NCBI GenBank assembly: GCA_902761735.1
Contig: CACWLL010000003.1
Location: 62,001 to 126,000 of the forward strand
Reading direction: 5' to 3'
DNA from: an uncultured bacterium
Lineage (GTDB): Bacteria; Cyanobacteriota; Vampirovibrionia; Gastranaerophilales; Gastranaerophilaceae
Length of the DNA stretch: 64,000 nucleotides
The notes under the pieces were generated by a model, which made no database searches, was not told the DNA's origin, and saw only the letters and a list, made by a program, of their open reading frames with translations. A program made the translations under genes and the position numbers. Shown piece after piece: positions 1 to 64,000 of the stretch (the stretch's first letter is position 1; each line of letters begins with the position of its first letter).

Positions 1-546
1 GCCATATAATGAAATATGTTGTATCTCAAGATTTATTGCCTGATTTAAGTCATTCTCAAACCTTTGTATAGTTTGATTTGGTAACCCATATATTAAATCA
101 AGACTTATATTTTTAAAACCTGCATTTTGAGCATTTTTTACGGTTTTAATGACCTGATGGGAATTATGAATTCTTCCGATTTCCAAAAGAATTTTGTCAT
201 CAAATGTCTGACAACCTATACTGATTCTGTTTACTCCGATTTTTTGCAACGCACAAAGATACTCATAGTCTACGGTTTCCGGATTTATTTCAATTGTAAT
301 TTCTGCATTCGGCTCTGTATTAAACAGCCTTAAAATACAATCGATTTCTTTTACATCCAAAACGGATGGGGTTCCTCCGCCAATATATAAAGTTTTCAAT
401 TGTTCATTTTTATAACACAGTAAAATTTCTTGTCTTAACGCATCCAAATATTTACTTTTTTTTTCAATATTCGGAAACGAAACAAATGAGCAGTATTTAC
501 ATTTCTGCCTGCAAAAAGGTATATGGATATAAACATTTTGTACCAT
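1..546 (-). CDS. hemW: HemW-like radical SAM protein (partial, C-terminus outside window)
   Basis: The reverse strand encodes the first 182 residues of a radical SAM protein that runs off the left edge. The N-terminus reads MVQNVYIHIPFC, followed by the CRQKCKYC cluster motif (CxxxCxxC) that binds the SAM-cleaving 4Fe-4S cluster. Further along are YIGGGTPS, the glycine-rich SAM motif, and ISIGCQTF. This arrangement is typical of HemW, formerly annotated as anaerobic coproporphyrinogen III oxidase, a heme chaperone or heme-trafficking factor. The last codons give HISLYG, also expected at this point in HemW. The gene is divergent from the GH13 gene, with 83 bases between the two starts. HemN-type oxygen-independent oxidase is the alternative, but the motif spacing fits HemW better. 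Confidence 0.85.
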   Translation of the reverse strand, partial: MVQNVYIHIPFCRQKCKYCSFVSFPNIEKKSKYLDALRQEILLCYKNEQLKTLYIGGGTPSVLDVKEIDCILRLFNTEPNAEITIEINPETVDYEYLCALQKIGVNRISIGCQTFDDKILLEIGRIHNSHQVIKTVKNAQNAGFKNISLDLIYGLPNQTIQRFENDLNQAINLEIQHISLYG

Positions 547-629
547 AAAATAATTATAAATCGGGTTATAATATTTGCAAATATATATAATATTTGATAA
601 CATATAAATAAAATTGAGGGGAAGAATAT

Positions 630-2180
630 ATGTGTTTTAAAAAGTTTTTAATATTATCTGCCGCATTAATTTTTTCAAACCTGCAGGTAAATGCTGATAA
701 TGCGTGGGTAAATCATTTGCGAACAGATTTTTTGAATAATAAAAGCGTAATATATGCTGTCAATATGCGTACGTTTAACGCTCAAGACAAAAATAATAAC
801 GGTATTATCGATTTTAATGAAGGAGAAACTTCCGGAACATTTATAAACGGTATAAATCGGCTTGGCGAATTACAAAATGAAGGTATAAATGCACTGCATT
901 TATTACCGATAACACCTGTCGGAAAAACGAAAGCTCTTGGCACTGCCGGTTCATTATATTCGGCTGCAGGCTTTAATTCTATTAATCCGCAATTAAAAGA
1001 TTATTCAAGTCAACTTACACTTGAACAACAAGCAAGGCAATTCATAAATGCCGCCCACGAAAAAGGGATTGCAATAATTGTTGACATACCTGCCTGCGGC
1101 TCATACGATTTATTTTTACAGAGTCCGGAACTTTTTGTCAAAGATGCTTCCGGTCAACCGGTTATTCCCGCAGATTGGACAGATGTAAGACTATTAAACG
1201 CAGGTAATGAAGAAAAAATAAATAATGATTTGTTAAAGATACATAAAGAATTTGTTGATTACATGATTAACCTTGGGGTTGATGGAATAAGAGCAGATGC
1301 GGCACACACAAAACCTGCTAAATTTTGGCAGGAACTAATAGCATATTCAAGAAAAAAGGACCCCCAATTTCTTTGGCTTGCGGAATCCTCCGATTCATGG
1401 AAGGATGCAGTTTCAGACAAAGCTGTCTTTACTCCGTACGATAAGCTGCTTCGTGCAGGTTTTGATGGATTTTACGGTAGCTGGTTTAATTTGAAAAATT
1501 GGACAACTTCAAAAGAATTACAAAATCAAGTGAATATGACAATGTCTTTAGAAAAAAACTTTGGGGAAGCAAAAAGTGTAATCGGAAGTTTTACTACACA
1601 TGATGAACTCAGCCCTATTATTGAAAAAGGACCCGCATATAGCAAAATGATAATGTGGTTGAATACAACCCTACCTGTAAATTCGTATTTTGTCGACGGC
1701 TTTGACAGCGGAGATAAATATATTTATTTTTGGGCAAATAAAAAAGCTCCGCAAACATATACGGATGATGATATTTATTTTGTTCACCGCGGAAAACTTG
1801 ATATATTTAATTTTTCACGCAGACCTGGCGGAGAAAATATGGATTTAAAGATCGAGTTTGTTAGAGCTAATCAGGTAAAACCTATCGTAAATAATATCTA
1901 TAACAGCCAAAACAGTTCTTTCAAGTTTTTAAAAACATCTGATGAAAAAGTATTTGCATATACAATTTCAAACGAGGATACCATCATTGCGGTAATTGGC
2001 AATATGAATTTTTCAAGTGAAATTAAAGTAAAAGTTAAATTACCTAAAATTAAACCTGAAGACAGCGTTATGCCTATGACTATGATTAACGTACCCGAAA
2101 TCGGAAAAGGCGAAATTACAACAAACTTACAACCGGGCGAAATTCAAGTCTTGATGTTTAGTAAAAATTTAGATAAATAG
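630..2180 (+). CDS. Secreted GH13 (alpha-amylase family) glycoside hydrolase
   Basis: This 516-residue protein starts with a Sec signal peptide (about residues 1-22, ending VNA). An EF-hand-type calcium loop, DKNNNGIIDFNE, follows near residue 52. A GH13 barrel comes next: the nucleophile is D223 in GIRADAAH, the acid/base is E252 in LWLAESSD, and the transition-state aspartate is D325 in TTHDE. The substrate is probably an alpha-glucan, acted on in the periplasm or outside the cell. The usual first conserved region (DxxxNH) reads DIPACGS here, so the normal histidine is missing and the subfamily is atypical. The C-terminal third looks like a beta-rich domain. The start has a good ribosome site (gagggg). 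The gene stands alone, divergent from hemW. Confidence 0.8.
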   Translation: MCFKKFLILSAALIFSNLQVNADNAWVNHLRTDFLNNKSVIYAVNMRTFNAQDKNNNGIIDFNEGETSGTFINGINRLGELQNEGINALHLLPITPVGKTKALGTAGSLYSAAGFNSINPQLKDYSSQLTLEQQARQFINAAHEKGIAIIVDIPACGSYDLFLQSPELFVKDASGQPVIPADWTDVRLLNAGNEEKINNDLLKIHKEFVDYMINLGVDGIRADAAHTKPAKFWQELIAYSRKKDPQFLWLAESSDSWKDAVSDKAVFTPYDKLLRAGFDGFYGSWFNLKNWTTSKELQNQVNMTMSLEKNFGEAKSVIGSFTTHDELSPIIEKGPAYSKMIMWLNTTLPVNSYFVDGFDSGDKYIYFWANKKAPQTYTDDDIYFVHRGKLDIFNFSRRPGGENMDLKIEFVRANQVKPIVNNIYNSQNSSFKFLKTSDEKVFAYTISNEDTIIAVIGNMNFSSEIKVKVKLPKIKPEDSVMPMTMINVPEIGKGEITTNLQPGEIQVLMFSKNLDK

Positions 2181-2227
2181 CAAAAATAAAAATTTACGAG
2201 TTTTTAATTTTTAGATAGGATTCGGTC

Positions 2228-3325
2228 ATGGCAAGCTTATTTCAACAAATCGGCAGTAACACACAAAATTTCTATATGACTAATACTCAATCGGTTTCTA
2301 AATCTTTGGAATCCGAAAAAATGCCCGTTGAAAAACCTCAGCCTACACAAAAAGACAATTATTTCAACAATAAAACTATTCTCGGCAGCATAACGGGACT
2401 CGGAATCCTTGGGGTTTGTATATGGAGAATGAAATCCGGTAAAGCTCCGGACAAAAAAAATACTCCTTCGCTTCCTCAGGTAACAAAACCGTCTGCAGAA
2501 AAAATTCAAGCTGAAATAACTGTTTTAAATGAAAAAATTACAAATTTAAAAAATCTTATAAAAAGTGACTATATTGCAAAAAGGAAGAATATTATTGATA
2601 ACTTGAACCAATTTGATGAATATAGCTATAATTTTCCGTTTAGCAATAGAAATGACCTCAATAAAACAATTGAAAATTTAGAAAAAGATTATAATGAAAC
2701 TTTGCCAAAATCAAACAAAATTATAAAAGATAACCGTGACGCAATAAGAAATACCTTATCGGAACTTTCCCAAAACCCTGAGTGGAAAGAATTAAAATTA
2801 GCAAGAAAAAACTTAATCAAAGTGCTTGAAGATGAAAATAAAACTGATGATGAAATTTTAATTGCAAATAACAAAATAAGCTTCATAAATGACTTACTTG
2901 TAAATCGTGCGCATCCGGATTTGTTGGCATCGTATAAAGAGATTTCGGCGATAGATGATGCTCAGGCTTTAGAATTAGTCCGTAAAAATTTTAAAGTATA
3001 CAACAGGTTTACTCAAAAACTTGAGTCTATGAAAGATAAGGATGCTAAATTAAGACTCGACAAATCTGACAAGTATTTTAACCATACCGGAAAATTATCT
3101 TTATCCGATATTTTTCATGATGAAATGCAATCTATTAAAGTTCGTACAAAAACACTTAAGACTAAATTGTCAAAATTAAATGCGGCAAAATCTTTACGAG
3201 ATAAGCTTGATATCGAAAACGGACAACTTGTTAAAGATTACAGAAATACCGAAAGTGTTAAACAGTTACAATCTCTGGTGAAAGAATTAAAAACATTGAA
3301 AAAATCTTTAGAGGATGCTGCTTAA
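2228..3325 (+). CDS. Single-TM coiled-coil protein, unknown function
   Basis: I do not recognise a family. The 365-residue product has a polar N-terminal 45 residues, one hydrophobic segment at about 50-66 (ILGSITGLGILGVCIW) and then a long, charged, strongly helical region rich in lysine and glutamate that looks like coiled coil. There is no cleavable signal, so the protein is probably anchored with one transmembrane helix. The layout (short polar head, TM, long helical tail) matches the protein at 11135-12811, although the sequences are not obviously similar. It follows the GH13 gene by 47 bases and is followed by a small membrane protein, so it may be part of a loose operon. Confidence 0.6.
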   Translation: MASLFQQIGSNTQNFYMTNTQSVSKSLESEKMPVEKPQPTQKDNYFNNKTILGSITGLGILGVCIWRMKSGKAPDKKNTPSLPQVTKPSAEKIQAEITVLNEKITNLKNLIKSDYIAKRKNIIDNLNQFDEYSYNFPFSNRNDLNKTIENLEKDYNETLPKSNKIIKDNRDAIRNTLSELSQNPEWKELKLARKNLIKVLEDENKTDDEILIANNKISFINDLLVNRAHPDLLASYKEISAIDDAQALELVRKNFKVYNRFTQKLESMKDKDAKLRLDKSDKYFNHTGKLSLSDIFHDEMQSIKVRTKTLKTKLSKLNAAKSLRDKLDIENGQLVKDYRNTESVKQLQSLVKELKTLKKSLEDAA

Positions 3326-3371
3326 TTATTGTTGTGATAAAATATTAACAAACAACAATGGAGAACTCGAA

Positions 3372-3818
3372 ATGAACATGTCTTTATTGAAACTTATAAG
3401 CATATTAAGTTGCTTTATAGGTTTTGTCTGCGGTATTTTATCGGTATTACCATATATAGGCAGCCTTGCTTTCCTTATATTGCTCTGTTTTTCATCAGTG
3501 ATTGTAATCATGTTTTTAATGAGAACGGGAGTATTAAGGCTTGAATCAGTGCCTGAAAGTATTACTATTGGCGGAATTGTAGGCTTTATTTCATTTTTAG
3601 CATTTTCGTTAGTATATATGCCGCTTATAATTCTTTTGGTCAGAGTTTTTCATTATTCAAGTAATTATGGTGTTGCTATATTTTTAGGACACGCAAACGT
3701 TTTTATTATAACAGTTTGTGCAATATTTTTAGGAATTTTAAGTGCAACCGTAAATGCATTTTCAGGTTTTTTGATATACTACATTACAGAAACAATTAAT
3801 AATTTAAGTAAGAAATAA
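3372..3818 (+). CDS. Small multi-pass membrane protein
   Basis: The product is 148 residues long if started at the ATG at 3372, which has a GGAGA site about 8 bases upstream. An in-frame start further left would overlap the previous gene and has no ribosome site. The protein is almost entirely hydrophobic, with about four transmembrane helices (near residues 5-25, 27-50, 60-85 and 100-135) and few charged residues. I see no known catalytic motif. It lies 16 bases before mtnA and is probably co-transcribed with it. Confidence 0.6.
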   Translation: MNMSLLKLISILSCFIGFVCGILSVLPYIGSLAFLILLCFSSVIVIMFLMRTGVLRLESVPESITIGGIVGFISFLAFSLVYMPLIILLVRVFHYSSNYGVAIFLGHANVFIITVCAIFLGILSATVNAFSGFLIYYITETINNLSKK

Positions 3819-3834
3819 CCGAATGGAGAACAAA

Positions 3835-4893
3835 ATGGCAGAATTTCAATCAAAAATAAGAACAATACAATGGACAAATAATTGCTCACGAATGGTAGAT
3901 CAGACAAAATTTCCATACGAATATAAATATGTAGATATCACAAGCGGAGATGAAATGTTTCATGCTATCAGAGATATGATAGTAAGAGGTGCACCTGCCA
4001 TCGGTATTGCCGGTGCTCATGGTATTGTGTTATATGCGATTGAACTCGGAAAACAAAATATTTCAAGAGATGAATTTATTTCCAAACTTATTGAGAAAGC
4101 AGATTATATGAAAACCTCTCGCCCTACGGCGGTTAATCTTATGTGGGCTGTTGAAAAACAAAAAGAAATCATAAAAAATTCCACATCCTCAATTGACGGA
4201 ATAATTAAAGAACTAACCGATAACGGCATAAAACTTGAAAATGAGGATATTGAAATAAACAAAAAAATAGGGGGGTTCGGAGCTGAAGTTGTACCAAAAG
4301 GTGCAACAATATTAACTCACTGTAATGCAGGAGCATTAGCTACAGTCGGTTATGGTACCGCTCTTGGCGTAGTTCGTTCAGCTTTTGCCAAAGACAATAC
4401 TATTCGAGTATTTGCGGACGAAACTCGTCCTCGTCAACAAGGTGCAAGGATTACAACACTTGAATTAACAATGGATGGCATCCCGACAACACTTATAACT
4501 GACGGTATGTGCTCTTATTTCATGAAAAAGGGTATGATAGATATGGTAGTTGTCGGAGCAGACAGGATTGCGGCAAACGGGGATGCAGCCAATAAGATTG
4601 GAACTTATACCGTTGCTATTGCAGCAAAATATCACAATATACCTTTCTATATAGCTGCGCCTCTGTCAACAATTGATACCTCTATTGCAACAGGGGATGA
4701 AATTGTCATTGAAGAACGTTCAAGAGAAGAAGTTACACACATCAACGGAAAAATTATTTGTGCTCCTGAAGTAAATATTATAAATCCGGGATTTGATGTA
4801 ACCCCTAACGAGCTTATTGCAGGAATTATTACTGAAGTTGGTATACTAAGACCAAATTACAGGGAATCTATTGCTAAAGCCTTCTTAAAATAA
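3835..4893 (+). CDS. mtnA: S-methyl-5-thioribose-1-phosphate isomerase
   Basis: MtnA converts methylthioribose-1-phosphate to methylthioribulose-1-phosphate in the methionine salvage pathway, in the cytoplasm. The sequence shows family motifs in order: RGAPAIG, SRPTAVNLMWA, THCNAGALATVGYGTALGV with the catalytic cysteine, FADETRPRQQGAR, VVVGADRIAANGDAANKIGTY with the catalytic aspartate, and APLSTID near the C-terminus. The length (352 residues) is usual for the family. I chose the ATG at 3835 because GGAG lies just before it; an in-frame ATG at 3823 is the alternative. No other methionine-salvage gene is visible nearby, and the next gene is convergent. Confidence 0.93.
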   Translation: MAEFQSKIRTIQWTNNCSRMVDQTKFPYEYKYVDITSGDEMFHAIRDMIVRGAPAIGIAGAHGIVLYAIELGKQNISRDEFISKLIEKADYMKTSRPTAVNLMWAVEKQKEIIKNSTSSIDGIIKELTDNGIKLENEDIEINKKIGGFGAEVVPKGATILTHCNAGALATVGYGTALGVVRSAFAKDNTIRVFADETRPRQQGARITTLELTMDGIPTTLITDGMCSYFMKKGMIDMVVVGADRIAANGDAANKIGTYTVAIAAKYHNIPFYIAAPLSTIDTSIATGDEIVIEERSREEVTHINGKIICAPEVNIINPGFDVTPNELIAGIITEVGILRPNYRESIAKAFLK

Positions 4894-4905
4894 ACAGCTT
4901 AAATA

Positions 4906-5580
4906 TTATAAATCGACAGAGTGTAAATCAGTTCCGCCTGTTTTAATTAAATTATATTTAGTTGCCAAATTTTCAATAGTATGTACTGTATGAAATTTTA
5001 TAATTCTGCGATGACGTTTATAAGGATAATACACTTCAATACCATCTAAACCGTATGAGATAAGTTTTTTTACAAAACTGTCCATGTCAATTGCCCAACA
5101 ACATGCCGGATGTGCAAGTACTGCTATTCCGCCTGCATTATGAATAGCTTTAATAAGCTTTTTAATATTTCTGCCCGAAAAAATTCTTATTACATCCCAT
5201 TCGGTTTCTTTTTTAGTTTTTGCACAAAAGTTTTGTAATTCTTCATTATAAATGTCTATTCCATAAGCCAAAAGGTGCATAAATACATACCCGCACCATA
5301 CATCAAATTCAACAGCCGGAATTATAATATCATCACTAAGGATATCCGTTGATAAATACGCATTAATTGTATTATGATCGGAAATAGCTATCTTTTTATA
5401 ACCTTTTTCATGAGCCTGTCTTAATATATCTTGAGGGGTTGCTTGTCCGTCTGAACACACTGTATGAATGTGCAAATTTACCCTTTTTCCCTCATAATCT
5501 TCTTTTGTAAATGTTTTTATAAATTCTTTATAATTTGGCATTGTTTTTTTAATTTTATTTGTAATAAAATAATAACACAA
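4906..5580 (-). CDS. PHP-domain phosphoesterase
   Basis: The protein has the PHP metal-binding motifs: NLHIHTVCSDG near the N-terminus, ISDHNT about 35 residues later, VLAHPAC in the middle and TGGTDLHS at the very end. These supply the histidines and aspartates of a tri-metal phosphoesterase site. At 212-224 residues it is shorter than TrpH/YciV-type enzymes (about 280). The family includes 3',5'-nucleotide phosphatases and 5'-3' exonucleases on short RNA. The substrate here cannot be read from sequence. The start is uncertain: 5580 gives an extra 13 residues, while the ATG at 5541 begins MPNYKEF; neither has a clear ribosome site. It is convergent with mtnA. Confidence 0.8.
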   Translation of the reverse strand: MCYYFITNKIKKTMPNYKEFIKTFTKEDYEGKRVNLHIHTVCSDGQATPQDILRQAHEKGYKKIAISDHNTINAYLSTDILSDDIIIPAVEFDVWCGYVFMHLLAYGIDIYNEELQNFCAKTKKETEWDVIRIFSGRNIKKLIKAIHNAGGIAVLAHPACCWAIDMDSFVKKLISYGLDGIEVYYPYKRHRRIIKFHTVHTIENLATKYNLIKTGGTDLHSVDL

Positions 5581-5617
5581 TTATAACATAAAAACCCGAG
5601 TACGACATGGAGTAGTT

Positions 5618-6607
5618 ATGGCAAAGATAAAAGTTGAAAACAATTTTATATGGATAATATTGGCGGCAATTAGAATTTACAGTACAAATTTTTTGAGATT
5701 TTGCGGATACATGCTTTTCCCTGTCTTAGGACAAGTTTTAGGTTTAATGCTGGTATTTTCTCTCTCGGCACTGTTTACTGCATATTTGCCTGAATTAGCG
5801 GATAAATATGCATTTTTCCGTGATTATACAACTATGGTAATGAGTATTGTTGTAATTATTATTCCCGGACTTTTAATTTTTATGAAAGCTTTTTGGGATT
5901 ATCTTGTTGCATATGGTGCAATAAATTCAATTACCGACGGATTTTTAACTACCGGAAAAATATATGATTTTCCTGCACATAAAGCTACTATAACAACTCG
6001 TTCATTCTCATATATAGGATTATGGATTTTATATTCTATATTTATATCTGCCTCTATTTTAATTCCTGTATTATGGCTTATAGGAGCGGTATTCTTTGTA
6101 TATTTCGTACTTGTATTTCAAGTATTTTCATTTGAACCGGATAAATCACCAACAGGATGTTTTGGCAGAAGTTTTGAGATTATAAAAGGAAACGGCTTTA
6201 GAACATTGTTAATAATGGCAATAATAGGTATTTTTACCCATATATTGTTTGTTCAAGGATTTTCCGTAATATTTGATTTCACTAAATTGACACATTTTTT
6301 AGGACTTGTATTTGACAAAACTATTGTAGAACTTGTACCGATAGACATTATAAATGATAAGATTTTGATGTTCAATTCCTCCTTTAATCTTATTACACCG
6401 TCAAAAGTTTCTGAATTTTTTGTATATCAAACAGTATCATTTATTGTTATAGGGTTTACGCTTCCTCTAAGAAGCATCACCTGGGCATTGTGGTACAAGG
6501 CTCTTGCCGGAGATAACGGATATGAAACGGCAAATAAAGGCGGGAAAAGGATTGTTAAAAGAGTCTCCGCAGAAATTATCAACAGAGCTAAAAATCAGAG
6601 GGATTAA
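5618..6607 (+). CDS. Polytopic membrane protein, unknown function
   Basis: This 329-residue protein has about six hydrophobic segments (roughly residues 10-55, 70-95, 125-165, 190-215 and 265-290) separated by short loops, with a basic C-terminal tail (KGGKRIVKRVSAE). I see no transporter signature or catalytic motif. The ATG at 5618 is preceded by GGAG. A two-base gap separates it from the zinc-ribbon gene, and rph follows, so the three genes probably form one transcript. Confidence 0.6.
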   Translation: MAKIKVENNFIWIILAAIRIYSTNFLRFCGYMLFPVLGQVLGLMLVFSLSALFTAYLPELADKYAFFRDYTTMVMSIVVIIIPGLLIFMKAFWDYLVAYGAINSITDGFLTTGKIYDFPAHKATITTRSFSYIGLWILYSIFISASILIPVLWLIGAVFFVYFVLVFQVFSFEPDKSPTGCFGRSFEIIKGNGFRTLLIMAIIGIFTHILFVQGFSVIFDFTKLTHFLGLVFDKTIVELVPIDIINDKILMFNSSFNLITPSKVSEFFVYQTVSFIVIGFTLPLRSITWALWYKALAGDNGYETANKGGKRIVKRVSAEIINRAKNQRD

Positions 6608-6609
6608 TT

Positions 6610-6834
6610 TTGTTTATCTGCAAAAACTGTAAATCAAAAGATAAGTTTGAACTGATGTTTTCTCCTGATTATAGGGGAAAACGTGAGTTTGAACAATCAT
6701 ACAATACAAAAAATGAACTTCAGATATCAGTAGACGGTTACACATTTGTACCTGATTTAAGATTTATGAATGAACATGCAGTATGCAGATATTGCGGTCA
6801 AATATATATGTGGGACTACGATTATAAGGAATAA
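6610..6834 (+). CDS. Small zinc-ribbon protein
   Basis: The 74-residue product contains two CxxC knuckles, CKNC near the N-terminus and CRYC near the C-terminus, about 50 residues apart. They are likely to bind one zinc ion. It starts with TTG, with a GAGGG ribosome site about 8 bases upstream, and sits between a membrane protein and rph with very short gaps, which supports co-transcription. I do not recognise a named family. A nucleic-acid or protein-binding role is a guess from the fold only. Confidence 0.6.
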   Translation: MFICKNCKSKDKFELMFSPDYRGKREFEQSYNTKNELQISVDGYTFVPDLRFMNEHAVCRYCGQIYMWDYDYKE

Positions 6835-6839
6835 AAATT

Positions 6840-7541
6840 ATGAGAAACGGTAGAAAAAATAACGAATTAAGAGAAATTAAATTTACAAAAGATTTTACTA
6901 AAAATGCGTTAGGTTCAGTGCTTGTAGAATTTGGTGATACAAGAGTAATAACAACAGCATCCGTTGAGCTTGGTAAACCCAAATGGATGGATAAAGATGA
7001 CCCAAGAGGTTGGCTGACAGCAGAATATTCGCTTCTTCCGGCTTCCACCAATACAAGATGCCAAAGAGAAAGAACCAAAATATCAGGAAGAACGCAGGAA
7101 ATTCAACGACTTATTGGCAGAAGCCTGAGAGCCTGTCTTGATTTAACAAAAATGACCGATGTTACAATAACTATTGATGCAGATGTAATTCAAGCTGATG
7201 GCGGAACAAGAACTGCCAGTATATGTGGCGGGTTTCTGGCACTAAAAATTGCAGTAGAAAAATTACTGGAAAAAGGTACTTTATTGGAAAATCCTATAAT
7301 CGAGCCGGTAGCCGCAATTTCTGCAGGAATAATTGACGGTGAAGTAATGTTGGACTTATGTTATGAAGAAGACTCCCACGCACAGGTTGACAGTAACATA
7401 GTTCTCACTCAAAGCGGTAAAATTATTGAATTCCAAACGACAGCAGAAGGAGAACCTTATGAATATGACAAAATGTTAGAAATCTTTACAATTGCCAGAA
7501 ATGGAATTGACAAAATTCTTGCAATGTATAATTCTATCTAG
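6840..7541 (+). CDS. rph: Ribonuclease PH
   Basis: RNase PH is a phosphate-dependent 3'-5' exoribonuclease that trims tRNA 3' ends in the cytoplasm. The 233-residue length is normal. Family features are visible: the FGDTRVITTASVE stretch, the GWLTAEYSLLPAST motif, RTQEIQRLIGRSLRA, the acidic DADVIQADGGTRTASI catalytic region and DSNIVLTQSGKIIEFQTTAEG. It starts 5 bases after the zinc-ribbon gene and is probably its operon partner. Confidence 0.95.
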   Translation: MRNGRKNNELREIKFTKDFTKNALGSVLVEFGDTRVITTASVELGKPKWMDKDDPRGWLTAEYSLLPASTNTRCQRERTKISGRTQEIQRLIGRSLRACLDLTKMTDVTITIDADVIQADGGTRTASICGGFLALKIAVEKLLEKGTLLENPIIEPVAAISAGIIDGEVMLDLCYEEDSHAQVDSNIVLTQSGKIIEFQTTAEGEPYEYDKMLEIFTIARNGIDKILAMYNSI

Positions 7542-7574
7542 TATAATATAAATGTAAATGCGAAAGGGAAATAT

Positions 7575-7880
7575 ATGAAAAACATAGTTATAGTTTCTGT
7601 TTTATGCTCACTGATGATAGTACCGGCATTTGCAGAACAAACAGCAGGTGATAACAAAATATCCGAAGATGCGCCTCAATTAAGAGGTTCTCAATCATAT
7701 GAACAACCGGGCAATTCCTCCGGTAGTTATTTGTCAGCAGGCTGGCAGGTAAAAGCAGAAGAAAATCGCGGAATGTGGGAGCAGCAAAGACGCCGCTTTG
7801 AAATGAGTAATGATACTTCATTTAAAAATTCATGGGACGAATATACTGCGGCATACCAGCGTTCAAAAAAAATTCATTAG
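7575..7880 (+). CDS. Small secreted protein
   Basis: The 101-residue product starts with a typical Sec signal peptide (residues 1-20, ending AFA). The remainder is hydrophilic and rich in Ser, Gln, Glu and aromatic residues, with no cysteines. I do not recognise a family. GAAAGGG precedes the start, and a strong intrinsic terminator follows the stop, so the gene ends its own transcript or the one from rph. Confidence 0.6.
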   Translation: MKNIVIVSVLCSLMIVPAFAEQTAGDNKISEDAPQLRGSQSYEQPGNSSGSYLSAGWQVKAEENRGMWEQQRRRFEMSNDTSFKNSWDEYTAAYQRSKKIH

Positions 7881-7884
7881 TATA

Positions 7885-7911
7885 TTGGGGCTTAGTAGCC
7901 CCAATTTGTTT
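7885..7911 (+). terminator. Intrinsic terminator
   Basis: TTGGGGCT and AGCCCCAA form a perfect 8-bp stem around a 4-base loop, followed by TTTGTTT. It lies just after the stop of the small secreted protein and before the next ribosome site. Confidence 0.85.
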
Positions 7912-7927
7912 AGATAAGGAGAAAAAA

Positions 7928-8221
7928 ATGAAAAAAACATTAGTAGTTTTAATGGCAGCAGCCGTAATTTCAATTGGTTCAGCTCAAGCAGCTACAACAA
8001 CAGGTGTTACTAATTGGTTAAATAAAACATCTGCAGCAATTACAAATACTGAAAACAGCTATAATCAACAAAAAGCTCAAGCAAAAGCTCAAAAAGAAGC
8101 TCAGAAAAAAGCTGCTGCAGAAAGAAAAGCTGCTGCAAAACAAGCAAAACAAAATGCAAAAAACAGAATTAATGAAGAAAAAACTTTCTGGAAGAAAATG
8201 TTCACTTGGGACTGGGATTAA
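7928..8221 (+). CDS. Small secreted Lys/Ala-rich protein
   Basis: The ATG at 7928 has a strong AAGGAG site. The 97-residue product has a signal peptide (about residues 1-21, ending AQA), a short Thr-rich segment, a highly helical Ala/Lys/Gln region (about residues 45-80) and an aromatic C-terminus ending FTWDWD. The helical stretch resembles a periplasmic coiled coil, but I cannot assign a family. An earlier in-frame start would run through the terminator hairpin and is less likely. A second strong terminator follows it. Confidence 0.65.
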   Translation: MKKTLVVLMAAAVISIGSAQAATTTGVTNWLNKTSAAITNTENSYNQQKAQAKAQKEAQKKAAAERKAAAKQAKQNAKNRINEEKTFWKKMFTWDWD

Positions 8222-8243
8222 TAGTTTATCAAAAAAATTATTG

Positions 8244-8273
8244 ACGGGACATTTAATAAATGTCCCGTTTTTT
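8244..8273 (+). terminator. Intrinsic terminator
   Basis: ACGGGACATTT and AAATGTCCCGT pair perfectly over 11 bp around the loop AAT and are followed by a T-run. A second, smaller hairpin (CCACTCA/TGAGTGG, 8304-8322) lies just downstream. Confidence 0.9.
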
Positions 8274-8584
8274 AATGCGAAAATATTTTACTCATAAAAA
8301 AAACCACTCAACTGGTGAGTGGGTCGTTTTCTGCATCCTAATGGTCTCTTTTAGTGTTTATTATTTAGGAGTTTATATGTTTTTGGGGTTAATGAATCTA
8401 TTTATATTTAGTGTTTCGGCTACACTTAAATCTTACTCAATTATTATTGCATACAATATTTTTCTTGTCAACTATTTGATTTAATATTTTTTGTAATATC
8501 CGCAAAACCCCAATATAGTGTAGAAATTACACTTTACAAAACTTAACAGTGCGTTTTTTGTTAGTTTTTTTGTTACTTTACTAC

Positions 8585-8743
8585 TTTTTTTTTCCGTGGT
8601 ATAACGTTATCGTAAGCTGATTTAAACAGCAGTAAGAGTTTAGGGGGTCCACCCTTAGAAGAGCCGGCCGTATTTACACGGAATTTGTAATAGGTGTTGT
8701 ATTCAAATATTCTGACTCTTCATAAAGGACAGAAAGAGAAAAT
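8585..8743 (+). promoter_or_regulatory. Structured leader upstream of thrS
   Basis: The 520 bases between the terminator and thrS contain no convincing gene, although one short hydrophobic reading frame (8260-8484) crosses the terminator. The last 160 bases are less AT-rich than the surroundings and fold. GCTG/CAGC (8616-8630) and CCGT/ACGG (8668-8681) are local stems, and AAGAGT at 8634-8639 can pair with ACTCTT at 8715-8720 to enclose the middle. A 5' regulatory RNA controlling ThrRS is plausible. No T-box consensus is present in the correct orientation. The function is inferred. Confidence 0.4.
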
Positions 8744-10543
8744 ATGGAAAAGAACAATGAAACTTTGCGCACGTTGAGACACTCAACTTCACACATTATG
8801 GCGCAAGCGGTACAGAGCCTGTTTCCGGCAGCAAAATTAGCTATCGGACCTGCGACAGATGAAGGGTTTTACTATGATTTTGACCTGACAGACGGGCATG
8901 CATTTACTACGGAAGATTTAGTAAAAATTGAAGAAAAGATGAAAGAAATCATCAAACAAAATCTTACTTTTGAAAAATACGTTATACCTGATGTAGATGC
9001 ACAAATTAAAGAATTTAAAGAACAGGGTGAAGTTTACAAGGCAGAATTACTGGAAGAACACAGAAACGACAACCCTACATTATATTTAACAAAAGATAAA
9101 GACGGAAATGTGTTATTTAACGACCTTTGTGCAGGTCCTCACATTCCAAACACTTCTTATATAAAAGGAAATGCAATTAAATTATTGAAAGTTGCCGGTG
9201 CATATTGGAGAGGTAATGAAAAAAACAAAATGCTTCAAAGAATATATGCAACTGCATACTGGACAAAAGAAGATTTAGCTGCATATTTAACTTTTATTGA
9301 AGAAGCTGAAAAACGTGACCATAGAAAATTGGGGGCAAAACTTGATTTATTCTCAACAAGAGAAGAATTAGGCGGCGGCTTGGTTCTGTGGCATCCAAAT
9401 CTTGCAATAGTTAGAGAAGAAATCGAAAATTATTGGAGAAGTGAACACAGAAAACGCGGTTATGTTACGGTATATTCTCCACAAATTGCTAAATCAAAAT
9501 TGTGGGAAATTTCAGGACACATGGATCACTATAAAGAAAATATGTTCTTTGTACAAAAAGATGAAGATTCTGATGATCAGTATGTAATTAAGCCGATGAA
9601 TTGCCCGTTCCATATCTTGATTTATCAAGCAAACAGACATTCCTACCGCTCTTTACCTTTAAGAATGGCTGAATTAGGTACGGTATACAGAAAAGAAAAA
9701 TCCGGAGCTTTGTCAGGCCTAACCCGTGTTCAAGGCTTTACTCAGGATGATGCACATATCTTCTGTACGCCTGAACAACTTGTTGACGAAATCAATGCCA
9801 TTATTGATTTTGTTGCAGACACAATGGCCATTTTCAAGATGGAATTTGAAGTTGAACTTTCTACCCGTCCTGAAAGCTACGTTGGAGAAATTGAAAATTG
9901 GAACAAGGCTGAAGCAGGATTAAAAGAAGCAATGGAACGCAGAGGCATGAAATATGACATCAATGAGGGTGATGGTGCGTTCTATGGTCCTAAAATAGAC
10001 TTCAAAGTTAAAGATGCTATCGGCAGAACGTGGCAATGTGCAACAATACAGTTAGACTTTAATTTACCGGCAAGATTTGATATCAAATATCAGGACAAAG
10101 ACGGTCAATTAAAGACTCCGTTGATGTTGCACCGTGTAATATTCGGATCTATGGAAAGATTCCACGGAATTTTGATTGAACATTACGCAGGTGCTTTCCC
10201 TACATGGCTTGCACCGACTCAGGTAAACATTGTTCCTATAAGTAACGATAAACATACTGATTACGCCGAACATGTTTATAAAAAAATGAGAGAAGCAGGA
10301 ATCCGTGTCTCACTTGATGACCGCTCCGAAAGTATGAACTACAAGATTAGAGAAAGCTTACAGGACAAGAAAATTCCTTATGTTTGCGTAATCGGAGATA
10401 AGGAAATTGAATCCGGCTCTGTCGCTGTTCGTGCAAGAGGTATAGGACAAGTAGGAACTTTCAAGGTTGATGAATTTATTGAAATCCTTGAAAAAGAAAT
10501 AAAAACTCGTGCAAACGAATCTTTTGCTAAAAAAGCAGAATAG
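8744..10543 (+). CDS. thrS: Threonine--tRNA ligase lacking the TGS domain
   Basis: ThrRS charges tRNA-Thr. The 599-residue product begins directly in the editing-like N2 domain (HSTSHIMAQAVQSLFPAA, FYYDFD) and lacks the roughly 60-residue TGS domain of the E. coli enzyme, as cyanobacterial ThrRS does. The class II core follows, with motif 2 around YRKEKSGALSGLTRVQGFTQ, the zinc cysteine in KPMNCPFHI, and histidines in QDDAHIF and LMLHRVIFGS. The C-terminal anticodon-binding domain starts near PTWLAPTQVNIVPIS. The start is the ATG after AAAGGACAG and AGAGAAA. An intrinsic terminator follows within 20 bases of the stop. Confidence 0.96.
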   Translation: MEKNNETLRTLRHSTSHIMAQAVQSLFPAAKLAIGPATDEGFYYDFDLTDGHAFTTEDLVKIEEKMKEIIKQNLTFEKYVIPDVDAQIKEFKEQGEVYKAELLEEHRNDNPTLYLTKDKDGNVLFNDLCAGPHIPNTSYIKGNAIKLLKVAGAYWRGNEKNKMLQRIYATAYWTKEDLAAYLTFIEEAEKRDHRKLGAKLDLFSTREELGGGLVLWHPNLAIVREEIENYWRSEHRKRGYVTVYSPQIAKSKLWEISGHMDHYKENMFFVQKDEDSDDQYVIKPMNCPFHILIYQANRHSYRSLPLRMAELGTVYRKEKSGALSGLTRVQGFTQDDAHIFCTPEQLVDEINAIIDFVADTMAIFKMEFEVELSTRPESYVGEIENWNKAEAGLKEAMERRGMKYDINEGDGAFYGPKIDFKVKDAIGRTWQCATIQLDFNLPARFDIKYQDKDGQLKTPLMLHRVIFGSMERFHGILIEHYAGAFPTWLAPTQVNIVPISNDKHTDYAEHVYKKMREAGIRVSLDDRSESMNYKIRESLQDKKIPYVCVIGDKEIESGSVAVRARGIGQVGTFKVDEFIEILEKEIKTRANESFAKKAE

Positions 10544-10560
10544 TTAAATTGACAAAAAGT

Positions 10561-10588
10561 AAAGGTGCGCTATATTTGCGCACCTTTT
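10561..10588 (+). terminator. thrS terminator
   Basis: AAAGGTGCGC and GCGCACCTTT form a perfect 10-bp stem with a 7-base loop, then T residues. This hairpin argues against translating the region as part of the next gene. Confidence 0.88.
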
Positions 10589-10611
10589 GCAAATTAATTG
10601 GAGAATTTACA

Positions 10612-11094
10612 GTGGAAGACTACAAATCTTTTCTGGACAAGGGTATAGAAGAAATTAACAACGGGAAGTTTCAAGATGCAATCGAAAGTATCACCGAATC
10701 AATTAAATTAAAAAACGATTGGGCAATTTCATATTTTTATAGAGCTGTTGCATATGATGCCTTGGAAGAATTTGATGAGGCAATGTTAGACTACACAAAG
10801 GCTCTCCAGCTTGATGATAAAATGTGTGATGCATACTACAATCGTGCAAGGATAATTCTGTCAAGAAAAGATATAGAAAATCCTAATATAGAAAATGCGA
10901 TAAAAGATTTGGAAAAAGCAATAGAATTGGATGAAAAATTTGTTGATGCGCTTTATGCAATGGCTGCCGCTAAAAAACGAATAGGGGACTACCACAGTGC
11001 GCTGGAATATATTGAAAAATTACTCCAAATTGAACCTGATGCCATATGGGCAAAAGCGCTTAAAAAATTAATCCTTCAAAAATATATAGTTTAA
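10612..11094 (+). CDS. Tetratricopeptide-repeat protein
   Basis: This 160-residue cytoplasmic protein starts at a GTG, 8 bases after a GGAGA ribosome site. It consists of about three to four TPR units: motifs such as AISYFYRAVAYDALEEFDEA, AYYNRARII and LEKAIELDEKFVDALYAMA carry the usual small and aromatic positions. TPR domains bind peptides or other proteins; the partner is not evident. An upstream in-frame ATG at 10549 lies within the thrS terminator and is unlikely. Confidence 0.75.
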   Translation: MEDYKSFLDKGIEEINNGKFQDAIESITESIKLKNDWAISYFYRAVAYDALEEFDEAMLDYTKALQLDDKMCDAYYNRARIILSRKDIENPNIENAIKDLEKAIELDEKFVDALYAMAAAKKRIGDYHSALEYIEKLLQIEPDAIWAKALKKLILQKYIV

Positions 11095-11134
11095 AAACAT
11101 TTATATTCATATTTTACATATAAAACTTATGTAA

Positions 11135-12811
11135 CTAGGATTTTATATCTATGTTAAAACTATGTCCAAAAAATTCTTTATCGGAAAAGCTTACATCATA
11201 CTTGGTGATTCCGTCATATGACCCCCTTATATGGATGTTTGTGATTTTACCGATATAATTTTCATCATATAATTTATGGTTGCACCATTCTGCAAGGATT
11301 GGATTTTTTCTGTCTGTAATGAAGGCTAAACCTTCAAGAGAATTTCCTTCTTGTTTTAGTATATCAATTACACCCTCATCATTTCTTGTAAAATCTGTAG
11401 AATGATGGAGTTCACCGTCTTTGTATACTTTTATCTCATCAAGTTTTTTGCCGTCTTTGGAAAGGTATTCGTATGTAAAATCATTATTTTTAGCTTTGAG
11501 TGTAATTTTATGTGTGCCGTCAGCAAGAATTTCTTTTTCACCTTTTAATGCTGCAAAGCCTTCTTTCTCTGCTTTTTCAAAAATTCTTGTAAGTCTTGCA
11601 ACTTCATCTTTCCACTCGATTGTGAGTTGTTTAACCATATCTTCTGCTTCAGGTATAAGTTTTTGCTTAGTTTCTGCAACAAACTTTTCTGCTTCGGCTG
11701 CAGCACGTTTTTCGGCTTCAATAGTTGCTTTTTCGACACTGTTTATCTTTTTGGCATCAAGATGTTCAAGTACCCATTTTGCCATTTTCCCTGTTTGTTC
11801 TCGTCCGCCGTTACCGCATGTAGCTTTATAGTCTATGTTTCTTTCAGTAAAGAATTTAATTTCTTCGGGTGTCAATTCATTAAAATGATAACTGCCTTTT
11901 TTCAGCAATTCTATTGCTCTTGATAAATCTTCATAACCTTTAGCTTTTACACAATCGGATATTCCGTTGAACAGATATTCTTGCTCGCTGGTAAACATTT
12001 GATTTTTCATTTTTTCTAATGTTTCTGAGGCAATTTTTATTCCCTCGTCAGGAGTACCTCTAAGAGCATGAAGTTTTGCTATTTCGCCAATAACGGATTC
12101 ATTATGAGGAAATATCTCGTTAGCTTTTGTCATCATTTCTAAAGCTTTGTCATACTCTTTTTCAGCCTTATACGTATGTGACATAACAGCATAAGTATCA
12201 CATTTTTCCCATTTTATAACCCCTGAATTAGTATCCATCAAAGTATGTTCACGGAAACCTTTTTTAGCATCCAGTTTAACATTGCCCGCTGAGATATCAT
12301 CAAGGTATTTAATATATTCTTCGCCTGCTGATATTTTTTCTTTACCGTTTGATTTATCAAAGATGTTTTTCAAAATGGTTTCATATTCAATTGTATTTTT
12401 ATCTGTTAATTTTTTAAGCTCATTCAGTTCAGACACAGACATTTCTTCAAACTTTTTCACAGTATTAGCGGTTGCTTTTTCCCCTGCCCCTGTTGCTGCG
12501 CTACCGGCTTTTCGTTCAGCATTACTTGTGCCGGCAGACGGTAAATTGTCTGCTAAATTTTGAGTGCTTTTTTTAGTCCCGCCTATAAGTTTTTGCATTG
12601 TTTCCCCAAGATGTCCTTTATATGCTAATACACCTAAAGCGACAAGTGCTGTTGCTGTACTCAAACCTATTGTCCAATTTCTTGCTGTATGGGGTTTTTC
12701 CTGTTCCTCAACCTCAGGTTGGGATACAGTTTTTGGCGTTTCTTGTTTTTGTTGTTCTATTTTTATATTGTTTATTAAATCAGCTGTAAAATTAATTTTT
12801 TCAATGCCCAT
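11135..12811 (-). CDS. Single-TM protein with TPR-like and coiled-coil regions
   Basis: I do not recognise a named family. The 558-residue product has a polar N-terminus, one transmembrane segment at about residues 46-63 (WTIGLSTATALVALGVLAY), an Ala/Gly/Thr-rich linker, and helical repeats at about 200-330 that look TPR-like (for example YDKALEMMTKANEIFPHN). A Glu/Lys/Ala coiled coil follows at about 355-400. The C-terminus is a beta-rich region with YLSKDGKKLDEIKVYKDGEL, which resembles MORN/antitoxin-type repeats. It is convergent with the TPR gene at 10612. The upstream gene is on the same strand 70 bases away. Confidence 0.6.
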   Translation of the reverse strand: MGIEKINFTADLINNIKIEQQKQETPKTVSQPEVEEQEKPHTARNWTIGLSTATALVALGVLAYKGHLGETMQKLIGGTKKSTQNLADNLPSAGTSNAERKAGSAATGAGEKATANTVKKFEEMSVSELNELKKLTDKNTIEYETILKNIFDKSNGKEKISAGEEYIKYLDDISAGNVKLDAKKGFREHTLMDTNSGVIKWEKCDTYAVMSHTYKAEKEYDKALEMMTKANEIFPHNESVIGEIAKLHALRGTPDEGIKIASETLEKMKNQMFTSEQEYLFNGISDCVKAKGYEDLSRAIELLKKGSYHFNELTPEEIKFFTERNIDYKATCGNGGREQTGKMAKWVLEHLDAKKINSVEKATIEAEKRAAAEAEKFVAETKQKLIPEAEDMVKQLTIEWKDEVARLTRIFEKAEKEGFAALKGEKEILADGTHKITLKAKNNDFTYEYLSKDGKKLDEIKVYKDGELHHSTDFTRNDEGVIDILKQEGNSLEGLAFITDRKNPILAEWCNHKLYDENYIGKITNIHIRGSYDGITKYDVSFSDKEFFGHSFNIDIKS

Positions 12812-12881
12812 GAAAAATTTCCCCTATAATTTTGTCTATATACATTTTAAAACATCAAAAATAAAATATTTGACACATTGC

Positions 12882-13718
12882 TTATTTATGTAAAGTATTT
12901 TTACGTACATAAATATTACTATTCAGCGGTATTGGTATTAAGTTACAATAAAATCTATACTCCTCAAAATTATCCGGAAGAGTATTCCAATATCTTAAAA
13001 TAATATGTCCTTCCTGTTCCAATTCTTCAACTATTTTGTCGTTTTTGCTTAAAAGCGGGTATACAAAAGGAACATCGGCATTAGTAAGTTCAATATTTAA
13101 TTCATTAATTCCTTTATATCTTTCGTGAAAAAACTTGAATTTTTCAAGCCGTTTAAGTTTTTCTTGTTCTATATTAATGCAGTCAATATATCTTTCTGTT
13201 GTGATTGAAATCAGCTTGATATCCTGATTGTTTAATCGTATTTCGTTTTCTTTCATATCTTCGTAGGTCAAACTGTCAAATGTTTCATAAAAATAATCGT
13301 CGAGGGCAAAATTTTCTTCACATAATTTAGAAGTATATAAATATGCACCATCTTTTACATTAAAAAATTTTCTTAATGAGTTAAAAGATACTAAACCGCA
13401 ATCAGGCATATAAAAATTATGTGCATTGTCGACTATTAAATTTTGATATTTTAGAGATAACGCTCTTACATGTTTTGCAGAAATTCCAAAATAATTAGGA
13501 TATAAAACATATGCTTCAGTTGGAATGTTTTCTGTATTTGGGCTGAAATCCTCATTTATATGATAAAACTTTATATAACAATTTTCTTTTCTTATAGCGG
13601 AAATAACTGTCGGACAAATATAATAAGGCAGATATATTTCTCTTATGCAATATGCTTTGATGACGTATCTCAAGCAGTTTCTGGCTAAATTTAGTTTTAC
13701 CCGATACCTTTTTGTCAT
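12882..13718 (-). CDS. DegT-like PLP-fold protein (short)
   Basis: The 278-residue protein resembles the small PLP-dependent transferase-fold group related to DegT/DnrJ/EryC1 sugar aminotransferases. It has a YLPYYICPTVISAI N-terminal stretch, LIVDNAHNF with the conserved cofactor aspartate, and VSFNSLRKFFNVKDGAYLY, where the lysine in LRKFF is the position expected to bind PLP. Canonical DegT enzymes are about 380 residues, so this version is short. A role in surface polysaccharide biosynthesis is possible but not supported by neighbours. AGGGT lies just before the ATG. Confidence 0.55.
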   Translation of the reverse strand: MTKRYRVKLNLARNCLRYVIKAYCIREIYLPYYICPTVISAIRKENCYIKFYHINEDFSPNTENIPTEAYVLYPNYFGISAKHVRALSLKYQNLIVDNAHNFYMPDCGLVSFNSLRKFFNVKDGAYLYTSKLCEENFALDDYFYETFDSLTYEDMKENEIRLNNQDIKLISITTERYIDCINIEQEKLKRLEKFKFFHERYKGINELNIELTNADVPFVYPLLSKNDKIVEELEQEGHIILRYWNTLPDNFEEYRFYCNLIPIPLNSNIYVRKNTLHK

Positions 13719-13782
13719 ACCCTATTGTATAACAAATTTTTACTAATTTTCATGGTATAATTCATAAAAAACAGGGGGTTAT

Positions 13783-14415
13783 ATGAATAAAAATGTTTTA
13801 AGAAATTTATCCTATGGTGTTTATGTGGTTTCTACAAAGTGTGATAACCGCCCGACAGGATGTATTGCCAATAGCGTAATGCAAGTTACCCACGACACAA
13901 TTGCATTAAGTATTAACCACGATAATTATACCAACAAATGTATTAAAGAACATAAAAAATTTGCTATCTCTATTTTAGGGGTTGATGTCAATGATAATAT
14001 TATTCCGATTTTTGGTTTTCAATCCGGTCGTGATGTAGATAAATTCAAAGGAATAGAAACCTCTACAATAGAAGGTATTGAAGTCCTTAAAGATTCAACC
14101 GGATATATAATATGCGAGCTTCAAAACCAAATGGAAACAGAAACTCATACAATATTTTTAGGTAAAATTATTGACTGCGAGGTATGCAAAGAAGAAATTC
14201 CTATGACATACAGATATTATCATCAAGTTAAAAAAGGAACCAGTCCAAAAGCAGCTCCTACATTTATAGAGAATACACCGGCAAAAACAGAAAACTCCAT
14301 TAGGTATAAATGTACAATATGCGGATATATATATGAGGGGGATATTTCTAAAGAACCCGACGATTACGTATGCCCTGTTTGCAAAAAACCTAAATCAGTA
14401 TTTGCAAAAATTTAG
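13783..14415 (+). CDS. hrb: Flavin reductase-rubredoxin fusion (high-molecular-weight rubredoxin)
   Basis: Residues 1-150 match the FMN-binding flavin reductase-like domain (MNKNVLRNLSYGVYVVSTK, then GCIANSVMQVTHD). The C-terminal 45 residues are a rubredoxin with CTICGYIYEG and CPVCKKP, whose four cysteines bind one iron. This two-domain layout matches Hrb of anaerobes, which passes electrons from NADH-linked donors to flavodiiron proteins to remove oxygen or NO. No flavodiiron gene is visible in the window. The start has an AGGGGG site. A TolC-like gene follows by 27 bases. Confidence 0.85.
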   Translation: MNKNVLRNLSYGVYVVSTKCDNRPTGCIANSVMQVTHDTIALSINHDNYTNKCIKEHKKFAISILGVDVNDNIIPIFGFQSGRDVDKFKGIETSTIEGIEVLKDSTGYIICELQNQMETETHTIFLGKIIDCEVCKEEIPMTYRYYHQVKKGTSPKAAPTFIENTPAKTENSIRYKCTICGYIYEGDISKEPDDYVCPVCKKPKSVFAKI

Positions 14416-14442
14416 CTTTTGATGTAATCTACTTTGTAGATT

Positions 14443-16008
14443 ATGAAGAAGAGATTTACAAAATTTTTGTCGATACTTTTATTAATATCACTCCTTTACC
14501 CTATGAGTGAATTGTCTGCATACTCAGCACACAAGCAGCATAAAGCCAAACAAGTAAAAACCGGAGTAACAAAAGATACAAATAGCCATGAGCACGAAGA
14601 ACTTTTTCGCAAAGCATATATTCAAAAGGGTGATGTATTAAGTGTAACTGATTGTGTGTCAATTGCATTTAATAACAGTCCTATTATAAGAAAATATAAA
14701 TATCAGCTTGATGTTGCAAAAAGTAATGTCGGAATCGCAAAATCGGAATATTTTCCGGTAATAGGAGCAGGAGTAGGTTTTAGCAATATAAACAACCAAA
14801 ATCATACTGATTACGTAAGACATTATCGTGAATTTCCAACTGTTGCGGTTACTATAAACAAACTCGTTTGGGATTTTGGTAAAACAACGTCTTTAATTAA
14901 GATGGAAGAATTTTACAAAATCGGGGCGGAATATGAATTTGTTGATAGCTTATGTGAAACATTATTTGATGTTAAAGAAAAATATTATACACTTCTATAC
15001 AGAAAATCAAGAGTTGCCATTGAAAAAAAAGATTATGAATTAAATGAAGAATTATTAGACTTAGCCGAAAAAATTGCACAAAAAGACCCTTTAAGAAAAG
15101 CTGACGTATCCAGCGCAAGACTTAACCTTGGCATAGCAAGGGTACGATATCATCAGGCTGTAAACGATTACAAAAACGCTAAAATCGATTTAGACAACGC
15201 AATGTGGGTTGAACAACCCGAAGATTACACAATTAAAAGTACGGATACATATTCCTATAATAATGAATTTATTGATACTACCGTACTAAAAGAATTTATT
15301 CCGGAATCGTTACCTTTTGACAGAAAAACCGCACCTGAAATTGCCTATAAAAACAGTCCGGATTTAAAAGTGTTAATTGCAACATATAAGGCAATGGAAC
15401 AATCTTTAAATTACATAAAAAGAACATATTTTCCTGAATTAAAAGCAAGTGCAGGTTATGGATTCAATAACACAAACCTTGAAAAATCCAATAGCAGTTG
15501 GGCTGTCGGAGTAAGTATGGATTCAAGTGTAAATCTTATGAATTTACGTCACAGTATTAAAGGTGCAGACGCACAATTAAATATAGCAGATAACGAAATT
15601 GTTTTATTTAAAAAGAACTTATATTACAAGGTAAATAGGGCTCTTAATAATCTTACAAAAGCGGAATTAGAATTTCCTATTACACAAGTAAGTGCATCAA
15701 ATGCATATACACACTTACAAATAGTTATAGATGATTACGAGCACCAAAAAGAAGATTATGTTGCCATGCAAGCCGCAAGAACAAATTATCATTCAGCTCT
15801 GGTTGCATATGTAGAAGCTTTATACGCATATAATGTTGCATTAATTAATGTTGAAAGAGCAACACACTCTCATCTTATTGATATTCACCACAAAGGAGAA
15901 CATGCCGTTCATTACCATAGTAATGAATTAGTTGAACATGTTACAAAATGGTTGAATTGTGATGAAAAAGAAAAACGTAAACGTCAAAGAAAAGAATATC
16001 AACTTTAA
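14443..16008 (+). CDS. TolC-family outer-membrane efflux protein
   Basis: The 521-residue protein has a signal peptide (KKR start, hydrophobic stretch to about residue 27) and two repeats typical of TolC/OEP: ALxxNSPI-type helices (VSIAFNNSPIIRKYKYQLDV near residue 75 and IAYKNSPDLKVLIATYK near 310) followed by long coiled coils. It would form a trimeric outer-membrane channel with a periplasmic tunnel. No inner-membrane pump or adaptor gene is adjacent. The tail is His/Lys-rich (HLIDIHHKGEHAVHYH) and might bind metal, which is a guess. No Shine-Dalgarno is visible; a hairpin (14426-14442) abuts the ATG. Confidence 0.85.
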   Translation: MKKRFTKFLSILLLISLLYPMSELSAYSAHKQHKAKQVKTGVTKDTNSHEHEELFRKAYIQKGDVLSVTDCVSIAFNNSPIIRKYKYQLDVAKSNVGIAKSEYFPVIGAGVGFSNINNQNHTDYVRHYREFPTVAVTINKLVWDFGKTTSLIKMEEFYKIGAEYEFVDSLCETLFDVKEKYYTLLYRKSRVAIEKKDYELNEELLDLAEKIAQKDPLRKADVSSARLNLGIARVRYHQAVNDYKNAKIDLDNAMWVEQPEDYTIKSTDTYSYNNEFIDTTVLKEFIPESLPFDRKTAPEIAYKNSPDLKVLIATYKAMEQSLNYIKRTYFPELKASAGYGFNNTNLEKSNSSWAVGVSMDSSVNLMNLRHSIKGADAQLNIADNEIVLFKKNLYYKVNRALNNLTKAELEFPITQVSASNAYTHLQIVIDDYEHQKEDYVAMQAARTNYHSALVAYVEALYAYNVALINVERATHSHLIDIHHKGEHAVHYHSNELVEHVTKWLNCDEKEKRKRQRKEYQL

Positions 16009-16019
16009 TTAATTATTCA

Positions 16020-17507
16020 TTAAGCAGACAGTGTATTTATAAATCTTTCAAATGCGGCTTGTCCGTTTTCGTCATGCTTGAATACCGCTGAGTTCTCCAG
16101 CATTTCAACAAATTCTTTTCCAACCTCATCTTGCAATATTTCCATAATGTTGTCATCTGAGATATCGTCATAATCCATTATAAATTTTTCAATCCATGCG
16201 GAATGCTTGAATGTAAGCTTATTATCTTTTATGTCATCCCCGCTAAGCAAACATTTTGCAATTGCTCTTAATTCATCCATTAATCTTATCGGTAAAATAC
16301 CGTATCCTGAAACATCAAATAACTCAAGATTGGTATCTTTAATATTCATAAATTGTTTATGTACATTAAATAAACCTTTAGGATATTCCGGTGTTGCAAA
16401 ATTACTTCTCAAAACTATATCAATTTCATACAAATCACCAACCTTACGAGCAATCGGAGTTATAGAATTATGCTGCTCAGCATTTGTCCTGTCATATATG
16501 TTTACTGTTTCATCAGTATACGTTTTCCACTTGTTTAGTATAAGTTCAGCCAGCGGAATAATTTTTGTATAGTTTTGATGTCTTAATCTTATCGTCGGAA
16601 GCGGCCAATTTACAATACCTGTTTGGACTTCTTCATATCTTTTAATTGTATAATATTTTTCCACATTGGCTCTTGAAATTGGAAGTTCGTAATATCCGCC
16701 GATTAAATGTTCGTGAAACGACATATCATCTCCAATTTCGGGCAAATCGGAATTAGCGCCCACAAAATAATGCGGAAAGATATTCAAAAATTCAAACATT
16801 TTTGTAAAAATATCTTTATCCATAAGCATAGGGGTATGCTTTGCATTGGCAGCTACGCATTGCTCATTAAAATATCCGTATGGCGAATATCTAAAAATCC
16901 AATCCTCTTTATTTAGAGTAATAGGTATCATTCTCAAATTTTGTTCTGAAGGGTAATTATCTCTTCCGGCATATCCTTCATTTGTGCCACAAAATATACA
17001 TCTTGGATAATCATCATAATCGGAATCTCTTCTGGAAGCATCTTTATAATTTTCACCTGCTATATCAATATAAAATTCCATTTTTCCATATTTTGTTGAT
17101 GCCATCCAAGACAAATTTTTAGTTATTCGTTCTTTTTTTACATAATTTGAATCTTGAGAAAGCTTGTAAAGCCATTGTGTCGCTTTTCTTGGAGCAATTT
17201 TATATAATTTTTTAAAATTATCAACGACTTCACTTGGTAATGGCATAAAAACAGCAATTAATTTTGCCTTTAAACAGTCAATATCAGATTGCCTGCGCCC
17301 TATAATACCACGTTCGGTTACACTATCAATTAAAACTTTTAGCGTTTCACTTAAATCTATATTGCTAAATTCCTCAGGCGGTTCAATATATTGAGGCAAC
17401 TCAAGTATTTCTAAAATCCTGTTTATAAAGAAGTTTTTATTTCTTCTGTTTGCAATACCTTTTTCAAATGCATAAGTGACCAACTTTTTTATAGCTGTAT
17501 TTATCAT
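16020..17507 (-). CDS. galT: UDP-glucose--hexose-1-phosphate uridylyltransferase (type II GalT)
   Basis: GalT exchanges UMP between UDP-glucose and galactose-1-phosphate in the Leloir pathway. The 495-residue length and motifs fit the Firmicutes-type class II enzyme: RCIFCGTNEGYAGRDNYPSEQNL, FRYSPYGYFNEQC, IFPHYFVGANSDLP and then SFHEHLIGGYYELP. The last carries the HxH catalytic element, but the Gln usually found two residues after the second His is Ile here, with the glycines kept. The start has AAGGAT upstream. No galK or galE is adjacent. It is convergent with the TolC-like gene. Confidence 0.9.
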   Translation of the reverse strand: MINTAIKKLVTYAFEKGIANRRNKNFFINRILEILELPQYIEPPEEFSNIDLSETLKVLIDSVTERGIIGRRQSDIDCLKAKLIAVFMPLPSEVVDNFKKLYKIAPRKATQWLYKLSQDSNYVKKERITKNLSWMASTKYGKMEFYIDIAGENYKDASRRDSDYDDYPRCIFCGTNEGYAGRDNYPSEQNLRMIPITLNKEDWIFRYSPYGYFNEQCVAANAKHTPMLMDKDIFTKMFEFLNIFPHYFVGANSDLPEIGDDMSFHEHLIGGYYELPISRANVEKYYTIKRYEEVQTGIVNWPLPTIRLRHQNYTKIIPLAELILNKWKTYTDETVNIYDRTNAEQHNSITPIARKVGDLYEIDIVLRSNFATPEYPKGLFNVHKQFMNIKDTNLELFDVSGYGILPIRLMDELRAIAKCLLSGDDIKDNKLTFKHSAWIEKFIMDYDDISDDNIMEILQDEVGKEFVEMLENSAVFKHDENGQAAFERFINTLSA

Positions 17508-17788
17508 TTCAAATCCTTAATTATTTTATTAATAACTTATTCTAACATTATTTTTTAAATTTTAAAAGACCCTAAATACACATATAACTTCCCGAATGCC
17601 AATAATGAAAATCTTGCAATCGTTTTTAACATTTCTTAATATGACTGTATTGTACTAAACATAGCTGTTTTTAAGATTTTTTTATAATATAAAATCAAAT
17701 TATAAACTTTATTTTTCACAAAAAGTGCACTATTTTCAAAAAATGCCGTATTATATGATAAGTTATTCTGCAAAGATAGGAGAAATTT
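17508..17788. other. Intergenic region without a gene
   Basis: This 281-base AT-rich stretch separates divergent genes. I see no reading frame with a ribosome site and no strong hairpin. It presumably holds both promoters; TATATGATAAG at about 17752-17763 could be part of the promoter for the downstream gene. Confidence 0.4.
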
Positions 17789-18154
17789 ATGTTTAATTCC
17801 GTAAATAATCCGTTTAACAGACGCATTGAATCTTCAACATCATCGGATAACAGCAGCAAACAACAACACCAACAAGAGCAAAAACAACCCGAAAGGAATC
17901 TGCTTGATGAAGAAGAACAAGATGAAGTTAAAATTGGAGGCAGACCAATTCTTACCGAAGATGATATTTTGTACCTTGTAAAGGACTATATTGAAAAGCT
18001 AAAAGCTGAACATCCCGAAGATGAAAATTATTCTAAGAAAGCAGATAAGTGGCTGTTAAAATTTGATGTAAAAAAATTTATGAAACAAAATCCCAATATA
18101 ACAATTTCAGATTTTAATATGATAATGTTTTCTGAAACTGATGCCCTCAGATAA
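17789..18154 (+). CDS. Hypothetical acidic protein
   Basis: The 121-residue product has a good GGAG ribosome site. Residues 20-50 are low-complexity (Ser, Gln, Glu). The remainder is a compact helical region (YLVKDYIEKLKAEHP, then WLLKFDVKKFMKQNPNITISDFNM). There is no signal peptide or transmembrane segment, so it is probably cytoplasmic. I do not recognise a family. It is convergent with the binding-protein gene. Confidence 0.55.
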   Translation: MFNSVNNPFNRRIESSTSSDNSSKQQHQQEQKQPERNLLDEEEQDEVKIGGRPILTEDDILYLVKDYIEKLKAEHPEDENYSKKADKWLLKFDVKKFMKQNPNITISDFNMIMFSETDALR

Positions 18155-18156
18155 AA

Positions 18157-19326
18157 TTAGTTAAAAAGCCTTTCAAATTTTGGCGTTAACCTATCTGTAA
18201 TTTCCTGATAATTTACCGGAACAGGTGTTGGTTTTGCGGTCTTAATTATTGTCAAAAACACTTTCGCATTTTTTGGAGATTTTCCATCAAGAAAATATTT
18301 CGAATTTGCAGCATCCTGTCTTGCCGGTACAATCAAGCCGCTCTTTGCAAGCTGTTCTATATTGTTCTTTGATGACAAATAATTTATCAACTTGATTGCT
18401 TCAGTTTTGTGTTTTGTATTTTTTGAAATAGCCCACCCTGAAGCATCGAGTGGAACAATACTGCCCGCTGTACCATTTGGAAACGCTGCTATATCCCATT
18501 TAAATTTTGCTTCTTCTCTATATTTTGGAACAAGCCATCTGCCAGTAATATGCATTGCTATACGACCTTGCAAAAACATTTGTGCCATCGTTGCACTTGC
18601 ACTCTCACTTGCCAACGGCGCAACATGGTATTTTTTTCTTAAATTTGCATAATAATTTAACGCTCTTTGAGAATTATCATTATCTATAATTAAAGTTTTT
18701 AAATCATCATCTAAAATTCCGCCGCCCTCACTCATTAAAAAAGGCAAAATATACATAGGTTTTTCTTCAAAGCTCACCCCAAATTTTCCATCTTTGGTTA
18801 ATTTTTCAGCAGTATTTAAAAAATCGGAAAATGTCCATTTTTCATCAGGATATTTTACATTGTATTTATCAAAAAAGTCTTTGTTATAAAAGACAACAAG
18901 ATTAGAAACATCTCTTGGCATAGCATAAAGTTTATTTTTAAAACTCAAAGCTTTCAAAACATTTTCATTATATTGGGAAGTATCAAAAACACCGTCTATT
19001 GGTTCTAAAACTCCGGCATTAGCATATATCGGCAAATATAAATTGTTTATAAAAATCACATCCGGCGGAGTATTTGAGGCAAAAAGCAAATGAATTTTTT
19101 GAAAATAATTTTGCGGAATATGCATAAAATCTACTTTTATATCAGGATTTTGTTCTTCAAATTTTTGTAAAATCGGCTTTATAATATCTATTTCTGACTT
19201 AGAACCCCAACTGGCAAATTGAACCACAGTACGAGTATCTTGTGTTGAACAACTACACAATAAAATTAACATTAACATACAGGTAAATATTTTACCCAAA
19301 CTGAATTTTAAAAGCTTCTCTATCAT
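18157..19326 (-). CDS. ABC-transporter sugar-binding lipoprotein
   Basis: The 389-residue protein has a lipoprotein signal (hydrophobic stretch ending LLCSCS, lipobox cysteine near 26) followed by a family 1 extracellular solute-binding domain: VVQFASWGSKSEIDIIKPILQKFEEQNPDIKV, then PDVIFINN and YAMPRDVSNLVVFYNKDFFDKY. Family members deliver sugars or glycerol-phosphate esters to an ABC permease. No permease genes are adjacent, so the transporter must be encoded elsewhere. It ends ten bases after the AMIN-like gene's stop on the same strand. Confidence 0.88.
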   Translation of the reverse strand: MIEKLLKFSLGKIFTCMLMLILLCSCSTQDTRTVVQFASWGSKSEIDIIKPILQKFEEQNPDIKVDFMHIPQNYFQKIHLLFASNTPPDVIFINNLYLPIYANAGVLEPIDGVFDTSQYNENVLKALSFKNKLYAMPRDVSNLVVFYNKDFFDKYNVKYPDEKWTFSDFLNTAEKLTKDGKFGVSFEEKPMYILPFLMSEGGGILDDDLKTLIIDNDNSQRALNYYANLRKKYHVAPLASESASATMAQMFLQGRIAMHITGRWLVPKYREEAKFKWDIAAFPNGTAGSIVPLDASGWAISKNTKHKTEAIKLINYLSSKNNIEQLAKSGLIVPARQDAANSKYFLDGKSPKNAKVFLTIIKTAKPTPVPVNYQEITDRLTPKFERLFN

Positions 19327-19335
19327 CTATTGTGC

Positions 19336-21639
19336 CTATAACTCAATAAGGACACCCATTTTGTCACCGCTTATTTCGACAAGATAACGGTCAGAGCCAA
19401 CTCTTACCATATAGACATTTTCATTATCTTTTCTTACTTGCAGTTTTATATTTTCTGAGTCATTAAATTCTTTTAACGTAGTAATAGAATCACCTACTCT
19501 GCCTATAAGTGATGCTTTACCGTTTTTATCCGAAATAATATAAAATCCGCTTTCTGAATCAATGTTATAACCCGCTTTAACATTCTTGTTTGCCAATATG
19601 TTGGCTTTTTCATGTCTATCAAGCGGAGATGCATAACCTGATGAGATTTTCGCTAATCTGTCAGCAACTTTATTCGAAAGAGATGCAGGTGCCGTAATTT
19701 TGCTTGAAGAATCTGTTATATCAAAAAATTCATCAATTGTAGACATTGAATAACCGGTACTGTTTTTTATAGGAGAGGTTACATTTGAAACTGATGCACG
19801 ATTTAAACTAAACCCACCTTTTGCAATCAAATCCGCAGAACTTAAATTACCATCAGAAAATTTTCTTGCAGGTGAATATAAATTTGAATTTTCAAGATTT
19901 ACATGTTTTGATTCAATATTTCTGCTTGAACGGATAATATCGGAACTGCGTTTCGGGAACGGTGTATTTCTTCTTGTCTGCTCTAATGCAATTTTATTTG
20001 CAAAAGTTGTAAGTTTACGCGATTTTCTCATATCGTCAGCTATGCTGTTTCCTTCGCTATACACTGTATCCAATGCTTGTTTTGCAGAAATATCCTTTTT
20101 TAAATTGGTTCTTTCAACAGAAGGAGACGACTGCAAAGTTCTTTCCAAAGAACTTTTAACAGATTTCAAACTCTGTTTATAACCTGATGAAGTATTATAT
20201 CCGCTTGATTGCGTATCCGCTACCACTTTTAATCTAGGAGCTTTATCCGGAGTTAAACTTTGATTTTTAACTTTTTTTATCGGCTGCACTTTTTCCGGTG
20301 AAGAATTAAGAGCAGGTTTATTATAAGATTTAAATTTTAAATCTTTTTTAGGCTTCAATATTGCATTTCCGTCAGTATATTCAACATCACCAATAATACC
20401 GCTGTCTTCTGCTTTAACAAATTCGTATTCACCATTACCTACATGTCTAAGTATTCCGTCAGAAGGATTGATTTCTTCAGTACAACTAAGGAATTTTTGA
20501 TATTTTTCCTGCCAGTTAAGACTCTTATCTTCAGTAATATTGCTGTAATCCTCAACTATAGGCTTTGCAGGTTGATGTGACAAGTTTTCCTTAAATGATT
20601 TTTTCAAAGTTATTGATTTCTCTATAGAATTTTTGACTGACTTGAAGAAAACTACCAAGCCGGCGAATGCGGCAGCTAAAATAATTAGTAATGTAAGCAT
20701 ATTATTATTATTTCCTTTATTACGTTGGAAGTTATTTGTTTGAGCAGTATTTGTACTTGTTTGTTGACTTGTTTGAATATTACTATCTGCATTATTTGCA
20801 GTTTGGTTTTTCAAGTTTTTATTTTCGTTTATTATATCTTGTCTTAAATTAGCCAAGGTATTATCTTTTTGGTTAGAAATTTTTTCTGTCAATTTTGTAT
20901 CTTTTTTGACCTGATTGTTCAAGCTTTCTTTTGCATTAACCTTTTCTGCCGATGATGCATTACCCTTGTTGGTTTTTGCTACAGAAACTGCAGGCGCAGT
21001 AGCAATTACTTCTCTGACCTGTTCGATAATAGATTTTGGACGAATGTCCTCTTGAACTTTCTTTTTACTTTCAACAGGTTTTGCTGTCGGTTTTGTTACA
21101 TTTTCTGCCGTAAATACCATAGGTTCAGGTTTGGCTTTTGGCTGAGGTACATTTACGGTTTGAACCGGTGCTTTGTATGTATTATTTGAAGAACTCGGGG
21201 TATATCCTCTTGTTTGAGCAATAAGATTTTTGTATGCTTTTTGTTCTTCTGTTAACGGGGTACTCTTTTTTGTTGAAGTAGAAATCGATACCGGCTTTGT
21301 TGTTGTAACAGTAACCTTTGTATATCCGCTAGAACCGTCTTCTACCGATTTAACAGAAACATCTGATACAATATCTTTTATTGAAGAAATATCAACATTT
21401 GAACTTGATGAGCCGGAAACATTCGGCATTAAAATAACGTATTTGTTATCCGATTTTTTTGAAACAGCAACATTTTCATCATACGGATTATCAGTATAAA
21501 TAGTAACATTTAAACCGCTATTTGAAGTATTGCTTCTTTGGATATCCAACTTATTCAGGGTATTTGCATTTGCTGCAAGTGACAACATACTCAAACCGAG
21601 TATTAAACATAACGTGATATTATTATACTTTTTGTTCAT
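19336..21639 (-). CDS. AMIN-like domain protein with internal TM and Ser-rich linker
   Basis: Started at the ATG at 21639 (AAGGTT upstream), the product is 767 residues. It has a signal peptide (ending ANA), then a beta-rich domain with LNVTIYTDNPY, KYVILMPNVSG and ISSIKDIVSDVSV that resembles the AMIN domain of cyanobacterial PilQ and amidases. A long low-complexity Asn/Gln/Thr region follows, then one transmembrane segment (MLTLLIILAAAFAGLVVFF, about residue 315) and a Ser/Lys-rich cytoplasmic part. A cell-envelope or pilus-related role is inferred only from the AMIN-like domain. An upstream in-frame start would add 23 residues without a signal peptide. Confidence 0.65.
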   Translation of the reverse strand: MNKKYNNITLCLILGLSMLSLAANANTLNKLDIQRSNTSNSGLNVTIYTDNPYDENVAVSKKSDNKYVILMPNVSGSSSSNVDISSIKDIVSDVSVKSVEDGSSGYTKVTVTTTKPVSISTSTKKSTPLTEEQKAYKNLIAQTRGYTPSSSNNTYKAPVQTVNVPQPKAKPEPMVFTAENVTKPTAKPVESKKKVQEDIRPKSIIEQVREVIATAPAVSVAKTNKGNASSAEKVNAKESLNNQVKKDTKLTEKISNQKDNTLANLRQDIINENKNLKNQTANNADSNIQTSQQTSTNTAQTNNFQRNKGNNNNMLTLLIILAAAFAGLVVFFKSVKNSIEKSITLKKSFKENLSHQPAKPIVEDYSNITEDKSLNWQEKYQKFLSCTEEINPSDGILRHVGNGEYEFVKAEDSGIIGDVEYTDGNAILKPKKDLKFKSYNKPALNSSPEKVQPIKKVKNQSLTPDKAPRLKVVADTQSSGYNTSSGYKQSLKSVKSSLERTLQSSPSVERTNLKKDISAKQALDTVYSEGNSIADDMRKSRKLTTFANKIALEQTRRNTPFPKRSSDIIRSSRNIESKHVNLENSNLYSPARKFSDGNLSSADLIAKGGFSLNRASVSNVTSPIKNSTGYSMSTIDEFFDITDSSSKITAPASLSNKVADRLAKISSGYASPLDRHEKANILANKNVKAGYNIDSESGFYIISDKNGKASLIGRVGDSITTLKEFNDSENIKLQVRKDNENVYMVRVGSDRYLVEISGDKMGVLIEL

Positions 21640-21739
21640 ATTTAACCTTATTGATATTTTCCCACTATATATGTATATAATACTCTGACACAAAAAAATT
21701 TGCCACATTGTTAAAAAATTTATACTTTTATGTTAAGAT

Positions 21740-22636
21740 ATGTATATGAAAAGTGGTTTTACAGCAATAATAGGACGCCCGAATGTCGGCAAATCTACCC
21801 TGCTTAACCAAATCTTGGGGCAGAAAATTGTTATTGCAACCGATAAAGCACAAACTACCCGCAAAAGAATTAAAGGGATTTACACAACTGAAAAGGGACA
21901 AATTGTTTTTATTGATACCCCCGGAGTTCATAAACCGCTTAACAAATTAGGCGAATTTCTTCTTGATGAAGCAAAAATTGCTGTTCCTGATGCGGACTTG
22001 ATACTGTTTCTTGTTGATGGCTCAGAACCCGCAGGAAAGGGAGATAAATGGATTGCAAATAATATTCTTAAAACGGATATTCCCGTTCTGATTGTTATGA
22101 ATAAAGTTGATAAAGTTAAAAAGATGGGAAAAATTGAAGAAAATCTGCTATCTTATAAAACGCTTTTTGAAAAAAACTATCCGGTAGTAAAAATTTCAGC
22201 AAAAACAGGCAGGAATATTGATACTCTCTTAAAAAATATTTATAAAGAACTACCAAATGGAGATTACCTCTATCCGGAAGATGTTGTAACCGAAGAAACA
22301 ATGCGAGATGTAACAGAAGAAATTATTCGTGAAAAAATTCTTTTAAATACCAGTGATGAAATCCCTCATTCCGTAGCGGTAAAAGTTGAGAACTACTTTG
22401 AGCAGGAAGATATTGATAAAATTTATGCAACAATTTATTGTGAACAAAAAAGTCAAAAAGGTATTTTGATTGGTAAAGGCGGGTCTTTATTGAAAAAAAT
22501 CGGCACCGAAGCAAGATTGGAGTTAGAAAAAATTACCGAGAAAAAGGTTTTTCTTTCTCTTGAAGTTAAGGTTGAGAAAGATTGGCGCAAAAAACAAAAT
22601 TCTCTAAATAATTTTGGTTATAAAAGTGAAAAATAA
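21740..22636 (+). CDS. era: GTPase Era
   Basis: Era binds the 3' end of 16S rRNA and helps assemble the 30S subunit. The G domain shows G1 GRPNVGKS (residues 12-19), the switch region TTRKRIKGIYT, G3 DTPG and G4 NKVD. The C-terminal KH domain has GKGGSLLKKIGTEARLELE. The 298-residue length is normal. Two starts are possible, 21740 and 21746. A -10-like TAAGAT lies 6 bases before the second and no Shine-Dalgarno is present, so the mRNA may be leaderless from 21746. It is divergent from the AMIN-like gene. Confidence 0.95.
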   Translation: MYMKSGFTAIIGRPNVGKSTLLNQILGQKIVIATDKAQTTRKRIKGIYTTEKGQIVFIDTPGVHKPLNKLGEFLLDEAKIAVPDADLILFLVDGSEPAGKGDKWIANNILKTDIPVLIVMNKVDKVKKMGKIEENLLSYKTLFEKNYPVVKISAKTGRNIDTLLKNIYKELPNGDYLYPEDVVTEETMRDVTEEIIREKILLNTSDEIPHSVAVKVENYFEQEDIDKIYATIYCEQKSQKGILIGKGGSLLKKIGTEARLELEKITEKKVFLSLEVKVEKDWRKKQNSLNNFGYKSEK

Positions 22637-22639
22637 TTA

Positions 22640-22987
22640 TTAAAGAAACTCAAATAAAACAGGAACCATAAATTCTGTTTTTTGAGCAAGAGCAACTATA
22701 TTCACTACAACAATAACTATATTAAAGATTACAATAGCCGTACCAAATATCCATCCCAATATCCAGCCGATTACAGGAACAGTAAATGCTATTGTTATCA
22801 ACAAAATGAGCAATTCAAAATTGAATAACCCCTTACATACATCATAAGTCCCTTCACTAAGATACTTTTTGCAAAACATAATTGCTATAAAAGCAGGCAA
22901 ACAAAAAGCAAATAAAGAACCAAGTAAGACTAAAATAAAAATCAATTTATCATTATCGTTTTTAAACTCAACCTTATATCTTTTCAT
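22640..22987 (-). CDS. Small DUF4870-like membrane protein
   Basis: The 115-residue protein has about three transmembrane segments. Its C-terminal half (VPVIGWILGWIFGTAIVIFNIVIVVVNIVALA) has the hydrophobic pattern of DUF4870/Tic20-like small membrane proteins. The function of that group is unknown. It is convergent with era, only 3 bases from its stop. Confidence 0.55.
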   Translation of the reverse strand: MKRYKVEFKNDNDKLIFILVLLGSLFAFCLPAFIAIMFCKKYLSEGTYDVCKGLFNFELLILLITIAFTVPVIGWILGWIFGTAIVIFNIVIVVVNIVALAQKTEFMVPVLFEFL

Positions 22988-23065
22988 ATTTCCCTCAATA
23001 CGTTATATTCTAACAAAAACAGGATAACAACTTTTCCTTATATTGTCAAAATTATATGCTGAATT

Positions 23066-25030
23066 TTATTTTTCGGTAAGTGGAGTAAGCATAATATCCC
23101 CGTTTGAATTAACCTGAACACTGTAATCTTTACCATATAATTTTTCCGCATTCTGCTTTATTCTTTGAAGTTCTTCTTTTGAAAGAGCGTTCTGAGAGGT
23201 GTTGCCCATATTATCACCGTTTTCCCTCGTTATAGTTGTCCTGCTGTTATATATAATTACTCTGCCATCCTCGCCAACAATTGCATTATCTCCAAAATCG
23301 TACTTGTCGGCAATTTTTCTTAATATTTTATCAACCGAACAAACACTTGCATCTCCAAAGAAATCAATAAATTGTTCTCTTGTTACTTTCAGTGTTATCG
23401 AAGTATCCCAGGGGTTTACAAGATAGACGTATTCATTATCAGCACCAACAACGGAATATGCATGTTTTCTTTGTAATTTATGACTTGTTTTATCATCAGC
23501 TTCTGCTTCGAAATCGGATTCATCTGCTCTAAAAGGGTTTGTACTTGCTACAGTAACCAAATACTTGCCGTTTGTAAGGTACTCGTCAATAAATGCTTCC
23601 GTAAAAATAAATTTATTTGAATATACTGTTTCATTTAAAAATCCCCCTCTGCCCAACAAAATTTCATAGGCGTAGTTAGGATTACCTCCTTCTATGTTAT
23701 TATCTTCCATTTTTAGTTTATGAAGTATATTATTAATTAAAATAGGATTCTCATCTAAATATCTTTTCACTGCCATTTCCAACGCCCTTACATCCAAATC
23801 TCCGGATGCAAGTTTATTTTCCGCTAAAATTTCATCTTTAGTAAATTTATATGTTTTATCAACATGAACAAGGTTAACCGTAACATTACCTTCTTTATCT
23901 ACAGATATTTGTTCATTTAAGAGTTTTGCTGTTGCAGGATTATTCATAATAGTTTTTATTGCGGCTAAGAACCAACAATCTCCGGTAGTACCTTGCTCAA
24001 AATTGCCGTCAATTTTACCATTTGGCGCATCATTTATTTCTTCATAATAACCTTTATCAAATTCATTTTTCTGGGTATCTTCCAATTGTTTCATGAGCTT
24101 TTCAATTTTTTTGGCACTCATTGGAGAAAAACCGTCACGTTCTTCGTCAATCAATTCATAAAAAGTTTCTTTAAAGCCATCAATTCTGCCTATATAACTC
24201 TTTCTTGCTTCTATATACAAATCAATAACTTTTTTCGACAACTCTGCACGTTTTTCCGCAGAAAGACCTCGTTCGGTCATAATATCACTAATAAGACTAC
24301 TTCCCGATATTTCTTTATAATCGGCCATTACCTCTTCTATATCATACTTTGTTAATTCACCCAGATGTTTTTCTAAATTTTTACCCGTAGTACAGATTAC
24401 ACCATATTTTTTTGCGGTTATATCTGCATATAATCTCTCCGGAATTACGTTGTGTCTTACCCCGTCAACATTTTTATAAGCAACCAATTTATCAAATTTA
24501 CTGTCATACATAGCGTATTTTGCTTCTCGTCCATTTTCATCAAAATAAGTTATACTGCTAACGTCCCTAGGATGTTGAGGGTCTGCCAGAATAATTTCAA
24601 TCACAGGACATCCTGTTTTCTTATCTATTATAGTAGTTTGACTTGACATTGGATTTTTAATTTCATATTCCGTTTCCGGATATCTTTTTTTAAGAGCTTC
24701 TCTTGTATAAAGATTTTTGTCGAAATATTCTGATGGAGTTTCTTTCATCTCATCTATATCAATTTCTCCATCTTCAATTTTTTGGATTAATGTTTTAAGT
24801 TCTGAATTTTCTGCAACAGAATTTTTCGTATCAGAATTGATACCATCGGCTTTATTTAGTAATCTTTGAAATAAATCATATTCTTCTTCGGATAACTTTC
24901 CGTCACCGTTATCTATAAGTCCGAATATTGTATTCAAATATTCATTTTTTATCTCTTGTTTTGACCATTCTTTACCTATTATAGGCTCAAATTTACCCAC
25001 TTTCTTACTGTTTTCAAATTGAAAATCCAT
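23066..25030 (-). CDS. Calpain-like cysteine peptidase with EF-hand-like N-terminus
   Basis: This 654-residue protein carries a family C2 (calpain) catalytic core: C352 in GTTGDCWFLAAI, H523 in HAYSVVGA and N539 in NPWDTS, in the correct order and spacing. Near the N-terminus, NTIFGLIDNGDGKLSEEEYD resembles an EF-hand loop with a degenerate first position. No signal peptide is visible, so either it acts in the cytoplasm or its export does not use Sec. Bacterial calpain-like proteins are scattered and their substrates are mostly unknown. AAAGG precedes the ATG. The next gene upstream on this strand is also a peptidase. Confidence 0.85.
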   Translation of the reverse strand: MDFQFENSKKVGKFEPIIGKEWSKQEIKNEYLNTIFGLIDNGDGKLSEEEYDLFQRLLNKADGINSDTKNSVAENSELKTLIQKIEDGEIDIDEMKETPSEYFDKNLYTREALKKRYPETEYEIKNPMSSQTTIIDKKTGCPVIEIILADPQHPRDVSSITYFDENGREAKYAMYDSKFDKLVAYKNVDGVRHNVIPERLYADITAKKYGVICTTGKNLEKHLGELTKYDIEEVMADYKEISGSSLISDIMTERGLSAEKRAELSKKVIDLYIEARKSYIGRIDGFKETFYELIDEERDGFSPMSAKKIEKLMKQLEDTQKNEFDKGYYEEINDAPNGKIDGNFEQGTTGDCWFLAAIKTIMNNPATAKLLNEQISVDKEGNVTVNLVHVDKTYKFTKDEILAENKLASGDLDVRALEMAVKRYLDENPILINNILHKLKMEDNNIEGGNPNYAYEILLGRGGFLNETVYSNKFIFTEAFIDEYLTNGKYLVTVASTNPFRADESDFEAEADDKTSHKLQRKHAYSVVGADNEYVYLVNPWDTSITLKVTREQFIDFFGDASVCSVDKILRKIADKYDFGDNAIVGEDGRVIIYNSRTTITRENGDNMGNTSQNALSKEELQRIKQNAEKLYGKDYSVQVNSNGDIMLTPLTEK

Positions 25031-25124
25031 ACAAAAACCTTTCTACATAATATTCGTATTATATAACGGCAGATTAAGTCGATTTCTTTAATAATATAAA
25101 TTTTTATTTGTAAAAACCATTTAT

Positions 25125-25658
25125 TTAATTTTTATAAATTGCTCCGAGTACATACAAATCATTTTCACTCAAAACAGAAATATTTTTTTTATGAGGAACA
25201 TACATGATGTCGTCGATATCAACACCATGTCCTAAACCTAATGCATGCCCGAATTCATGCAATATTGCACAATAGATACTTAAATCAGTAGTTTCTTTTC
25301 CGGAAAATTCATTTGGCAACCCAACCTCTATTGAAACTTTTTTTATAGAATTACCTATAACACTCAAATATTTACACATTCCCTCATATACACGCCCAAC
25401 TTTTACCCAATGCACCGTTACATCAGCCTGTTGAGGGTTATCTGATTTTTGAAAACAAAGATTTATTCCGTTTGATTTCAACGTATTATTCCAATAAGTT
25501 AATGCTTTATCAACCTGAGAATACAGAAAATTTTTGTTAGATATATTTGCACTAATCGGAGTAACGTATACATTAACAAGCTGTTTATCCCATCGACACA
25601 GCTGTCCTCGTATTTTTGAGTTTTCGATATAAACATTAATATTTTGTGCAACCGTCAT
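25125..25658 (-). CDS. Matrixin-type (metzincin) zinc metallopeptidase
   Basis: The 177-residue protein has the extended zinc motif HEFGHALGLGH (H134, E135, H138, H144) and a following DIMY that would be the Met-turn, which is the signature of family M10A matrixins. It is close to a bare catalytic domain: no signal peptide, propeptide or C-terminal repeat is visible. Residues 40-110 form the expected N-terminal beta-sheet. A -10-like TATAAT ends 6 bases before the ATG and there is no ribosome site, suggesting leaderless translation. Together with the calpain-like gene it makes a peptidase pair. Confidence 0.85.
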   Translation of the reverse strand: MTVAQNINVYIENSKIRGQLCRWDKQLVNVYVTPISANISNKNFLYSQVDKALTYWNNTLKSNGINLCFQKSDNPQQADVTVHWVKVGRVYEGMCKYLSVIGNSIKKVSIEVGLPNEFSGKETTDLSIYCAILHEFGHALGLGHGVDIDDIMYVPHKKNISVLSENDLYVLGAIYKN

Positions 25659-25664
25659 AAAAGA

Positions 25665-25670
25665 ATTATA
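25665..25670 (-). promoter_or_regulatory. -10 box for leaderless metallopeptidase mRNA
   Basis: On the reverse strand TATAAT is separated from the ATG by 6 bases, so transcription would begin at or near the start codon. The -35 region is not clear. Confidence 0.45.
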
Positions 25671-25713
25671 CTATATAAAAAATATCTTTTATCGTTTTTT
25701 ATAACAAAAAAAA

Positions 25714-25735
25714 GAGCCTTAAAGGCTCATTGGAA
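25714..25735 (-). terminator. Reverse-strand terminator without an assigned gene
   Basis: GAGCCT/AGGCTC form a stem (25714-25728). The T-run follows on the reverse strand only, so it should stop leftward transcription. No leftward gene lies immediately to the right of it. Confidence 0.6.
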
Positions 25736-26078
25736 TTAAGAATAGTTGGAAGTATGAAAAAGATTTTATTATACGATTATTAAATTAGATAAACCAACAA
25801 AAAACAATTGCCCGAGTAGAGAATTTTAAATACGAAATATTTTATATTAAGTTTTGTAAAACAATTATATGCTTTTATTTTAAGATTTTTAAATAGCCAT
25901 ACGGCTAAAATTGAAATATACAAAATGAAAATGATATTATCCCATTTGCCAGTTATATTAAAGATATTATATATAGAACATATTCTTAACGAGAAAAAAT
26001 ATGTATAAAATACAAAAATAATACCCCTAAAGTTAATAAACCGCCATAGCCAAAAAATATAAAATATTTATAGAAATA
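25736..26078. other. Intergenic region; possible small RNA
   Basis: This stretch has no supported gene on either strand. It contains a short perfect hairpin, TAGCC-GTAT-GGCTA, near 25896-25909. The leftward terminator at its left end would fit a small RNA transcribed leftward. I see nothing else. Confidence 0.3.
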
Positions 26079-26091
26079 AGGAGGGGAATAA

Positions 26092-26328
26092 TTGAATATT
26101 AACACTGGCAGAAATTCTCGTGTGGAAGCAATTGTAAACCTTAGCCCACGAGAAAATAGCATATTGGAATATGCAGCACAAGGATTAGATAATAAAGAGA
26201 TAGGACAAAAATTATATATCAGTCATCACACAGTAAAAGCTCACATGGCATCAGTAATGAGAAAACTTGATGCTAATAACAGAACAAATGCAATATATAT
26301 TGCAATGAAACAACATATTATAAATTAA
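26092..26328 (+). CDS. Small LuxR-type HTH regulator
   Basis: The 78-residue protein is a lone GerE/LuxR DNA-binding domain: LSPRENSILEYAAQGLDNKEIGQKLYISHHTVKAHMASVMRKL. There is no receiver or ligand-binding domain. It starts with TTG after a very strong AAGGAGGGG site. The targets are unknown. Stand-alone LuxR-HTH proteins of this size occur in cyanobacteria and in Gram-positives (GerE). Confidence 0.85.
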   Translation: MNINTGRNSRVEAIVNLSPRENSILEYAAQGLDNKEIGQKLYISHHTVKAHMASVMRKLDANNRTNAIYIAMKQHIIN

Positions 26329-26350
26329 GCAACGTTCTAAAGCATACAAA

Positions 26351-26380
26351 AACGGCACCTTGTTCAGATGCCGCTTTTGT
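26351..26380. terminator. Bidirectional terminator between luxR-type gene and rpsO
   Basis: CGGCA (26353-26357) pairs with TGCCG (26369-26373). There are T-rich flanks on both strands, as suits the two convergent genes. Confidence 0.7.
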
Positions 26381-26393
26381 TGAGTTTGAAAAA

Positions 26394-26663
26394 TTATCCT
26401 CTGATACCGAGTTTTTTAATCAGCGCTCTGTAACCTTCAAGGTTTCTGTCCTTGAGGTAAGAGAGTAATCTTTTTCTTTTACCTACCATCATATAAAGAC
26501 CTCTTTTTGTCGCAAAGTCTTTTTGATTAGATTTCAGGTGTTCCGTTAATTCAGAAATTTTTGCACTTAACATTGCGATTTGAACTTCTGCAGAACCGGT
26601 ATCTTTTTCGTTTGCACCATATTCTTTAATGATGTCTTGTTTGTTTTTCAAATTGATTGACAT
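26394..26663 (-). CDS. rpsO: 30S ribosomal protein S15
   Basis: S15 binds the central domain of 16S rRNA. The 89-residue product has the standard length and motifs: [24 protein letters not shown], then the [18 protein letters not shown] stretch and [11 protein letters not shown] at the C-terminus. It stands alone, with a terminator shared with the convergent regulator gene. Confidence 0.97.
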
Positions 26664-26783
26664 AATAATTTTTCCTTTATTTCGTATGAGTACATATTGG
26701 CGTAAGCACTCTACACGACAATATTAATATGGTAAAAGAAAAATTGCAATACATGATTTAAAAATATGTTGCAAAAAGTAAAA

Positions 26784-27695
26784 CTAAGCTATCATTGCTT
26801 TTGCAAGTAATTTTGGATGATTTTTAATGAGTTGATCGGCAAAAACTTTTGCATCAATTTGAGTTATAACAATAGCCATTAAATCTTGAGGTAATTTATC
26901 CAACATTTTAATTTTTTCATCTTCATCAATAACCTTCATAGCTTTTACAACTTCAGGCTGGAATTTGTAGGTCTTTATCATATTAGTATATGCATGAGCG
27001 TCAAACTTTTCATACATTTCATCATGCCCGTGCGCAATCTCTTTGGTTAATTTCTGTTTTGCAACCGGCTGCATAGCCTCTAATGCATCATTAAATTGCA
27101 ACGGATTCAATCCGCCGATTTTTTCCAATAACTCTTTTGAACTTACTTTATCAGAATCTTCTCCACTGACAGCTTCATACATTTGCGCAAGATATTCTTG
27201 CGGAATAAGCTGTAAATTATTCATTATTTTAGTTTTATCCAAATCGGGACTGGTAAGGAATTTATTTAACTCTTCTTCCGGCAGATAGGCCATAATTTCT
27301 TCTTCCGAAAACATCTGAAATACAGTTTTAACAAGTTGATCCGGAGGTAATTCTTCCAACATATCCAACAATTTTGTTAAATCAAAAAACTTCAAACCCT
27401 CATTAAGGTCTTCTTCTTCCATAAGAGGTAAAAATTCTCGTAACTGATCAAGATTCATTTCTTTTAAAAATTCCAATTTATTTTCAGGATTTGCAAGTTT
27501 AAAGATTTTAACAAGCATTCTCGGAGAGGTAAAAATTTCACGAGCAAATGCAACTGCTGCCTGATTGCCTTCTTCAGCTTCGGTCTCAACAATCTCCTCC
27601 ATAGATTTTGAAGCATATACATCACGCATCTTCGCTTCGGAGATGTTAAGTCGTTGCATTATTAGAGTTATGTCGGATTCAATTACTATACTCAT
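26784..27695 (-). CDS. All-helical repeat protein, unknown function
   Basis: The 303-residue acidic protein is predicted all-alpha, with repeated short hydrophobic helices such as LREFLPLMEEEDLNEGLKFF and LLDMLEELPPDQLVKTVFQM. This recalls the superhelical N-terminal domain of MgtE and FliG middle domains, but no transmembrane or CBS region follows. There is no signal peptide. It is upstream of rpsO on the same strand with a 120-base gap. I cannot assign a function. Confidence 0.6.
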   Translation of the reverse strand: MSIVIESDITLIMQRLNISEAKMRDVYASKSMEEIVETEAEEGNQAAVAFAREIFTSPRMLVKIFKLANPENKLEFLKEMNLDQLREFLPLMEEEDLNEGLKFFDLTKLLDMLEELPPDQLVKTVFQMFSEEEIMAYLPEEELNKFLTSPDLDKTKIMNNLQLIPQEYLAQMYEAVSGEDSDKVSSKELLEKIGGLNPLQFNDALEAMQPVAKQKLTKEIAHGHDEMYEKFDAHAYTNMIKTYKFQPEVVKAMKVIDEDEKIKMLDKLPQDLMAIVITQIDAKVFADQLIKNHPKLLAKAMIA

Positions 27696-27820
27696 GTGTG
27701 AAAGACCTCTTATTATTTTCTACGGAATCTTTTGCAAAAAGTTTAATTTTTTTAATGCTTTTGTAAACTTTATTTACAATTATTCGGCTACTTAAATGAT
27801 GATTTTTAAGAAATTAACAT

Positions 27821-27826
27821 TATAAT
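27821..27826 (+). promoter_or_regulatory. -10 box 6 bases before an ATG
   Basis: TATAAT is followed by six bases and the ATG at 27833, with no Shine-Dalgarno. The layout matches the metallopeptidase promoter. Confidence 0.45.
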
Positions 27827-27832
27827 GTCAGT

Positions 27833-28480
27833 ATGAAGAAGATTATTGCAATAATACTTATATCATTTTTTATGCCCGTAAGCTGTTACGGGGCATTTTT
27901 CAAGAACGACGGAAAAACACCAAATGTTGAAACCTCAAAAGGATATGTCGGAACTCTTCCTGATTTGACAAAAGAGCACGAGCCTTCAGAGCCTGCTGTT
28001 TCAACTCCGATATTTGATAAGACACAGGATTTTCATTCGGAAAATGCAATAAAACCAATTCCTAGAGATAATCCGACTTTTGTAAATATAATTTTAAAAA
28101 CAGATAAAAAATCACCTTACCTTAATGATATTCAAGAGATTATAGACATACTCGAACAAATTTATGACTCCATTGAAACAGAAGAAAATGTACAACGATT
28201 TGCATCAAGAGTTTATTATCTGAATATGAGTGCAGACTATTTAAAGGACAAATATGAGGGAAAACCCGAAAGCGGATACACATCATTCAAACAAATTCAA
28301 ACTGTAAGCACCCAAGCACAAGAAGTTTCTACATTGCGTTCGGATGCTGAAAAATATAAAAGATATCTTGCGTATTCGGATAGCGGAGCGCAGTATAGCA
28401 AAAATAATATAGACGTAAAAATGTTTAATTTAAAATTATCAGTTGAAAAGACAATAAATATCTTGAAAAATACAAAATAA
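27833..28480 (+). CDS. Secreted hypothetical protein
   Basis: The 215-residue product begins with a Sec signal peptide (about residues 1-20, ending CYGA). The mature region is hydrophilic, Pro-rich at first and then helical (DIQEIIDILEQIYDSIETEENVQ). No family is recognised. The mRNA may be leaderless. The region between its stop and the next gene is 130 bases of AT-rich DNA. Confidence 0.55.
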   Translation: MKKIIAIILISFFMPVSCYGAFFKNDGKTPNVETSKGYVGTLPDLTKEHEPSEPAVSTPIFDKTQDFHSENAIKPIPRDNPTFVNIILKTDKKSPYLNDIQEIIDILEQIYDSIETEENVQRFASRVYYLNMSADYLKDKYEGKPESGYTSFKQIQTVSTQAQEVSTLRSDAEKYKRYLAYSDSGAQYSKNNIDVKMFNLKLSVEKTINILKNTK

Positions 28481-28611
28481 TATCCCTGAAAAAATAATAA
28501 ACAAAATCAATAAATGTAAAATTATGTAACGATATTACTAAAAACTCTAAAGTTTTTCATAAAAACCTCCGACTAAAGAGAATGTAATGATAGTCATTAA
28601 AGGAGTGTGTT

Positions 28612-28821
28612 ATGAACGACAAGAGAGAATTTGATGCAGATGAAATAATGGTAGATTATGCAGAGATGACCAGTTTTGATTTTAACTCAATGAGTTATAA
28701 AGAAATGCAGGAGCTGCATAGAATTACGGACTGCGAATACGATGAAAAACAGGTTCCGTTTAAATATGGCAAATTTGATTTAATAGATTTGTTCCATTCA
28801 TTTATTACGCAAAAGGATTAA
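28612..28821 (+). CDS. Small acidic protein
   Basis: The 69-residue product is acidic (FDADEIMVDYAEMTSFDFNSM) with no transmembrane segment or known motif. An AGGAG site lies about 7 bases upstream. It is 16 bases before the next small gene, and the two look like an operon of two small cytoplasmic proteins. Confidence 0.55.
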   Translation: MNDKREFDADEIMVDYAEMTSFDFNSMSYKEMQELHRITDCEYDEKQVPFKYGKFDLIDLFHSFITQKD

Positions 28822-28837
28822 GAAAAACAAGAGGGGA

Positions 28838-29074
28838 ATGTTGATTATGGATATGAAAGAATTATTTGAAAACGGGTGTTTTACACCGGCATGGACTGAG
28901 CGAGAAGAAGTTCCTGAGCCTGTAAAAGATGAAATCGTACCACAGAGAAAAGATGTAACCGTTTTGTTGGACGAATTGGCAGATATAAAAGATAACATGA
29001 ATTCAATCAAAGAAAGGCTGTGGTACATACACAGAGCAAGAGAATATAATGAGGCAGGGTTCAACAAAGAATAA
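28838..29074 (+). CDS. Small coiled-coil protein
   Basis: The product is 78 residues from 28838, or 75 from the ATG at 28847. The GAGGGG site at 28831-28836 is better spaced for the second start. The C-terminal half (VLLDELADIKDNMNSIKERLWYIHRARE) is a probable coiled coil. The function is unknown. A terminator follows at 29141. Confidence 0.55.
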   Translation: MLIMDMKELFENGCFTPAWTEREEVPEPVKDEIVPQRKDVTVLLDELADIKDNMNSIKERLWYIHRAREYNEAGFNKE

Positions 29075-29140
29075 CTCCCTGTTAAGAGGACGACTACCGA
29101 GATATGGAGAGATAGTTAAAACTATATATAGTTAAAATTA

Positions 29141-29172
29141 AATCGCTTGAAGTAATATCAGGCGATTTTTAT
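29141..29172 (+). terminator. Intrinsic terminator
   Basis: AAATCGCTTGA pairs with TCAGGCGATTT (11 bp, one G-U) around a 7-base loop and is followed by TT. It ends the small-protein operon. A 14-base AT palindrome (29121-29134) lies just before it. Confidence 0.75.
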
Positions 29173-29270
29173 TATTCTTGCGATAATTAAGCTTAATTAT
29201 AAGAACAAAAACAAGCACTTGATTTTCAAAAATGTTTATAGTAGATTTGTACATGCGAGATAAATAGCAA

Positions 29271-29352
29271 TGAGGGCTGCTAGCTCAGGTGGTTAGAGCA
29301 CTCTGCCGAGAAAAACGATTGAGTATCGTTTTTCGAGAGGCCTGATAAGGGT
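29271..29352 (+). pseudogene. Damaged 5' copy of tRNA-Ile
   Basis: Positions 29271-29299 are identical to 29417-29445, which cover the acceptor 5' strand and D-arm of the intact tRNA-Ile. After that comes a 10-bp hairpin (GAAAAACGAT/ATCGTTTTTC), and then CCTGATAAGGGT reappears, which is the tRNA's anticodon loop with GAT. The T-arm and acceptor 3' strand are absent, so this cannot fold as tRNA. Confidence 0.6.
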
Positions 29353-29419
29353 CTCAAATGCTCAAGTTGAAAATTGAATTTGTTTATGTTAGAATGCGAT
29401 AGCATTTGAACACACGTGA

Positions 29420-29493
<74 letters not shown>

Positions 29494-29503
29494 GATTTAA
29501 CAA

Positions 29504-29528
29504 GAGGGTATTAAAACCCTCTTTTTTA
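29504..29528 (+). terminator. tRNA-Ile terminator
   Basis: GAGGGT and ACCCTC form a 6-bp stem around a 6-base loop, followed by a run of six T. Confidence 0.85.
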
Positions 29529-29547
29529 GTGGATTTATAGTATAACC

Positions 29548-29602
29548 TTTCAGGACAGTTTGGATGCGTTTTTATTGGCTATTATAGGTTTTCAGGACAG
29601 TT
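29548..29602 (+). repeat. Directly repeated element-end motif
   Basis: TTTCAGGACAGTT occurs at 29548-29560 and 29590-29602, 42 bases apart, and once in copy 2 at 55066-55078. These are probably transposase-binding sites at the left end. Confidence 0.55.
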
Positions 29603-29684
29603 GTGATGGAAGTTTTATCGTAATTATGCCTAATTTTAGGGCAATAGAGGCAGATTTATAATCTTGAGATGTGCCGGACTATTC

Positions 29685-29880
29685 TTGCACTTTTGTCCCA
29701 ATTTTTGCACTCTGCTTGTTTGCCGGCATTAAACGGGCACGCGGCGACAAAGTCGCCGGCTTCAGCCCTCTGCCGGCAAGCCGCTTTTGCACTAAAGACT
29801 TATCATCCTGAACATGTTTCAGGGTCTATCCCGCTTGGTATTTGATTTTTCGCAAGTGCAAATAAGTGCAATAAGTGCAA
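29685..29880. promoter_or_regulatory. TTGCACT iterons around a hairpin (copy 1)
   Basis: Three TTGCACT boxes (29685, 29705, 29787) face three AGTGCAA boxes (29855, 29865, 29874). Between the two groups is a hairpin, CCTGAA/TTCAGG (29807-29823). The same plan occurs in copy 2. It is likely a protein-assembly site of the element, comparable in role to Mu end or enhancer sites. Confidence 0.6.
29720..29779. repeat. GC-rich nested palindrome inserted in copy 1
   Basis: TTGCCGGCA (29720-29728) is inverted at 29771-29779. Inside is GGCGAC-AAA-GTCGCC (29743-29757). The GC content contrasts sharply with its flanks, and copy 2 lacks this segment between the matching iterons. Confidence 0.6.
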
Positions 29881-29989
29881 AAATAAATTATCTTTCAGTT
29901 TGATATGTGTCAAAATGTCTCTGAGATTGAGATTTAGGACTTGATTTATTCTGAAAGGTGAGTGATGAATGTGTGTGAGGTAATTTATT

Positions 29990-31684
29990 ATGACAAACTT
30001 CACACCAGAAAAATGTAAACAAATAGCTTTAGCAAGATTAGACATTGTGCATAAATGGCTTGAATTTAGAAAGCAATCTCAAAATAAACTTAAAGCTGAT
30101 TATGATTTTGTGAAATTGCATAATACTTCAAATTCTCACCTCTTTGAGATTTTAGGCAAGATTTCCCGTGGTAGTTTACACCGTTGGCTTGCAATGCTAA
30201 ATGGAACTGAAGATTATACAAAACTTCTGCCACAATATAAATATTCAACTGTTCGGGAATACCGAACGGTTCTCAATGATGAAGAAATAAAAATATTTAT
30301 GGGTTTGCTTCTGCATCCGAATAGACTTTCAATCGGAAAAGCAATAGCACTTACAAAGTACAAACTAAAAGAACAAGGACAAAGTTTTATTCCGGCTGAT
30401 ATTACTTTTAGGAGATATGCAAAATGGTTTAAAGATAACAATTACGATAAATGGATTTTAGCACGTGACGGTGAGAAAGTATTATCTGATAAAGTCGAAC
30501 CGTATATAAAACGTGATGCAAGTTTACTTGAAGTCGGGGATATTCTTGTCGCAGATGGACATAAACTTGCGTTTCAGGTAATAAACCCGTTTACAGGTAA
30601 ACCATGCAGAGCAACATTAGTCGGATTTTTGGATTGGAAATCGACAGCACTAGTCGGTTATGAAATTATGCTTGAAGAAAATACACAATGTATAGCTTCG
30701 GCTCTTAGAAATGCAATTATAAATCTTGATATGGTTCCCAAAATTGTATATCAGGATAATGGCAGAGCATTTAGAGCCAAATATTTTACTGACGATAAAG
30801 GATTCACCGAACTTGGTTTTCAGGGACTATATTCAAAACTCGGAATAGAAACTGTTTTTGCACGTCCGTATAATGCCAGAGCGAAAGTTATTGAGAGATT
30901 CTTTAAAGAATTTCAGGAAGGATTTGAAAAACTTTTATCGAGCTATATCGGTTCATCAATAAATAATAAGCCTGCTTATATGATGCGGAACGAAAAGTTT
31001 CACAAAAACCTTCATAACGATTTTATTCCTACAATTGAAGAAACGATAAAAATGATTGATATGTGGCTGAGTTTTAAGAATTCTCAACCTTGTCCGAACG
31101 CTCCGAATAAAACTATCGTGGAAGTTTTATCTGAAAGGAAAAGACAAAATATTGATATTAATATTCTTGATGATTTGATGCTTGCAACAGAAGTAAAAAC
31201 AATTCAGCGAAACGGAATTAGATTCCTGAATTGTGATTATTTCGATGAAAGATTATACGGATTTAAAAGTAAAGTTTTAATAAAATACAATCTTTTCGAC
31301 CTGACTAATATTAAAGTTTACACATCGAAAGGCGAATATTTATGCACCGCAGAACGAGTAACGGACACACACCCGATGGCAAAGTTACTTGGTGATGTCA
31401 AAGATTATGAAGATTACAAGCAAAAAATTGTTAAACAACGGCAACTAAAAAAGAAAACTGTTGAATCAGTTAAAAAATATCTGAAAACGGAAGATATAAA
31501 GTTGCTTGAAACAGAGTTAGAAACACAAAATGATTTACCCCCGTTCAAAACGGATTTAAAAAGGGTTCAAACGCTGTTCAAAAATAATTCAGAAAAATAT
31601 GAATATCTGATAGAAAATGATCCTAATAATTCTTGGATAACAGAATTTAAAAATACAAAGGAGTATAGGCTTTTATATGAATAA
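29990..31684 (+). CDS. Mu-like DDE transposase (MuA family), copy 1
   Basis: The 564-residue protein catalyses DNA strand transfer of the element. The RNase H-fold catalytic residues are D189 (LVADGHKL), D256 (YQDNGRAF) and E302 (VIERFFKEF); the spacing is close to that in MuA. The N-terminal 170 residues are helical DNA-binding segments and the C-terminus is a helical region that probably contacts the MuB-like partner. Its stop overlaps the next start by 8 bases. It is nearly the same as the copy at 56466. No ribosome site is obvious; GAGG lies 12 bases before the ATG. Confidence 0.9.
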   Translation: MTNFTPEKCKQIALARLDIVHKWLEFRKQSQNKLKADYDFVKLHNTSNSHLFEILGKISRGSLHRWLAMLNGTEDYTKLLPQYKYSTVREYRTVLNDEEIKIFMGLLLHPNRLSIGKAIALTKYKLKEQGQSFIPADITFRRYAKWFKDNNYDKWILARDGEKVLSDKVEPYIKRDASLLEVGDILVADGHKLAFQVINPFTGKPCRATLVGFLDWKSTALVGYEIMLEENTQCIASALRNAIINLDMVPKIVYQDNGRAFRAKYFTDDKGFTELGFQGLYSKLGIETVFARPYNARAKVIERFFKEFQEGFEKLLSSYIGSSINNKPAYMMRNEKFHKNLHNDFIPTIEETIKMIDMWLSFKNSQPCPNAPNKTIVEVLSERKRQNIDINILDDLMLATEVKTIQRNGIRFLNCDYFDERLYGFKSKVLIKYNLFDLTNIKVYTSKGEYLCTAERVTDTHPMAKLLGDVKDYEDYKQKIVKQRQLKKKTVESVKKYLKTEDIKLLETELETQNDLPPFKTDLKRVQTLFKNNSEKYEYLIENDPNNSWITEFKNTKEYRLLYE

Positions 31685-32357
31685 GATATTTGTAAAAACG
31701 CAAAATGTGAAAAACTTTATTGGATTAGTTGAAAATCTGATTAACAAACCAAAGAATATTCCGAAAATGGGATTAGTATATGGAGAACCCGGATTAGGAA
31801 AATCACAAACGGCTTTATGGCTTGCGTGCAAGTATGACGGAATTTATCTCCGTGCATCAAACCTTATGACAGGGAGGTGGCTATTGGAAGATATAGTAAA
31901 AGAGCTTGATGAGATTCCCAGATTTCTGACTTCCGATAACTTTAATATCGTGGTTAAAAAGCTGAAACAAAACTCGCAGATAATTTTTATTGATGAGATT
32001 GATTACCTGATGAATAACTACAAAACTATTGAAACCCTACGGGATATTCACGATGAAACAGGCTGCCCGATAATTTTTATCGGAATGGGTTTGGCACATA
32101 GAAAACTTGAAAGGTATAAGCATTTGTATGACAGGTTTTCAGAAATTTTAAAGTTTGAAACATTTGGAGTAAATGATTTATCTCAGATTATTAATCAACT
32201 ATCTGAAGTTTCATTTACTCCGGATGCTATTGAATACATCCACACAAAATTTAATAGGTTCAGACAAATTGTTCAATTAATAAACCAAATGGAAATTTTC
32301 TCAAAAGACAATAACATAACTGAAATAAATATGGAGGTCATAAGTCAAATAGTATGA
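31677..32357 (+). CDS. MuB-like AAA+ ATPase, copy 1
   Basis: The 226-residue protein has Walker A GEPGLGKS (residues 36-43) and Walker B IIFIDEID near residue 105, and fits the MuB/TnsC-like target-capture ATPases that activate the transposase and select target DNA. The C-terminal 60 residues form a small helical lid domain. The gene overlaps both neighbours, which indicates translational coupling. An AAAGGAG site lies inside the transposase gene. Confidence 0.88.
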   Translation: MNKIFVKTQNVKNFIGLVENLINKPKNIPKMGLVYGEPGLGKSQTALWLACKYDGIYLRASNLMTGRWLLEDIVKELDEIPRFLTSDNFNIVVKKLKQNSQIIFIDEIDYLMNNYKTIETLRDIHDETGCPIIFIGMGLAHRKLERYKHLYDRFSEILKFETFGVNDLSQIINQLSEVSFTPDAIEYIHTKFNRFRQIVQLINQMEIFSKDNNITEINMEVISQIV

Positions 32358-32908
32358 ATATTGAAAAATTGGTGCGACATTTAAAGGAATTTACCTTAGA
32401 TGAAATAGAGATGATTGCGGAATGCGATTGTAAAACACAACTTGAACACCTTTTGAACGAGAATAAATTGGTGTTTGAACAAGGGAAATACAAAATTCCT
32501 GAAGAAAAACCTGACAGTAGTTTTGAATTATTTGTAATTCCAAAAAATAAAATTACTCCTATAAAAATTGAAGATGCGGTTGCATATTTTATGAAAGAAT
32601 ATGTCAAGAAGTATTGTAAATTCGAAACTTACAGGAATTATAATTCAATCTTTAATTTTAATATTCTGCCATATTTTAAAGGTTATTTTCTCAATAATAT
32701 TGGGACTGATGAAATTAAAACCATTTACAAGGCTTGTATATTAAAGGGTTTGAAACCTCGCAGAATAAAAAACACAATGGCACTTTTAAATCAGCTTATA
32801 AAATACTTTCAAAATCTTGGAATTATTGAAAAAACTTGCAATTTTCAGGTAAAAAGATTGACTGATAAAAATAAATTTAGTATTAACAGAATAATTTTTG
32901 AGGTATAA
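32354..32908 (+). CDS. Accessory protein with integrase core-binding-like region, copy 1
   Basis: The 184-residue protein has an N-terminal winged-helix-like segment (IEKLVRHLKEFTLDEIEMIAE) and a C-terminal half resembling the SAM-like core-binding domain of tyrosine recombinases (ETYRNYNSIFNFNILPYFKG). No recombinase catalytic domain follows. It overlaps the MuB-like gene by four bases and is conserved, though frameshifted, in copy 2. A DNA-binding accessory role in transposition is inferred. Confidence 0.55.
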   Translation: MNIEKLVRHLKEFTLDEIEMIAECDCKTQLEHLLNENKLVFEQGKYKIPEEKPDSSFELFVIPKNKITPIKIEDAVAYFMKEYVKKYCKFETYRNYNSIFNFNILPYFKGYFLNNIGTDEIKTIYKACILKGLKPRRIKNTMALLNQLIKYFQNLGIIEKTCNFQVKRLTDKNKFSINRIIFEV

Positions 32909-32909
32909 A

Positions 32910-33326
32910 ATGACAAAATTAGATAAATTAAAACAGGCAGAGCATTTGTATGTATATGAAAACCAACCGCTTGATGTTATTGGAGTAAAACTTGACCTTT
33001 CGCGCAGGACTTTATTTTATTGGAAGAAGGAATATGAATGGGATAAAAAGAGGTTTGAAAAAGGCAGAGAGCAGGAATTATTTAGTCGTGAACTGTTAAA
33101 CTTTGCACAAAAAATTATGGATAAAATTTCAAATGACATCGATAATAACCAACAAACACCACAGGCAGAAATGTATTCATTGATGAATATCTTGAAGAAT
33201 TTACCACAGGTAAAACAACAAATTATCGAGCCAAAACAAAATCAAAAGCCAAAGACTCTATTGCCGGAACATCTTAAACAAATTGAAAAAGAGTTGTTCG
33301 GGATTGAATATAATCTGCACAAATAA
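32910..33326 (+). CDS. Small HTH protein (terminase-small-subunit/DUF1804-like), copy 1
   Basis: The 138-residue protein begins with a helix-turn-helix (LDVIGVKLDLSRRTLFYWKKEYEWDKKRF), as in DUF1804 proteins and small terminase subunits of Mu-like phages. A helical region and a Gln/Lys-rich tail follow. The ATG at 32910 follows GAGGT. It closes the four-gene transposition operon; in copy 2 the homologous gene abuts the convergent small gene, while here cargo intervenes. Confidence 0.6.
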   Translation: MTKLDKLKQAEHLYVYENQPLDVIGVKLDLSRRTLFYWKKEYEWDKKRFEKGREQELFSRELLNFAQKIMDKISNDIDNNQQTPQAEMYSLMNILKNLPQVKQQIIEPKQNQKPKTLLPEHLKQIEKELFGIEYNLHK

Positions 33327-33341
33327 TATTTTAGAATAGTT

Positions 33342-33998
33342 TTATCTCTTTACCCAATTTATTTGTTCTCTGTCTTTAAAATAAAAATCGGATACTTTAA
33401 ATGTATATTTATTCTCAAAATCTAATTTTTTACATATATTTTTAAATTCTTCTAAATCGGCATTATTCATAAAATGAATTTCTTGTATATATTTTGTAGA
33501 AACATTTCCTTTAATTAGTACTTCTGATTGCACATCTTTTGGTAAATATGATATCTTGGAATCGTAAAACATATTTTCCAGAAATTTTGGTTGAGTTAAT
33601 GTTTCTGAAGATAAGTAAGAACGGGCTTCTGTTGTTGCGGCATTGCAATATACATAGTATTTATCTTGAATATTAGGTAATAGCTTTTCTGCATCAAGTA
33701 TAATTATGCAAAATTTATTATCTGTATTATTTATTAGTTTAAATAAATAACTAGTATTTGGATATTCAATAGAAAAACTTGAACAATCTCTTCTTCTATC
33801 TTTTCTGAGTGGATCATTGTATTCATATTTTATTTCATTTTCTCTTAAATATCTTCTTGTACATATTCCAAGTTGTAATATACTTTCAAGATTTTTAATA
33901 TTAGTGAAATGAATTAAATTCTTAATTTTTCTTTTTTGAAGTATTCTTATAATTTTTGAATTTACGTATTCATTTTTCAAGATAATTTTTTCAGTCAT
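33342..33998 (-). CDS. DarT-like ADP-ribosyltransferase toxin
   Basis: The 218-residue protein resembles DarT, which attaches ADP-ribose to thymidine in single-stranded DNA. Matching features are NLIHFTNIKNLESILQLGI near residue 30, RRDCSSFSIEYPNTSYLF where the NAD-binding arginine and loop lie, and QSEVLIKGNVSTKYIQEIHF near 165, which contains the expected catalytic glutamate. The size is typical of DarT. The antitoxin DarG (macrodomain) is not adjacent; the next gene upstream on this strand encodes a 78-residue unknown protein. It lies in the cargo block of copy 1. Confidence 0.7.
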   Translation of the reverse strand: MTEKIILKNEYVNSKIIRILQKRKIKNLIHFTNIKNLESILQLGICTRRYLRENEIKYEYNDPLRKDRRRDCSSFSIEYPNTSYLFKLINNTDNKFCIIILDAEKLLPNIQDKYYVYCNAATTEARSYLSSETLTQPKFLENMFYDSKISYLPKDVQSEVLIKGNVSTKYIQEIHFMNNADLEEFKNICKKLDFENKYTFKVSDFYFKDREQINWVKR

Positions 33999-34061
33999 AA
34001 TTTATAATCTTTCACATAATTAAAAAGTTTAAGTAATTATTTTATTACAATTTATATTAAC

Positions 34062-34298
34062 TCAACTATTATAATTTTCATCTTTAACTCCAAGTTTAAT
34101 TCCAAGCCTTATAAATTCAGTATAATACTTTTTATAATTTTCAATATCACCAGATTTTTTAAAATATAATAAGCACTCAGTTAATTCATTAAAACTTTTA
34201 TCTAATTTTTTCTCATAATTATTTAAGAATTTTTTATCCTGAATTTTATTCCATATATTAAATAATTCTTCTTCTGACATATTAATTTTATATCGCAT
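34062..34298 (-). CDS. Small helical protein next to DarT-like gene
   Basis: The 78-residue product is all-helical and charged (MRYKINMSEEELFNIWNKIQ), with a good AAGGAG site. I recognise no family. Being directly upstream of the DarT-like gene on the same strand, it could be its antitoxin, but this rests on position alone. Confidence 0.5.
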   Translation of the reverse strand: MRYKINMSEEELFNIWNKIQDKKFLNNYEKKLDKSFNELTECLLYFKKSGDIENYKKYYTEFIRLGIKLGVKDENYNS

Positions 34299-34357
34299 TT
34301 AATTATATCTCCTTAATATTAATTTATTAAAGTTTGTATTGTTGACCTGAATACTAT

Positions 34358-34693
34358 CTAATCAGGATTATTCAAATAGGAGATAATATCATCTCCAAAT
34401 CGTTCTATATTAACAGTTCCCCAGTATTTGATAAGGAATATATCCTCTTTATTTCTAATTTTATTTCTATATTCTACTAAACTGGCCAATGCTTTATCCG
34501 TAAATATACAATATGCTGGTATATGATTTTCTTTTGCTAAAAAGAGCCTAAGGTCTTTCATAAATTTAATGAATGAATAGACTTCGATGTTCCTGCAATC
34601 AGGTAAATCTTCAATGTTTATAAGTTTGTATCCACACACCGGACAAAAATTAAACATTTCTTCGTGTGTATATTCACACTTTGGACACTTCAT
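34358..34693 (-). CDS. Zinc-ribbon plus HRDC-domain protein
   Basis: The 111-residue protein has two CxxC pairs at the N-terminus (CPKC, CPVC), which form a zinc ribbon. An HRDC domain follows: LRLFLAKENHIPAYCIFTDKA, then LIKYWGTVNIERFGDDII. HRDC domains bind nucleic acid and usually sit at the C-terminus of RecQ or RNase D; a stand-alone form with a zinc ribbon is unusual. I chose the ATG at 34693 because AGGAG is correctly placed for it; another in-frame ATG lies at 34711. Confidence 0.65.
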   Translation of the reverse strand: MKCPKCEYTHEEMFNFCPVCGYKLINIEDLPDCRNIEVYSFIKFMKDLRLFLAKENHIPAYCIFTDKALASLVEYRNKIRNKEDIFLIKYWGTVNIERFGDDIISYLNNPD

Positions 34694-34728
34694 AGAATAG
34701 CTCCTAGTCAAAATATTAAACTAATAAC

Positions 34729-37242
34729 TTACTTACAATAATACCACAAAATTTCGTTTATTTTTTCTGCTACCAGGTCTTTTTCAAGAATTTCAGGAAT
34801 ATCTGATTTTTCTATTCCTTTACGGGTTACACCTATTTTTAAGTTGGTAGACAGCAGAACTTTTTTGGCTTTTGGATTCAAAAATTCTACTATGTTATCA
34901 AAAGCCATAGCTAACTCATCACCTTCAACTAAATCCTCAGTTAATATTTTTGTACAAATTAAATATAATAATTCTTGAATCTCGTCGTCACAGAGTACTT
35001 CCTGCTTATTTATTGTCAAGAAATTAAGAAAATCATTAACTTTAAATTCGTATCTTTTATTATGTAAAGAATATAATGCAAATAATATATATGTAACTAT
35101 TGATTTATCAGGACTGGAAACAAAATTTTCAAAATATTCGTATATTTTATCCAATAATTTTATTTTTGGCATATTATCTTTTAAGTAAGAGATTTCTAAA
35201 TAAATCCTATCCTCAAGTTTCTCAAGTTTTTCAGTACTCATACGCATTTTCTTTGAAACATCTTCAAGCGAAAGATTTTCGATATATCTTAATTTAAGAT
35301 ATTTAATGTTATTTGGTTCTCGCTCAAACATATAAGAATTTGAGACAAAATCAAAATTGTTTCTTACAAAATCAATTTGTTCCGGATTAAGTTTATGATA
35401 GGGAGATGTTCGTGGGCGACAATATAGACGTTTCTCCGTGAGCCAATCCGGTTCTCCAAGACAACACATACAGTCTTCATCATAATCATCAAAACATTCA
35501 TCATCAAAACTGCCATCAAAGGATATTCTAGGAAATTTCGATTTTATTTCGGCCAGAAATCCCCTACTTAATGTCGTTTCCTGATAAGTCGGAGCTTCGA
35601 GAACTTTATTTTCACGCTCGTAAATAGTCAGGAATGAAGTATATTTTGAATTGATATTGTATTTTTCCGACAGTTCAATTATCAAATCTTTATATGTCTG
35701 ACTTTTCTTATAATCCTTACTATTACGGATATAATCTTCCAGTCTGTCTATTTCCATTTTGGCAAAAATAACTTCCAAATCCACATCTGTTTTGATAATT
35801 TCATCTTTATTTATCTGCCACGAATATTCTTTATCAATAATTCTTCCCTTTAAGGTTATATCACCATCAAGATTTTCGGTTTTTGCAAAAACATTATAAA
35901 ATTCATAATTGAACAGAGCATTATCCTCTCGGATTTCGTCAATAAGTTTATTTCTGCCGTAATCAATTTTTAACTCTTCTAATAATGGAGTCTGTATTCT
36001 TGCAAAAGTTCTGATAATCTTATCATCAATTCTTTCGTGCGGCATAATGAGTTCTGCCTTACCGTTACCCACTTTTGCCAAATCTCTGAGAAAATAAGAA
36101 TTTACATTATAATCTATTCCAAACGGGAAAAGCCTGCTTTTACCAATATTATTTTCGACAAAAGTTATAATTTCGTCTTCGTTACCGACTTCTCCGTCAG
36201 TAAAAAGCAAGATAACTTTATCAGTATCTTCTTCATATAAAGCAAATTTTATCGGTTCAAGAATTTCTGTGCCACCCTTATCTTTCAATGATTTTATGTA
36301 AAAAATTGCTTTCTCTAAATTCTTTTCATTATACTCGAGAGAATTTATAGACATCGATTCAAATCCACTCTCAAACGGAATTATATTAAATTTATCACCG
36401 TTATCGAGTTGTTTTAAACATTCAATAACTGCATTCTTTGTTTCTTCCAGTTTTTCTCCATACATTGACCCTGAAACATCAACCAAAAACAGATATTCTT
36501 TTTCACTGTCTTCATAAGAATCTGTTATTTCAGGCATAAATGACATATATAGAACATTTTTACCATCTTTGGTTTTTGAGGTTAGAGCAGTTGATGTCAG
36601 CTCATTAGCCAAATCAAAATATAATTTAAAATCTCTGGACATATCATAATTAAAGACTTCAACTTCCTGACCTTTATCTGTTATATTGACTTTAAATTTG
36701 TGTGTAGGACTTTGAATACCTGTGCAATTTACATTTTTCAAAATATTGATATGAAAATCTACAGTATAATCAACTTTATCATAATTTAATTTATCAGTAA
36801 TTTCTGAATTGTACTTTGGCGGTACAAGTGTCGGAATGAAAACTTGTACCTGATTATCAATTATTTCAAATTTATCAATGTAATTGATTTTTATTTTTAC
36901 TTCTTCATTTTTTGCAAGTTTTCCGATAGTTATGGCAAAAATATTGTCGGATTTTTCTTCCATAAGGTATGCACTGTTACCCTTTACAATATTTTTTGTA
37001 TATTCCTTTTTAGCTTTGGAAGTTTCTTTGCACTGACCTTTTAACACTTTGTCGCCAATGTGAACTTCAAAGCCGACAACAGTTGCTGTTTCAGCAATAG
37101 GAAATGTATACCCGACTTCAAGAACTTTTTTGGTATTGTTTACAAAGGTTTGCTCTATTTCAAAAGTTCCGAATTTTCCGATGACATCTCCGGATATTTT
37201 TACATTTTTTAAAGATAGTTTTTTGCAATCAGTTAATTTCAT
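34729..37242 (-). CDS. VIT-vWA domain protein
   Basis: The 837-residue protein starts with a VIT domain (residues 1-150: FGTFEIEQTFVNNTKKVLEVGYTF). A von Willebrand A domain follows with the MIDAS motif DVSGSMYG (D255) and later GGTEILEPI and LLFTDGEVGN. After residue 560 there is a Cys-rich acidic stretch (DECFDDYDEDCMCCLGEP) and a helix-turn-helix-like segment (YIENLSLEDVSKKMRMSTEKLEKLEDR) reminiscent of sigma region 4. No signal peptide is present, so it is cytoplasmic. It lies 4 bases after a MerR gene. Confidence 0.8.
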   Translation of the reverse strand: MKLTDCKKLSLKNVKISGDVIGKFGTFEIEQTFVNNTKKVLEVGYTFPIAETATVVGFEVHIGDKVLKGQCKETSKAKKEYTKNIVKGNSAYLMEEKSDNIFAITIGKLAKNEEVKIKINYIDKFEIIDNQVQVFIPTLVPPKYNSEITDKLNYDKVDYTVDFHINILKNVNCTGIQSPTHKFKVNITDKGQEVEVFNYDMSRDFKLYFDLANELTSTALTSKTKDGKNVLYMSFMPEITDSYEDSEKEYLFLVDVSGSMYGEKLEETKNAVIECLKQLDNGDKFNIIPFESGFESMSINSLEYNEKNLEKAIFYIKSLKDKGGTEILEPIKFALYEEDTDKVILLFTDGEVGNEDEIITFVENNIGKSRLFPFGIDYNVNSYFLRDLAKVGNGKAELIMPHERIDDKIIRTFARIQTPLLEELKIDYGRNKLIDEIREDNALFNYEFYNVFAKTENLDGDITLKGRIIDKEYSWQINKDEIIKTDVDLEVIFAKMEIDRLEDYIRNSKDYKKSQTYKDLIIELSEKYNINSKYTSFLTIYERENKVLEAPTYQETTLSRGFLAEIKSKFPRISFDGSFDDECFDDYDEDCMCCLGEPDWLTEKRLYCRPRTSPYHKLNPEQIDFVRNNFDFVSNSYMFEREPNNIKYLKLRYIENLSLEDVSKKMRMSTEKLEKLEDRIYLEISYLKDNMPKIKLLDKIYEYFENFVSSPDKSIVTYILFALYSLHNKRYEFKVNDFLNFLTINKQEVLCDDEIQELLYLICTKILTEDLVEGDELAMAFDNIVEFLNPKAKKVLLSTNLKIGVTRKGIEKSDIPEILEKDLVAEKINEILWYYCK

Positions 37243-37246
37243 CTGG

Positions 37247-37675
37247 TTAGTCCTCCAACATTTTTTCTACATATTTCTTGACATTTTCAATAATATATTT
37301 ATATTTCTGTGCATTCTCCTGAGTACAATGAATTTCAAATATGTTACATATATTCTCTCTTATGTATATGTCTGTATCGGACGCAGGGGTATAAGTATTT
37401 TCTGTCTTTTTTATTTTGGGATTTCTTGGTTTCTCATCAGGAACATCGTCCAACATTTCTCCACCTTCGAAAATGTATTCGCGAATTTTATTTAGCGGCA
37501 TATACTGAGCCTGAAGTTTTTTGATTAATAAAATTCTTTCTAAATGCGAATCGTCATAAGTACTTGCAATACCACTTCCATCAGGTGGCATAAGCAAACC
37601 TTTACTTATGTAATAATGTATGGTTCTTTTTGTTACACCGGCTTTCTGTGCCAATTCAGATACTTTATATTCCAT
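37247..37675 (-). CDS. MerR-family regulator
   Basis: The 142-residue protein has an N-terminal MerR winged helix (YKVSELAQKAGVTKRTIHYYISKGLLMPP) followed by a dimerisation helix and a tail without conserved metal cysteines. It is the first gene of the operon containing the VIT-vWA protein. A perfect 22-bp palindrome 26 bases upstream of its start is the likely operator, so it probably regulates the whole cargo operon. Confidence 0.88.
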   Translation of the reverse strand: MEYKVSELAQKAGVTKRTIHYYISKGLLMPPDGSGIASTYDDSHLERILLIKKLQAQYMPLNKIREYIFEGGEMLDDVPDEKPRNPKIKKTENTYTPASDTDIYIRENICNIFEIHCTQENAQKYKYIIENVKKYVEKMLED

Positions 37676-37700
37676 GATAATTACCTCACAATTTTATTAT

Positions 37701-37722
37701 GACATCGTTACGTAACGATGTC
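37701..37722. promoter_or_regulatory. Perfect 22-bp palindromic operator
   Basis: GACATCGTTAC is followed directly by its reverse complement. The site lies just upstream of the MerR gene and is the expected position and symmetry for a MerR dimer. Confidence 0.75.
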
Positions 37723-37809
37723 AAGTGCAAGAATTATTTTTGTAAAGATGAATTTTAGAAAACCGGCATAAAGTCTTTTAACATTTTAATTTCAATTGCT
37801 TAACAATTT

Positions 37810-38049
37810 CTACATTCTTTCGATATACCAGTTTGACATTCCAAAATGGTTAAAGTTCCACTGTAGTTCAAAATAAAAATTAAACTCCAAAGAGTTATCA
37901 TCTTTGAAGTTCCAAGAATACTTATTTAGTTGGGTTTTACGGTAACTTTCAAACGCATCCTGAATTTCTTTTGCAAACTTTTTTCTGAATTCAGAATACG
38001 GAATATCCAAAGTTTCTTTTGTTAATTTATTTTTCAAAATCATCTTCAA
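37810..38049 (-). CDS. Small conserved element protein A (copy 1)
   Basis: The 79-residue product (KNKLTKETLDIPYSEFRKKFAKEI and a C-terminus rich in aromatic residues) is unknown. Its close homologue at 59761-60009 in copy 2 shows it is real and element-encoded. It overlaps the next gene upstream by 23 bases. There are no membrane segments. Confidence 0.6.
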   Translation of the reverse strand: MKMILKNKLTKETLDIPYSEFRKKFAKEIQDAFESYRKTQLNKYSWNFKDDNSLEFNFYFELQWNFNHFGMSNWYIERM

Positions 38050-38227
38050 AGCCCCTTATATTATCAAGTTCAATGTTGTATCGTTTGCCGGTTTTATCAA
38101 CGCAAGTAGCAAAATCTACAGTTTTATCAGCATATTTGTTTTCCCATAGACAAATCAATAGGCCTATTTCCTGCGTTTTTAAATTCAAAATCTTTGTTCC
38201 GTATAATTTATAATCTTTTTCAACCAT
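38027..38227 (-). CDS. Small conserved element protein B (copy 1)
   Basis: The 66-residue product (YKLYGTKILNLKTQEIGLLI, then CVDKTGKRYNIELDNIRGFE) looks like a small beta-barrel. The copy 2 homologue at 60043-60354 has the same ends but a 34-residue insertion in the middle. The function is unknown. Confidence 0.6.
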   Translation of the reverse strand: MVEKDYKLYGTKILNLKTQEIGLLICLWENKYADKTVDFATCVDKTGKRYNIELDNIRGFEDDFEK

Positions 38228-38230
38228 AAT

Positions 38231-38443
38231 TTATCCTTTCGTTATTGTAATATCTGCGTATATCTCGTCCGGCTTATCAGGATCAATCAAAAAATCTTTA
38301 TCAAATACATATTTTTCACCATTTGGTGCAACGCAGCCAACAATATTGTGTTCGCCAAAACAGACAACTGTAAACTCTTCGCTATCTTTTTCAAACCAAC
38401 CTTTTAACTTTTTTAATCTGTACTTTTTACCGATTTCAATCAT
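38231..38443 (-). CDS. Small beta-rich protein
   Basis: The 70-residue product (IGKKYRLKKLKGWFEKDSEEF, then GCVAPNGEKYVFDKDFLI) is predicted to be beta-rich and resembles protein B in pattern. It has a GGAG site. The gene is missing from copy 2, where the region upstream of its start joins directly to protein B. The function is unknown. Confidence 0.55.
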   Translation of the reverse strand: MIEIGKKYRLKKLKGWFEKDSEEFTVVCFGEHNIVGCVAPNGEKYVFDKDFLIDPDKPDEIYADITITKG

Positions 38444-38520
38444 AGTATGCTCCTTTCAAGCTACACCATTCATTACTCTTTTAAGCAGAAACATCAACTA
38501 AATATGTTTAAAACGTATCA

Positions 38521-38547
38521 TTTTGACACAATAATTTTTGAACACAA
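38521..38547 (-). promoter_or_regulatory. Repeated TTTTGA-ACACAA boxes upstream of small-gene operon
   Basis: TTTTGACACAA (38521-38531) and TTTTGAACACAA (38536-38547) are tandem boxes shared with copy 2 (60445-60456). A related TGTGTCAAAATG occurs before the copy 1 transposase. They may be repressor sites. Confidence 0.35.
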
Positions 38548-38570
38548 TTAAAACGGCTTTTAAACACCTT

Positions 38571-38804
38571 TTAAACGGCATTTAAATCTTCAAACTCTTT
38601 TTCGTGATCAATAAAGAATGCATTTAATACATCCGCATCATTTCGCAGAAGCTTAATTACCGGCGCCAAATTATAGCATTCTTCAATCTCAGGCTGATTA
38701 GCCACAAAATAATCAATAACGACAGCGGTGTTATAAATATTTTCCGACCACTTACTCAACTGCTTAAACTCTTTTGGAGTAATATTCAATCCGACTTTTT
38801 CCAT
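38571..38804 (-). CDS. Small helical protein, paralogue of the gene at 43868
   Basis: The 77-residue protein shares the core YNxxVVIDYFVxNQPEIEECYNLAPV and LRNxADxLNAFFI with the protein at 43868-44080. It is helical and acidic, with an AGGAGG-type site. The family is unknown; the size and mobile context allow an antitoxin or regulator role, which is a guess. Confidence 0.55.
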   Translation of the reverse strand: MEKVGLNITPKEFKQLSKWSENIYNTAVVIDYFVANQPEIEECYNLAPVIKLLRNDADVLNAFFIDHEKEFEDLNAV

Positions 38805-38910
38805 ATACGACCTCCTTTATCGTGTCGTATTCATCACTCAAAACGAATTATAATGTAAACTAGATGTCCTATAAATTGTATCATTACTATACATTTATAT
38901 ATGTCCATTT

Positions 38911-38940
38911 TTGACGTAGCAGTATTGTAGTGTATATAAT
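38911..38940 (+). promoter_or_regulatory. Sigma-70-type promoter
   Basis: TTGACG (38911-38916) and TATAAT (38935-38940) are separated by 18 bases, just before the repeat-protein gene. The -35 region and its flank are shared with the promoter at 39442. Confidence 0.65.
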
Positions 38941-38956
38941 AGAAAGGAGTAAGATT

Positions 38957-39379
38957 ATGAAAAAGATTTTAACTTTATTATTATTTGTTTTTCTGACTGT
39001 TGTTTCTGCTTATGCTGCGGACATTAATTACGGTTACAATCCGCATGGAGATTATGTTCCTACATCATACGGCAGCCAGCAAATTCAATACGGATATAAT
39101 TCACACGGGCAGTATGTGCCGACATCTGTGGGCAGTCAACAAATCCAGTACGGTTACAACTCTCGTGGTGATTATGTACAGACATCTGTCGGCGGTCAGC
39201 AAATTCAGTATGGGTACAATTCCAAAGGTGAATATGTTCCGACCTTAATTGGCGGTAAGCAAATCCAATACGGATATAATTCCAAGGGCGAATATGTGCC
39301 GACTTCCGTTGGCGGACAACAAGTAAATTACGGTTATAATTCAAGAGGACAGTATGTTCCAACAGGCATTGGTAATTAA
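38957..39379 (+). CDS. Secreted protein of tandem 20-residue repeats
   Basis: The 140-residue product has a signal peptide (about residues 1-21, ending AYA). The mature protein consists of five full repeats and one partial repeat of the form YGYNSxGxYVPTSVGGQQIQ, starting at residue 25. At DNA level each unit is 60 bp, from 39029 onward. The regular Tyr, Gly and Gln spacing suggests a beta-structured or assembling secreted protein. No family is recognised. AAAGGAG precedes the ATG at 38957. Confidence 0.75.
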   Translation: MKKILTLLLFVFLTVVSAYAADINYGYNPHGDYVPTSYGSQQIQYGYNSHGQYVPTSVGSQQIQYGYNSRGDYVQTSVGGQQIQYGYNSKGEYVPTLIGGKQIQYGYNSKGEYVPTSVGGQQVNYGYNSRGQYVPTGIGN

Positions 39380-39441
39380 AATTTTAATCTTACAAAAATT
39401 AAATATTAAGAAAACTTAATATTTATTCCATACGACCGTTT

Positions 39442-39470
39442 TTGACATAGGAGTATGTTATCCTTATTTA
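39442..39470 (+). promoter_or_regulatory. Promoter upstream of the gene at 39524
   Basis: TTGACA (39442-39447) and TATTTA (39465-39470) have 17-base spacing. The -35 and the following TAGGAGTAT match the promoter at 38911 closely. Confidence 0.5.
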
Positions 39471-39523
39471 TATTGGTTTTCAGATAATATTTTGGTCATT
39501 AGCATTAACAGAAAGGATTTATT

Positions 39524-40276
39524 ATGTTTAAAAATTTTACCCCAAAAGGCATTTTTGCCACCTGTTTTTTATTTAGCTTGTTACTTATTTGTATATGGAA
39601 TTTTCCTATCAATAATTACGATATTAAAGATTTTTATGAAATCGAACAAGAACCCTATTGGTACCGCAAGCAATATGGTAAGGATACTACAGAAAGATTA
39701 AAGAAAATATATAAAGAGAAAAGACATAAAAATTATCGCGAACTTCTTTTATATGAATTGATGTTGGCTCAGACTGAGGCAAAAGATAGACTTGAATTTG
39801 ACAAAGAACTTTTATCAATAGATATGAAGTACAATCCAGATATAATTAGTTCAATTATAGATGATTATATAGAACTTGGGATGTATGAAGAAGCTCTTGA
39901 CGTAGCAAAAAATACAAAACTTGCAAAAGATTCTTGTTTTAAGAACTCTAAAACATTGGGCGAAGCTATAACTTGCAGAACTAATATACATTATTTTAGT
40001 TTTATACAGGCTTGGTATGCAAATGAAATTAGCTGTCATATAACAAAAGGGGCTTGTTATACTACCCCTGTATATTCAGATTACAAAGAATATAAAGACT
40101 ACTATTATGATAATCAAAAACTTATAGAACGAGCATTGGATATAGATACCATAAAACAACAGATTAAGATAAGAAAAGACTCCGAAAAAAGAGAGGAAGA
40201 ATATCATAAAAAGTTTTTAGAAAAACTTCAGGAAAGGCGAAAACTAAAAGGAATAGCCTCTAAGCCGATTGAGTAA
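39524..40276 (+). CDS. Membrane-anchored helical protein, unknown
   Basis: The 250-residue product has one N-terminal transmembrane anchor (IFATCFLFSLLLICIW, residues 10-25). A helical extracytoplasmic domain follows with TPR-like segments (DDYIELGMYEEALDVAKN), four cysteines in the middle and a charged coiled-coil C-terminus. No family is recognised. GAAAGGA precedes the ATG. Confidence 0.55.
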   Translation: MFKNFTPKGIFATCFLFSLLLICIWNFPINNYDIKDFYEIEQEPYWYRKQYGKDTTERLKKIYKEKRHKNYRELLLYELMLAQTEAKDRLEFDKELLSIDMKYNPDIISSIIDDYIELGMYEEALDVAKNTKLAKDSCFKNSKTLGEAITCRTNIHYFSFIQAWYANEISCHITKGACYTTPVYSDYKEYKDYYYDNQKLIERALDIDTIKQQIKIRKDSEKREEEYHKKFLEKLQERRKLKGIASKPIE

Positions 40277-40318
40277 GCAGAATAAGTTTATTTTAAAACA
40301 GATTAATGAAAGGATTTT

Positions 40319-40579
40319 ATGGAAAATAAAATTTATAAAATTATGAATTTTTGTACTGATTTTAATTTTGCAAACCTTGATAATAATGTCGTAGCAATGC
40401 CAAACTATGAAAACGGAGAGCAAATCATCATTTTGCTCTTAAAGAAAGGTAATGAACACTTAGGTGTTGACTTAAAGAATACGTACCAAGAAACTTTTGG
40501 CTGTCAAATTTATGCATTTGAAATGACTTCTTGGAATGCAAAAGTCGGATTTTATACAATGCTCAAATTTAAGGAATAA
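40319..40579 (+). CDS. Small cytoplasmic protein, unknown
   Basis: The 86-residue product has alternating beta-type segments and no signal or membrane segment. The ATG follows GAAAGGA, the same ribosome-site context as the previous gene and the gene at 43117. It may be in one operon with its neighbours; no family is recognised. Confidence 0.5.
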   Translation: MENKIYKIMNFCTDFNFANLDNNVVAMPNYENGEQIIILLLKKGNEHLGVDLKNTYQETFGCQIYAFEMTSWNAKVGFYTMLKFKE

Positions 40580-40597
40580 AAACTATAAGGAGTGGAT

Positions 40598-40861
40598 ATG
40601 AAAAAGTTATTAAAATTATTTTTAGCGATATTTATTTTACTAAACTTGTCTTGTTTTGTATATGCGGATAACTATAGTTCTGATAATAATTCTGGAAGCA
40701 CTAAGCATTCGGTAGCTTATGAATATATGATGACAGAGAAGGAAAAAGCCCAGAAAAAATATCCGGAAGGCTTGGGAACGATAATTCTTTTTATTGTTGT
40801 AAATATTTTATTTGCACTTCCATCTTTTATAAAATGGGATGACACTAGCGAGACAAATTAG
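40598..40861 (+). CDS. Small secreted or membrane protein
   Basis: The 87-residue product has a signal peptide (ending VYA, about residue 23), a polar Ser/Asn/Lys middle and a second hydrophobic segment near the C-terminus (TIILFIVVNILFALPSF). It would be a small membrane protein with an extracytoplasmic loop. AAGGAG is well placed for the ATG at 40598; an in-frame GTG at 40592 overlaps it. Confidence 0.5.
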   Translation: MKKLLKLFLAIFILLNLSCFVYADNYSSDNNSGSTKHSVAYEYMMTEKEKAQKKYPEGLGTIILFIVVNILFALPSFIKWDDTSETN

Positions 40862-40911
40862 ATAAATTATATCAGATAAAGGATATCAAAATAATAGGAT
40901 TACATTATAAT

Positions 40912-42642
40912 ATGCATATGAATTTGAAAAAATTTTTAATATTAATTATTTGTATAATGATTCAGACCATTTGCGTTGTGTCTGCTGAGGAAGATATTAC
41001 TCAAGACCAAGCTTACAAAAATGCAATACAAAAATCAAAACAAATAAATTCTGGAGAACAGACTGTATCACAAACTACAAGTATATCTAGCGATTCTTAT
41101 GCCAGAACCCAAACTGCACCACAGCCTGTTCCAAGTAATAATATGACAAACACTATGGTTGTTCCTACAATACCCCATGTTCAATATCCTCCTGTTGCTA
41201 TACCGATGCATATCTCAGACAGGCAAATAAAATATAATAAAATAATAGAAGCAAATAGTAATTTATTTAAAAATAATAAAGAAGTAATAGAGGATTACAT
41301 TAACGCCGTAGAGGATTATAGAAAGACTTATGGTGATGAATCATTAAAATACAAAAACATTAATAATTATGTTCCGATTTTGAAAAATCTTGGCTTAGCG
41401 TATGAAAACACTTCACGTATTAATGATGCAATTGCTACATACGAAATATTGCAAAAAGAAAAACCTGCTGATTTAAATATAAAAAAACATCTTTTATCTT
41501 TATACGATGAGATAACATCTTGTATAGATGCTGAAAATATGTTAAGCCAAATAAAACTGTATGAACCATCATATAATACTAATATGGTAAATTGTAGCGA
41601 GCCTGTAAAAGTACAGGATTTGCAAAATATCAATCATTATCAGAATAATGAATCAACAACTCCAATATCAAAACCCTCTTCCAATGATAACTACAACTGG
41701 AATATTATATATATGGCTTATTTTGGTTTGTGGGGGCTTATATTTATATTGTGGATAAATATAAATAAGATTGAACAATATTTTAAATCAGATGATTCAG
41801 AAAATACTTATTATATAAAATTTGACAATAATAATTGTCCAATAAAACCTACCATTGAGGAATTTGGGTTTAATCAGACAAGTTACGACCAAGTTATTGA
41901 ATTGATAAATTCAGCTGGCAATTTGGATGTTATTAGTTATATATCCGTACCATTAACCATGATAATTATAACTTCTTTATTCAATGCACCGTATCGAATT
42001 TTACCAATCTTTAAAACAACTTTTGGGATTATTTTTGGTTTAATATTTTTAGTTATTGGGGGAATTGCATTAAGTAAAATTTTAAAGATTATTCATTCCC
42101 GCGCATTTGGTAAAAATATAAGAAATTATTATAATTATGTAAATGCAATTAAATTGTATGATGAAGCAAAATCCAAATATGACAAAGAACTCAAACGTAT
42201 TGAGGAAGAAAAAAGAAATGCAAAAGAAAGAGAACGATGGAAACAAAAGGATTATTGGTACAATCTTGACCCATTTAAATTTGAAGAAAAAATTGGAGAG
42301 TTATTCAGAAATTTAGGGTACAATGTTACCGTTACCAAAAAGAGTGGTGACGGTGGTATCGATGTACTAATAAAAAAGGGTCATACTACTATTGGTGTTC
42401 AATGTAAACGATACAAGGATAAAGTAGGGGCAAAAGAAGTTAGAGAATTATGGGCTGTCAAGGATTATTTTAAACTAAATGGAAAAGTACAAAAAATAGA
42501 TAGAGTAATTATGATTGCTTTATCTGGGGTATCTAAACCTGCATATGAATTTATACAACAATTTCCAGAATATGAATTATGGACTATAAATACAATTTTA
42601 GCCAATGCAAAAGAAGTTAATTATAGTTATACTCATTTTTAA
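40912..42642 (+). CDS. Membrane-anchored Mrr-like restriction endonuclease
   Basis: The 576-residue protein has a signal peptide or first TM (residues 5-25), a polar and then TPR-like extracytoplasmic region (residues 30-240) and a transmembrane segment near 265-285. Two further segments follow at about 345-395, then a basic coiled coil. The C-terminal 130 residues are an Mrr-cat PD-(D/E)xK nuclease: FEEKIGELFRNLGYNV, GDGGIDVLIKKG and VQCKRYKDKVG supply E, D and QxK. The nuclease would face the cytoplasm. Membrane anchoring suggests a role near the site of phage DNA entry, which is inference. Two ATGs (40912, 40918) are possible. Confidence 0.75.
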   Translation: MHMNLKKFLILIICIMIQTICVVSAEEDITQDQAYKNAIQKSKQINSGEQTVSQTTSISSDSYARTQTAPQPVPSNNMTNTMVVPTIPHVQYPPVAIPMHISDRQIKYNKIIEANSNLFKNNKEVIEDYINAVEDYRKTYGDESLKYKNINNYVPILKNLGLAYENTSRINDAIATYEILQKEKPADLNIKKHLLSLYDEITSCIDAENMLSQIKLYEPSYNTNMVNCSEPVKVQDLQNINHYQNNESTTPISKPSSNDNYNWNIIYMAYFGLWGLIFILWININKIEQYFKSDDSENTYYIKFDNNNCPIKPTIEEFGFNQTSYDQVIELINSAGNLDVISYISVPLTMIIITSLFNAPYRILPIFKTTFGIIFGLIFLVIGGIALSKILKIIHSRAFGKNIRNYYNYVNAIKLYDEAKSKYDKELKRIEEEKRNAKERERWKQKDYWYNLDPFKFEEKIGELFRNLGYNVTVTKKSGDGGIDVLIKKGHTTIGVQCKRYKDKVGAKEVRELWAVKDYFKLNGKVQKIDRVIMIALSGVSKPAYEFIQQFPEYELWTINTILANAKEVNYSYTHF

Positions 42643-42825
42643 TTAATATAGCCAAATTAGATTTGACGCTAATTGTTTTTATAAAAATATATAAAATTGT
42701 AAAATTTTGTAAAAATTACTTAATAATATAAGAATTAATGTAGCTCACATTGTTACTATAATAATAGGAGAAGATATTTCTTACTGCTTTAAGCTGTAAA
42801 AATACTTTTAATGGAATTAGGTATA

Positions 42826-42870
42826 TAAACACAAATGGTTTTATTTAAATGAATAGTTTGTGTTATTTTT
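42826..42870 (+). terminator. Probable terminator after the Mrr-like gene
   Basis: AACACAAA (42828-42835) and TTTGTGTT (42857-42864) form an 8-bp stem with an AT-rich inner part, followed by ATTTTT. The rest of the 258-base gap shows no gene before 42901. Confidence 0.5.
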
Positions 42871-42900
42871 ACTTGCAAAATTTAGAGAGGAGGTGAAATA

Positions 42901-43038
42901 ATGAAAAAATTAAGATTTTTAATCGTTGATATCGACGGTATAACTTATATGGTTACAAATTTCCGCAGTATCAAAGGAATTATAAAATTTAAAACTAAAG
43001 GTTTTTGGAAATTCCCTTACAAAAAATTTTCATCATAG
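42901..43038 (+). CDS. Small basic protein (45 residues)
   Basis: The reading frame MKKLRFLIVDIDGITYMVTN to KKFSS is short but has an excellent ribosome site, GAGAGGAGGTGA, correctly placed before the ATG. A perfect terminator starts immediately after the stop. The product is basic with a hydrophobic N-terminal third. The function is unknown; a toxin-like or regulatory peptide is possible. Confidence 0.6.
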   Translation: MKKLRFLIVDIDGITYMVTNFRSIKGIIKFKTKGFWKFPYKKFSS

Positions 43039-43068
43039 AATAAGTCTGCAAAGCAGACTTATTTTATC
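43039..43068 (+). terminator. Intrinsic terminator
   Basis: AATAAGTCTGC and GCAGACTTATT pair perfectly over 11 bp around AAA and are followed by TTAT. It begins right after the stop of the 45-residue gene. Confidence 0.85.
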
Positions 43069-43116
43069 AAGTTAGTATTTATGACATTATAATTTAATTA
43101 ACAGAAAGGATATAGT

Positions 43117-43848
43117 ATGGCAAAAGAACTAGATAATTTTATAAATAATGTATGCTGTGCGGACGAATGGATTGCAGGACCTGAAAATCATGATTTTGTT
43201 TTAAAAATGGCTGACATATTAAGAAAATCATACAGAGGTGATGAACTTAAAAGACCTGATGGGTATTATAAAGAAGAAAATAATGTTTATATAATTGAAC
43301 ATTTTGAATTTGATAGTTCAAAACCATTTAAAGGAAGCTTAAATAAAGTAGAATTGGACAGGGTAAATAAAGATTTTAATAAAGTTCAGAATACACAATC
43401 TATTTATCATAATCAACTAAATTGCAATTATACATACGACTTTTATAAAAAACGATTGGAAGAAACATATAATAATCATTATAAAAAAATAGATGGATAT
43501 AAAGAAATATTGAAGAATATGGGTATTATAAATGACAACTCAATTGTAACCACAATATTTTGCATAGAAGACACAAGTGCATTAGGTTCTATTATTTATA
43601 AAGATAATATGCAACATATTATCTTACCAACACGCTGCAGGAGTTTTTTGGATTTATTTGAACAAGCTCCTGATTTAGATATAGTTATTTGTCGTTCAGA
43701 ATATCGTAATCAAGTCTCATTTTTAGATAGAAATATTTTGGATTACTATCGAAAAGATCAACTTAAAGATGATGAGATTAAACTTGTTGATTGGGAACCT
43801 AAAGTTGCAGGATTTGCAATAAATATTTCAAATTATAAGAATGATTAG
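43117..43848 (+). CDS. Hypothetical protein, possibly nuclease-like
   Basis: The 243-residue protein has no signal or membrane segment. The first third (YIIEHFEFDSSKPFKGS) and the C-terminus (FLDLFEQAPDLDIVICRSEYRNQVSFL) alternate helix and strand. The pattern of an early acidic/His region and DIVI-type strands is compatible with a restriction-endonuclease-like fold, but I see no firm catalytic motif. GAAAGGA lies before the ATG. It sits within the defence island. Confidence 0.45.
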   Translation: MAKELDNFINNVCCADEWIAGPENHDFVLKMADILRKSYRGDELKRPDGYYKEENNVYIIEHFEFDSSKPFKGSLNKVELDRVNKDFNKVQNTQSIYHNQLNCNYTYDFYKKRLEETYNNHYKKIDGYKEILKNMGIINDNSIVTTIFCIEDTSALGSIIYKDNMQHIILPTRCRSFLDLFEQAPDLDIVICRSEYRNQVSFLDRNILDYYRKDQLKDDEIKLVDWEPKVAGFAINISNYKND

Positions 43849-43867
43849 ATTATGTAAATATATTATC

Positions 43868-44080
43868 TTATTTTTCGTAAGTAATAAAGAATGCGTTTAA
43901 CATATCCGCATTATTTCTCAAATTTTTAACAACCGGAGCAAGGTTATAGCACTCTTCAATTTCCGGCTGATTACAAACAAAGTAATCCACAATTACGACG
44001 ATATTATACACATCTTCCGCCCACTTGCTGACTTTCTTAAACTCCTGCTCGCTAATATTATATCCGCTAACTTCTTTCAT
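43868..44080 (-). CDS. Small helical protein, paralogue of the gene at 38571
   Basis: The 70-residue product shares its core with the protein at 38571-38804: NQPEIEECYNLAPV and LNAFFI are identical. A strong AAGGAGG site precedes it. It is directly downstream of the Fic gene on the same strand, 80 bases away. The function is unknown. Confidence 0.55.
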   Translation of the reverse strand: MKEVSGYNISEQEFKKVSKWAEDVYNIVVIVDYFVCNQPEIEECYNLAPVVKNLRNNADMLNAFFITYEK

Positions 44081-44160
44081 ATTTCCTCCTTATATCAGGA
44101 AACACATTGGCGTGAAAGCAGACATAAAGCACTGCAATCTTTACATAGCAACACAAAACA

Positions 44161-45168
44161 CTATTTTGTTACTTGCCAATGACCGTTTTTATTAGCACCA
44201 ATCCTTTTTATTAATCCGTTTTCTTGAAGTTTTTTCATATTGGCAGTTATGCTTTTCTTTGTAATTCCAATAATTTTAGCAAGCTCTTCCTGTGTTACAT
44301 ACGGATTTTTCTTAATTGCATCAATGATTTTTTGCTGATTTATGGTAACCTTTATAGTAACCTTTTTGGTAACCTTTTCTTCTGCTTTTATAATTTCTTC
44401 AATTGTATTTAAAATCAACGTAAGCATAAATTCTATAAATTTAGTGCTATTAGCAACACTATCGCTTACGCCAAGAACACTATAATATTCTTTCTGATTT
44501 TCTTTTACCAAAGTTTCAACAGGAAGCCAAGCAAAAACTTCTTTCCATTCTTTTAAAATGACGGTTTGCCACAAACGTCCCATTCTACCGTTTCCATCTT
44601 GGAACGGGTGAATAAACTCAAATTCATAATGGAAAACGCAGCTTTTTATAAGCGGATGGACATCGCTTGTTTTAAGCCATTCAAATAAATCAGCCATAAG
44701 TTCTGGGACCCTGTCTGCCGGGGGTGCCATATGTACAACTTTTTCTCCGTCAAATATACCGACACCATCGGTTCTATATTTCCCATTTCTTTCAACCAAA
44801 TCCTGCATCATAAGTTTATGTGCCTTTAGCAAATCTTTTTCATTATATGGGTTAAGAGATAAAAGCAAGTCATAAGCCTGAATTGAGTTTTTTACTTCTT
44901 TTATTTCGTTCGGATTGCCTAAAACTCGTTTTCCCTCAATTATTGCAGTAATTTGTTTTAGACTTAAACTGTTGTTTTCAATAGCTAAGGAAGAATGAAT
45001 AGTCTTTATTCGGTTTTCTTTTCTTAGTTGAATATTATATGGACTATCTTGAAGCGAATTTATCTCTCCAATTTTTTCCGAAATATTAGAAATAAGTTCA
45101 ATTATTTTTGATGTAATTTCAAATGGTGGTGTGTACAAATTTATATATCCTTGTGTTATTAATACCAC
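44161..45168 (-). CDS. Fic-domain protein with C-terminal winged helix
   Basis: Fic proteins usually transfer AMP to target hydroxyls. The 335-residue protein has the full motif HPFQDGNGRMGR (H187) and an N-terminal inhibitory-helix motif, SLAIENNSL, so it is the self-inhibited class. The C-terminal 60 residues form an HTH (VTQEELAKIIGITKKSITANMKKLQENGLIKR) that probably controls its own expression. It starts with GTG after AGAGG. Such proteins are often mobile toxin-like modules. Confidence 0.9.
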   Translation of the reverse strand: MVLITQGYINLYTPPFEITSKIIELISNISEKIGEINSLQDSPYNIQLRKENRIKTIHSSLAIENNSLSLKQITAIIEGKRVLGNPNEIKEVKNSIQAYDLLLSLNPYNEKDLLKAHKLMMQDLVERNGKYRTDGVGIFDGEKVVHMAPPADRVPELMADLFEWLKTSDVHPLIKSCVFHYEFEFIHPFQDGNGRMGRLWQTVILKEWKEVFAWLPVETLVKENQKEYYSVLGVSDSVANSTKFIEFMLTLILNTIEEIIKAEEKVTKKVTIKVTINQQKIIDAIKKNPYVTQEELAKIIGITKKSITANMKKLQENGLIKRIGANKNGHWQVTK

Positions 45169-45304
45169 TTAACCTCTTTATTTTAGCATAAATACATTTA
45201 TAAATTAATACGTAAATTTTTGTTAAAATCAAGGTGTACCTGCCTTTACAGATTTTGAAATAATTGCTATCCTTGTAACAGTTAATAGCCAGATACGAGG
45301 AAAC

Positions 45305-45469
45305 ATGTACAACTATCAACTTACGCCACAATTACAACTATTTAAAGACATGTATGACTATGCAGATGCATGCAGAACAATGCATAACCCAAGGAAATTA
45401 AATTTTGAAAAATTCCACGCATGCATAACAATAGGTCAGTTTTGGAATAAGTATATTAGATTTAATTAA
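45305..45469 (+). CDS. Possible 54-residue protein
   Basis: The reading frame MYNYQLTPQLQLFKDMYDYA to FWNKYIRFN has a GAGGA site close to the ATG and a plausible composition rich in aromatics. It lies in an otherwise empty gap between two leftward genes, on the opposite strand. No family is recognised and it may be spurious. Confidence 0.4.
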   Translation: MYNYQLTPQLQLFKDMYDYADACRTMHNPRKLNFEKFHACITIGQFWNKYIRFN

Positions 45470-45471
45470 TT

Positions 45472-46101
45472 TTACTTTCCTGTTATTTTATCTAAGCATT
45501 CATACAACTCGGATAATTTCTTACATGCTGGTAATAAATTTTCTTCTTTTGATTTTTTCAGTATTTTAAACGCAGAATCTAAATTTTCTTTATCTTTTGG
45601 CATCGCAAAAGGGTCTGTTTCTGCATATGAAATGCTATGAACTTCTTCATAGTACTTTTCGTAATCAGATAAAGCCTTATTGTTGGTGACTAGAGAATCT
45701 AAGAAAAATTTAGCTGTTACATATAAATTGATAATACATGTTCTTAGTTCATTATTTTTTATTTTGCCAATATTGGAAGTATTAGAATTAAATATCGAAA
45801 AATAATCTGTCCCAAGTGGATATTCATAATTTAAATATGCCTCATCATTACATATTTTAGGCATAAATTCGTGTTCAAATATATCTTTTAAAGAATATAA
45901 TTCTGTAATTAAGGCATTAATAATTGCCTCTGCCTCCATATCTTGCCTTTTTTCAAGTATTTCAAAATTATGTTTATGTGTTCTACTTGTAATTATCCAA
46001 GTTGATATTAACGAAATCAAACCGCCAACAATAGTTCCCAATAGCGAAGTTATAAAAGGGAACCATGCCGAGTTTGCAATATTATGATAATTTAAACACA
46101 T
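45472..46101 (-). CDS. Membrane protein in the RM-ApeA operon
   Basis: The 209-residue protein has an N-terminal hydrophobic region (WFPFITSLLGTIVGGLISLISTW, about residues 13-36), giving one or two membrane helices. A cytoplasmic helical and coiled-coil domain follows. It starts 21 bases after the ApeA-like gene and has a GGAG site, so the two are probably co-transcribed. Proteins of this type are common in phage-defence loci, but I cannot name a family. Confidence 0.55.
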   Translation of the reverse strand: MCLNYHNIANSAWFPFITSLLGTIVGGLISLISTWIITSRTHKHNFEILEKRQDMEAEAIINALITELYSLKDIFEHEFMPKICNDEAYLNYEYPLGTDYFSIFNSNTSNIGKIKNNELRTCIINLYVTAKFFLDSLVTNNKALSDYEKYYEEVHSISYAETDPFAMPKDKENLDSAFKILKKSKEENLLPACKKLSELYECLDKITGK

Positions 46102-46122
46102 TTATAATTTCTCCTTTTTTAA

Positions 46123-47820
46123 TTATATGATTGAAAATTTTTTTGTTTTTTTTAATTCCAAATAACGTTTATAGCATATTTTAAAATATTTTGGTAATTT
46201 TTTAATGCCATTTTCATTTATGTTTTTATTGATCAACATTTCATCTGATAATAATTTTAATTTATGGCTATTCTTCCGAGTGTACACACCCTCTTTAGAA
46301 TATTTTATTATTAATTTTACTTGTTCACCTATTTCTTCATAATAATAGTACATAGAAAATATTAATTCTTTATTATTATAAAAAGATTGTTCTTCTCCTA
46401 AATAATTATTACTATCAATATTTTTTATTTTTGGTGGATTATTAATCCATACATATGTTGAATTGAAATTGCTAAATTTAAAATAATTATTAGCTAAAAT
46501 AATTTTAACTATATCATCCTTTAATTTTAAATCTTTTAAAATAAATAGTTCTAATAAAGCTTTTGTCGATTCAATTAATTCATATTCATCTATATCTTTT
46601 ATTCGCCTATCATTACTTGAAAAACTGTAGTGTGTATAATAATTTCTTAAATTAACCAGGTCTTCCAATAGTTTAATTTTACCATTGTCTGTATATTTTA
46701 AATAAATTATATCTTGCACATTATTGTGTTTAATACAATTTAATAATTTTTCTTTAAAACTAAATAAACCATTTTTATTAAGTTCCTGTAATTCTTTTAT
46801 CTCGGGATATTCTCTTTTTAGTTTTAATAATAATGTAATAAAATCTGAACTAACCACTTTTTTGTCATTATATTTTTTAGAATTTAAATATGCTTCTAAT
46901 GCTTGTGTATATACAAGAAATTTTACTTGTGGATATATTTCATTTGGAACATCATGATTTCTTAAATATAAATCTATTATTACGGAAAAGTCCTTGTAAT
47001 CTCTTTTTTGAAGTTTAAAATAAGTTTGAATAACTTCAGCAAAATTCTTTCTAATATTTGGGTATATATATAAATATTTATGATGCTTTTTTATCTCATC
47101 ATACTCTTTATTTTCTATTTTATATTGAAATGGAATAATTGTCAGTTTAGTTTTTGCGGTATTATCTTCAGGGTTACTATACATATTTAATATAGGTAAT
47201 TTATGTTTTAAACCAAGAGAAAAAAAGTTAATTAATTTTCTGATAATATAATTAAATTCATCTAAAGACACCATTTTCTTTGAAATAATCTGAATTTCTT
47301 TTACTAATGACATCTTTGAATTTTCGCCGCCAAATGTTCCTCCACCCCAAGATACGCTATTTAACAACTTTAATTTGAAATTATCATCAAGTTTAATAAT
47401 TAATGGAGTTTTTGTTTTTATATATCTTAAACAAATGTCATCCGGATTTTTATAGTTATATTTTTCTATTCTATCAATTCCAATAAAAAATTCGTTAATA
47501 CAAGGGAAAGAAAAATTTATTTTTTTAAACTTCAAATTATTTGTTTGCTCGATACATTTAAACCCTTTTATTAGCGAGTCGAAACCGGATATGAAATGTA
47601 AGCCCATATCATAAAAAACATTGTTCCATAATAGTAATATTTCATTGTTTAAGGTATAACATGTAAAATTTTCATTTTTATTAAAAGATAATTTGGTATT
47701 TCGCGTAGAAAAATGTATTAAAATGCCATTTCTGTATTCTATTTTTCCAAAATGTAAATCTTCATCATTTGGCAAGGTATATTTACATTCTATTGACGTT
47801 AGTTCTTTTTTGTTTGTCAA
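46123..47820 (-). CDS. ApeA-like HEPN anti-phage protein
   Basis: The 565-residue protein matches the ApeA layout: a large beta-rich N-terminal domain (residues 1-230, including GGGTFGGEN) and a C-terminal HEPN domain with R392 and H397 in LRNYYTHY, the Rx4H ribonuclease motif. ApeA-type proteins cut RNA to stop phage growth and need no partner protein, as far as I know. It is sandwiched, with 21-base gaps, between the type IIG RM gene and a membrane-protein gene on the same strand, so regulation is probably shared. Confidence 0.75.
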   Translation of the reverse strand: MTNKKELTSIECKYTLPNDEDLHFGKIEYRNGILIHFSTRNTKLSFNKNENFTCYTLNNEILLLWNNVFYDMGLHFISGFDSLIKGFKCIEQTNNLKFKKINFSFPCINEFFIGIDRIEKYNYKNPDDICLRYIKTKTPLIIKLDDNFKLKLLNSVSWGGGTFGGENSKMSLVKEIQIISKKMVSLDEFNYIIRKLINFFSLGLKHKLPILNMYSNPEDNTAKTKLTIIPFQYKIENKEYDEIKKHHKYLYIYPNIRKNFAEVIQTYFKLQKRDYKDFSVIIDLYLRNHDVPNEIYPQVKFLVYTQALEAYLNSKKYNDKKVVSSDFITLLLKLKREYPEIKELQELNKNGLFSFKEKLLNCIKHNNVQDIIYLKYTDNGKIKLLEDLVNLRNYYTHYSFSSNDRRIKDIDEYELIESTKALLELFILKDLKLKDDIVKIILANNYFKFSNFNSTYVWINNPPKIKNIDSNNYLGEEQSFYNNKELIFSMYYYYEEIGEQVKLIIKYSKEGVYTRKNSHKLKLLSDEMLINKNINENGIKKLPKYFKICYKRYLELKKTKKFSII

Positions 47821-47841
47821 AATTTTACTCCATTTAGATAA

Positions 47842-50800
47842 CTATGAATTTTCAATACAACTTATTTCATCTTCTGTTAATTGATATAACTTATAAACAA
47901 TGTTATTGATTTCTTGTTCGTATTTTTCACATAAATTACTGTTATAATCTTGTTTTTGTTTTTCTTCTAATAATTTATTTACAAGATTTTCTATATCATT
48001 TTGTATGTATTCGGGAGCAATAATTATTGGTAAATTATCAACCTCATATCCGTTTACATTACTGTTCGTGCTTGAAATTTTGAATATATAATCTAATAAT
48101 GAACTATTTAGCAATCCTAAAAGATATTTTTTATTAACGGATTTGCTGAAATTAAGGTAGTTTACAGAATTAGCACAATAAATGCCAGCAGGAATAATTG
48201 TCATTTTTAGTCTGTGGCGTTCATTAACTCCTGTTAAGCCTTGCATAACGATTCTTTCATAGTTATGATGCTGAGCTTTCTCTGCTTTTACTTCTGATAA
48301 ATATTTTGATGAGTTTAAAAACTGAATTTCGCCTTGGCTCATTGCATTTCTTTTTAAATATCTATCAATTATTGCACCTTTTATCATTTCACTATCTTGA
48401 GGATTATCAGTTATGTATTTTGCGTTAATTGATATATCAATTTCCCCTGTGTAACAATGTGCTATATTACTTAATGGTGTAGATATTTTTCTTATTTTTC
48501 GTATTAACTCTATATCAGAAGCATTAGCAAGTGGTATTGTTAAATTTTCATCGAGTTCATTTATAATACCCAAATCTAATTTTGTCATTGGTATTGTTCC
48601 ATCAACAAATTTATTATCATTTTTTCTCAATTTAAATGAATTATTTTTATTTGTGAGTCTTAACGCACTTACTATACAAACAGATACTTTTGCATGTTCA
48701 AATACTCTACGTCTTGTGCTATCTCGCTCTGGAAATGCTTCTATATCAACAATAGAATAATTATCAAAAACAAATTTCCTAAGTTCTTTTAAAGATGAAT
48801 CACAAGCGAAAGCTAATGGGAATATCTGAATAAAGAAACCTTTTTGTCTTAAAAGTTTAAAACCTCTTAATATAAAAAATTTATATATATTCAACATTCC
48901 TGTTATTGCTGATTTATACTCGATACTATCTCTTAAATAGTCCGTAAAATCAGAATCCGTTTCTATTGAGACTTTTTGATTTTGTTTTTTATTAAGTAAA
49001 CCATAAGGCGGATTTGCGATAATTATATCAAATCCATTAAAGACACCATTTTCGTCAAGCAGTTCGGGAAATTCTATCATCCATTCCATAGAATTAGCAA
49101 ACACACCTTGCGTAGCTACATTTTCAAATATTTTTAATTGACGAGTTGGGAAAATTTTGTTTTTAATTGTTTTTATCTGTTCTTTTAATTCTGATTTTGA
49201 AATTTTACTTTCAGTATTTTTGTATTCTGCAACGAGATTTTTGTATTCTTTTATACTTTTTGCTTCCGCTGTTCTTCCGTCTAATGTTTCTAATGCACAA
49301 TGTCCGACTTTTACATCATAAGCAGACACAAGTGAGTTTCCGCATTTGATATTTATATCAATGTTTGGTAATATCTGCATTTCGTCAGTATTGCCGATAT
49401 AATATGTATTTTTAAGCAATTCTATCCATAACCTCAAACAGCAGATTTGAACGGAGTTTGGGTTAATATCAACACCGAACAAACAATTTTCAATAATCTT
49501 GCGTTTTTCGTCAAATATTGCTTTTTGAATAGTCAAAGAATTTTGATTATCGCGTTTGTATTCAAATTGTTTTTCTCCGTCAAGTTCATAAATCACAAGT
49601 GAATCGTTTTGTATTTCAACTTTGTTCGGTATAGGTAACAAGCCTAATTCACTTTTTAGTGCAACAATATAATTCAATACAGATACTAAAAAGTGTCCTG
49701 AACCAACTGCAGGGTCGCATATTTTTAAACTGTCAATTATTTCGTTATAAAAATCTCTGCGTTCTTTTATATGCACATCATAAGAAATTAAATGTTTTAA
49801 ATCTTCAATAGTTGTACATGGTGCTTTTTCTTTGCCAAAAGCATTATTGAATTTCTGCAAAACAATATTGTTTATTGAAGTTTCAGCCATGTATTCGGTT
49901 ATATATGCCGGTGTAAAGAATGAACCGTCCTTATAACCGTTCAGTTTTTCAAAAATCAAGCCTAATACAGAAGAATTGATGATGTCTTTTTTATCATCTT
50001 CGTCAGAAATATTTGAACTAAAACTGTACGCTTCAAGAAAATCAAGTAAGTATTTCAGTAATGTCGGATTTTTAGGATAATTTTTTGCTTTTGATAAAAT
50101 ACTGCCTTTACACAACGGCAAAGTAATTTCACTATCAAGATTTGCAATATTACCATATTTAGATTCAAGTTCTGACCTTTCAAAAAGTGAACTGTTTAAA
50201 TATGGTATTTCGTGTTCTTCTCTTTCGCTTAACGGTTTTCCTAAGACATTAAAAAATAATCTGTTTAATTTGGCGAAATTTTGGATTTTATCAAAATTCA
50301 GAAATGCAAAAGTTTTATTGTTATCATTGAACGATATTAACTGACTTTCAAATAATTTTAAAAATAAAAGACGATTCAACCAAACAATAATAAGATTAAT
50401 AACATCATCAAATCTGTTGCAGTTTAAATCATAAGCAATTCTATATCGCAAAGTCCCTTTATCATCAGATGCTACAATTTTCTTTTGGTTTTTGCCTTCT
50501 TCTTTTAAACCTAAAATATACAACAATTCGTTATAAAACTTTGAATTTAATTCGTTTGAGTCTTTTGGCGAATATTCTCTCAATAAGAAATCTGAATGTA
50601 ATGCTTTATACAAGTATTGTAACTGTCTTTTGTCATTATCATTCAAAGAATTCTTTAAAATCTTTGATTTGTATTGAATTAAGTTAAATTCAGCATAATC
50701 AAACTGAATATCTTTTTCTTTTATTTTTGCTCCGATTTGGTCGTAAAGAGTTTTGGTATCTGTATAAGCAACTTGATTATTTCTGAATTGTAAACAAATA

Positions 50801-51267
50801 CGCCCTAAATCTTTATTACAAAACTGCTTTGGATTAAAGAAAAATACGTGTTCTGTATCAGTAATAACAACATTCTTGATATTATAACTAATTTCTTTGC
50901 TGTCTTGATTGTAAAAATACCAAATAGCCTCCTGCAAAGCTTTTTTATTAATATCTTCATTATCTGCTTGTAGCATTTCGATTTTATTGTTAGGTGCTTT
51001 AAATTCAAAAATAACTTGTGTTTTGCCATCTTTTTTAACTGACAAATCAACTCTATTTTCGTTTAGCAAAGTAATATAATTTTTTAATAAATGCTTGTTA
51101 AAAACACCTTTTAATAGCTCTTCATTGGTTTTATCAACAGTTTCTAATTCTGCAAAAAAATCTCGCAAATTTTTTATAAAAGCATTAAAATCTTTTTCAT
51201 CGACATTTTTACTTTTATATGCTTTGTTATAAGACCCTAGAAAATTATAAAACCTCTGCTTTGCCAC
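47842..51267 (-). CDS. Type IIG restriction-modification enzyme
   Basis: The 1141-residue single-chain enzyme combines a nuclease and an adenine methyltransferase. An N-terminal PD-(D/E)xK site is visible as D74 in VDLSVKKD and E88-F-K90. The methyltransferase has SAM motif I DPAVGSGHF (D518) and the catalytic NPPY at 752-755. The C-terminal part (TGEIDISINAKYI, LPIIIAPEY) is a TaqI/Eco57I-like specificity domain. It cuts and methylates at the same asymmetric site; the site cannot be read here. It heads the leftward operon with the ApeA-like gene. Confidence 0.92.
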   Translation of the reverse strand: MAKQRFYNFLGSYNKAYKSKNVDEKDFNAFIKNLRDFFAELETVDKTNEELLKGVFNKHLLKNYITLLNENRVDLSVKKDGKTQVIFEFKAPNNKIEMLQADNEDINKKALQEAIWYFYNQDSKEISYNIKNVVITDTEHVFFFNPKQFCNKDLGRICLQFRNNQVAYTDTKTLYDQIGAKIKEKDIQFDYAEFNLIQYKSKILKNSLNDNDKRQLQYLYKALHSDFLLREYSPKDSNELNSKFYNELLYILGLKEEGKNQKKIVASDDKGTLRYRIAYDLNCNRFDDVINLIIVWLNRLLFLKLFESQLISFNDNNKTFAFLNFDKIQNFAKLNRLFFNVLGKPLSEREEHEIPYLNSSLFERSELESKYGNIANLDSEITLPLCKGSILSKAKNYPKNPTLLKYLLDFLEAYSFSSNISDEDDKKDIINSSVLGLIFEKLNGYKDGSFFTPAYITEYMAETSINNIVLQKFNNAFGKEKAPCTTIEDLKHLISYDVHIKERRDFYNEIIDSLKICDPAVGSGHFLVSVLNYIVALKSELGLLPIPNKVEIQNDSLVIYELDGEKQFEYKRDNQNSLTIQKAIFDEKRKIIENCLFGVDINPNSVQICCLRLWIELLKNTYYIGNTDEMQILPNIDINIKCGNSLVSAYDVKVGHCALETLDGRTAEAKSIKEYKNLVAEYKNTESKISKSELKEQIKTIKNKIFPTRQLKIFENVATQGVFANSMEWMIEFPELLDENGVFNGFDIIIANPPYGLLNKKQNQKVSIETDSDFTDYLRDSIEYKSAITGMLNIYKFFILRGFKLLRQKGFFIQIFPLAFACDSSLKELRKFVFDNYSIVDIEAFPERDSTRRRVFEHAKVSVCIVSALRLTNKNNSFKLRKNDNKFVDGTIPMTKLDLGIINELDENLTIPLANASDIELIRKIRKISTPLSNIAHCYTGEIDISINAKYITDNPQDSEMIKGAIIDRYLKRNAMSQGEIQFLNSSKYLSEVKAEKAQHHNYERIVMQGLTGVNERHRLKMTIIPAGIYCANSVNYLNFSKSVNKKYLLGLLNSSLLDYIFKISSTNSNVNGYEVDNLPIIIAPEYIQNDIENLVNKLLEEKQKQDYNSNLCEKYEQEINNIVYKLYQLTEDEISCIENS

Positions 51268-51406
51268 ACTTAATCCTCCTATGATTTGAGTTGATTATAT
51301 CATGAACATTAACGTAATTCTTAATTTTTAGTTAATTTTTTCAGTAATTTTGAGAATTTATTGTACTATTTTAATAAATATTAAACCAGCATTAATGAGA
51401 GGAAAG
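51268..51406. promoter_or_regulatory. Divergent promoter region
   Basis: These 139 bases lie between the RM gene and the TIR-like/TPR gene. They are very AT-rich and must carry both promoters. I see no clear palindrome. AGGAAAG at about 51400 serves the rightward gene. Confidence 0.4.
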
Positions 51407-52762
51407 ATGACAATAAATAATCATATATTTGTAGCAATGCCATTTGGCCAGAAAAAAGCCCAAGGTAAAAGTTATAATATAGATTTTGATCTAATATATA
51501 ATAATGCCATTAAACCTGCTGCCGAAGAATTGGGGCTTAATATTATCAGAGCAGATGAAGAAAGTGATAGTGGTATAATTCATGCCCTAATGATTGAACG
51601 ATTAATATGCACAGACATTGTTATTGTAGATATTACAAATGAGAACCCAAATGTATATTATGAACTCGGAATTCGTCATTGTGCACGACCATATTCTACA
51701 ATTCTTATTTATGATAAAAAAACAAAAATCCCTTTTGATATACAACCTCTTCGTGCTATACCTTATGAATTAGAAAGAGGTATTATATCAGAAGCTTCTG
51801 CCGAATTACTTAAAAAGGGTATTGTTGAAAGAATTAGATATTCACTACAGTATGGTTTTCATTGCGATAGTTTACCTTTTGCACTAATTGAAGATTTCCC
51901 CCGAAAAGACTTAAACCCAGAAAAATTATCTATATATAAGCAAATGCATAAACAAAGAACAATATTTAAAAATCAAATAGAAGATATTAATAATATAGAT
52001 AAACTTAAAACTATTATTGCAGAAATTGATAATATCCATTTTCCATACAAATATTTGATTTATGAACTCATTGAAGGTTTTAGAAAAATAAAAGCTTGGG
52101 ATGAATTAATTAATTTTATTGAAAATAATATAGACGAGGAGCTTAAAAATACTATATACGTAAAACAACAATATGCATTGGCATATAATAAACGAAATAG
52201 AATTAATGATGAACTTAATGCTATTAGAATATTAAAATCAATTATAAATAATTATGGAGAATCTGCAGAAACATATGGTCTACTTGGTGGAGCTTATAAA
52301 AGTTTAGCACTTAAACAAACAACTAATTCTGTTCCTTACAATAGTTATATAGATCACGCTATTGAAAACTACCGAAATGGTTTTGTGTTTGATTCTAGAG
52401 AGTATTATCCCGGTATTAATTTGGCGACATTGTTACTTTTAAAAAATACCACTGATTCAATATCCGAACTAAAAAGGATATTACCTGTAATATGCTATAA
52501 TATTGAACTTAATGATTTCACAGTATCAAACGATTATTGGTTATTAGCTTCTGCATATGAATTATATATATTGATGCAGAAATTTGATAAAGCTAAAAAT
52601 ATACTTGGACTTATTTCGACATTAGATTCTAAACCTGAGGAATGGATGGTAGAAACAACTATCAGAAATTTAACATTAATTAAAGTTGAATATGAAAAAC
52701 ACTCAATATCTGTTGATTGGTATAAAAATTTTGAAAAATTAATACAAAATAAGGAGATATAA
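51407..52762 (+). CDS. TIR/deoxyribosyltransferase-like domain plus TPR-like domain
   Basis: The 451-residue protein has two parts. Residues 1-150 form an alpha/beta domain starting IFVAMPFGQ, with IVIVDITNENPNVYYELGIRHC (E86 is the likely catalytic acid). This belongs to the TIR and nucleoside 2-deoxyribosyltransferase superfamily, whose members cleave N-glycosidic bonds, including in NAD. Residues 200-440 are helical repeats with EYYPGINLATLLLL, typical of the MAP3K-TRAF-binding-like TPR (TPR-S) region, which has been proposed to sense nucleotide signals. One base separates it from a ThsB-like gene. I chose the ATG at 51407 (AGGAAAG upstream). Confidence 0.75.
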   Translation: MTINNHIFVAMPFGQKKAQGKSYNIDFDLIYNNAIKPAAEELGLNIIRADEESDSGIIHALMIERLICTDIVIVDITNENPNVYYELGIRHCARPYSTILIYDKKTKIPFDIQPLRAIPYELERGIISEASAELLKKGIVERIRYSLQYGFHCDSLPFALIEDFPRKDLNPEKLSIYKQMHKQRTIFKNQIEDINNIDKLKTIIAEIDNIHFPYKYLIYELIEGFRKIKAWDELINFIENNIDEELKNTIYVKQQYALAYNKRNRINDELNAIRILKSIINNYGESAETYGLLGGAYKSLALKQTTNSVPYNSYIDHAIENYRNGFVFDSREYYPGINLATLLLLKNTTDSISELKRILPVICYNIELNDFTVSNDYWLLASAYELYILMQKFDKAKNILGLISTLDSKPEEWMVETTIRNLTLIKVEYEKHSISVDWYKNFEKLIQNKEI

Positions 52763-52763
52763 A

Positions 52764-53168
52764 ATGACAAATATTAGAAAAGTTTTTATTTCGCATTGTT
52801 GGGATTATGAAGATGATTATGATACAATAAAAGATTGGATTAATAACACTCCTTATTATGAATTTTATGATTATAGTATTTCTGCTGACAAAAAACTTGT
52901 AGGTTTAAATAATTATGAATTGGCAAACGCAATAAAAGAACGTATCCGTCAGTGTAGCGTATTTATCGTTCCAACAGCCGTATATTCATCATGTAGTGAA
53001 TGGGTTAAATTTGAAATTGAGGTTGCTGTAGCAATGAAAAAGCCTATTTTAGGTGTTAACCCTTGGGGACAACAACATTATTCTATTAATGTAACAACAC
53101 ATGCGAATAAAATTGTTGGTTGGAATTCTAAAAGTGTAATAGACGGTATAAAAGAATTAACAAGATAA
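52764..53168 (+). CDS. Thoeris ThsB-like TIR protein
   Basis: The 134-residue protein is a compact TIR-like domain of the MTH538/ThsB type: KVFISHCWDYEDDYDTIKDW, YEFYDYSISADKKL, ECSVFIVPTAVYSS-like strand, SEWVKFEIEVAVAMKKPILGVNPWG and VGWNSKSVIDGIKEL. In Thoeris, ThsB senses phage and makes a cyclic ADP-ribose-type signal that activates the NADase ThsA. Here no ThsA (SIR2-SLOG) gene is present; the partner is the TPR-containing gene just before it. The AAGGAG site lies within the end of that gene, so the two are translated as a pair. Confidence 0.82.
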   Translation: MTNIRKVFISHCWDYEDDYDTIKDWINNTPYYEFYDYSISADKKLVGLNNYELANAIKERIRQCSVFIVPTAVYSSCSEWVKFEIEVAVAMKKPILGVNPWGQQHYSINVTTHANKIVGWNSKSVIDGIKELTR

Positions 53169-53370
53169 TTTAAGAAGTAAGAATAATATTAAACTGTCTA
53201 AAATTAAGAATGTTTTAAAATATATTATATAATATAATTTTATCTCAATCTCACAGATAATTTAATCTTGTTTTGAGTGTCAATTTACAGGCAGTAGGGC
53301 GAGAACCACCCGTTTGTGTGAATGCGTAAATAGTGAACTCTTCGCATATACGTTTTTATATTTTATAAAT

Positions 53371-53399
53371 ACAAGAGGATGTGTTTAGCATCCTCTTGT
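53371..53399. terminator. Hairpin between convergent genes
   Basis: ACAAGAGGATG and CATCCTCTTGT pair perfectly over 11 bp around a 7-base loop. Flanking T-runs are weak on both sides. It lies between the ThsB-like gene and the leftward small gene. The rest of 53169-53370 has no gene. Confidence 0.6.
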
Positions 53400-53407
53400 G
53401 AAATTCT

Positions 53408-53776
53408 TTATTTATCTTCAATAAATACATGGGCACCGTTCATTGTTACCCAATGTCCGTTTTCAAGATTTGGATTTGGGTTATGAAAATTTAGAATGCG
53501 GTTAAGTCGTTTGTTACTTTCATTATCTTTTGCTTTGAATTTTGCCCTTATTTCATCAGAAAACTTTTGGCTCGGAGTTTTAGGGATGTCAGTTTTCACT
53601 GTTGGTTGCGTTATTGCAGCTTCTTTAACAGGTTTACTAATAAGGGCAGCCTGTCCTGTTGATTTACTTGTATTTTTTATATACAATTTAGCTGCTTCAA
53701 GAGATTTATTAGAAAAATTATGCAGCATATGTGGCACAAATCTGGATTTATTTTCATAGCGAATTAATGAATTCAA
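53408..53776 (-). CDS. Small protein with phage-minor-head-like C-terminus
   Basis: The 122-residue protein has a helical, Thr/Pro-rich middle and ends NGHWVTMNGAHVFIEDK. That ending resembles the conserved tail of phage minor head proteins (WVTINGxHVxI pattern). It may be a remnant of a Mu F-like protein or an adaptor for a toxin. It lies 11 bases after the lipase-like gene. I see no catalytic motif. Confidence 0.5.
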   Translation of the reverse strand: MNSLIRYENKSRFVPHMLHNFSNKSLEAAKLYIKNTSKSTGQAALISKPVKEAAITQPTVKTDIPKTPSQKFSDEIRAKFKAKDNESNKRLNRILNFHNPNPNLENGHWVTMNGAHVFIEDK

Positions 53777-53787
53777 TTTGTTATTTT

Positions 53788-54330
53788 TTATATTGGATTA
53801 ATTTTTAAATCAGGCACTAAATATATTAATCCTGATTGTTTATCTAACATTTTATTAAATAATTTGTCAGATTGCCTACCATAAGTCTTTATTTTTTTGT
53901 CATCATATGCAAAGTGTTCAGGATGTGCTTCTACGATATGTTTACTCCCGATGGGTGCAATAGCTATTGAGGGTAAACCTGTATGATGAGCAAGAAGGTT
54001 AGCTATTGAACCACCAAGAGAATATCCCGTTAACTCAATTCGTGCGTTAGGATATTTAGTTTTAACTAAATTATATAAATGTTCCGCATTGAAGTATTGC
54101 TCCGGGATATTATTTGAATATAAAATTTTTAAGGCATCTATATCATCTTCCTTTTGTGAAATGTCAGCTCCAGAAAAGGCTAAAACAATTCTATTATTTT
54201 GTTTATAGACTCTTGCATCAAAACTTTTATTTTTTATTATATTGTCAAATTCATGTAATGTTTGCCAATTTTGTATTTCTTTTTTATTTTGTGCACCATC
54301 ACAAAATTTCAGACTTTCGTATGTGTTCAT
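53788..54330 (-). CDS. Lipase-fold alpha/beta hydrolase (class 3/DUF2974-like)
   Basis: The 180-residue protein has the nucleophile elbow GYSLGGS preceded by IELT and followed by IANLLAHHTGLPSIAIAP, and an earlier RIVLAFSGAD strand, as in class 3 lipases and DUF2974 proteins. A distal His (HFAYDD) may complete the triad. No signal peptide is present. I chose the ATG at 54330, which has GGAG upstream; 54375 is an alternative. Its partner downstream has a phage-head-like tail, and a membrane protein is divergent, so a toxin module is possible. Confidence 0.7.
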   Translation of the reverse strand: MNTYESLKFCDGAQNKKEIQNWQTLHEFDNIIKNKSFDARVYKQNNRIVLAFSGADISQKEDDIDALKILYSNNIPEQYFNAEHLYNLVKTKYPNARIELTGYSLGGSIANLLAHHTGLPSIAIAPIGSKHIVEAHPEHFAYDDKKIKTYGRQSDKLFNKMLDKQSGLIYLVPDLKINPI

Positions 54331-54364
54331 TGATTTTCTCCTTTTTTTATGATTAAATATTTGC

Positions 54365-54745
54365 ATGAATTCCAAATTAAGAACAATCTTGCTTATAATT
54401 TATTTAATTTTTCAAATTCTTTTGTTGATATATCTTGCTTTTAATTTTATACTTCTTTGCTATGCTCTATGGTTACTATACGGATTAGGTGTAGAATTTT
54501 TGTATCAAAATCATTTAATTATTAAAATGTTGATTATATATGGTTTCATAATATTCGGATACATTTTCTGCTATTACCTTATTTATAGATCAGCAAAGGT
54601 TACAAAAAAAATGACAAATAATATACCTTTATTAAAATCAGAAAAAGTAGTGTTGTATCTTGCGGCAATCTTAATAATTGCAAATATAGTATTTGCAATT
54701 ATATTGTTCCCATTTTCAAAGATTCTTTTTGATTATGGTATGTAG
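54365..54745 (+). CDS. Small membrane protein, possible immunity protein
   Basis: The 126-residue product has about four hydrophobic segments (residues 5-27, 28-48, 55-78, 98-120) and little else. It is divergent from the lipase-like gene, with 34 bases between starts. An immunity role against a membrane-acting lipase would fit, but this rests on position. No family is recognised. Confidence 0.5.
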   Translation: MNSKLRTILLIIYLIFQILLLIYLAFNFILLCYALWLLYGLGVEFLYQNHLIIKMLIIYGFIIFGYIFCYYLIYRSAKVTKKMTNNIPLLKSEKVVLYLAAILIIANIVFAIILFPFSKILFDYGM

Positions 54746-55065
54746 ATACTTTGGTTAATTTATATAAAAACTAGCATGAATCCATAAAAATCTCCTTTTA
54801 ATTTGTTTAATACACTAAATTCCATACACTACCAATTTCAGCTATATTCTTCTAAAAGTAAATCCTTTTCCAAAAATCCGGTTGACTAAGATACAGAAAA
54901 CAAGTAAATGTATTAAATTTATGCTACTACTGTAACATACAAAACATGCTCGGCATGAATAATTAACGAAAAATTAATAATTATACATAAAATCTCAATC
55001 TCAAAGATATTTTAATCTCATACCGAGTGCTAAATAACAAAAAGTTCTATATTTGGGTTATAGGT
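54746..55065. other. Intergenic region before the second Mu-like element
   Basis: This AT-rich stretch of 320 bases has no gene with a ribosome site. A sequence reading CTCAATCTCA-AGATA-TTTAATCT around 54990 resembles one near 53246, upstream of the leftward hairpin. Otherwise I see nothing. Confidence 0.3.
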
Positions 55066-55160
55066 TTTCAGGACAGTTGTGATTGGAGTTTTTAGGTAAA
55101 TATGCCTAATTACAGGGCGATAGAGGCAGGTTTATAGTGTAGAGATTTGTCGGACTATTT

Positions 55161-55286
55161 TTGCACTTTTGTCACAAATTTTGCACTAATTTGCACTAAT
55201 ATTTAGTTATGCTGAATCTTGTTTCAGCATCTATTCCGCTTGGTATTTGAATTTTCTAGAGTGCAAAATAGTGCAATATAGTGCAA
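55161..55286. promoter_or_regulatory. TTGCACT iterons around a hairpin (copy 2)
   Basis: TTGCACT lies at 55161, 55181 and 55191. AGTGCAA lies at 55260, 55270 and 55280, mostly at 10-base spacing, one helical turn. The central stem ATGCTGAA/TTCAGCAT (55209-55230) differs from copy 1 by paired changes that keep base pairing. Confidence 0.65.
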
Positions 55287-55377
55287 AAATAATTTATCTA
55301 TCAAATTAAGATTAACAAAATTGACACAAAAATTGAGATTAGATTGTGGTAATTTATTTTGTAAATATAATAATTTT

Positions 55378-56397
55378 ATGGAAAAGAATTTAAGAGAATA
55401 TACAAAACTTGCAAAAACTTCTACTCAGATTATGCTAGCGGCAATTGATAATTTCAATAGAGTGTTTAGTGATTATAAAAATCAGACTACATTTATTTTA
55501 ATTACAAATGCGTGGGAGTTAATTAGTAAAGCTATTTTATTAAAAAAGAGAAAGAATATATATCGAGATAAAGCAAAAAAGATTACTATAGCGGCAGAAG
55601 AAGCAACTTTAAAACTATATAATGAAAAAATATTAACTGAAAATCAAATTGATTTATTGAATCAAATTTTTTCAATAAGAAATCATTGTGTACATAATAT
55701 TTGTCCTGAAATTCCAATAGAAATAACCCACCATCTATTTTTCTTTTCTTGCAAATTTTATAAGGATTTAATAATTAAATTTTTCCCAAAATATAAAAAA
55801 ATAGTTGAAACAAATTTTATTTCAATTTCCTTTAGTGAAACACTAACATATGCAGATAAAGTTAAGAATATTGTAAGTAAATTAAAAACAGTAAAGAATA
55901 AAACGAATAAAGAATTAGTATGGTTATTAGAAAGAGGAATATGTTATAAATCAAGTTCTAGTTTTATTTCTCAAGCAGAATTTGAGAAAAAATATAAAAA
56001 CAAAAATAGAATATTATCTAATTTAGAATTAAATAAATTTTTAAACTCAACTGATATGGTAAGAATTGTTCCGGTTCAAGCTCCAAAGAATTTTAGTGCC
56101 GATATTATCCTTAGAAAAGGGGATAAAAAACTTACAACTTCATTACCCGTAATTTACAAAAAGAGTAATGTGAATGATGATTATCCTTTTTTAACCAGTG
56201 ATCTAGCAAAAAAGATTTCCAAAGATACGAATTATACAGCCAGACTTATTAGTAAACTCGGATTAAAAGGAGATGAAGAATATCATTATCCCGTCAAATC
56301 ATCTAAAAATGGTACGACGCATAAATATTCAGAAAAGGCATTGTCATTTATTAAAGGTTTTTTAGAAGATAAACCTGATTATAATCCATACAGATAA
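55378..56397 (+). CDS. DUF3644/HEPN-like protein (cargo of copy 2)
   Basis: The 339-residue protein begins with a helical domain resembling DUF3644 (IMLAAIDNFNRVFSDYKNQ, FILITNAWELISKAILL). It carries R101, N102 and H106 in IRNHCVHN, the RNxxxH motif of HEPN ribonucleases. The C-terminal part (residues 190-330) is basic and may bind DNA or RNA. It lies between the iterons and the transposase, a place where copy 1 has only about 100 bases, so it is a passenger. The start is uncertain: a TTG at 55321 would add 19 residues. Confidence 0.65.
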   Translation: MEKNLREYTKLAKTSTQIMLAAIDNFNRVFSDYKNQTTFILITNAWELISKAILLKKRKNIYRDKAKKITIAAEEATLKLYNEKILTENQIDLLNQIFSIRNHCVHNICPEIPIEITHHLFFFSCKFYKDLIIKFFPKYKKIVETNFISISFSETLTYADKVKNIVSKLKTVKNKTNKELVWLLERGICYKSSSSFISQAEFEKKYKNKNRILSNLELNKFLNSTDMVRIVPVQAPKNFSADIILRKGDKKLTTSLPVIYKKSNVNDDYPFLTSDLAKKISKDTNYTARLISKLGLKGDEEYHYPVKSSKNGTTHKYSEKALSFIKGFLEDKPDYNPYR

Positions 56398-56465
56398 ATA
56401 CACTTGACTTCTGTCTCAACAAGAGTGATGAATGTGTGTAATAACACTATCACGGAGTTTGATAT

Positions 56466-58178
56466 ATGCAAAAGCAAGTTGAGACAATTAAATTTACTCC
56501 CGAAAAATGTAAACAAATAGCACTTGCAAGACTTGATGTAGTTCATCATTGGCTCGAGTTCAGAAAGAAATCTCAAAATAAACTCCAAGCTGATTATGAT
56601 TTTGTGAAATTGCATAATACTTCAAACTCTCACTTATTTGAGATTTTAGGTAAAATCTCCCGCGGAAGTTTGCACCGTTGGTATGCAATGCTAAACGGAA
56701 CAGAAGATTATACAAAGTTATTACCACAATATAAATATAGCAGTGTTGATGATTATAGAACAGTATTAAATGATGAAGAAATAAAAATATTTATGGGTTT
56801 GCTTTTGCATCCGAATAGATTATCTATTGGAAAAGCAATAGCACTAACAAAATACAAACTAAAAGAACAAGGACAGAGTTTTATTCCATCTGATATTACT
56901 TTTAGGAGATATGCAAAATGGTTCAAAGATAACAATTACGATAAATGGATTTTAGCACGTGACGGGGAGAAAGCATTATCTGATAAAGTTGAACCCTACA
57001 TAAAACGTGATGCGTTGCTTTTAGAAGTCGGGGATATTCTTGTAGCAGATGGGCATAAACTCGCCTTTCAGGTGATTAATCCATTTACAGGCAAACCCAC
57101 CAGAGCAACTCTTGTTGGATTTTTAGATTGGAAATCAACAGCACTCGTTGGCTATGAAATTATGCTTGAAGAAAATACCCAATGTATCGCAAGTGCATTA
57201 AGAAATGCAATTATAAATCTTGATATGATACCGAAAGTTGTTTATCAGGATAACGGCAGAGCGTTTCGGGCAAAATACTTTACAGATGACAGAGGATTTA
57301 GTGAGTTAGGATTTAACGGACTATATTCAAAACTAGGAATAGAAACCGTTTTTGCAAGACCGTATAATGCGAGAGCAAAAGTTATTGAAAGATTCTTTAA
57401 AGAATTTCAGGAAGGTTTTGAAAAATTATTGCCAAGCTATATTGGCTCATCGATAAATAACAAACCTGCGTATATGATGCGGAATGAAAAATTCCATAAA
57501 AACCTTCATAGCGAATATATTCCAACAATAGAAGAAACAATAAAAATGATTGATATGTGGCTGAGTTTTAAAAATTCTCAGCCTTGCCCGAATGCTCCGG
57601 ATAAAACAATCGCAGAAGTTTTATCAGAAAGAAAACGGCAGAATATTGATATAAATACACTTGAGGATTTAATGCTATCAACAGAAGTTAAGACAATTCA
57701 GCGGAATGGTATCAGGTTCTTAAATTGTGATTATTTTGATGAGAGGTTATACGGCTTTAAAAGCAAAGTTTTAATAAAATACAATCTTTTTGACCTTACA
57801 AGTATTAAGGTTTACACCCCGAAAGGCGAATATTTATGCACTGCAGAGCATGTAACAGAAACACATCCGATGGCAAAACTCTTGGGTAATGTCAAAGATT
57901 ATGAAGATTACAAGCAGAAAATTGTAAGACAACGACAGTTAAAAAAGAAAACAGTTGAATCGGTTAAAAAATATCTGAAAGCAGAGGATATAAAACTGCT
58001 TGAAACTCAGATAGAGCCCAATGAAATCCAAATGCTGTTCAAAACGGATTTAAAAAGGGTTCAAACACTGTTCAAAAATAATTCAGAAAAATATGAGTAT
58101 TTAATAATCCATAATCCACAAGATGAATGGATTGCAGAGTTTAAAAAGACAAAGGAGTACAGGCTTTTATATGAATAA
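56466..58178 (+). CDS. Mu-like DDE transposase (MuA family), copy 2
   Basis: The 570-residue protein is a close homologue of the one at 29990, with six extra N-terminal residues (MQKQVETIKF). The catalytic residues are D195 (LVADGHKL), D262 (YQDNGRAF) and E308 (VIERFFKEF). Differences are spread through the gene and are mostly silent or conservative, so both copies appear to be under selection. GGAG lies 10 bases before the ATG. It overlaps the MuB-like gene by 8 bases, as in copy 1. Confidence 0.9.
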   Translation: MQKQVETIKFTPEKCKQIALARLDVVHHWLEFRKKSQNKLQADYDFVKLHNTSNSHLFEILGKISRGSLHRWYAMLNGTEDYTKLLPQYKYSSVDDYRTVLNDEEIKIFMGLLLHPNRLSIGKAIALTKYKLKEQGQSFIPSDITFRRYAKWFKDNNYDKWILARDGEKALSDKVEPYIKRDALLLEVGDILVADGHKLAFQVINPFTGKPTRATLVGFLDWKSTALVGYEIMLEENTQCIASALRNAIINLDMIPKVVYQDNGRAFRAKYFTDDRGFSELGFNGLYSKLGIETVFARPYNARAKVIERFFKEFQEGFEKLLPSYIGSSINNKPAYMMRNEKFHKNLHSEYIPTIEETIKMIDMWLSFKNSQPCPNAPDKTIAEVLSERKRQNIDINTLEDLMLSTEVKTIQRNGIRFLNCDYFDERLYGFKSKVLIKYNLFDLTSIKVYTPKGEYLCTAEHVTETHPMAKLLGNVKDYEDYKQKIVRQRQLKKKTVESVKKYLKAEDIKLLETQIEPNEIQMLFKTDLKRVQTLFKNNSEKYEYLIIHNPQDEWIAEFKKTKEYRLLYE

Positions 58179-58851
58179 GATTTTTGTAAAAACGCAGAAT
58201 GTGAAAAACTTTATAGGATTAGTTGAAAACCTAATCAACAAACCAAAGAATATTCCAAAAATGGGATTGGTTTATGGTGAACCCGGACTTGGGAAATCTC
58301 AGACAGCATTGTGGCTTGCGTGCAAGTATGACGGAATTTATTTAAGGGCATCAAACCTAATGACAGGTCGCTGGCTTTTGGAAGAAATGGTAAAGGAACT
58401 TGATGAAATACCCAGATTTTTGACTTCGGATAATTTTAATCTTGTGGTTAAAAAGCTGAAACAAAATCCGCAGGTCATTTTTATTGATGAAATTGATTAC
58501 CTGATGAATAATTACAAAACCATTGAAACCCTCAGAGATATCCACGATGAAACCGGATGTCCGATTATATTTATTGGAATGGGATTGGCGCACAGGAAAC
58601 TTGAAAGGTACAAACATCTTTATGACAGGTTTTCGGAAATTCTAAAGTTTGAAACTTTTGGGGTAAATGATATCAGGCAAATTATTAATCAATTATCAGA
58701 AGTTACGTTTACTCCCGATTCGGTTGAATATATCCATTCAAAATTTAATAGGTTCAGACAAATTGTTCAACTTATAAATCAAATGGAAATATTTGGCAAA
58801 GATAATAATTTAGTAGAAATAAATATGGAGGTTATAAGTCATATTTTATGA
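58171..58851 (+). CDS. MuB-like AAA+ ATPase, copy 2
   Basis: The 226-residue protein keeps Walker A GEPGLGKS and Walker B VIFIDEID and is nearly identical to the copy at 31677. The ATG at 58171 follows AAAGGAG; a reading frame open further upstream would overlap the transposase and is not needed. Its role is to capture the target and activate the transposase. It overlaps the next, broken gene by 4 bases. Confidence 0.88.
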   Translation: MNKIFVKTQNVKNFIGLVENLINKPKNIPKMGLVYGEPGLGKSQTALWLACKYDGIYLRASNLMTGRWLLEEMVKELDEIPRFLTSDNFNLVVKKLKQNPQVIFIDEIDYLMNNYKTIETLRDIHDETGCPIIFIGMGLAHRKLERYKHLYDRFSEILKFETFGVNDIRQIINQLSEVTFTPDSVEYIHSKFNRFRQIVQLINQMEIFGKDNNLVEINMEVISHIL

Positions 58852-59356
58852 ACATAGAAAAATTGGCACGACATTTAAAAGAATTTACTATTGTTGAAAT
58901 TGAAATGATTGCAGAGTGTAATTGCAATACAGAGCTTGAACACCTTTTGAACGAGAATAAATTGGTATTTGAACAAGGTTTGTATAAATATAAAGAGCCG
59001 GAGCACTTAAAACTTTTGATATTTTTGAAAAACCGATTTATAAAAGCTGTGAACGGATTTTGTTTAAGAATATGGCAATTATGTATTTGAATAATCGCAG
59101 ACTTACAAAAGATACTTTAAAAGGCTACCGTTCACAGTTAAAATATAATATTATTCCGTTTTTTGAGGGTTTATATGCTGATGAAATTACTTATGAAAAG
59201 ATATTAGAATTTGTTGAATTTATGAAGAAAAAATTTAAACCGAAGACTGCAAGTAACGGAGTAACCTTGCTGGGCAGTATTTTAAAATATGCATTTATGG
59301 AGGGTTATATCAAAAATAATCCGTATTTTGGTGTTAGAAATTCAATGTGTAAATAA
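58848..59356 (+). pseudogene. Frameshifted accessory gene (integrase core-binding-like), copy 2
   Basis: Frame 1 (58848-59090) encodes MNIEKLARHLKEFTIVEIEM, matching the N-terminus of the copy 1 protein, and then loses similarity after about residue 48. From about 58994 another frame continues open, reading FDIFEKPIYKSCERILFKNM and then LNNRRLTKDTLKGYRSQLKY, a core-binding-like region, to 59356. One frame change near 58990-59000 explains this. The second half is only distantly similar to copy 1. Programmed frameshifting is less likely but not excluded. Confidence 0.7.
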
Positions 59357-59365
59357 GGAGACATT

Positions 59366-59764
59366 ATGACTAAATTAGATAAATTAAAACAGGCAGAGCA
59401 TTTATATGTTTATGATAAACAACCGCTTGATGTGATTGGCGCAAAACTTGATTTATCGCGCAGGACTTTATTCTATTGGAAAAAGGAATACGAATGGGAT
59501 AAAAAGAGGTTTGAAAAAGGCCGAGAGCTGGAACTATTTAACCGTGAGCTGATGAAATTTGCTCAAAAAATTATGGATAAAATTTCAAATGATATTGATA
59601 ACAATCAACAAACACCACAGGCAGAGATGTATTCGCTGATGAATATCTTAAAAAATCTGCCGCAAGTAAAACAGCAAACAACAGTACCAATACAAAAACA
59701 AAAAACTCTTTCACCTGAGCATTTTAAACAAATAGAGAAAGAGCTGTTTGGGATTGATTTCTAA
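59366..59764 (+). CDS. Small HTH protein (terminase-small-subunit/DUF1804-like), copy 2
   Basis: The 132-residue protein is a close homologue of the one at 32910: MTKLDKLKQAEHLYVYDKQP and LDLSRRTLFYWKKEYEWDKK. AAGGAGA precedes the ATG. Its stop overlaps the stop of the convergent gene A by 4 bases, which shows the arrangement of the element without the cargo found in copy 1. Confidence 0.6.
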   Translation: MTKLDKLKQAEHLYVYDKQPLDVIGAKLDLSRRTLFYWKKEYEWDKKRFEKGRELELFNRELMKFAQKIMDKISNDIDNNQQTPQAEMYSLMNILKNLPQVKQQTTVPIQKQKTLSPEHFKQIEKELFGIDF

Positions 59765-60009
59765 AGTCGTTCTATATACCAGTTTGACATTCCAAAGTGA
59801 TTAAAATTCCAATGGAGTTCAAAATAAAAATTAAACTCCAAAGAGTTGTCGTCTTTGAAGTTCCAAGAGTATTTATTTAGTTGTGTTTTGCGGTAACTTT
59901 CAAACGTGTCCTGAATTTCTTTTGCAAACTTTTTTCTGAATTCAGAATACGGAATGTCAAGTGTTTCTTTAGTCAATTTATTTTTCACCTTCATTTCGCT
60001 TCGCTCCAT
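59761..60009 (-). CDS. Small conserved element protein A (copy 2)
   Basis: The 82-residue product is over 90 per cent identical by eye to the protein at 37810-38049 except at the N-terminus, which reads MERSEMKV because a short insertion replaced the original start region. The function is unknown. Conservation of the C-terminus in both copies supports the gene. Confidence 0.6.
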   Translation of the reverse strand: MERSEMKVKNKLTKETLDIPYSEFRKKFAKEIQDTFESYRKTQLNKYSWNFKDDNSLEFNFYFELHWNFNHFGMSNWYIERL

Positions 60010-60042
60010 TACAGATACAGGCTCACAAGTTTCGGCTTCGCC

Positions 60043-60354
60043 TTAACTGTTCGCTTTGTAAAAATAATCTTCAAATCCTCTTATATTATCAAGTTCAATG
60101 TTATATCGTTTGCCGTTTTTATCAACACAAGTTGCGAAGCGGATTTCTGTACGGCAACGACCGGATAGCGAGCAGATTGAGCGGACTATGCCGTGAGGCA
60201 TAAAAGCGAAACTCTGCGAGCGTGGAAGAAATCCAAGACAATCAACGGTTTTATCGGCAAACCTGTTTTCCCATAAACAAATCAACAGTCCGATTTCTTG
60301 TGTTTTTAAGTTTAAAATCTTTGTTCCGTATAGTTTGTAATCTTTTTCAATCAT
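60043..60354 (-). CDS. Small conserved element protein B with 34-residue insertion (copy 2)
   Basis: The 103-residue product matches the 66-residue protein at 38027-38227 on both sides of an inserted segment that begins CLGFLPRSQSFAF and ends CRTEIR. The insertion is exactly 102 bases, in frame, between Asp and Phe of the sequence VDFATC. The C-terminus is also changed by a second insertion. The protein may still fold if the insert is a surface loop. GGAG precedes the ATG. Confidence 0.6.
   Translation of the reverse strand: MIEKDYKLYGTKILNLKTQEIGLLICLWENRFADKTVDCLGFLPRSQSFAFMPHGIVRSICSLSGRCRTEIRFATCVDKNGKRYNIELDNIRGFEDYFYKANS
60139..60240. repeat. 102-bp GC-richer insertion inside a gene
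   Basis: The segment is absent from the homologous gene in copy 1. It carries inverted ends GGATTTCT (60141-60148) and AGAAATCC (60227-60234) and an inner hairpin ATGCC-GTGA-GGCAT (60188-60201). Its base composition contrasts with the host gene. Confidence 0.65.
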
Positions 60355-60573
60355 AGTATGCTCCTTTCAAGCTACACCATTCATCGCTCTTTCAGATGGA
60401 AAAATCAACTTAATGTGTCTAAAACGTATCATCTCAACACAATAATTTTGAACACAAATTGAACGGCAATTAAACGTATCTTGAATGAAGGATTGACAAA
60501 ATCATTAAAATAGTAAATAATGATATTAGTAACAAAGATATTAACAAAATTATTAATTAAAAAGATATACTCG

Positions 60574-60618
60574 CCATAGATTTATTCTATGGTTCAAATG
60601 ACAGGCTTAATGCCTGTC
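60574..60618. other. Two perfect tandem hairpins
   Basis: CCATAGA/TCTATGG (60574-60592) and GACAGGC/GCCTGTC (60600-60618) each have 7-bp stems and 5-base loops, 7 bases apart. They sit just before the promoter of the NYN gene and could also act in an mRNA from an upstream promoter (TTGACA at 60493). Confidence 0.5.
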
Positions 60619-60620
60619 GT

Positions 60621-60649
60621 TTGCGTTATATTTGGATTTGCAGTATAAT
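60621..60649 (+). promoter_or_regulatory. Promoter for leaderless NYN mRNA
   Basis: TTGCGT (60621-60626) and TATAAT (60644-60649) have 17-base spacing. Only seven bases separate the -10 from the ATG at 60657, and no ribosome site is present. Confidence 0.5.
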
Positions 60650-60656
60650 TAGAAGC

Positions 60657-61301
60657 ATGAAAAAGATTTTAGTTCTTATAGATGGCTTTAATTATTATCA
60701 CAAATTGGCACTTTATCAAAAACATCAGCAAGTTTGTGTTAAGTGGCTTGATTACAAATCATTATTGACATCAGCTATAAAAAGTCACCTAAAATCAGAT
60801 GATTTTGAACTTGAAGTTATTTTCTTTTCAGCAATTGCCAAGCACAGAAGTCCTGAATCACAAGCGAGGCACAGAATTTATCTTAAAGCTCTAAAAGCTT
60901 CCGGGGTAAAAGTAGTTTTAGGAGAATTTAAAGAGAAATACATTTATCCTTGCAAAGATTGCAAACAAAAGAGACCTGATGAAAAAATATTGAAACACGA
61001 AGAAAAACATACAGATGTAAATGTAGCAATAACATTATTAGAAAAAGCTATGACAAATAGTTTTGATATGGCATATTTATTAAGTGAAGATAACGATTAT
61101 GTACCGGTTGTAAAAAGAGTTAAAGAACTATATCCGGAAAAGAAGATTGTTATTTGTCCACCACCACAGAAAAAATATTGTGTACATAATTTGCTATCTG
61201 CCAGCAGGGAAGATGATTTTTACCGTTTTAAATGGAATCAAATAAAACATTTCCAATTCCCAGATGATTATGCTGATTTAACTAACCCATGGAAAAATTA
61301 G
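60657..61301 (+). CDS. NYN-domain (LabA/DUF88-type) ribonuclease
   Basis: The 214-residue protein is a PIN-like NYN nuclease: ILVLIDGFNYYH holds the first catalytic aspartate (D9), EKHTDVNVAITLLEKAM the middle acidic site and LLSEDNDYVPVVKRV the last. Two CxxC-like cysteines (CKDCKQK) near residue 102 may bind zinc. Such proteins cleave RNA; some act in mobile or defence contexts. The start follows a -10 box by seven bases, so translation may be leaderless. It lies alone between copy 2 and the toxin-like module. Confidence 0.8.
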   Translation: MKKILVLIDGFNYYHKLALYQKHQQVCVKWLDYKSLLTSAIKSHLKSDDFELEVIFFSAIAKHRSPESQARHRIYLKALKASGVKVVLGEFKEKYIYPCKDCKQKRPDEKILKHEEKHTDVNVAITLLEKAMTNSFDMAYLLSEDNDYVPVVKRVKELYPEKKIVICPPPQKKYCVHNLLSASREDDFYRFKWNQIKHFQFPDDYADLTNPWKN

Positions 61302-61727
61302 TACCAAATCACAGTTTTTAAATAGTTCTTTAAATTTTCTGTGTAGAAATACTAATTGTAAAGTTTATATGCACAAATACATCATATCAAATCAAATCCG
61401 AAAGTGCTTGTAAATACGGGGTTTTAAGTATTAAAACCAAAAATCTTTTGTATATTTTAGAAAACAACAAATCCTAAAAACCATTATCAGTAAATGGTTT
61501 TCACTGTCTTAGTAAATCGTTACACTAAGATATGTTATGATTTGGGTTTTTAGGGTTTACAAATGTAGAAACAAAGTAAATAATAAAAATATAAATAAAA
61601 AAGCTTTTTGAATTTATAGGAATTTTTAAAAAATTCCTTTTCTTTAAAAATTATAGACACACTATGGCTGTATAGTCCGTAGGGTGAGTGTCAACGCACC
61701 AAAACAATTAATTACAGGAGAAAAATT
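61302..61727. other. Intergenic region with two hairpins
   Basis: No gene is visible. AAAACCATT/AATGGTTTT (61477-61501) and GGAATTTTT/AAAAATTCC (61619-61637, followed by T residues) are perfect hairpins, the second terminator-like. A less AT-rich patch (61662-61702) precedes the next gene, which has an AGGAG site. Confidence 0.4.
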
Positions 61728-62249
61728 ATGACAGAAAACTTTGATACAGAAGAAACAAAAGAAATATTGTTTCCGGATGAGGAAACCTTAAACCGACCGG
61801 CGAGTGAAAGTTTTAGCGAGCAGTTGAGAAATGAATTTGCGTATAAACAAATTGAAAGCAATTCAAAATTTAACCCCGAACTTGCAGAAATTGCAAATGA
61901 ACACAAGATTTATACAGAGCTTGCGGAGTTTATCCGAGAACACATAAAAACCGTCGGACAAGAACAGGCAGTAAAAGATTTCCAAACAGGATTGAATTTG
62001 TTAACGGGCTACAAAAAAGAAACCGTACTAGAAGAACAAATCCGGCTTGAAGAAGATGCTGATTTTGGAGATAAGACTTTTGCAATGTTCCAATCCGTAC
62101 TTGAATATTATCCGTTAGAGGTGATAAAAGAGTATATCAAAATTGGAGCTTCAAATAATGCAGTATGGGAAACAAAGGATGATAGCCAAATTGATACAAA
62201 TGAATTTGTAGACGAGGTAGCAGAAAACTTAACTGAGGAGGAAAAATAA
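61728..62249 (+). CDS. Acidic helical protein preceding the minor-head-like gene
   Basis: The 173-residue protein is acidic and helical throughout (EEQIRLEEDADFGDKTFAMF, EYYPLEVIKEYIKIG), without signal or membrane segments. Its last base overlaps the next start, so the genes are translationally coupled. It may be a chaperone, adaptor or portal-like partner of the following protein; no family is recognised. Confidence 0.55.
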   Translation: MTENFDTEETKEILFPDEETLNRPASESFSEQLRNEFAYKQIESNSKFNPELAEIANEHKIYTELAEFIREHIKTVGQEQAVKDFQTGLNLLTGYKKETVLEEQIRLEEDADFGDKTFAMFQSVLEYYPLEVIKEYIKIGASNNAVWETKDDSQIDTNEFVDEVAENLTEEEK

Positions 62250-63406
62250 TGACAACCGAAGAAAATACAACGACTTTATACGGAAACATTGAACAAAACG
62301 ACTACTATTATTTATGGCACTCAGAACCCGGAGCGTGTGAAAAATGTCAGGCACTCGACGGAAAAACTTTTGATGATGCGAATACTATACCTGATAAACC
62401 ACACCCTAATTGCAAATGTTGGATAGAAAGAAAAAAGAATCCGTCAACTGACCCTATACAATACCATAGAGATAAAATCCAAGAACAAAAAAATCTTGAA
62501 CTAGAGTTTGAAAAGTTAAAAGGTGATTTAAGGTGCCTTGAAGCTGAGTGTGATAAAAGTATTAAAATTATAGATAATGAACTGGATACTATTGAACAAG
62601 TAGAATATACAATAAATCCAGAATACCTTAAACCTCTTGATGTCGAAAAAATTCAAGAAGTTAAGCAAGAGTTAAAAAATAATAAACAAGAAGTTATTAA
62701 GACTAAAATTTCTATAAATAAATATAAAGATAATTTTAAACCTATCGGTACGATTAAAGAAATAAGTACTCTGGAATTTAGAATAAATGAATTAAAAGAA
62801 AAGTTAAATAATCTTTATACAGGAATAAAATTACATGGATTAACCTATGGAATATGGTTGGTCGGTATATTTGAAAAAGATGCGGCTGCGTTATGGGATA
62901 TGTCTATAACCGGTATACTAGAAAATGATCCATACATTCAAAAAAATGGTAAATTTTGTTTTTATATATCGGAATTGAAAGATAAAGATTTAGAGAATAA
63001 AATTTATGATAAAGTAATAAAACAACTGGGTAAAGAAAATGCAAAAGGAGTTGTTTTTAATAATAAAAGTAGCATTGCAAGAAATATTCAAAAATCATCA
63101 AACTTTCAAAATAAAATATCTGAAATGAAAAATGAATTGATAAAAAATCATCAGGTTGAAGATACGACAATAGAGTTTAAATCTGGGAATTTATACCATG
63201 CACTTCATTTTGTTGATTTAATGAATATACATATAGATGAAGAGGATAATTTATGTTTAAAAATACTAGATACATATGATTTTAATCCAAATGAAAAAAG
63301 TATACTTGTACAAACAGCTAGGGATTTACAAGAAAAAGGGAAACTAGAAACCTTTTATACAATAACAGAAATCAAAATACCATATGATAAATGGATAAAT
63401 TATTAA
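62249..63406 (+). CDS. Mu F/minor-head-like N-terminus fused to an unknown C-terminal (toxin-like) domain
   Basis: The 385-residue protein begins with a short zinc-binding-type segment, GACEKCQALDGKTF and KPHPNCKCWIE, as found at the end of phage Mu F/SPP1 gp7-like head proteins and used in some polymorphic toxins. A long coiled coil (residues 70-195) follows. The C-terminal 185 residues (GIWLVGIFEKDAAALWDMS to the end, with LYHALHFVDLM and LKILDTYDFNP) are an alpha/beta domain I cannot name. A terminator and a separately promoted membrane protein follow, as expected for an immunity gene. Confidence 0.6.
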   Translation: MTTEENTTTLYGNIEQNDYYYLWHSEPGACEKCQALDGKTFDDANTIPDKPHPNCKCWIERKKNPSTDPIQYHRDKIQEQKNLELEFEKLKGDLRCLEAECDKSIKIIDNELDTIEQVEYTINPEYLKPLDVEKIQEVKQELKNNKQEVIKTKISINKYKDNFKPIGTIKEISTLEFRINELKEKLNNLYTGIKLHGLTYGIWLVGIFEKDAAALWDMSITGILENDPYIQKNGKFCFYISELKDKDLENKIYDKVIKQLGKENAKGVVFNNKSSIARNIQKSSNFQNKISEMKNELIKNHQVEDTTIEFKSGNLYHALHFVDLMNIHIDEEDNLCLKILDTYDFNPNEKSILVQTARDLQEKGKLETFYTITEIKIPYDKWINY

Positions 63407-63412
63407 TAATTC

Positions 63413-63446
63413 ATAAAGGCTTGTAATAAACAAGCCTTTATTTTAA
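63413..63446 (+). terminator. Intrinsic terminator
   Basis: ATAAAGGCTTGT and ACAAGCCTTTAT pair perfectly over 12 bp around a 5-base loop and are followed by TTTA. It separates the toxin-like gene from the membrane-protein gene. Confidence 0.9.
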
Positions 63447-63455
63447 TATAGAAGT

Positions 63456-63932
63456 ATGCAAAAGATTTTATTTATAATATTAAACGTTATCCTTTCTTCA
63501 AATATTATTTGGATAATATTTGTTTTACCTTTTTATTTTTTGCCTGATGATAATGGATTTTTTATATTTGGATATGGCACTTTGTTATATTGTATTTTAA
63601 TTTCTATTTTAAAAATTATAATAATGGAGTACTTATATAATAATAGCAAGAAACAATCTTTTATATATAAATTTTTAAATGAACTAAAAAGTAACTTGAA
63701 ACACAGGATATTATGGCTTAATTTATTCTTTTTCTTTGATTTTATATTATTAATAATCTTTTATTCCTTATATATGTATTTTTTAGAAGATAGTATCACC
63801 CCGGATAGTATCATATCAAATATTTCTTCTATACTAATCTTCTATATATTCAGTTTAGGAGGAGTTTTTTGTAGCTATATTGCCTTTTTAATAAAGCCAT
63901 GGATAAATTCAAGATTTGAAGATGCATCTTAA
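63456..63932 (+). CDS. Four-TM membrane protein, candidate immunity protein
   Basis: The 158-residue protein has about four transmembrane segments (residues 3-25, 32-52, 80-105, 125-148) and a short basic loop. A -10-like TAATAT ends six bases before the ATG and no ribosome site is seen, so it may have its own leaderless mRNA. Its position right after a toxin-like protein, behind a terminator, fits an immunity gene expressed independently. No family is recognised. Confidence 0.55.
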   Translation: MQKILFIILNVILSSNIIWIIFVLPFYFLPDDNGFFIFGYGTLLYCILISILKIIIMEYLYNNSKKQSFIYKFLNELKSNLKHRILWLNLFFFFDFILLIIFYSLYMYFLEDSITPDSIISNISSILIFYIFSLGGVFCSYIAFLIKPWINSRFEDAS

Positions 63933-64000
63933 ACTTTTTTATATAATAAAATTATGAAAACAAAAAAATTTTAAAATATTACAAAATGGAACAATATTAT

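Follow-up and report, generated by a model that had tools for sequence, protein, structure and literature searches.

In a 64,000-nucleotide stretch of DNA (the window) from a gut bacterium of the Gastranaerophilaceae, a cyanobacterial relative, a gene for a ThsB-type TIR protein (Gene 2) follows a gene whose product is not ThsA (Gene 1). The question raised by this locus is whether such a pair works like Thoeris, and with what effector. Both open reading frames were confirmed where the original prediction had placed them, with Gene 1 running from an ATG at 51407 to a stop at 52762 (Table 1). The gap between this stop and the ATG of Gene 2 at 52764 was one base (A), and the ribosome site of Gene 2 lay inside Gene 1. 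Direct reading thus upheld the operon that had been proposed.

Table 1. Features of the gene pair and of the adjoining genes in the window
Feature	Position	Strand	Content or basis
Gene 1	51407..52762	+	451 aa; DRHyd/TIR-like domain ~1-150 (E86) and TPR-S/MAP3K TRAFs-binding helical region ~170-450
Gene 2	52764..53168	+	134 aa; ThsB-type TIR with F8, S10, W80, E84
NPNVYYELG motif of Gene 1, residues 80-88, putative catalytic Glu86	51644..51670	+	direct reading
Shine-Dalgarno AAGGAG of Gene 2, within the last codons of Gene 1	52750..52755	+	direct reading
Probable ribosome-binding site of Gene 1, GAGAGGAAAG	51397..51406	+	direct reading
Probable left junction of the module	51307..51406	.	blastn: same-genus homology stops at 51306
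SoFic-like Fic-HTH	44161-45168	-	
ApeA-like HEPN protein	46123-47820	-	
Type IIG restriction-methylase	47842-51267	-	

Domains and folds of the two proteins

Gene 1 matched PF13281 (MAP3K_TRAF_bd; 2.4e-31) and PF20308 (TPR-S; 1.1e-19, 71.3 bits against a cut-off of 27.6) in Pfam, and Gene 2 matched PF08937 (ThsB_TIR; 5.4e-13). These matches are above chance level. Pfam and the reading of the NPNVYYELG motif with E86 agreed with the TIR/deoxyribosyltransferase-like and TPR-S-like domains predicted for Gene 1. NCBIfam named neither protein; its sole match, smpB for Gene 2, was rejected as noise (15 bits against a cut-off of 119). Gene 2 matched the ThsB model of PADLOC 2.0.0 (3.3e-16). Since Gene 1 gave only a weak TIR-effector match there, the pair as such was unrecognised by PADLOC 2.0.0.

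The AlphaFold2 model of Gene 1 (mean pLDDT 89.7) was compared with solved structures by using VIA-align 2. The helical part matched the central regulatory region of human ASK1 (5ulm) with Z 21.8 and an rmsd of 3.0 over 261 residues; other TPR proteins scored well under ASK1 (Z 15 or less). The N-terminal domain matched human DNPH1 (8rpt; Z 13.1, rmsd 2.4, 125 residues), a TIR-STING protein (Z 13.0, rmsd 2.1), and the CMP N-glycosidase MilB (4ohb; Z 12.8), figures that come from the whole-protein run, the fold search having used whole models of Gene 1 and Gene 2. The search bore out the two-part reading of Gene 1, with a DNPH1/MilB-type half and an ASK1-like helical half. The Gene 2 model had a TIR fold (pLDDT 82). 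Solved structures near it included ThsB, 8fz9, and enzymes of the NDT and DNPH1 kinds, and their Z values were too close for ranking. By sequence profile the nearest was clearly the B. cereus TIR 8fz9 (1.1e-33), and BcThsB (6lhy) matched at 1e-12.

The residues F8, S10, W80, and E84 were invariant in 13 relatives of Gene 2. With F8, W80, and E84 intact, Gene 2 is the ThsB-like TIR with typical motifs that had been predicted. In Gene 1, N80, N82, Y85, E86, L87, and G88 were invariant in 9 relatives (alignment A1), which were collected without use of the motif. The 69 rows of alignment A2 were picked from genomes by a scan for N[PA]N[VA][FIY]YELG, so the invariance of N80-G88 in A2 is uninformative; it was rejected as evidence and A1 was used instead. 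Outside the motif, where A2 residues count, M11, P12, F13, R48, D50, D75, R90, and H91 were invariant, as were N261, E288, G294, K298, Y322, G325, Y334, G336, N338, Y377, and W378 in the TPR-S part. The residues N261, G294, K298, G336, N338, Y377, and W378 are as would be expected of a ligand pocket, and ASK1 keeps most of them in the alignment.

By structure and by sequence profile (E = 3.7e-27 against ASK1), Gene 1 and the regulatory half of human ASK1 (MAP3K5) are homologues. The order of parts is the same, a DRHyd-like domain followed by the TPR-S helical region. ASK1 has a kinase, whereas no Ser/Thr kinase domain was matched in Gene 1 by Pfam. ASK1 has FYHLG where the bacterial proteins have YYELG (FYHLGVR against fYELGvR), placing His at the position of the catalytic Glu, and its N-terminal stretch scores weakly alone. 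The central region of ASK1 is a protein-binding scaffold; to our knowledge, ASK1 is not known as a sensor of an ADP-ribose signal. This homology was absent from the original prediction.

Partner genes, recurrence, and genomic setting

Known Thoeris effectors are SIR2-STALD, TM-macro, or caspase-like proteins (PMC12578639, PMC12847820). STALD and SIR2_2 (type I ThsA) were not found anywhere in the source genome, the assembly of which is listed as 99.98% complete. ThsA_Macro (type II ThsA) was likewise not found there, and the positive control, G371, gave a clear match; Peptidase_C14 (type IV caspase-like effector) was also not found in the source genome. The predicted lack of a ThsA partner was consistent with this genome-wide absence of STALD, ThsA_Macro, and SIR2_2. 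The pair resembles Thoeris types I, II, and IV in having a ThsB-type TIR beside a multidomain partner in one operon. The partner here is a DRHyd-TPR-S protein, whereas theirs is SIR2-STALD, TM-macro, or a caspase-like protease. Since these are the known effectors, the pair does not belong to types I, II, or IV by its effector. It may work like Thoeris.

STALD (0/5) and ThsA_Macro (0/5) were absent from all five genomes with the pair; one of them, G035, had a single SIR2_2 protein on a separate contig, without STALD. In G371, from the same family, no Gene 1 homologue was found; this genome carried ThsB with ThsA_Macro (type II Thoeris) and a separate locus of ThsB, TIR, and TIR-SLOG cluster2 (L105, L106). 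Therefore, Thoeris and the Gene 1-Gene 2 pair are separate in this lineage.

The nearest relatives were in Gastranaerophilales and other Cyanobacteria/Melainabacteria genomes. Among 386 genomes of the phylum, PF13281 matches were found in 11, and full-length Gene 1 homologues numbered five, all in the source organism's own family. ThsB_TIR was carried by only 38 of the 386 genomes, and a ThsB_TIR gene adjoined the Gene 1 homologue at each of the five full-length loci. The chance of this co-occurrence at genome level alone was 7e-6, a figure that ignores genome relatedness. The order was Gene 1-Gene 2 with 1-2 nt between at four loci; at the fifth (G244), a TIR lay upstream of the Gene 1 homologue, with a second TIR opposite. 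An extra TIR gene was present downstream of the pair in G035 and G175. The pair was kept in different genera and contexts (tRNA-Ser, tRNA-His, tRNA-Met, or integrases). In a second, plasmid-borne clade, a TIR stood beside all members (8/8) and a ThsB_TIR gene beside most, with the pairing seen in Pseudomonas, Vibrio, Acinetobacter, Pediococcus, Lactiplantibacillus, and E. coli.

The wider distribution was investigated with 80 relatives of Gene 1. A TIR was found within 1 kb in 21 and a ThsB-type TIR in 12; 59 of the 80 loci had no TIR within this distance, some of these being cut by contig ends. Of the sides of the 80 genome loci, 15.6% had a TIR gene starting within 1 kb, compared with 2-4% farther out. 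In a tree built by a quick method and with several long branches, two clades, the Gastranaerophilales and the compact plasmid forms, had near-constant TIR pairing, which was mostly missing from a large group. Invariable pairing of Gene 1 with ThsB was rejected, as most wider relatives lack a nearby TIR. On these counts Gene 1 can act without ThsB, and its effector half is not specific to Thoeris. The expected recurrence without ThsA thus held at all five full-length loci of the phylum and did not extend to most other Gene 1 relatives. No relatives were found when viral contigs were scanned with either protein.

The pair adjoins a defence island on the minus strand (44161-51267). In a same-genus genome (G012, L112), the restriction-methylase gene and its leader were 87.7% identical up to 51306 by blastn, followed by divergence. 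Because homology around this conserved neighbour breaks off there, the pair was probably acquired separately, as a module of its own inside the island of Fic, HEPN, and restriction genes. Beside the conserved type IIG gene of G012 (L112:2724-3740), a protein starting KYQIFVSSTYKDLKNERKAV looks like DUF4062 (Swarozyc-like); its gene occupies the place of the ApeA-like gene in the 64-kb window. A Mu-like transposable element (transposase A/B) was present in two copies, at 55058-58851 and 29582-32357. Between its end and the transposase, the 55-kb copy held a candidate defence gene, DUF3644/PDC-S19 (55321-56397), and the aligned copy of G012 (L114) was without this gene. The blocks 53230-53585 and 54783-55340 had many copies in the source and same-genus genomes (about 73-96% identity), and the repeat blocks at 55 kb matched the element ends. 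Rfam gave no RNA family in 40000-60000.

Proposed signalling and its alternatives

The preferred reading, to which we give an even chance of being right, is a mobile module of two genes, centred on NAD, that would act against phages by abortive infection and be Thoeris-like with a different effector. We infer for the pair an anti-phage role, a messenger, a signalling direction, and a substrate as follows. Infection would be detected by the ThsB-type TIR, on its own or, in some relatives, together with helper TIRs; through F8 and E84 this TIR would make a messenger of the ADP-ribose type from NAD+. Binding of the messenger to the TPR-S superhelix of Gene 1 would activate the N-terminal DRHyd domain (E86). 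The activated domain would cut NAD+ or nucleotides at the N-glycosidic bond, leading to cell arrest.

This messenger model is favoured because the expression signals of the two genes overlap and only 1 nt separates them, because the five Gene 1 loci of the phylum and the eight plasmid-clade members all adjoin a TIR, and because the five pair genomes are without STALD or ThsA_Macro, while G371, without Gene 1, has Thoeris. The location in a defence island (SoFic-like Fic, ApeA-like HEPN, and type IIG restriction-methylase) and the TPR-S invariants outside the search motif, most kept in ASK1, also argue for it. The lack of the catalytic Glu in ASK1, for which no sensing of an ADP-ribose signal is known, counts against it, as do the many wider relatives of Gene 1 with no TIR within 1 kb. 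The TIR/DRHyd fold does not distinguish a messenger maker from an effector, and the catalytic residues are intact in both partners. The wiring could be reversed, which we consider unlikely. Gene 1 would then be infection sensor and signal maker, with the TPR-S superhelix binding a phage protein and the DRHyd domain making the messenger, and the small TIR would be an NAD-depleting effector or amplifier. The many Gene 1 homologues without a TIR would suit such an autonomous sensor-enzyme, and the second or third TIR in some relatives, as well as the SLATT/DUF4231, patatin, and WD40 neighbours in others, look as if Gene 1 drove several outputs. However, the single-domain TIR of 134 aa has no obvious messenger receptor, and ThsB-type TIRs studied to date are messenger makers, not final effectors (PMC12578639, PMC12847820).

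The TIR and the DRHyd-TPR-S protein might also assemble into a direct-contact signalosome, like ASK1 with its partners, and dispense with a diffusible messenger. The homology of Gene 1 to the scaffold region of ASK1 is consistent with this, as is the formation of assemblies by TIR domains (PMC11364022). The catalytic Glu is intact in both proteins, in contrast to the His of ASK1, and such an assembly is quite unlikely. A role outside phage defence, as a stress-response or addiction module that lies in the defence island by chance, is improbable, since links with ThsB-type TIRs, as well as with restriction, HEPN, and Fic genes, recur. It would agree with the toxin-antitoxin genes at times found beside plasmid members, and the literature searched yielded neither an experiment nor a phage assay on the Gene 1-Gene 2 pair.

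Prior predictions and related modules

Burroughs and Aravind (2020, J Bacteriol) reportedly predicted TPR-S to be a scaffold sensing NAD-derived (TIR) signals, and are said to have proposed that it was later built into the ASK signalosome. Pfam already lists TPR-S as a sensor domain family. The TPR-S/DRHyd-TIR conflict systems of the 2020 prediction reportedly share with the present pair TPR-S (PF20308), a DRHyd partner, a TIR gene, and a predicted NAD-derived signal; the Gastranaerophilales host lineage and the ThsB-type TIR appear to be added here. Gene 1 has the TPR-S domain and the N-terminal NDT/DNPH1-like domain with a catalytic Glu expected of the family. The idea of an undescribed Thoeris variant stood as to a recurrent pair of ThsB without ThsA. 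Since TPR-S as an NAD-signal sensor ancestral to ASK1 was reportedly proposed in 2020, with the domain already in Pfam, "undescribed" is only partly right. The combination is real and recurrent but falls within an already predicted family, so it is not brand new.

A bacterial origin of the ASK signalosome is cited in a passage of PMC8195603. Literature searches found no bacterial defence paper joining Thoeris with TPR-S, TRAFs-binding, or DUF4071. Swarozyc, a DUF4062 TIR-like NADase (PMC13174449), is similar in being a bacterial defence protein with a TIR/NDT-like catalytic domain and Glu; it is of another domain family, and Gene 1 had no DUF4062 match in Pfam.

Tentatively, the pair may represent a further type of TIR-messenger immunity, with a TPR superhelix receptor rather than SLOG or macro and a deoxyribosyltransferase-like glycosidase effector; stripped of its catalysis, this receptor-effector module would have become the regulatory half of ASK1 kinases in animals. 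If the wiring is true, TPR-S would add to the kinds of receptor for ADP-ribose signals made by TIRs. It would also pose a testable ligand question for ASK1, in whose central region several of the TPR-S invariants are retained. Laboratory tests are practical with the compact natural versions found on Acinetobacter and Pseudomonas plasmids.

Other genes were observed beside TPR-S genes. Patatins made up five of the downstream neighbours, and a Rhodococcus plasmid (L012:3980-7091) carried a divergent TPR-S protein beside a patatin-like phospholipase. On enterobacterial, Rhizobium, and Vibrio plasmids (L096:1143-4339; L009; L015), a DUF4231/SLATT 2TM protein and a TIR adjoined a TRAFs-binding protein and its TIR. 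The DUF4231 and TIR part looks like a module of its own, because three E. coli plasmids carry that part alone.
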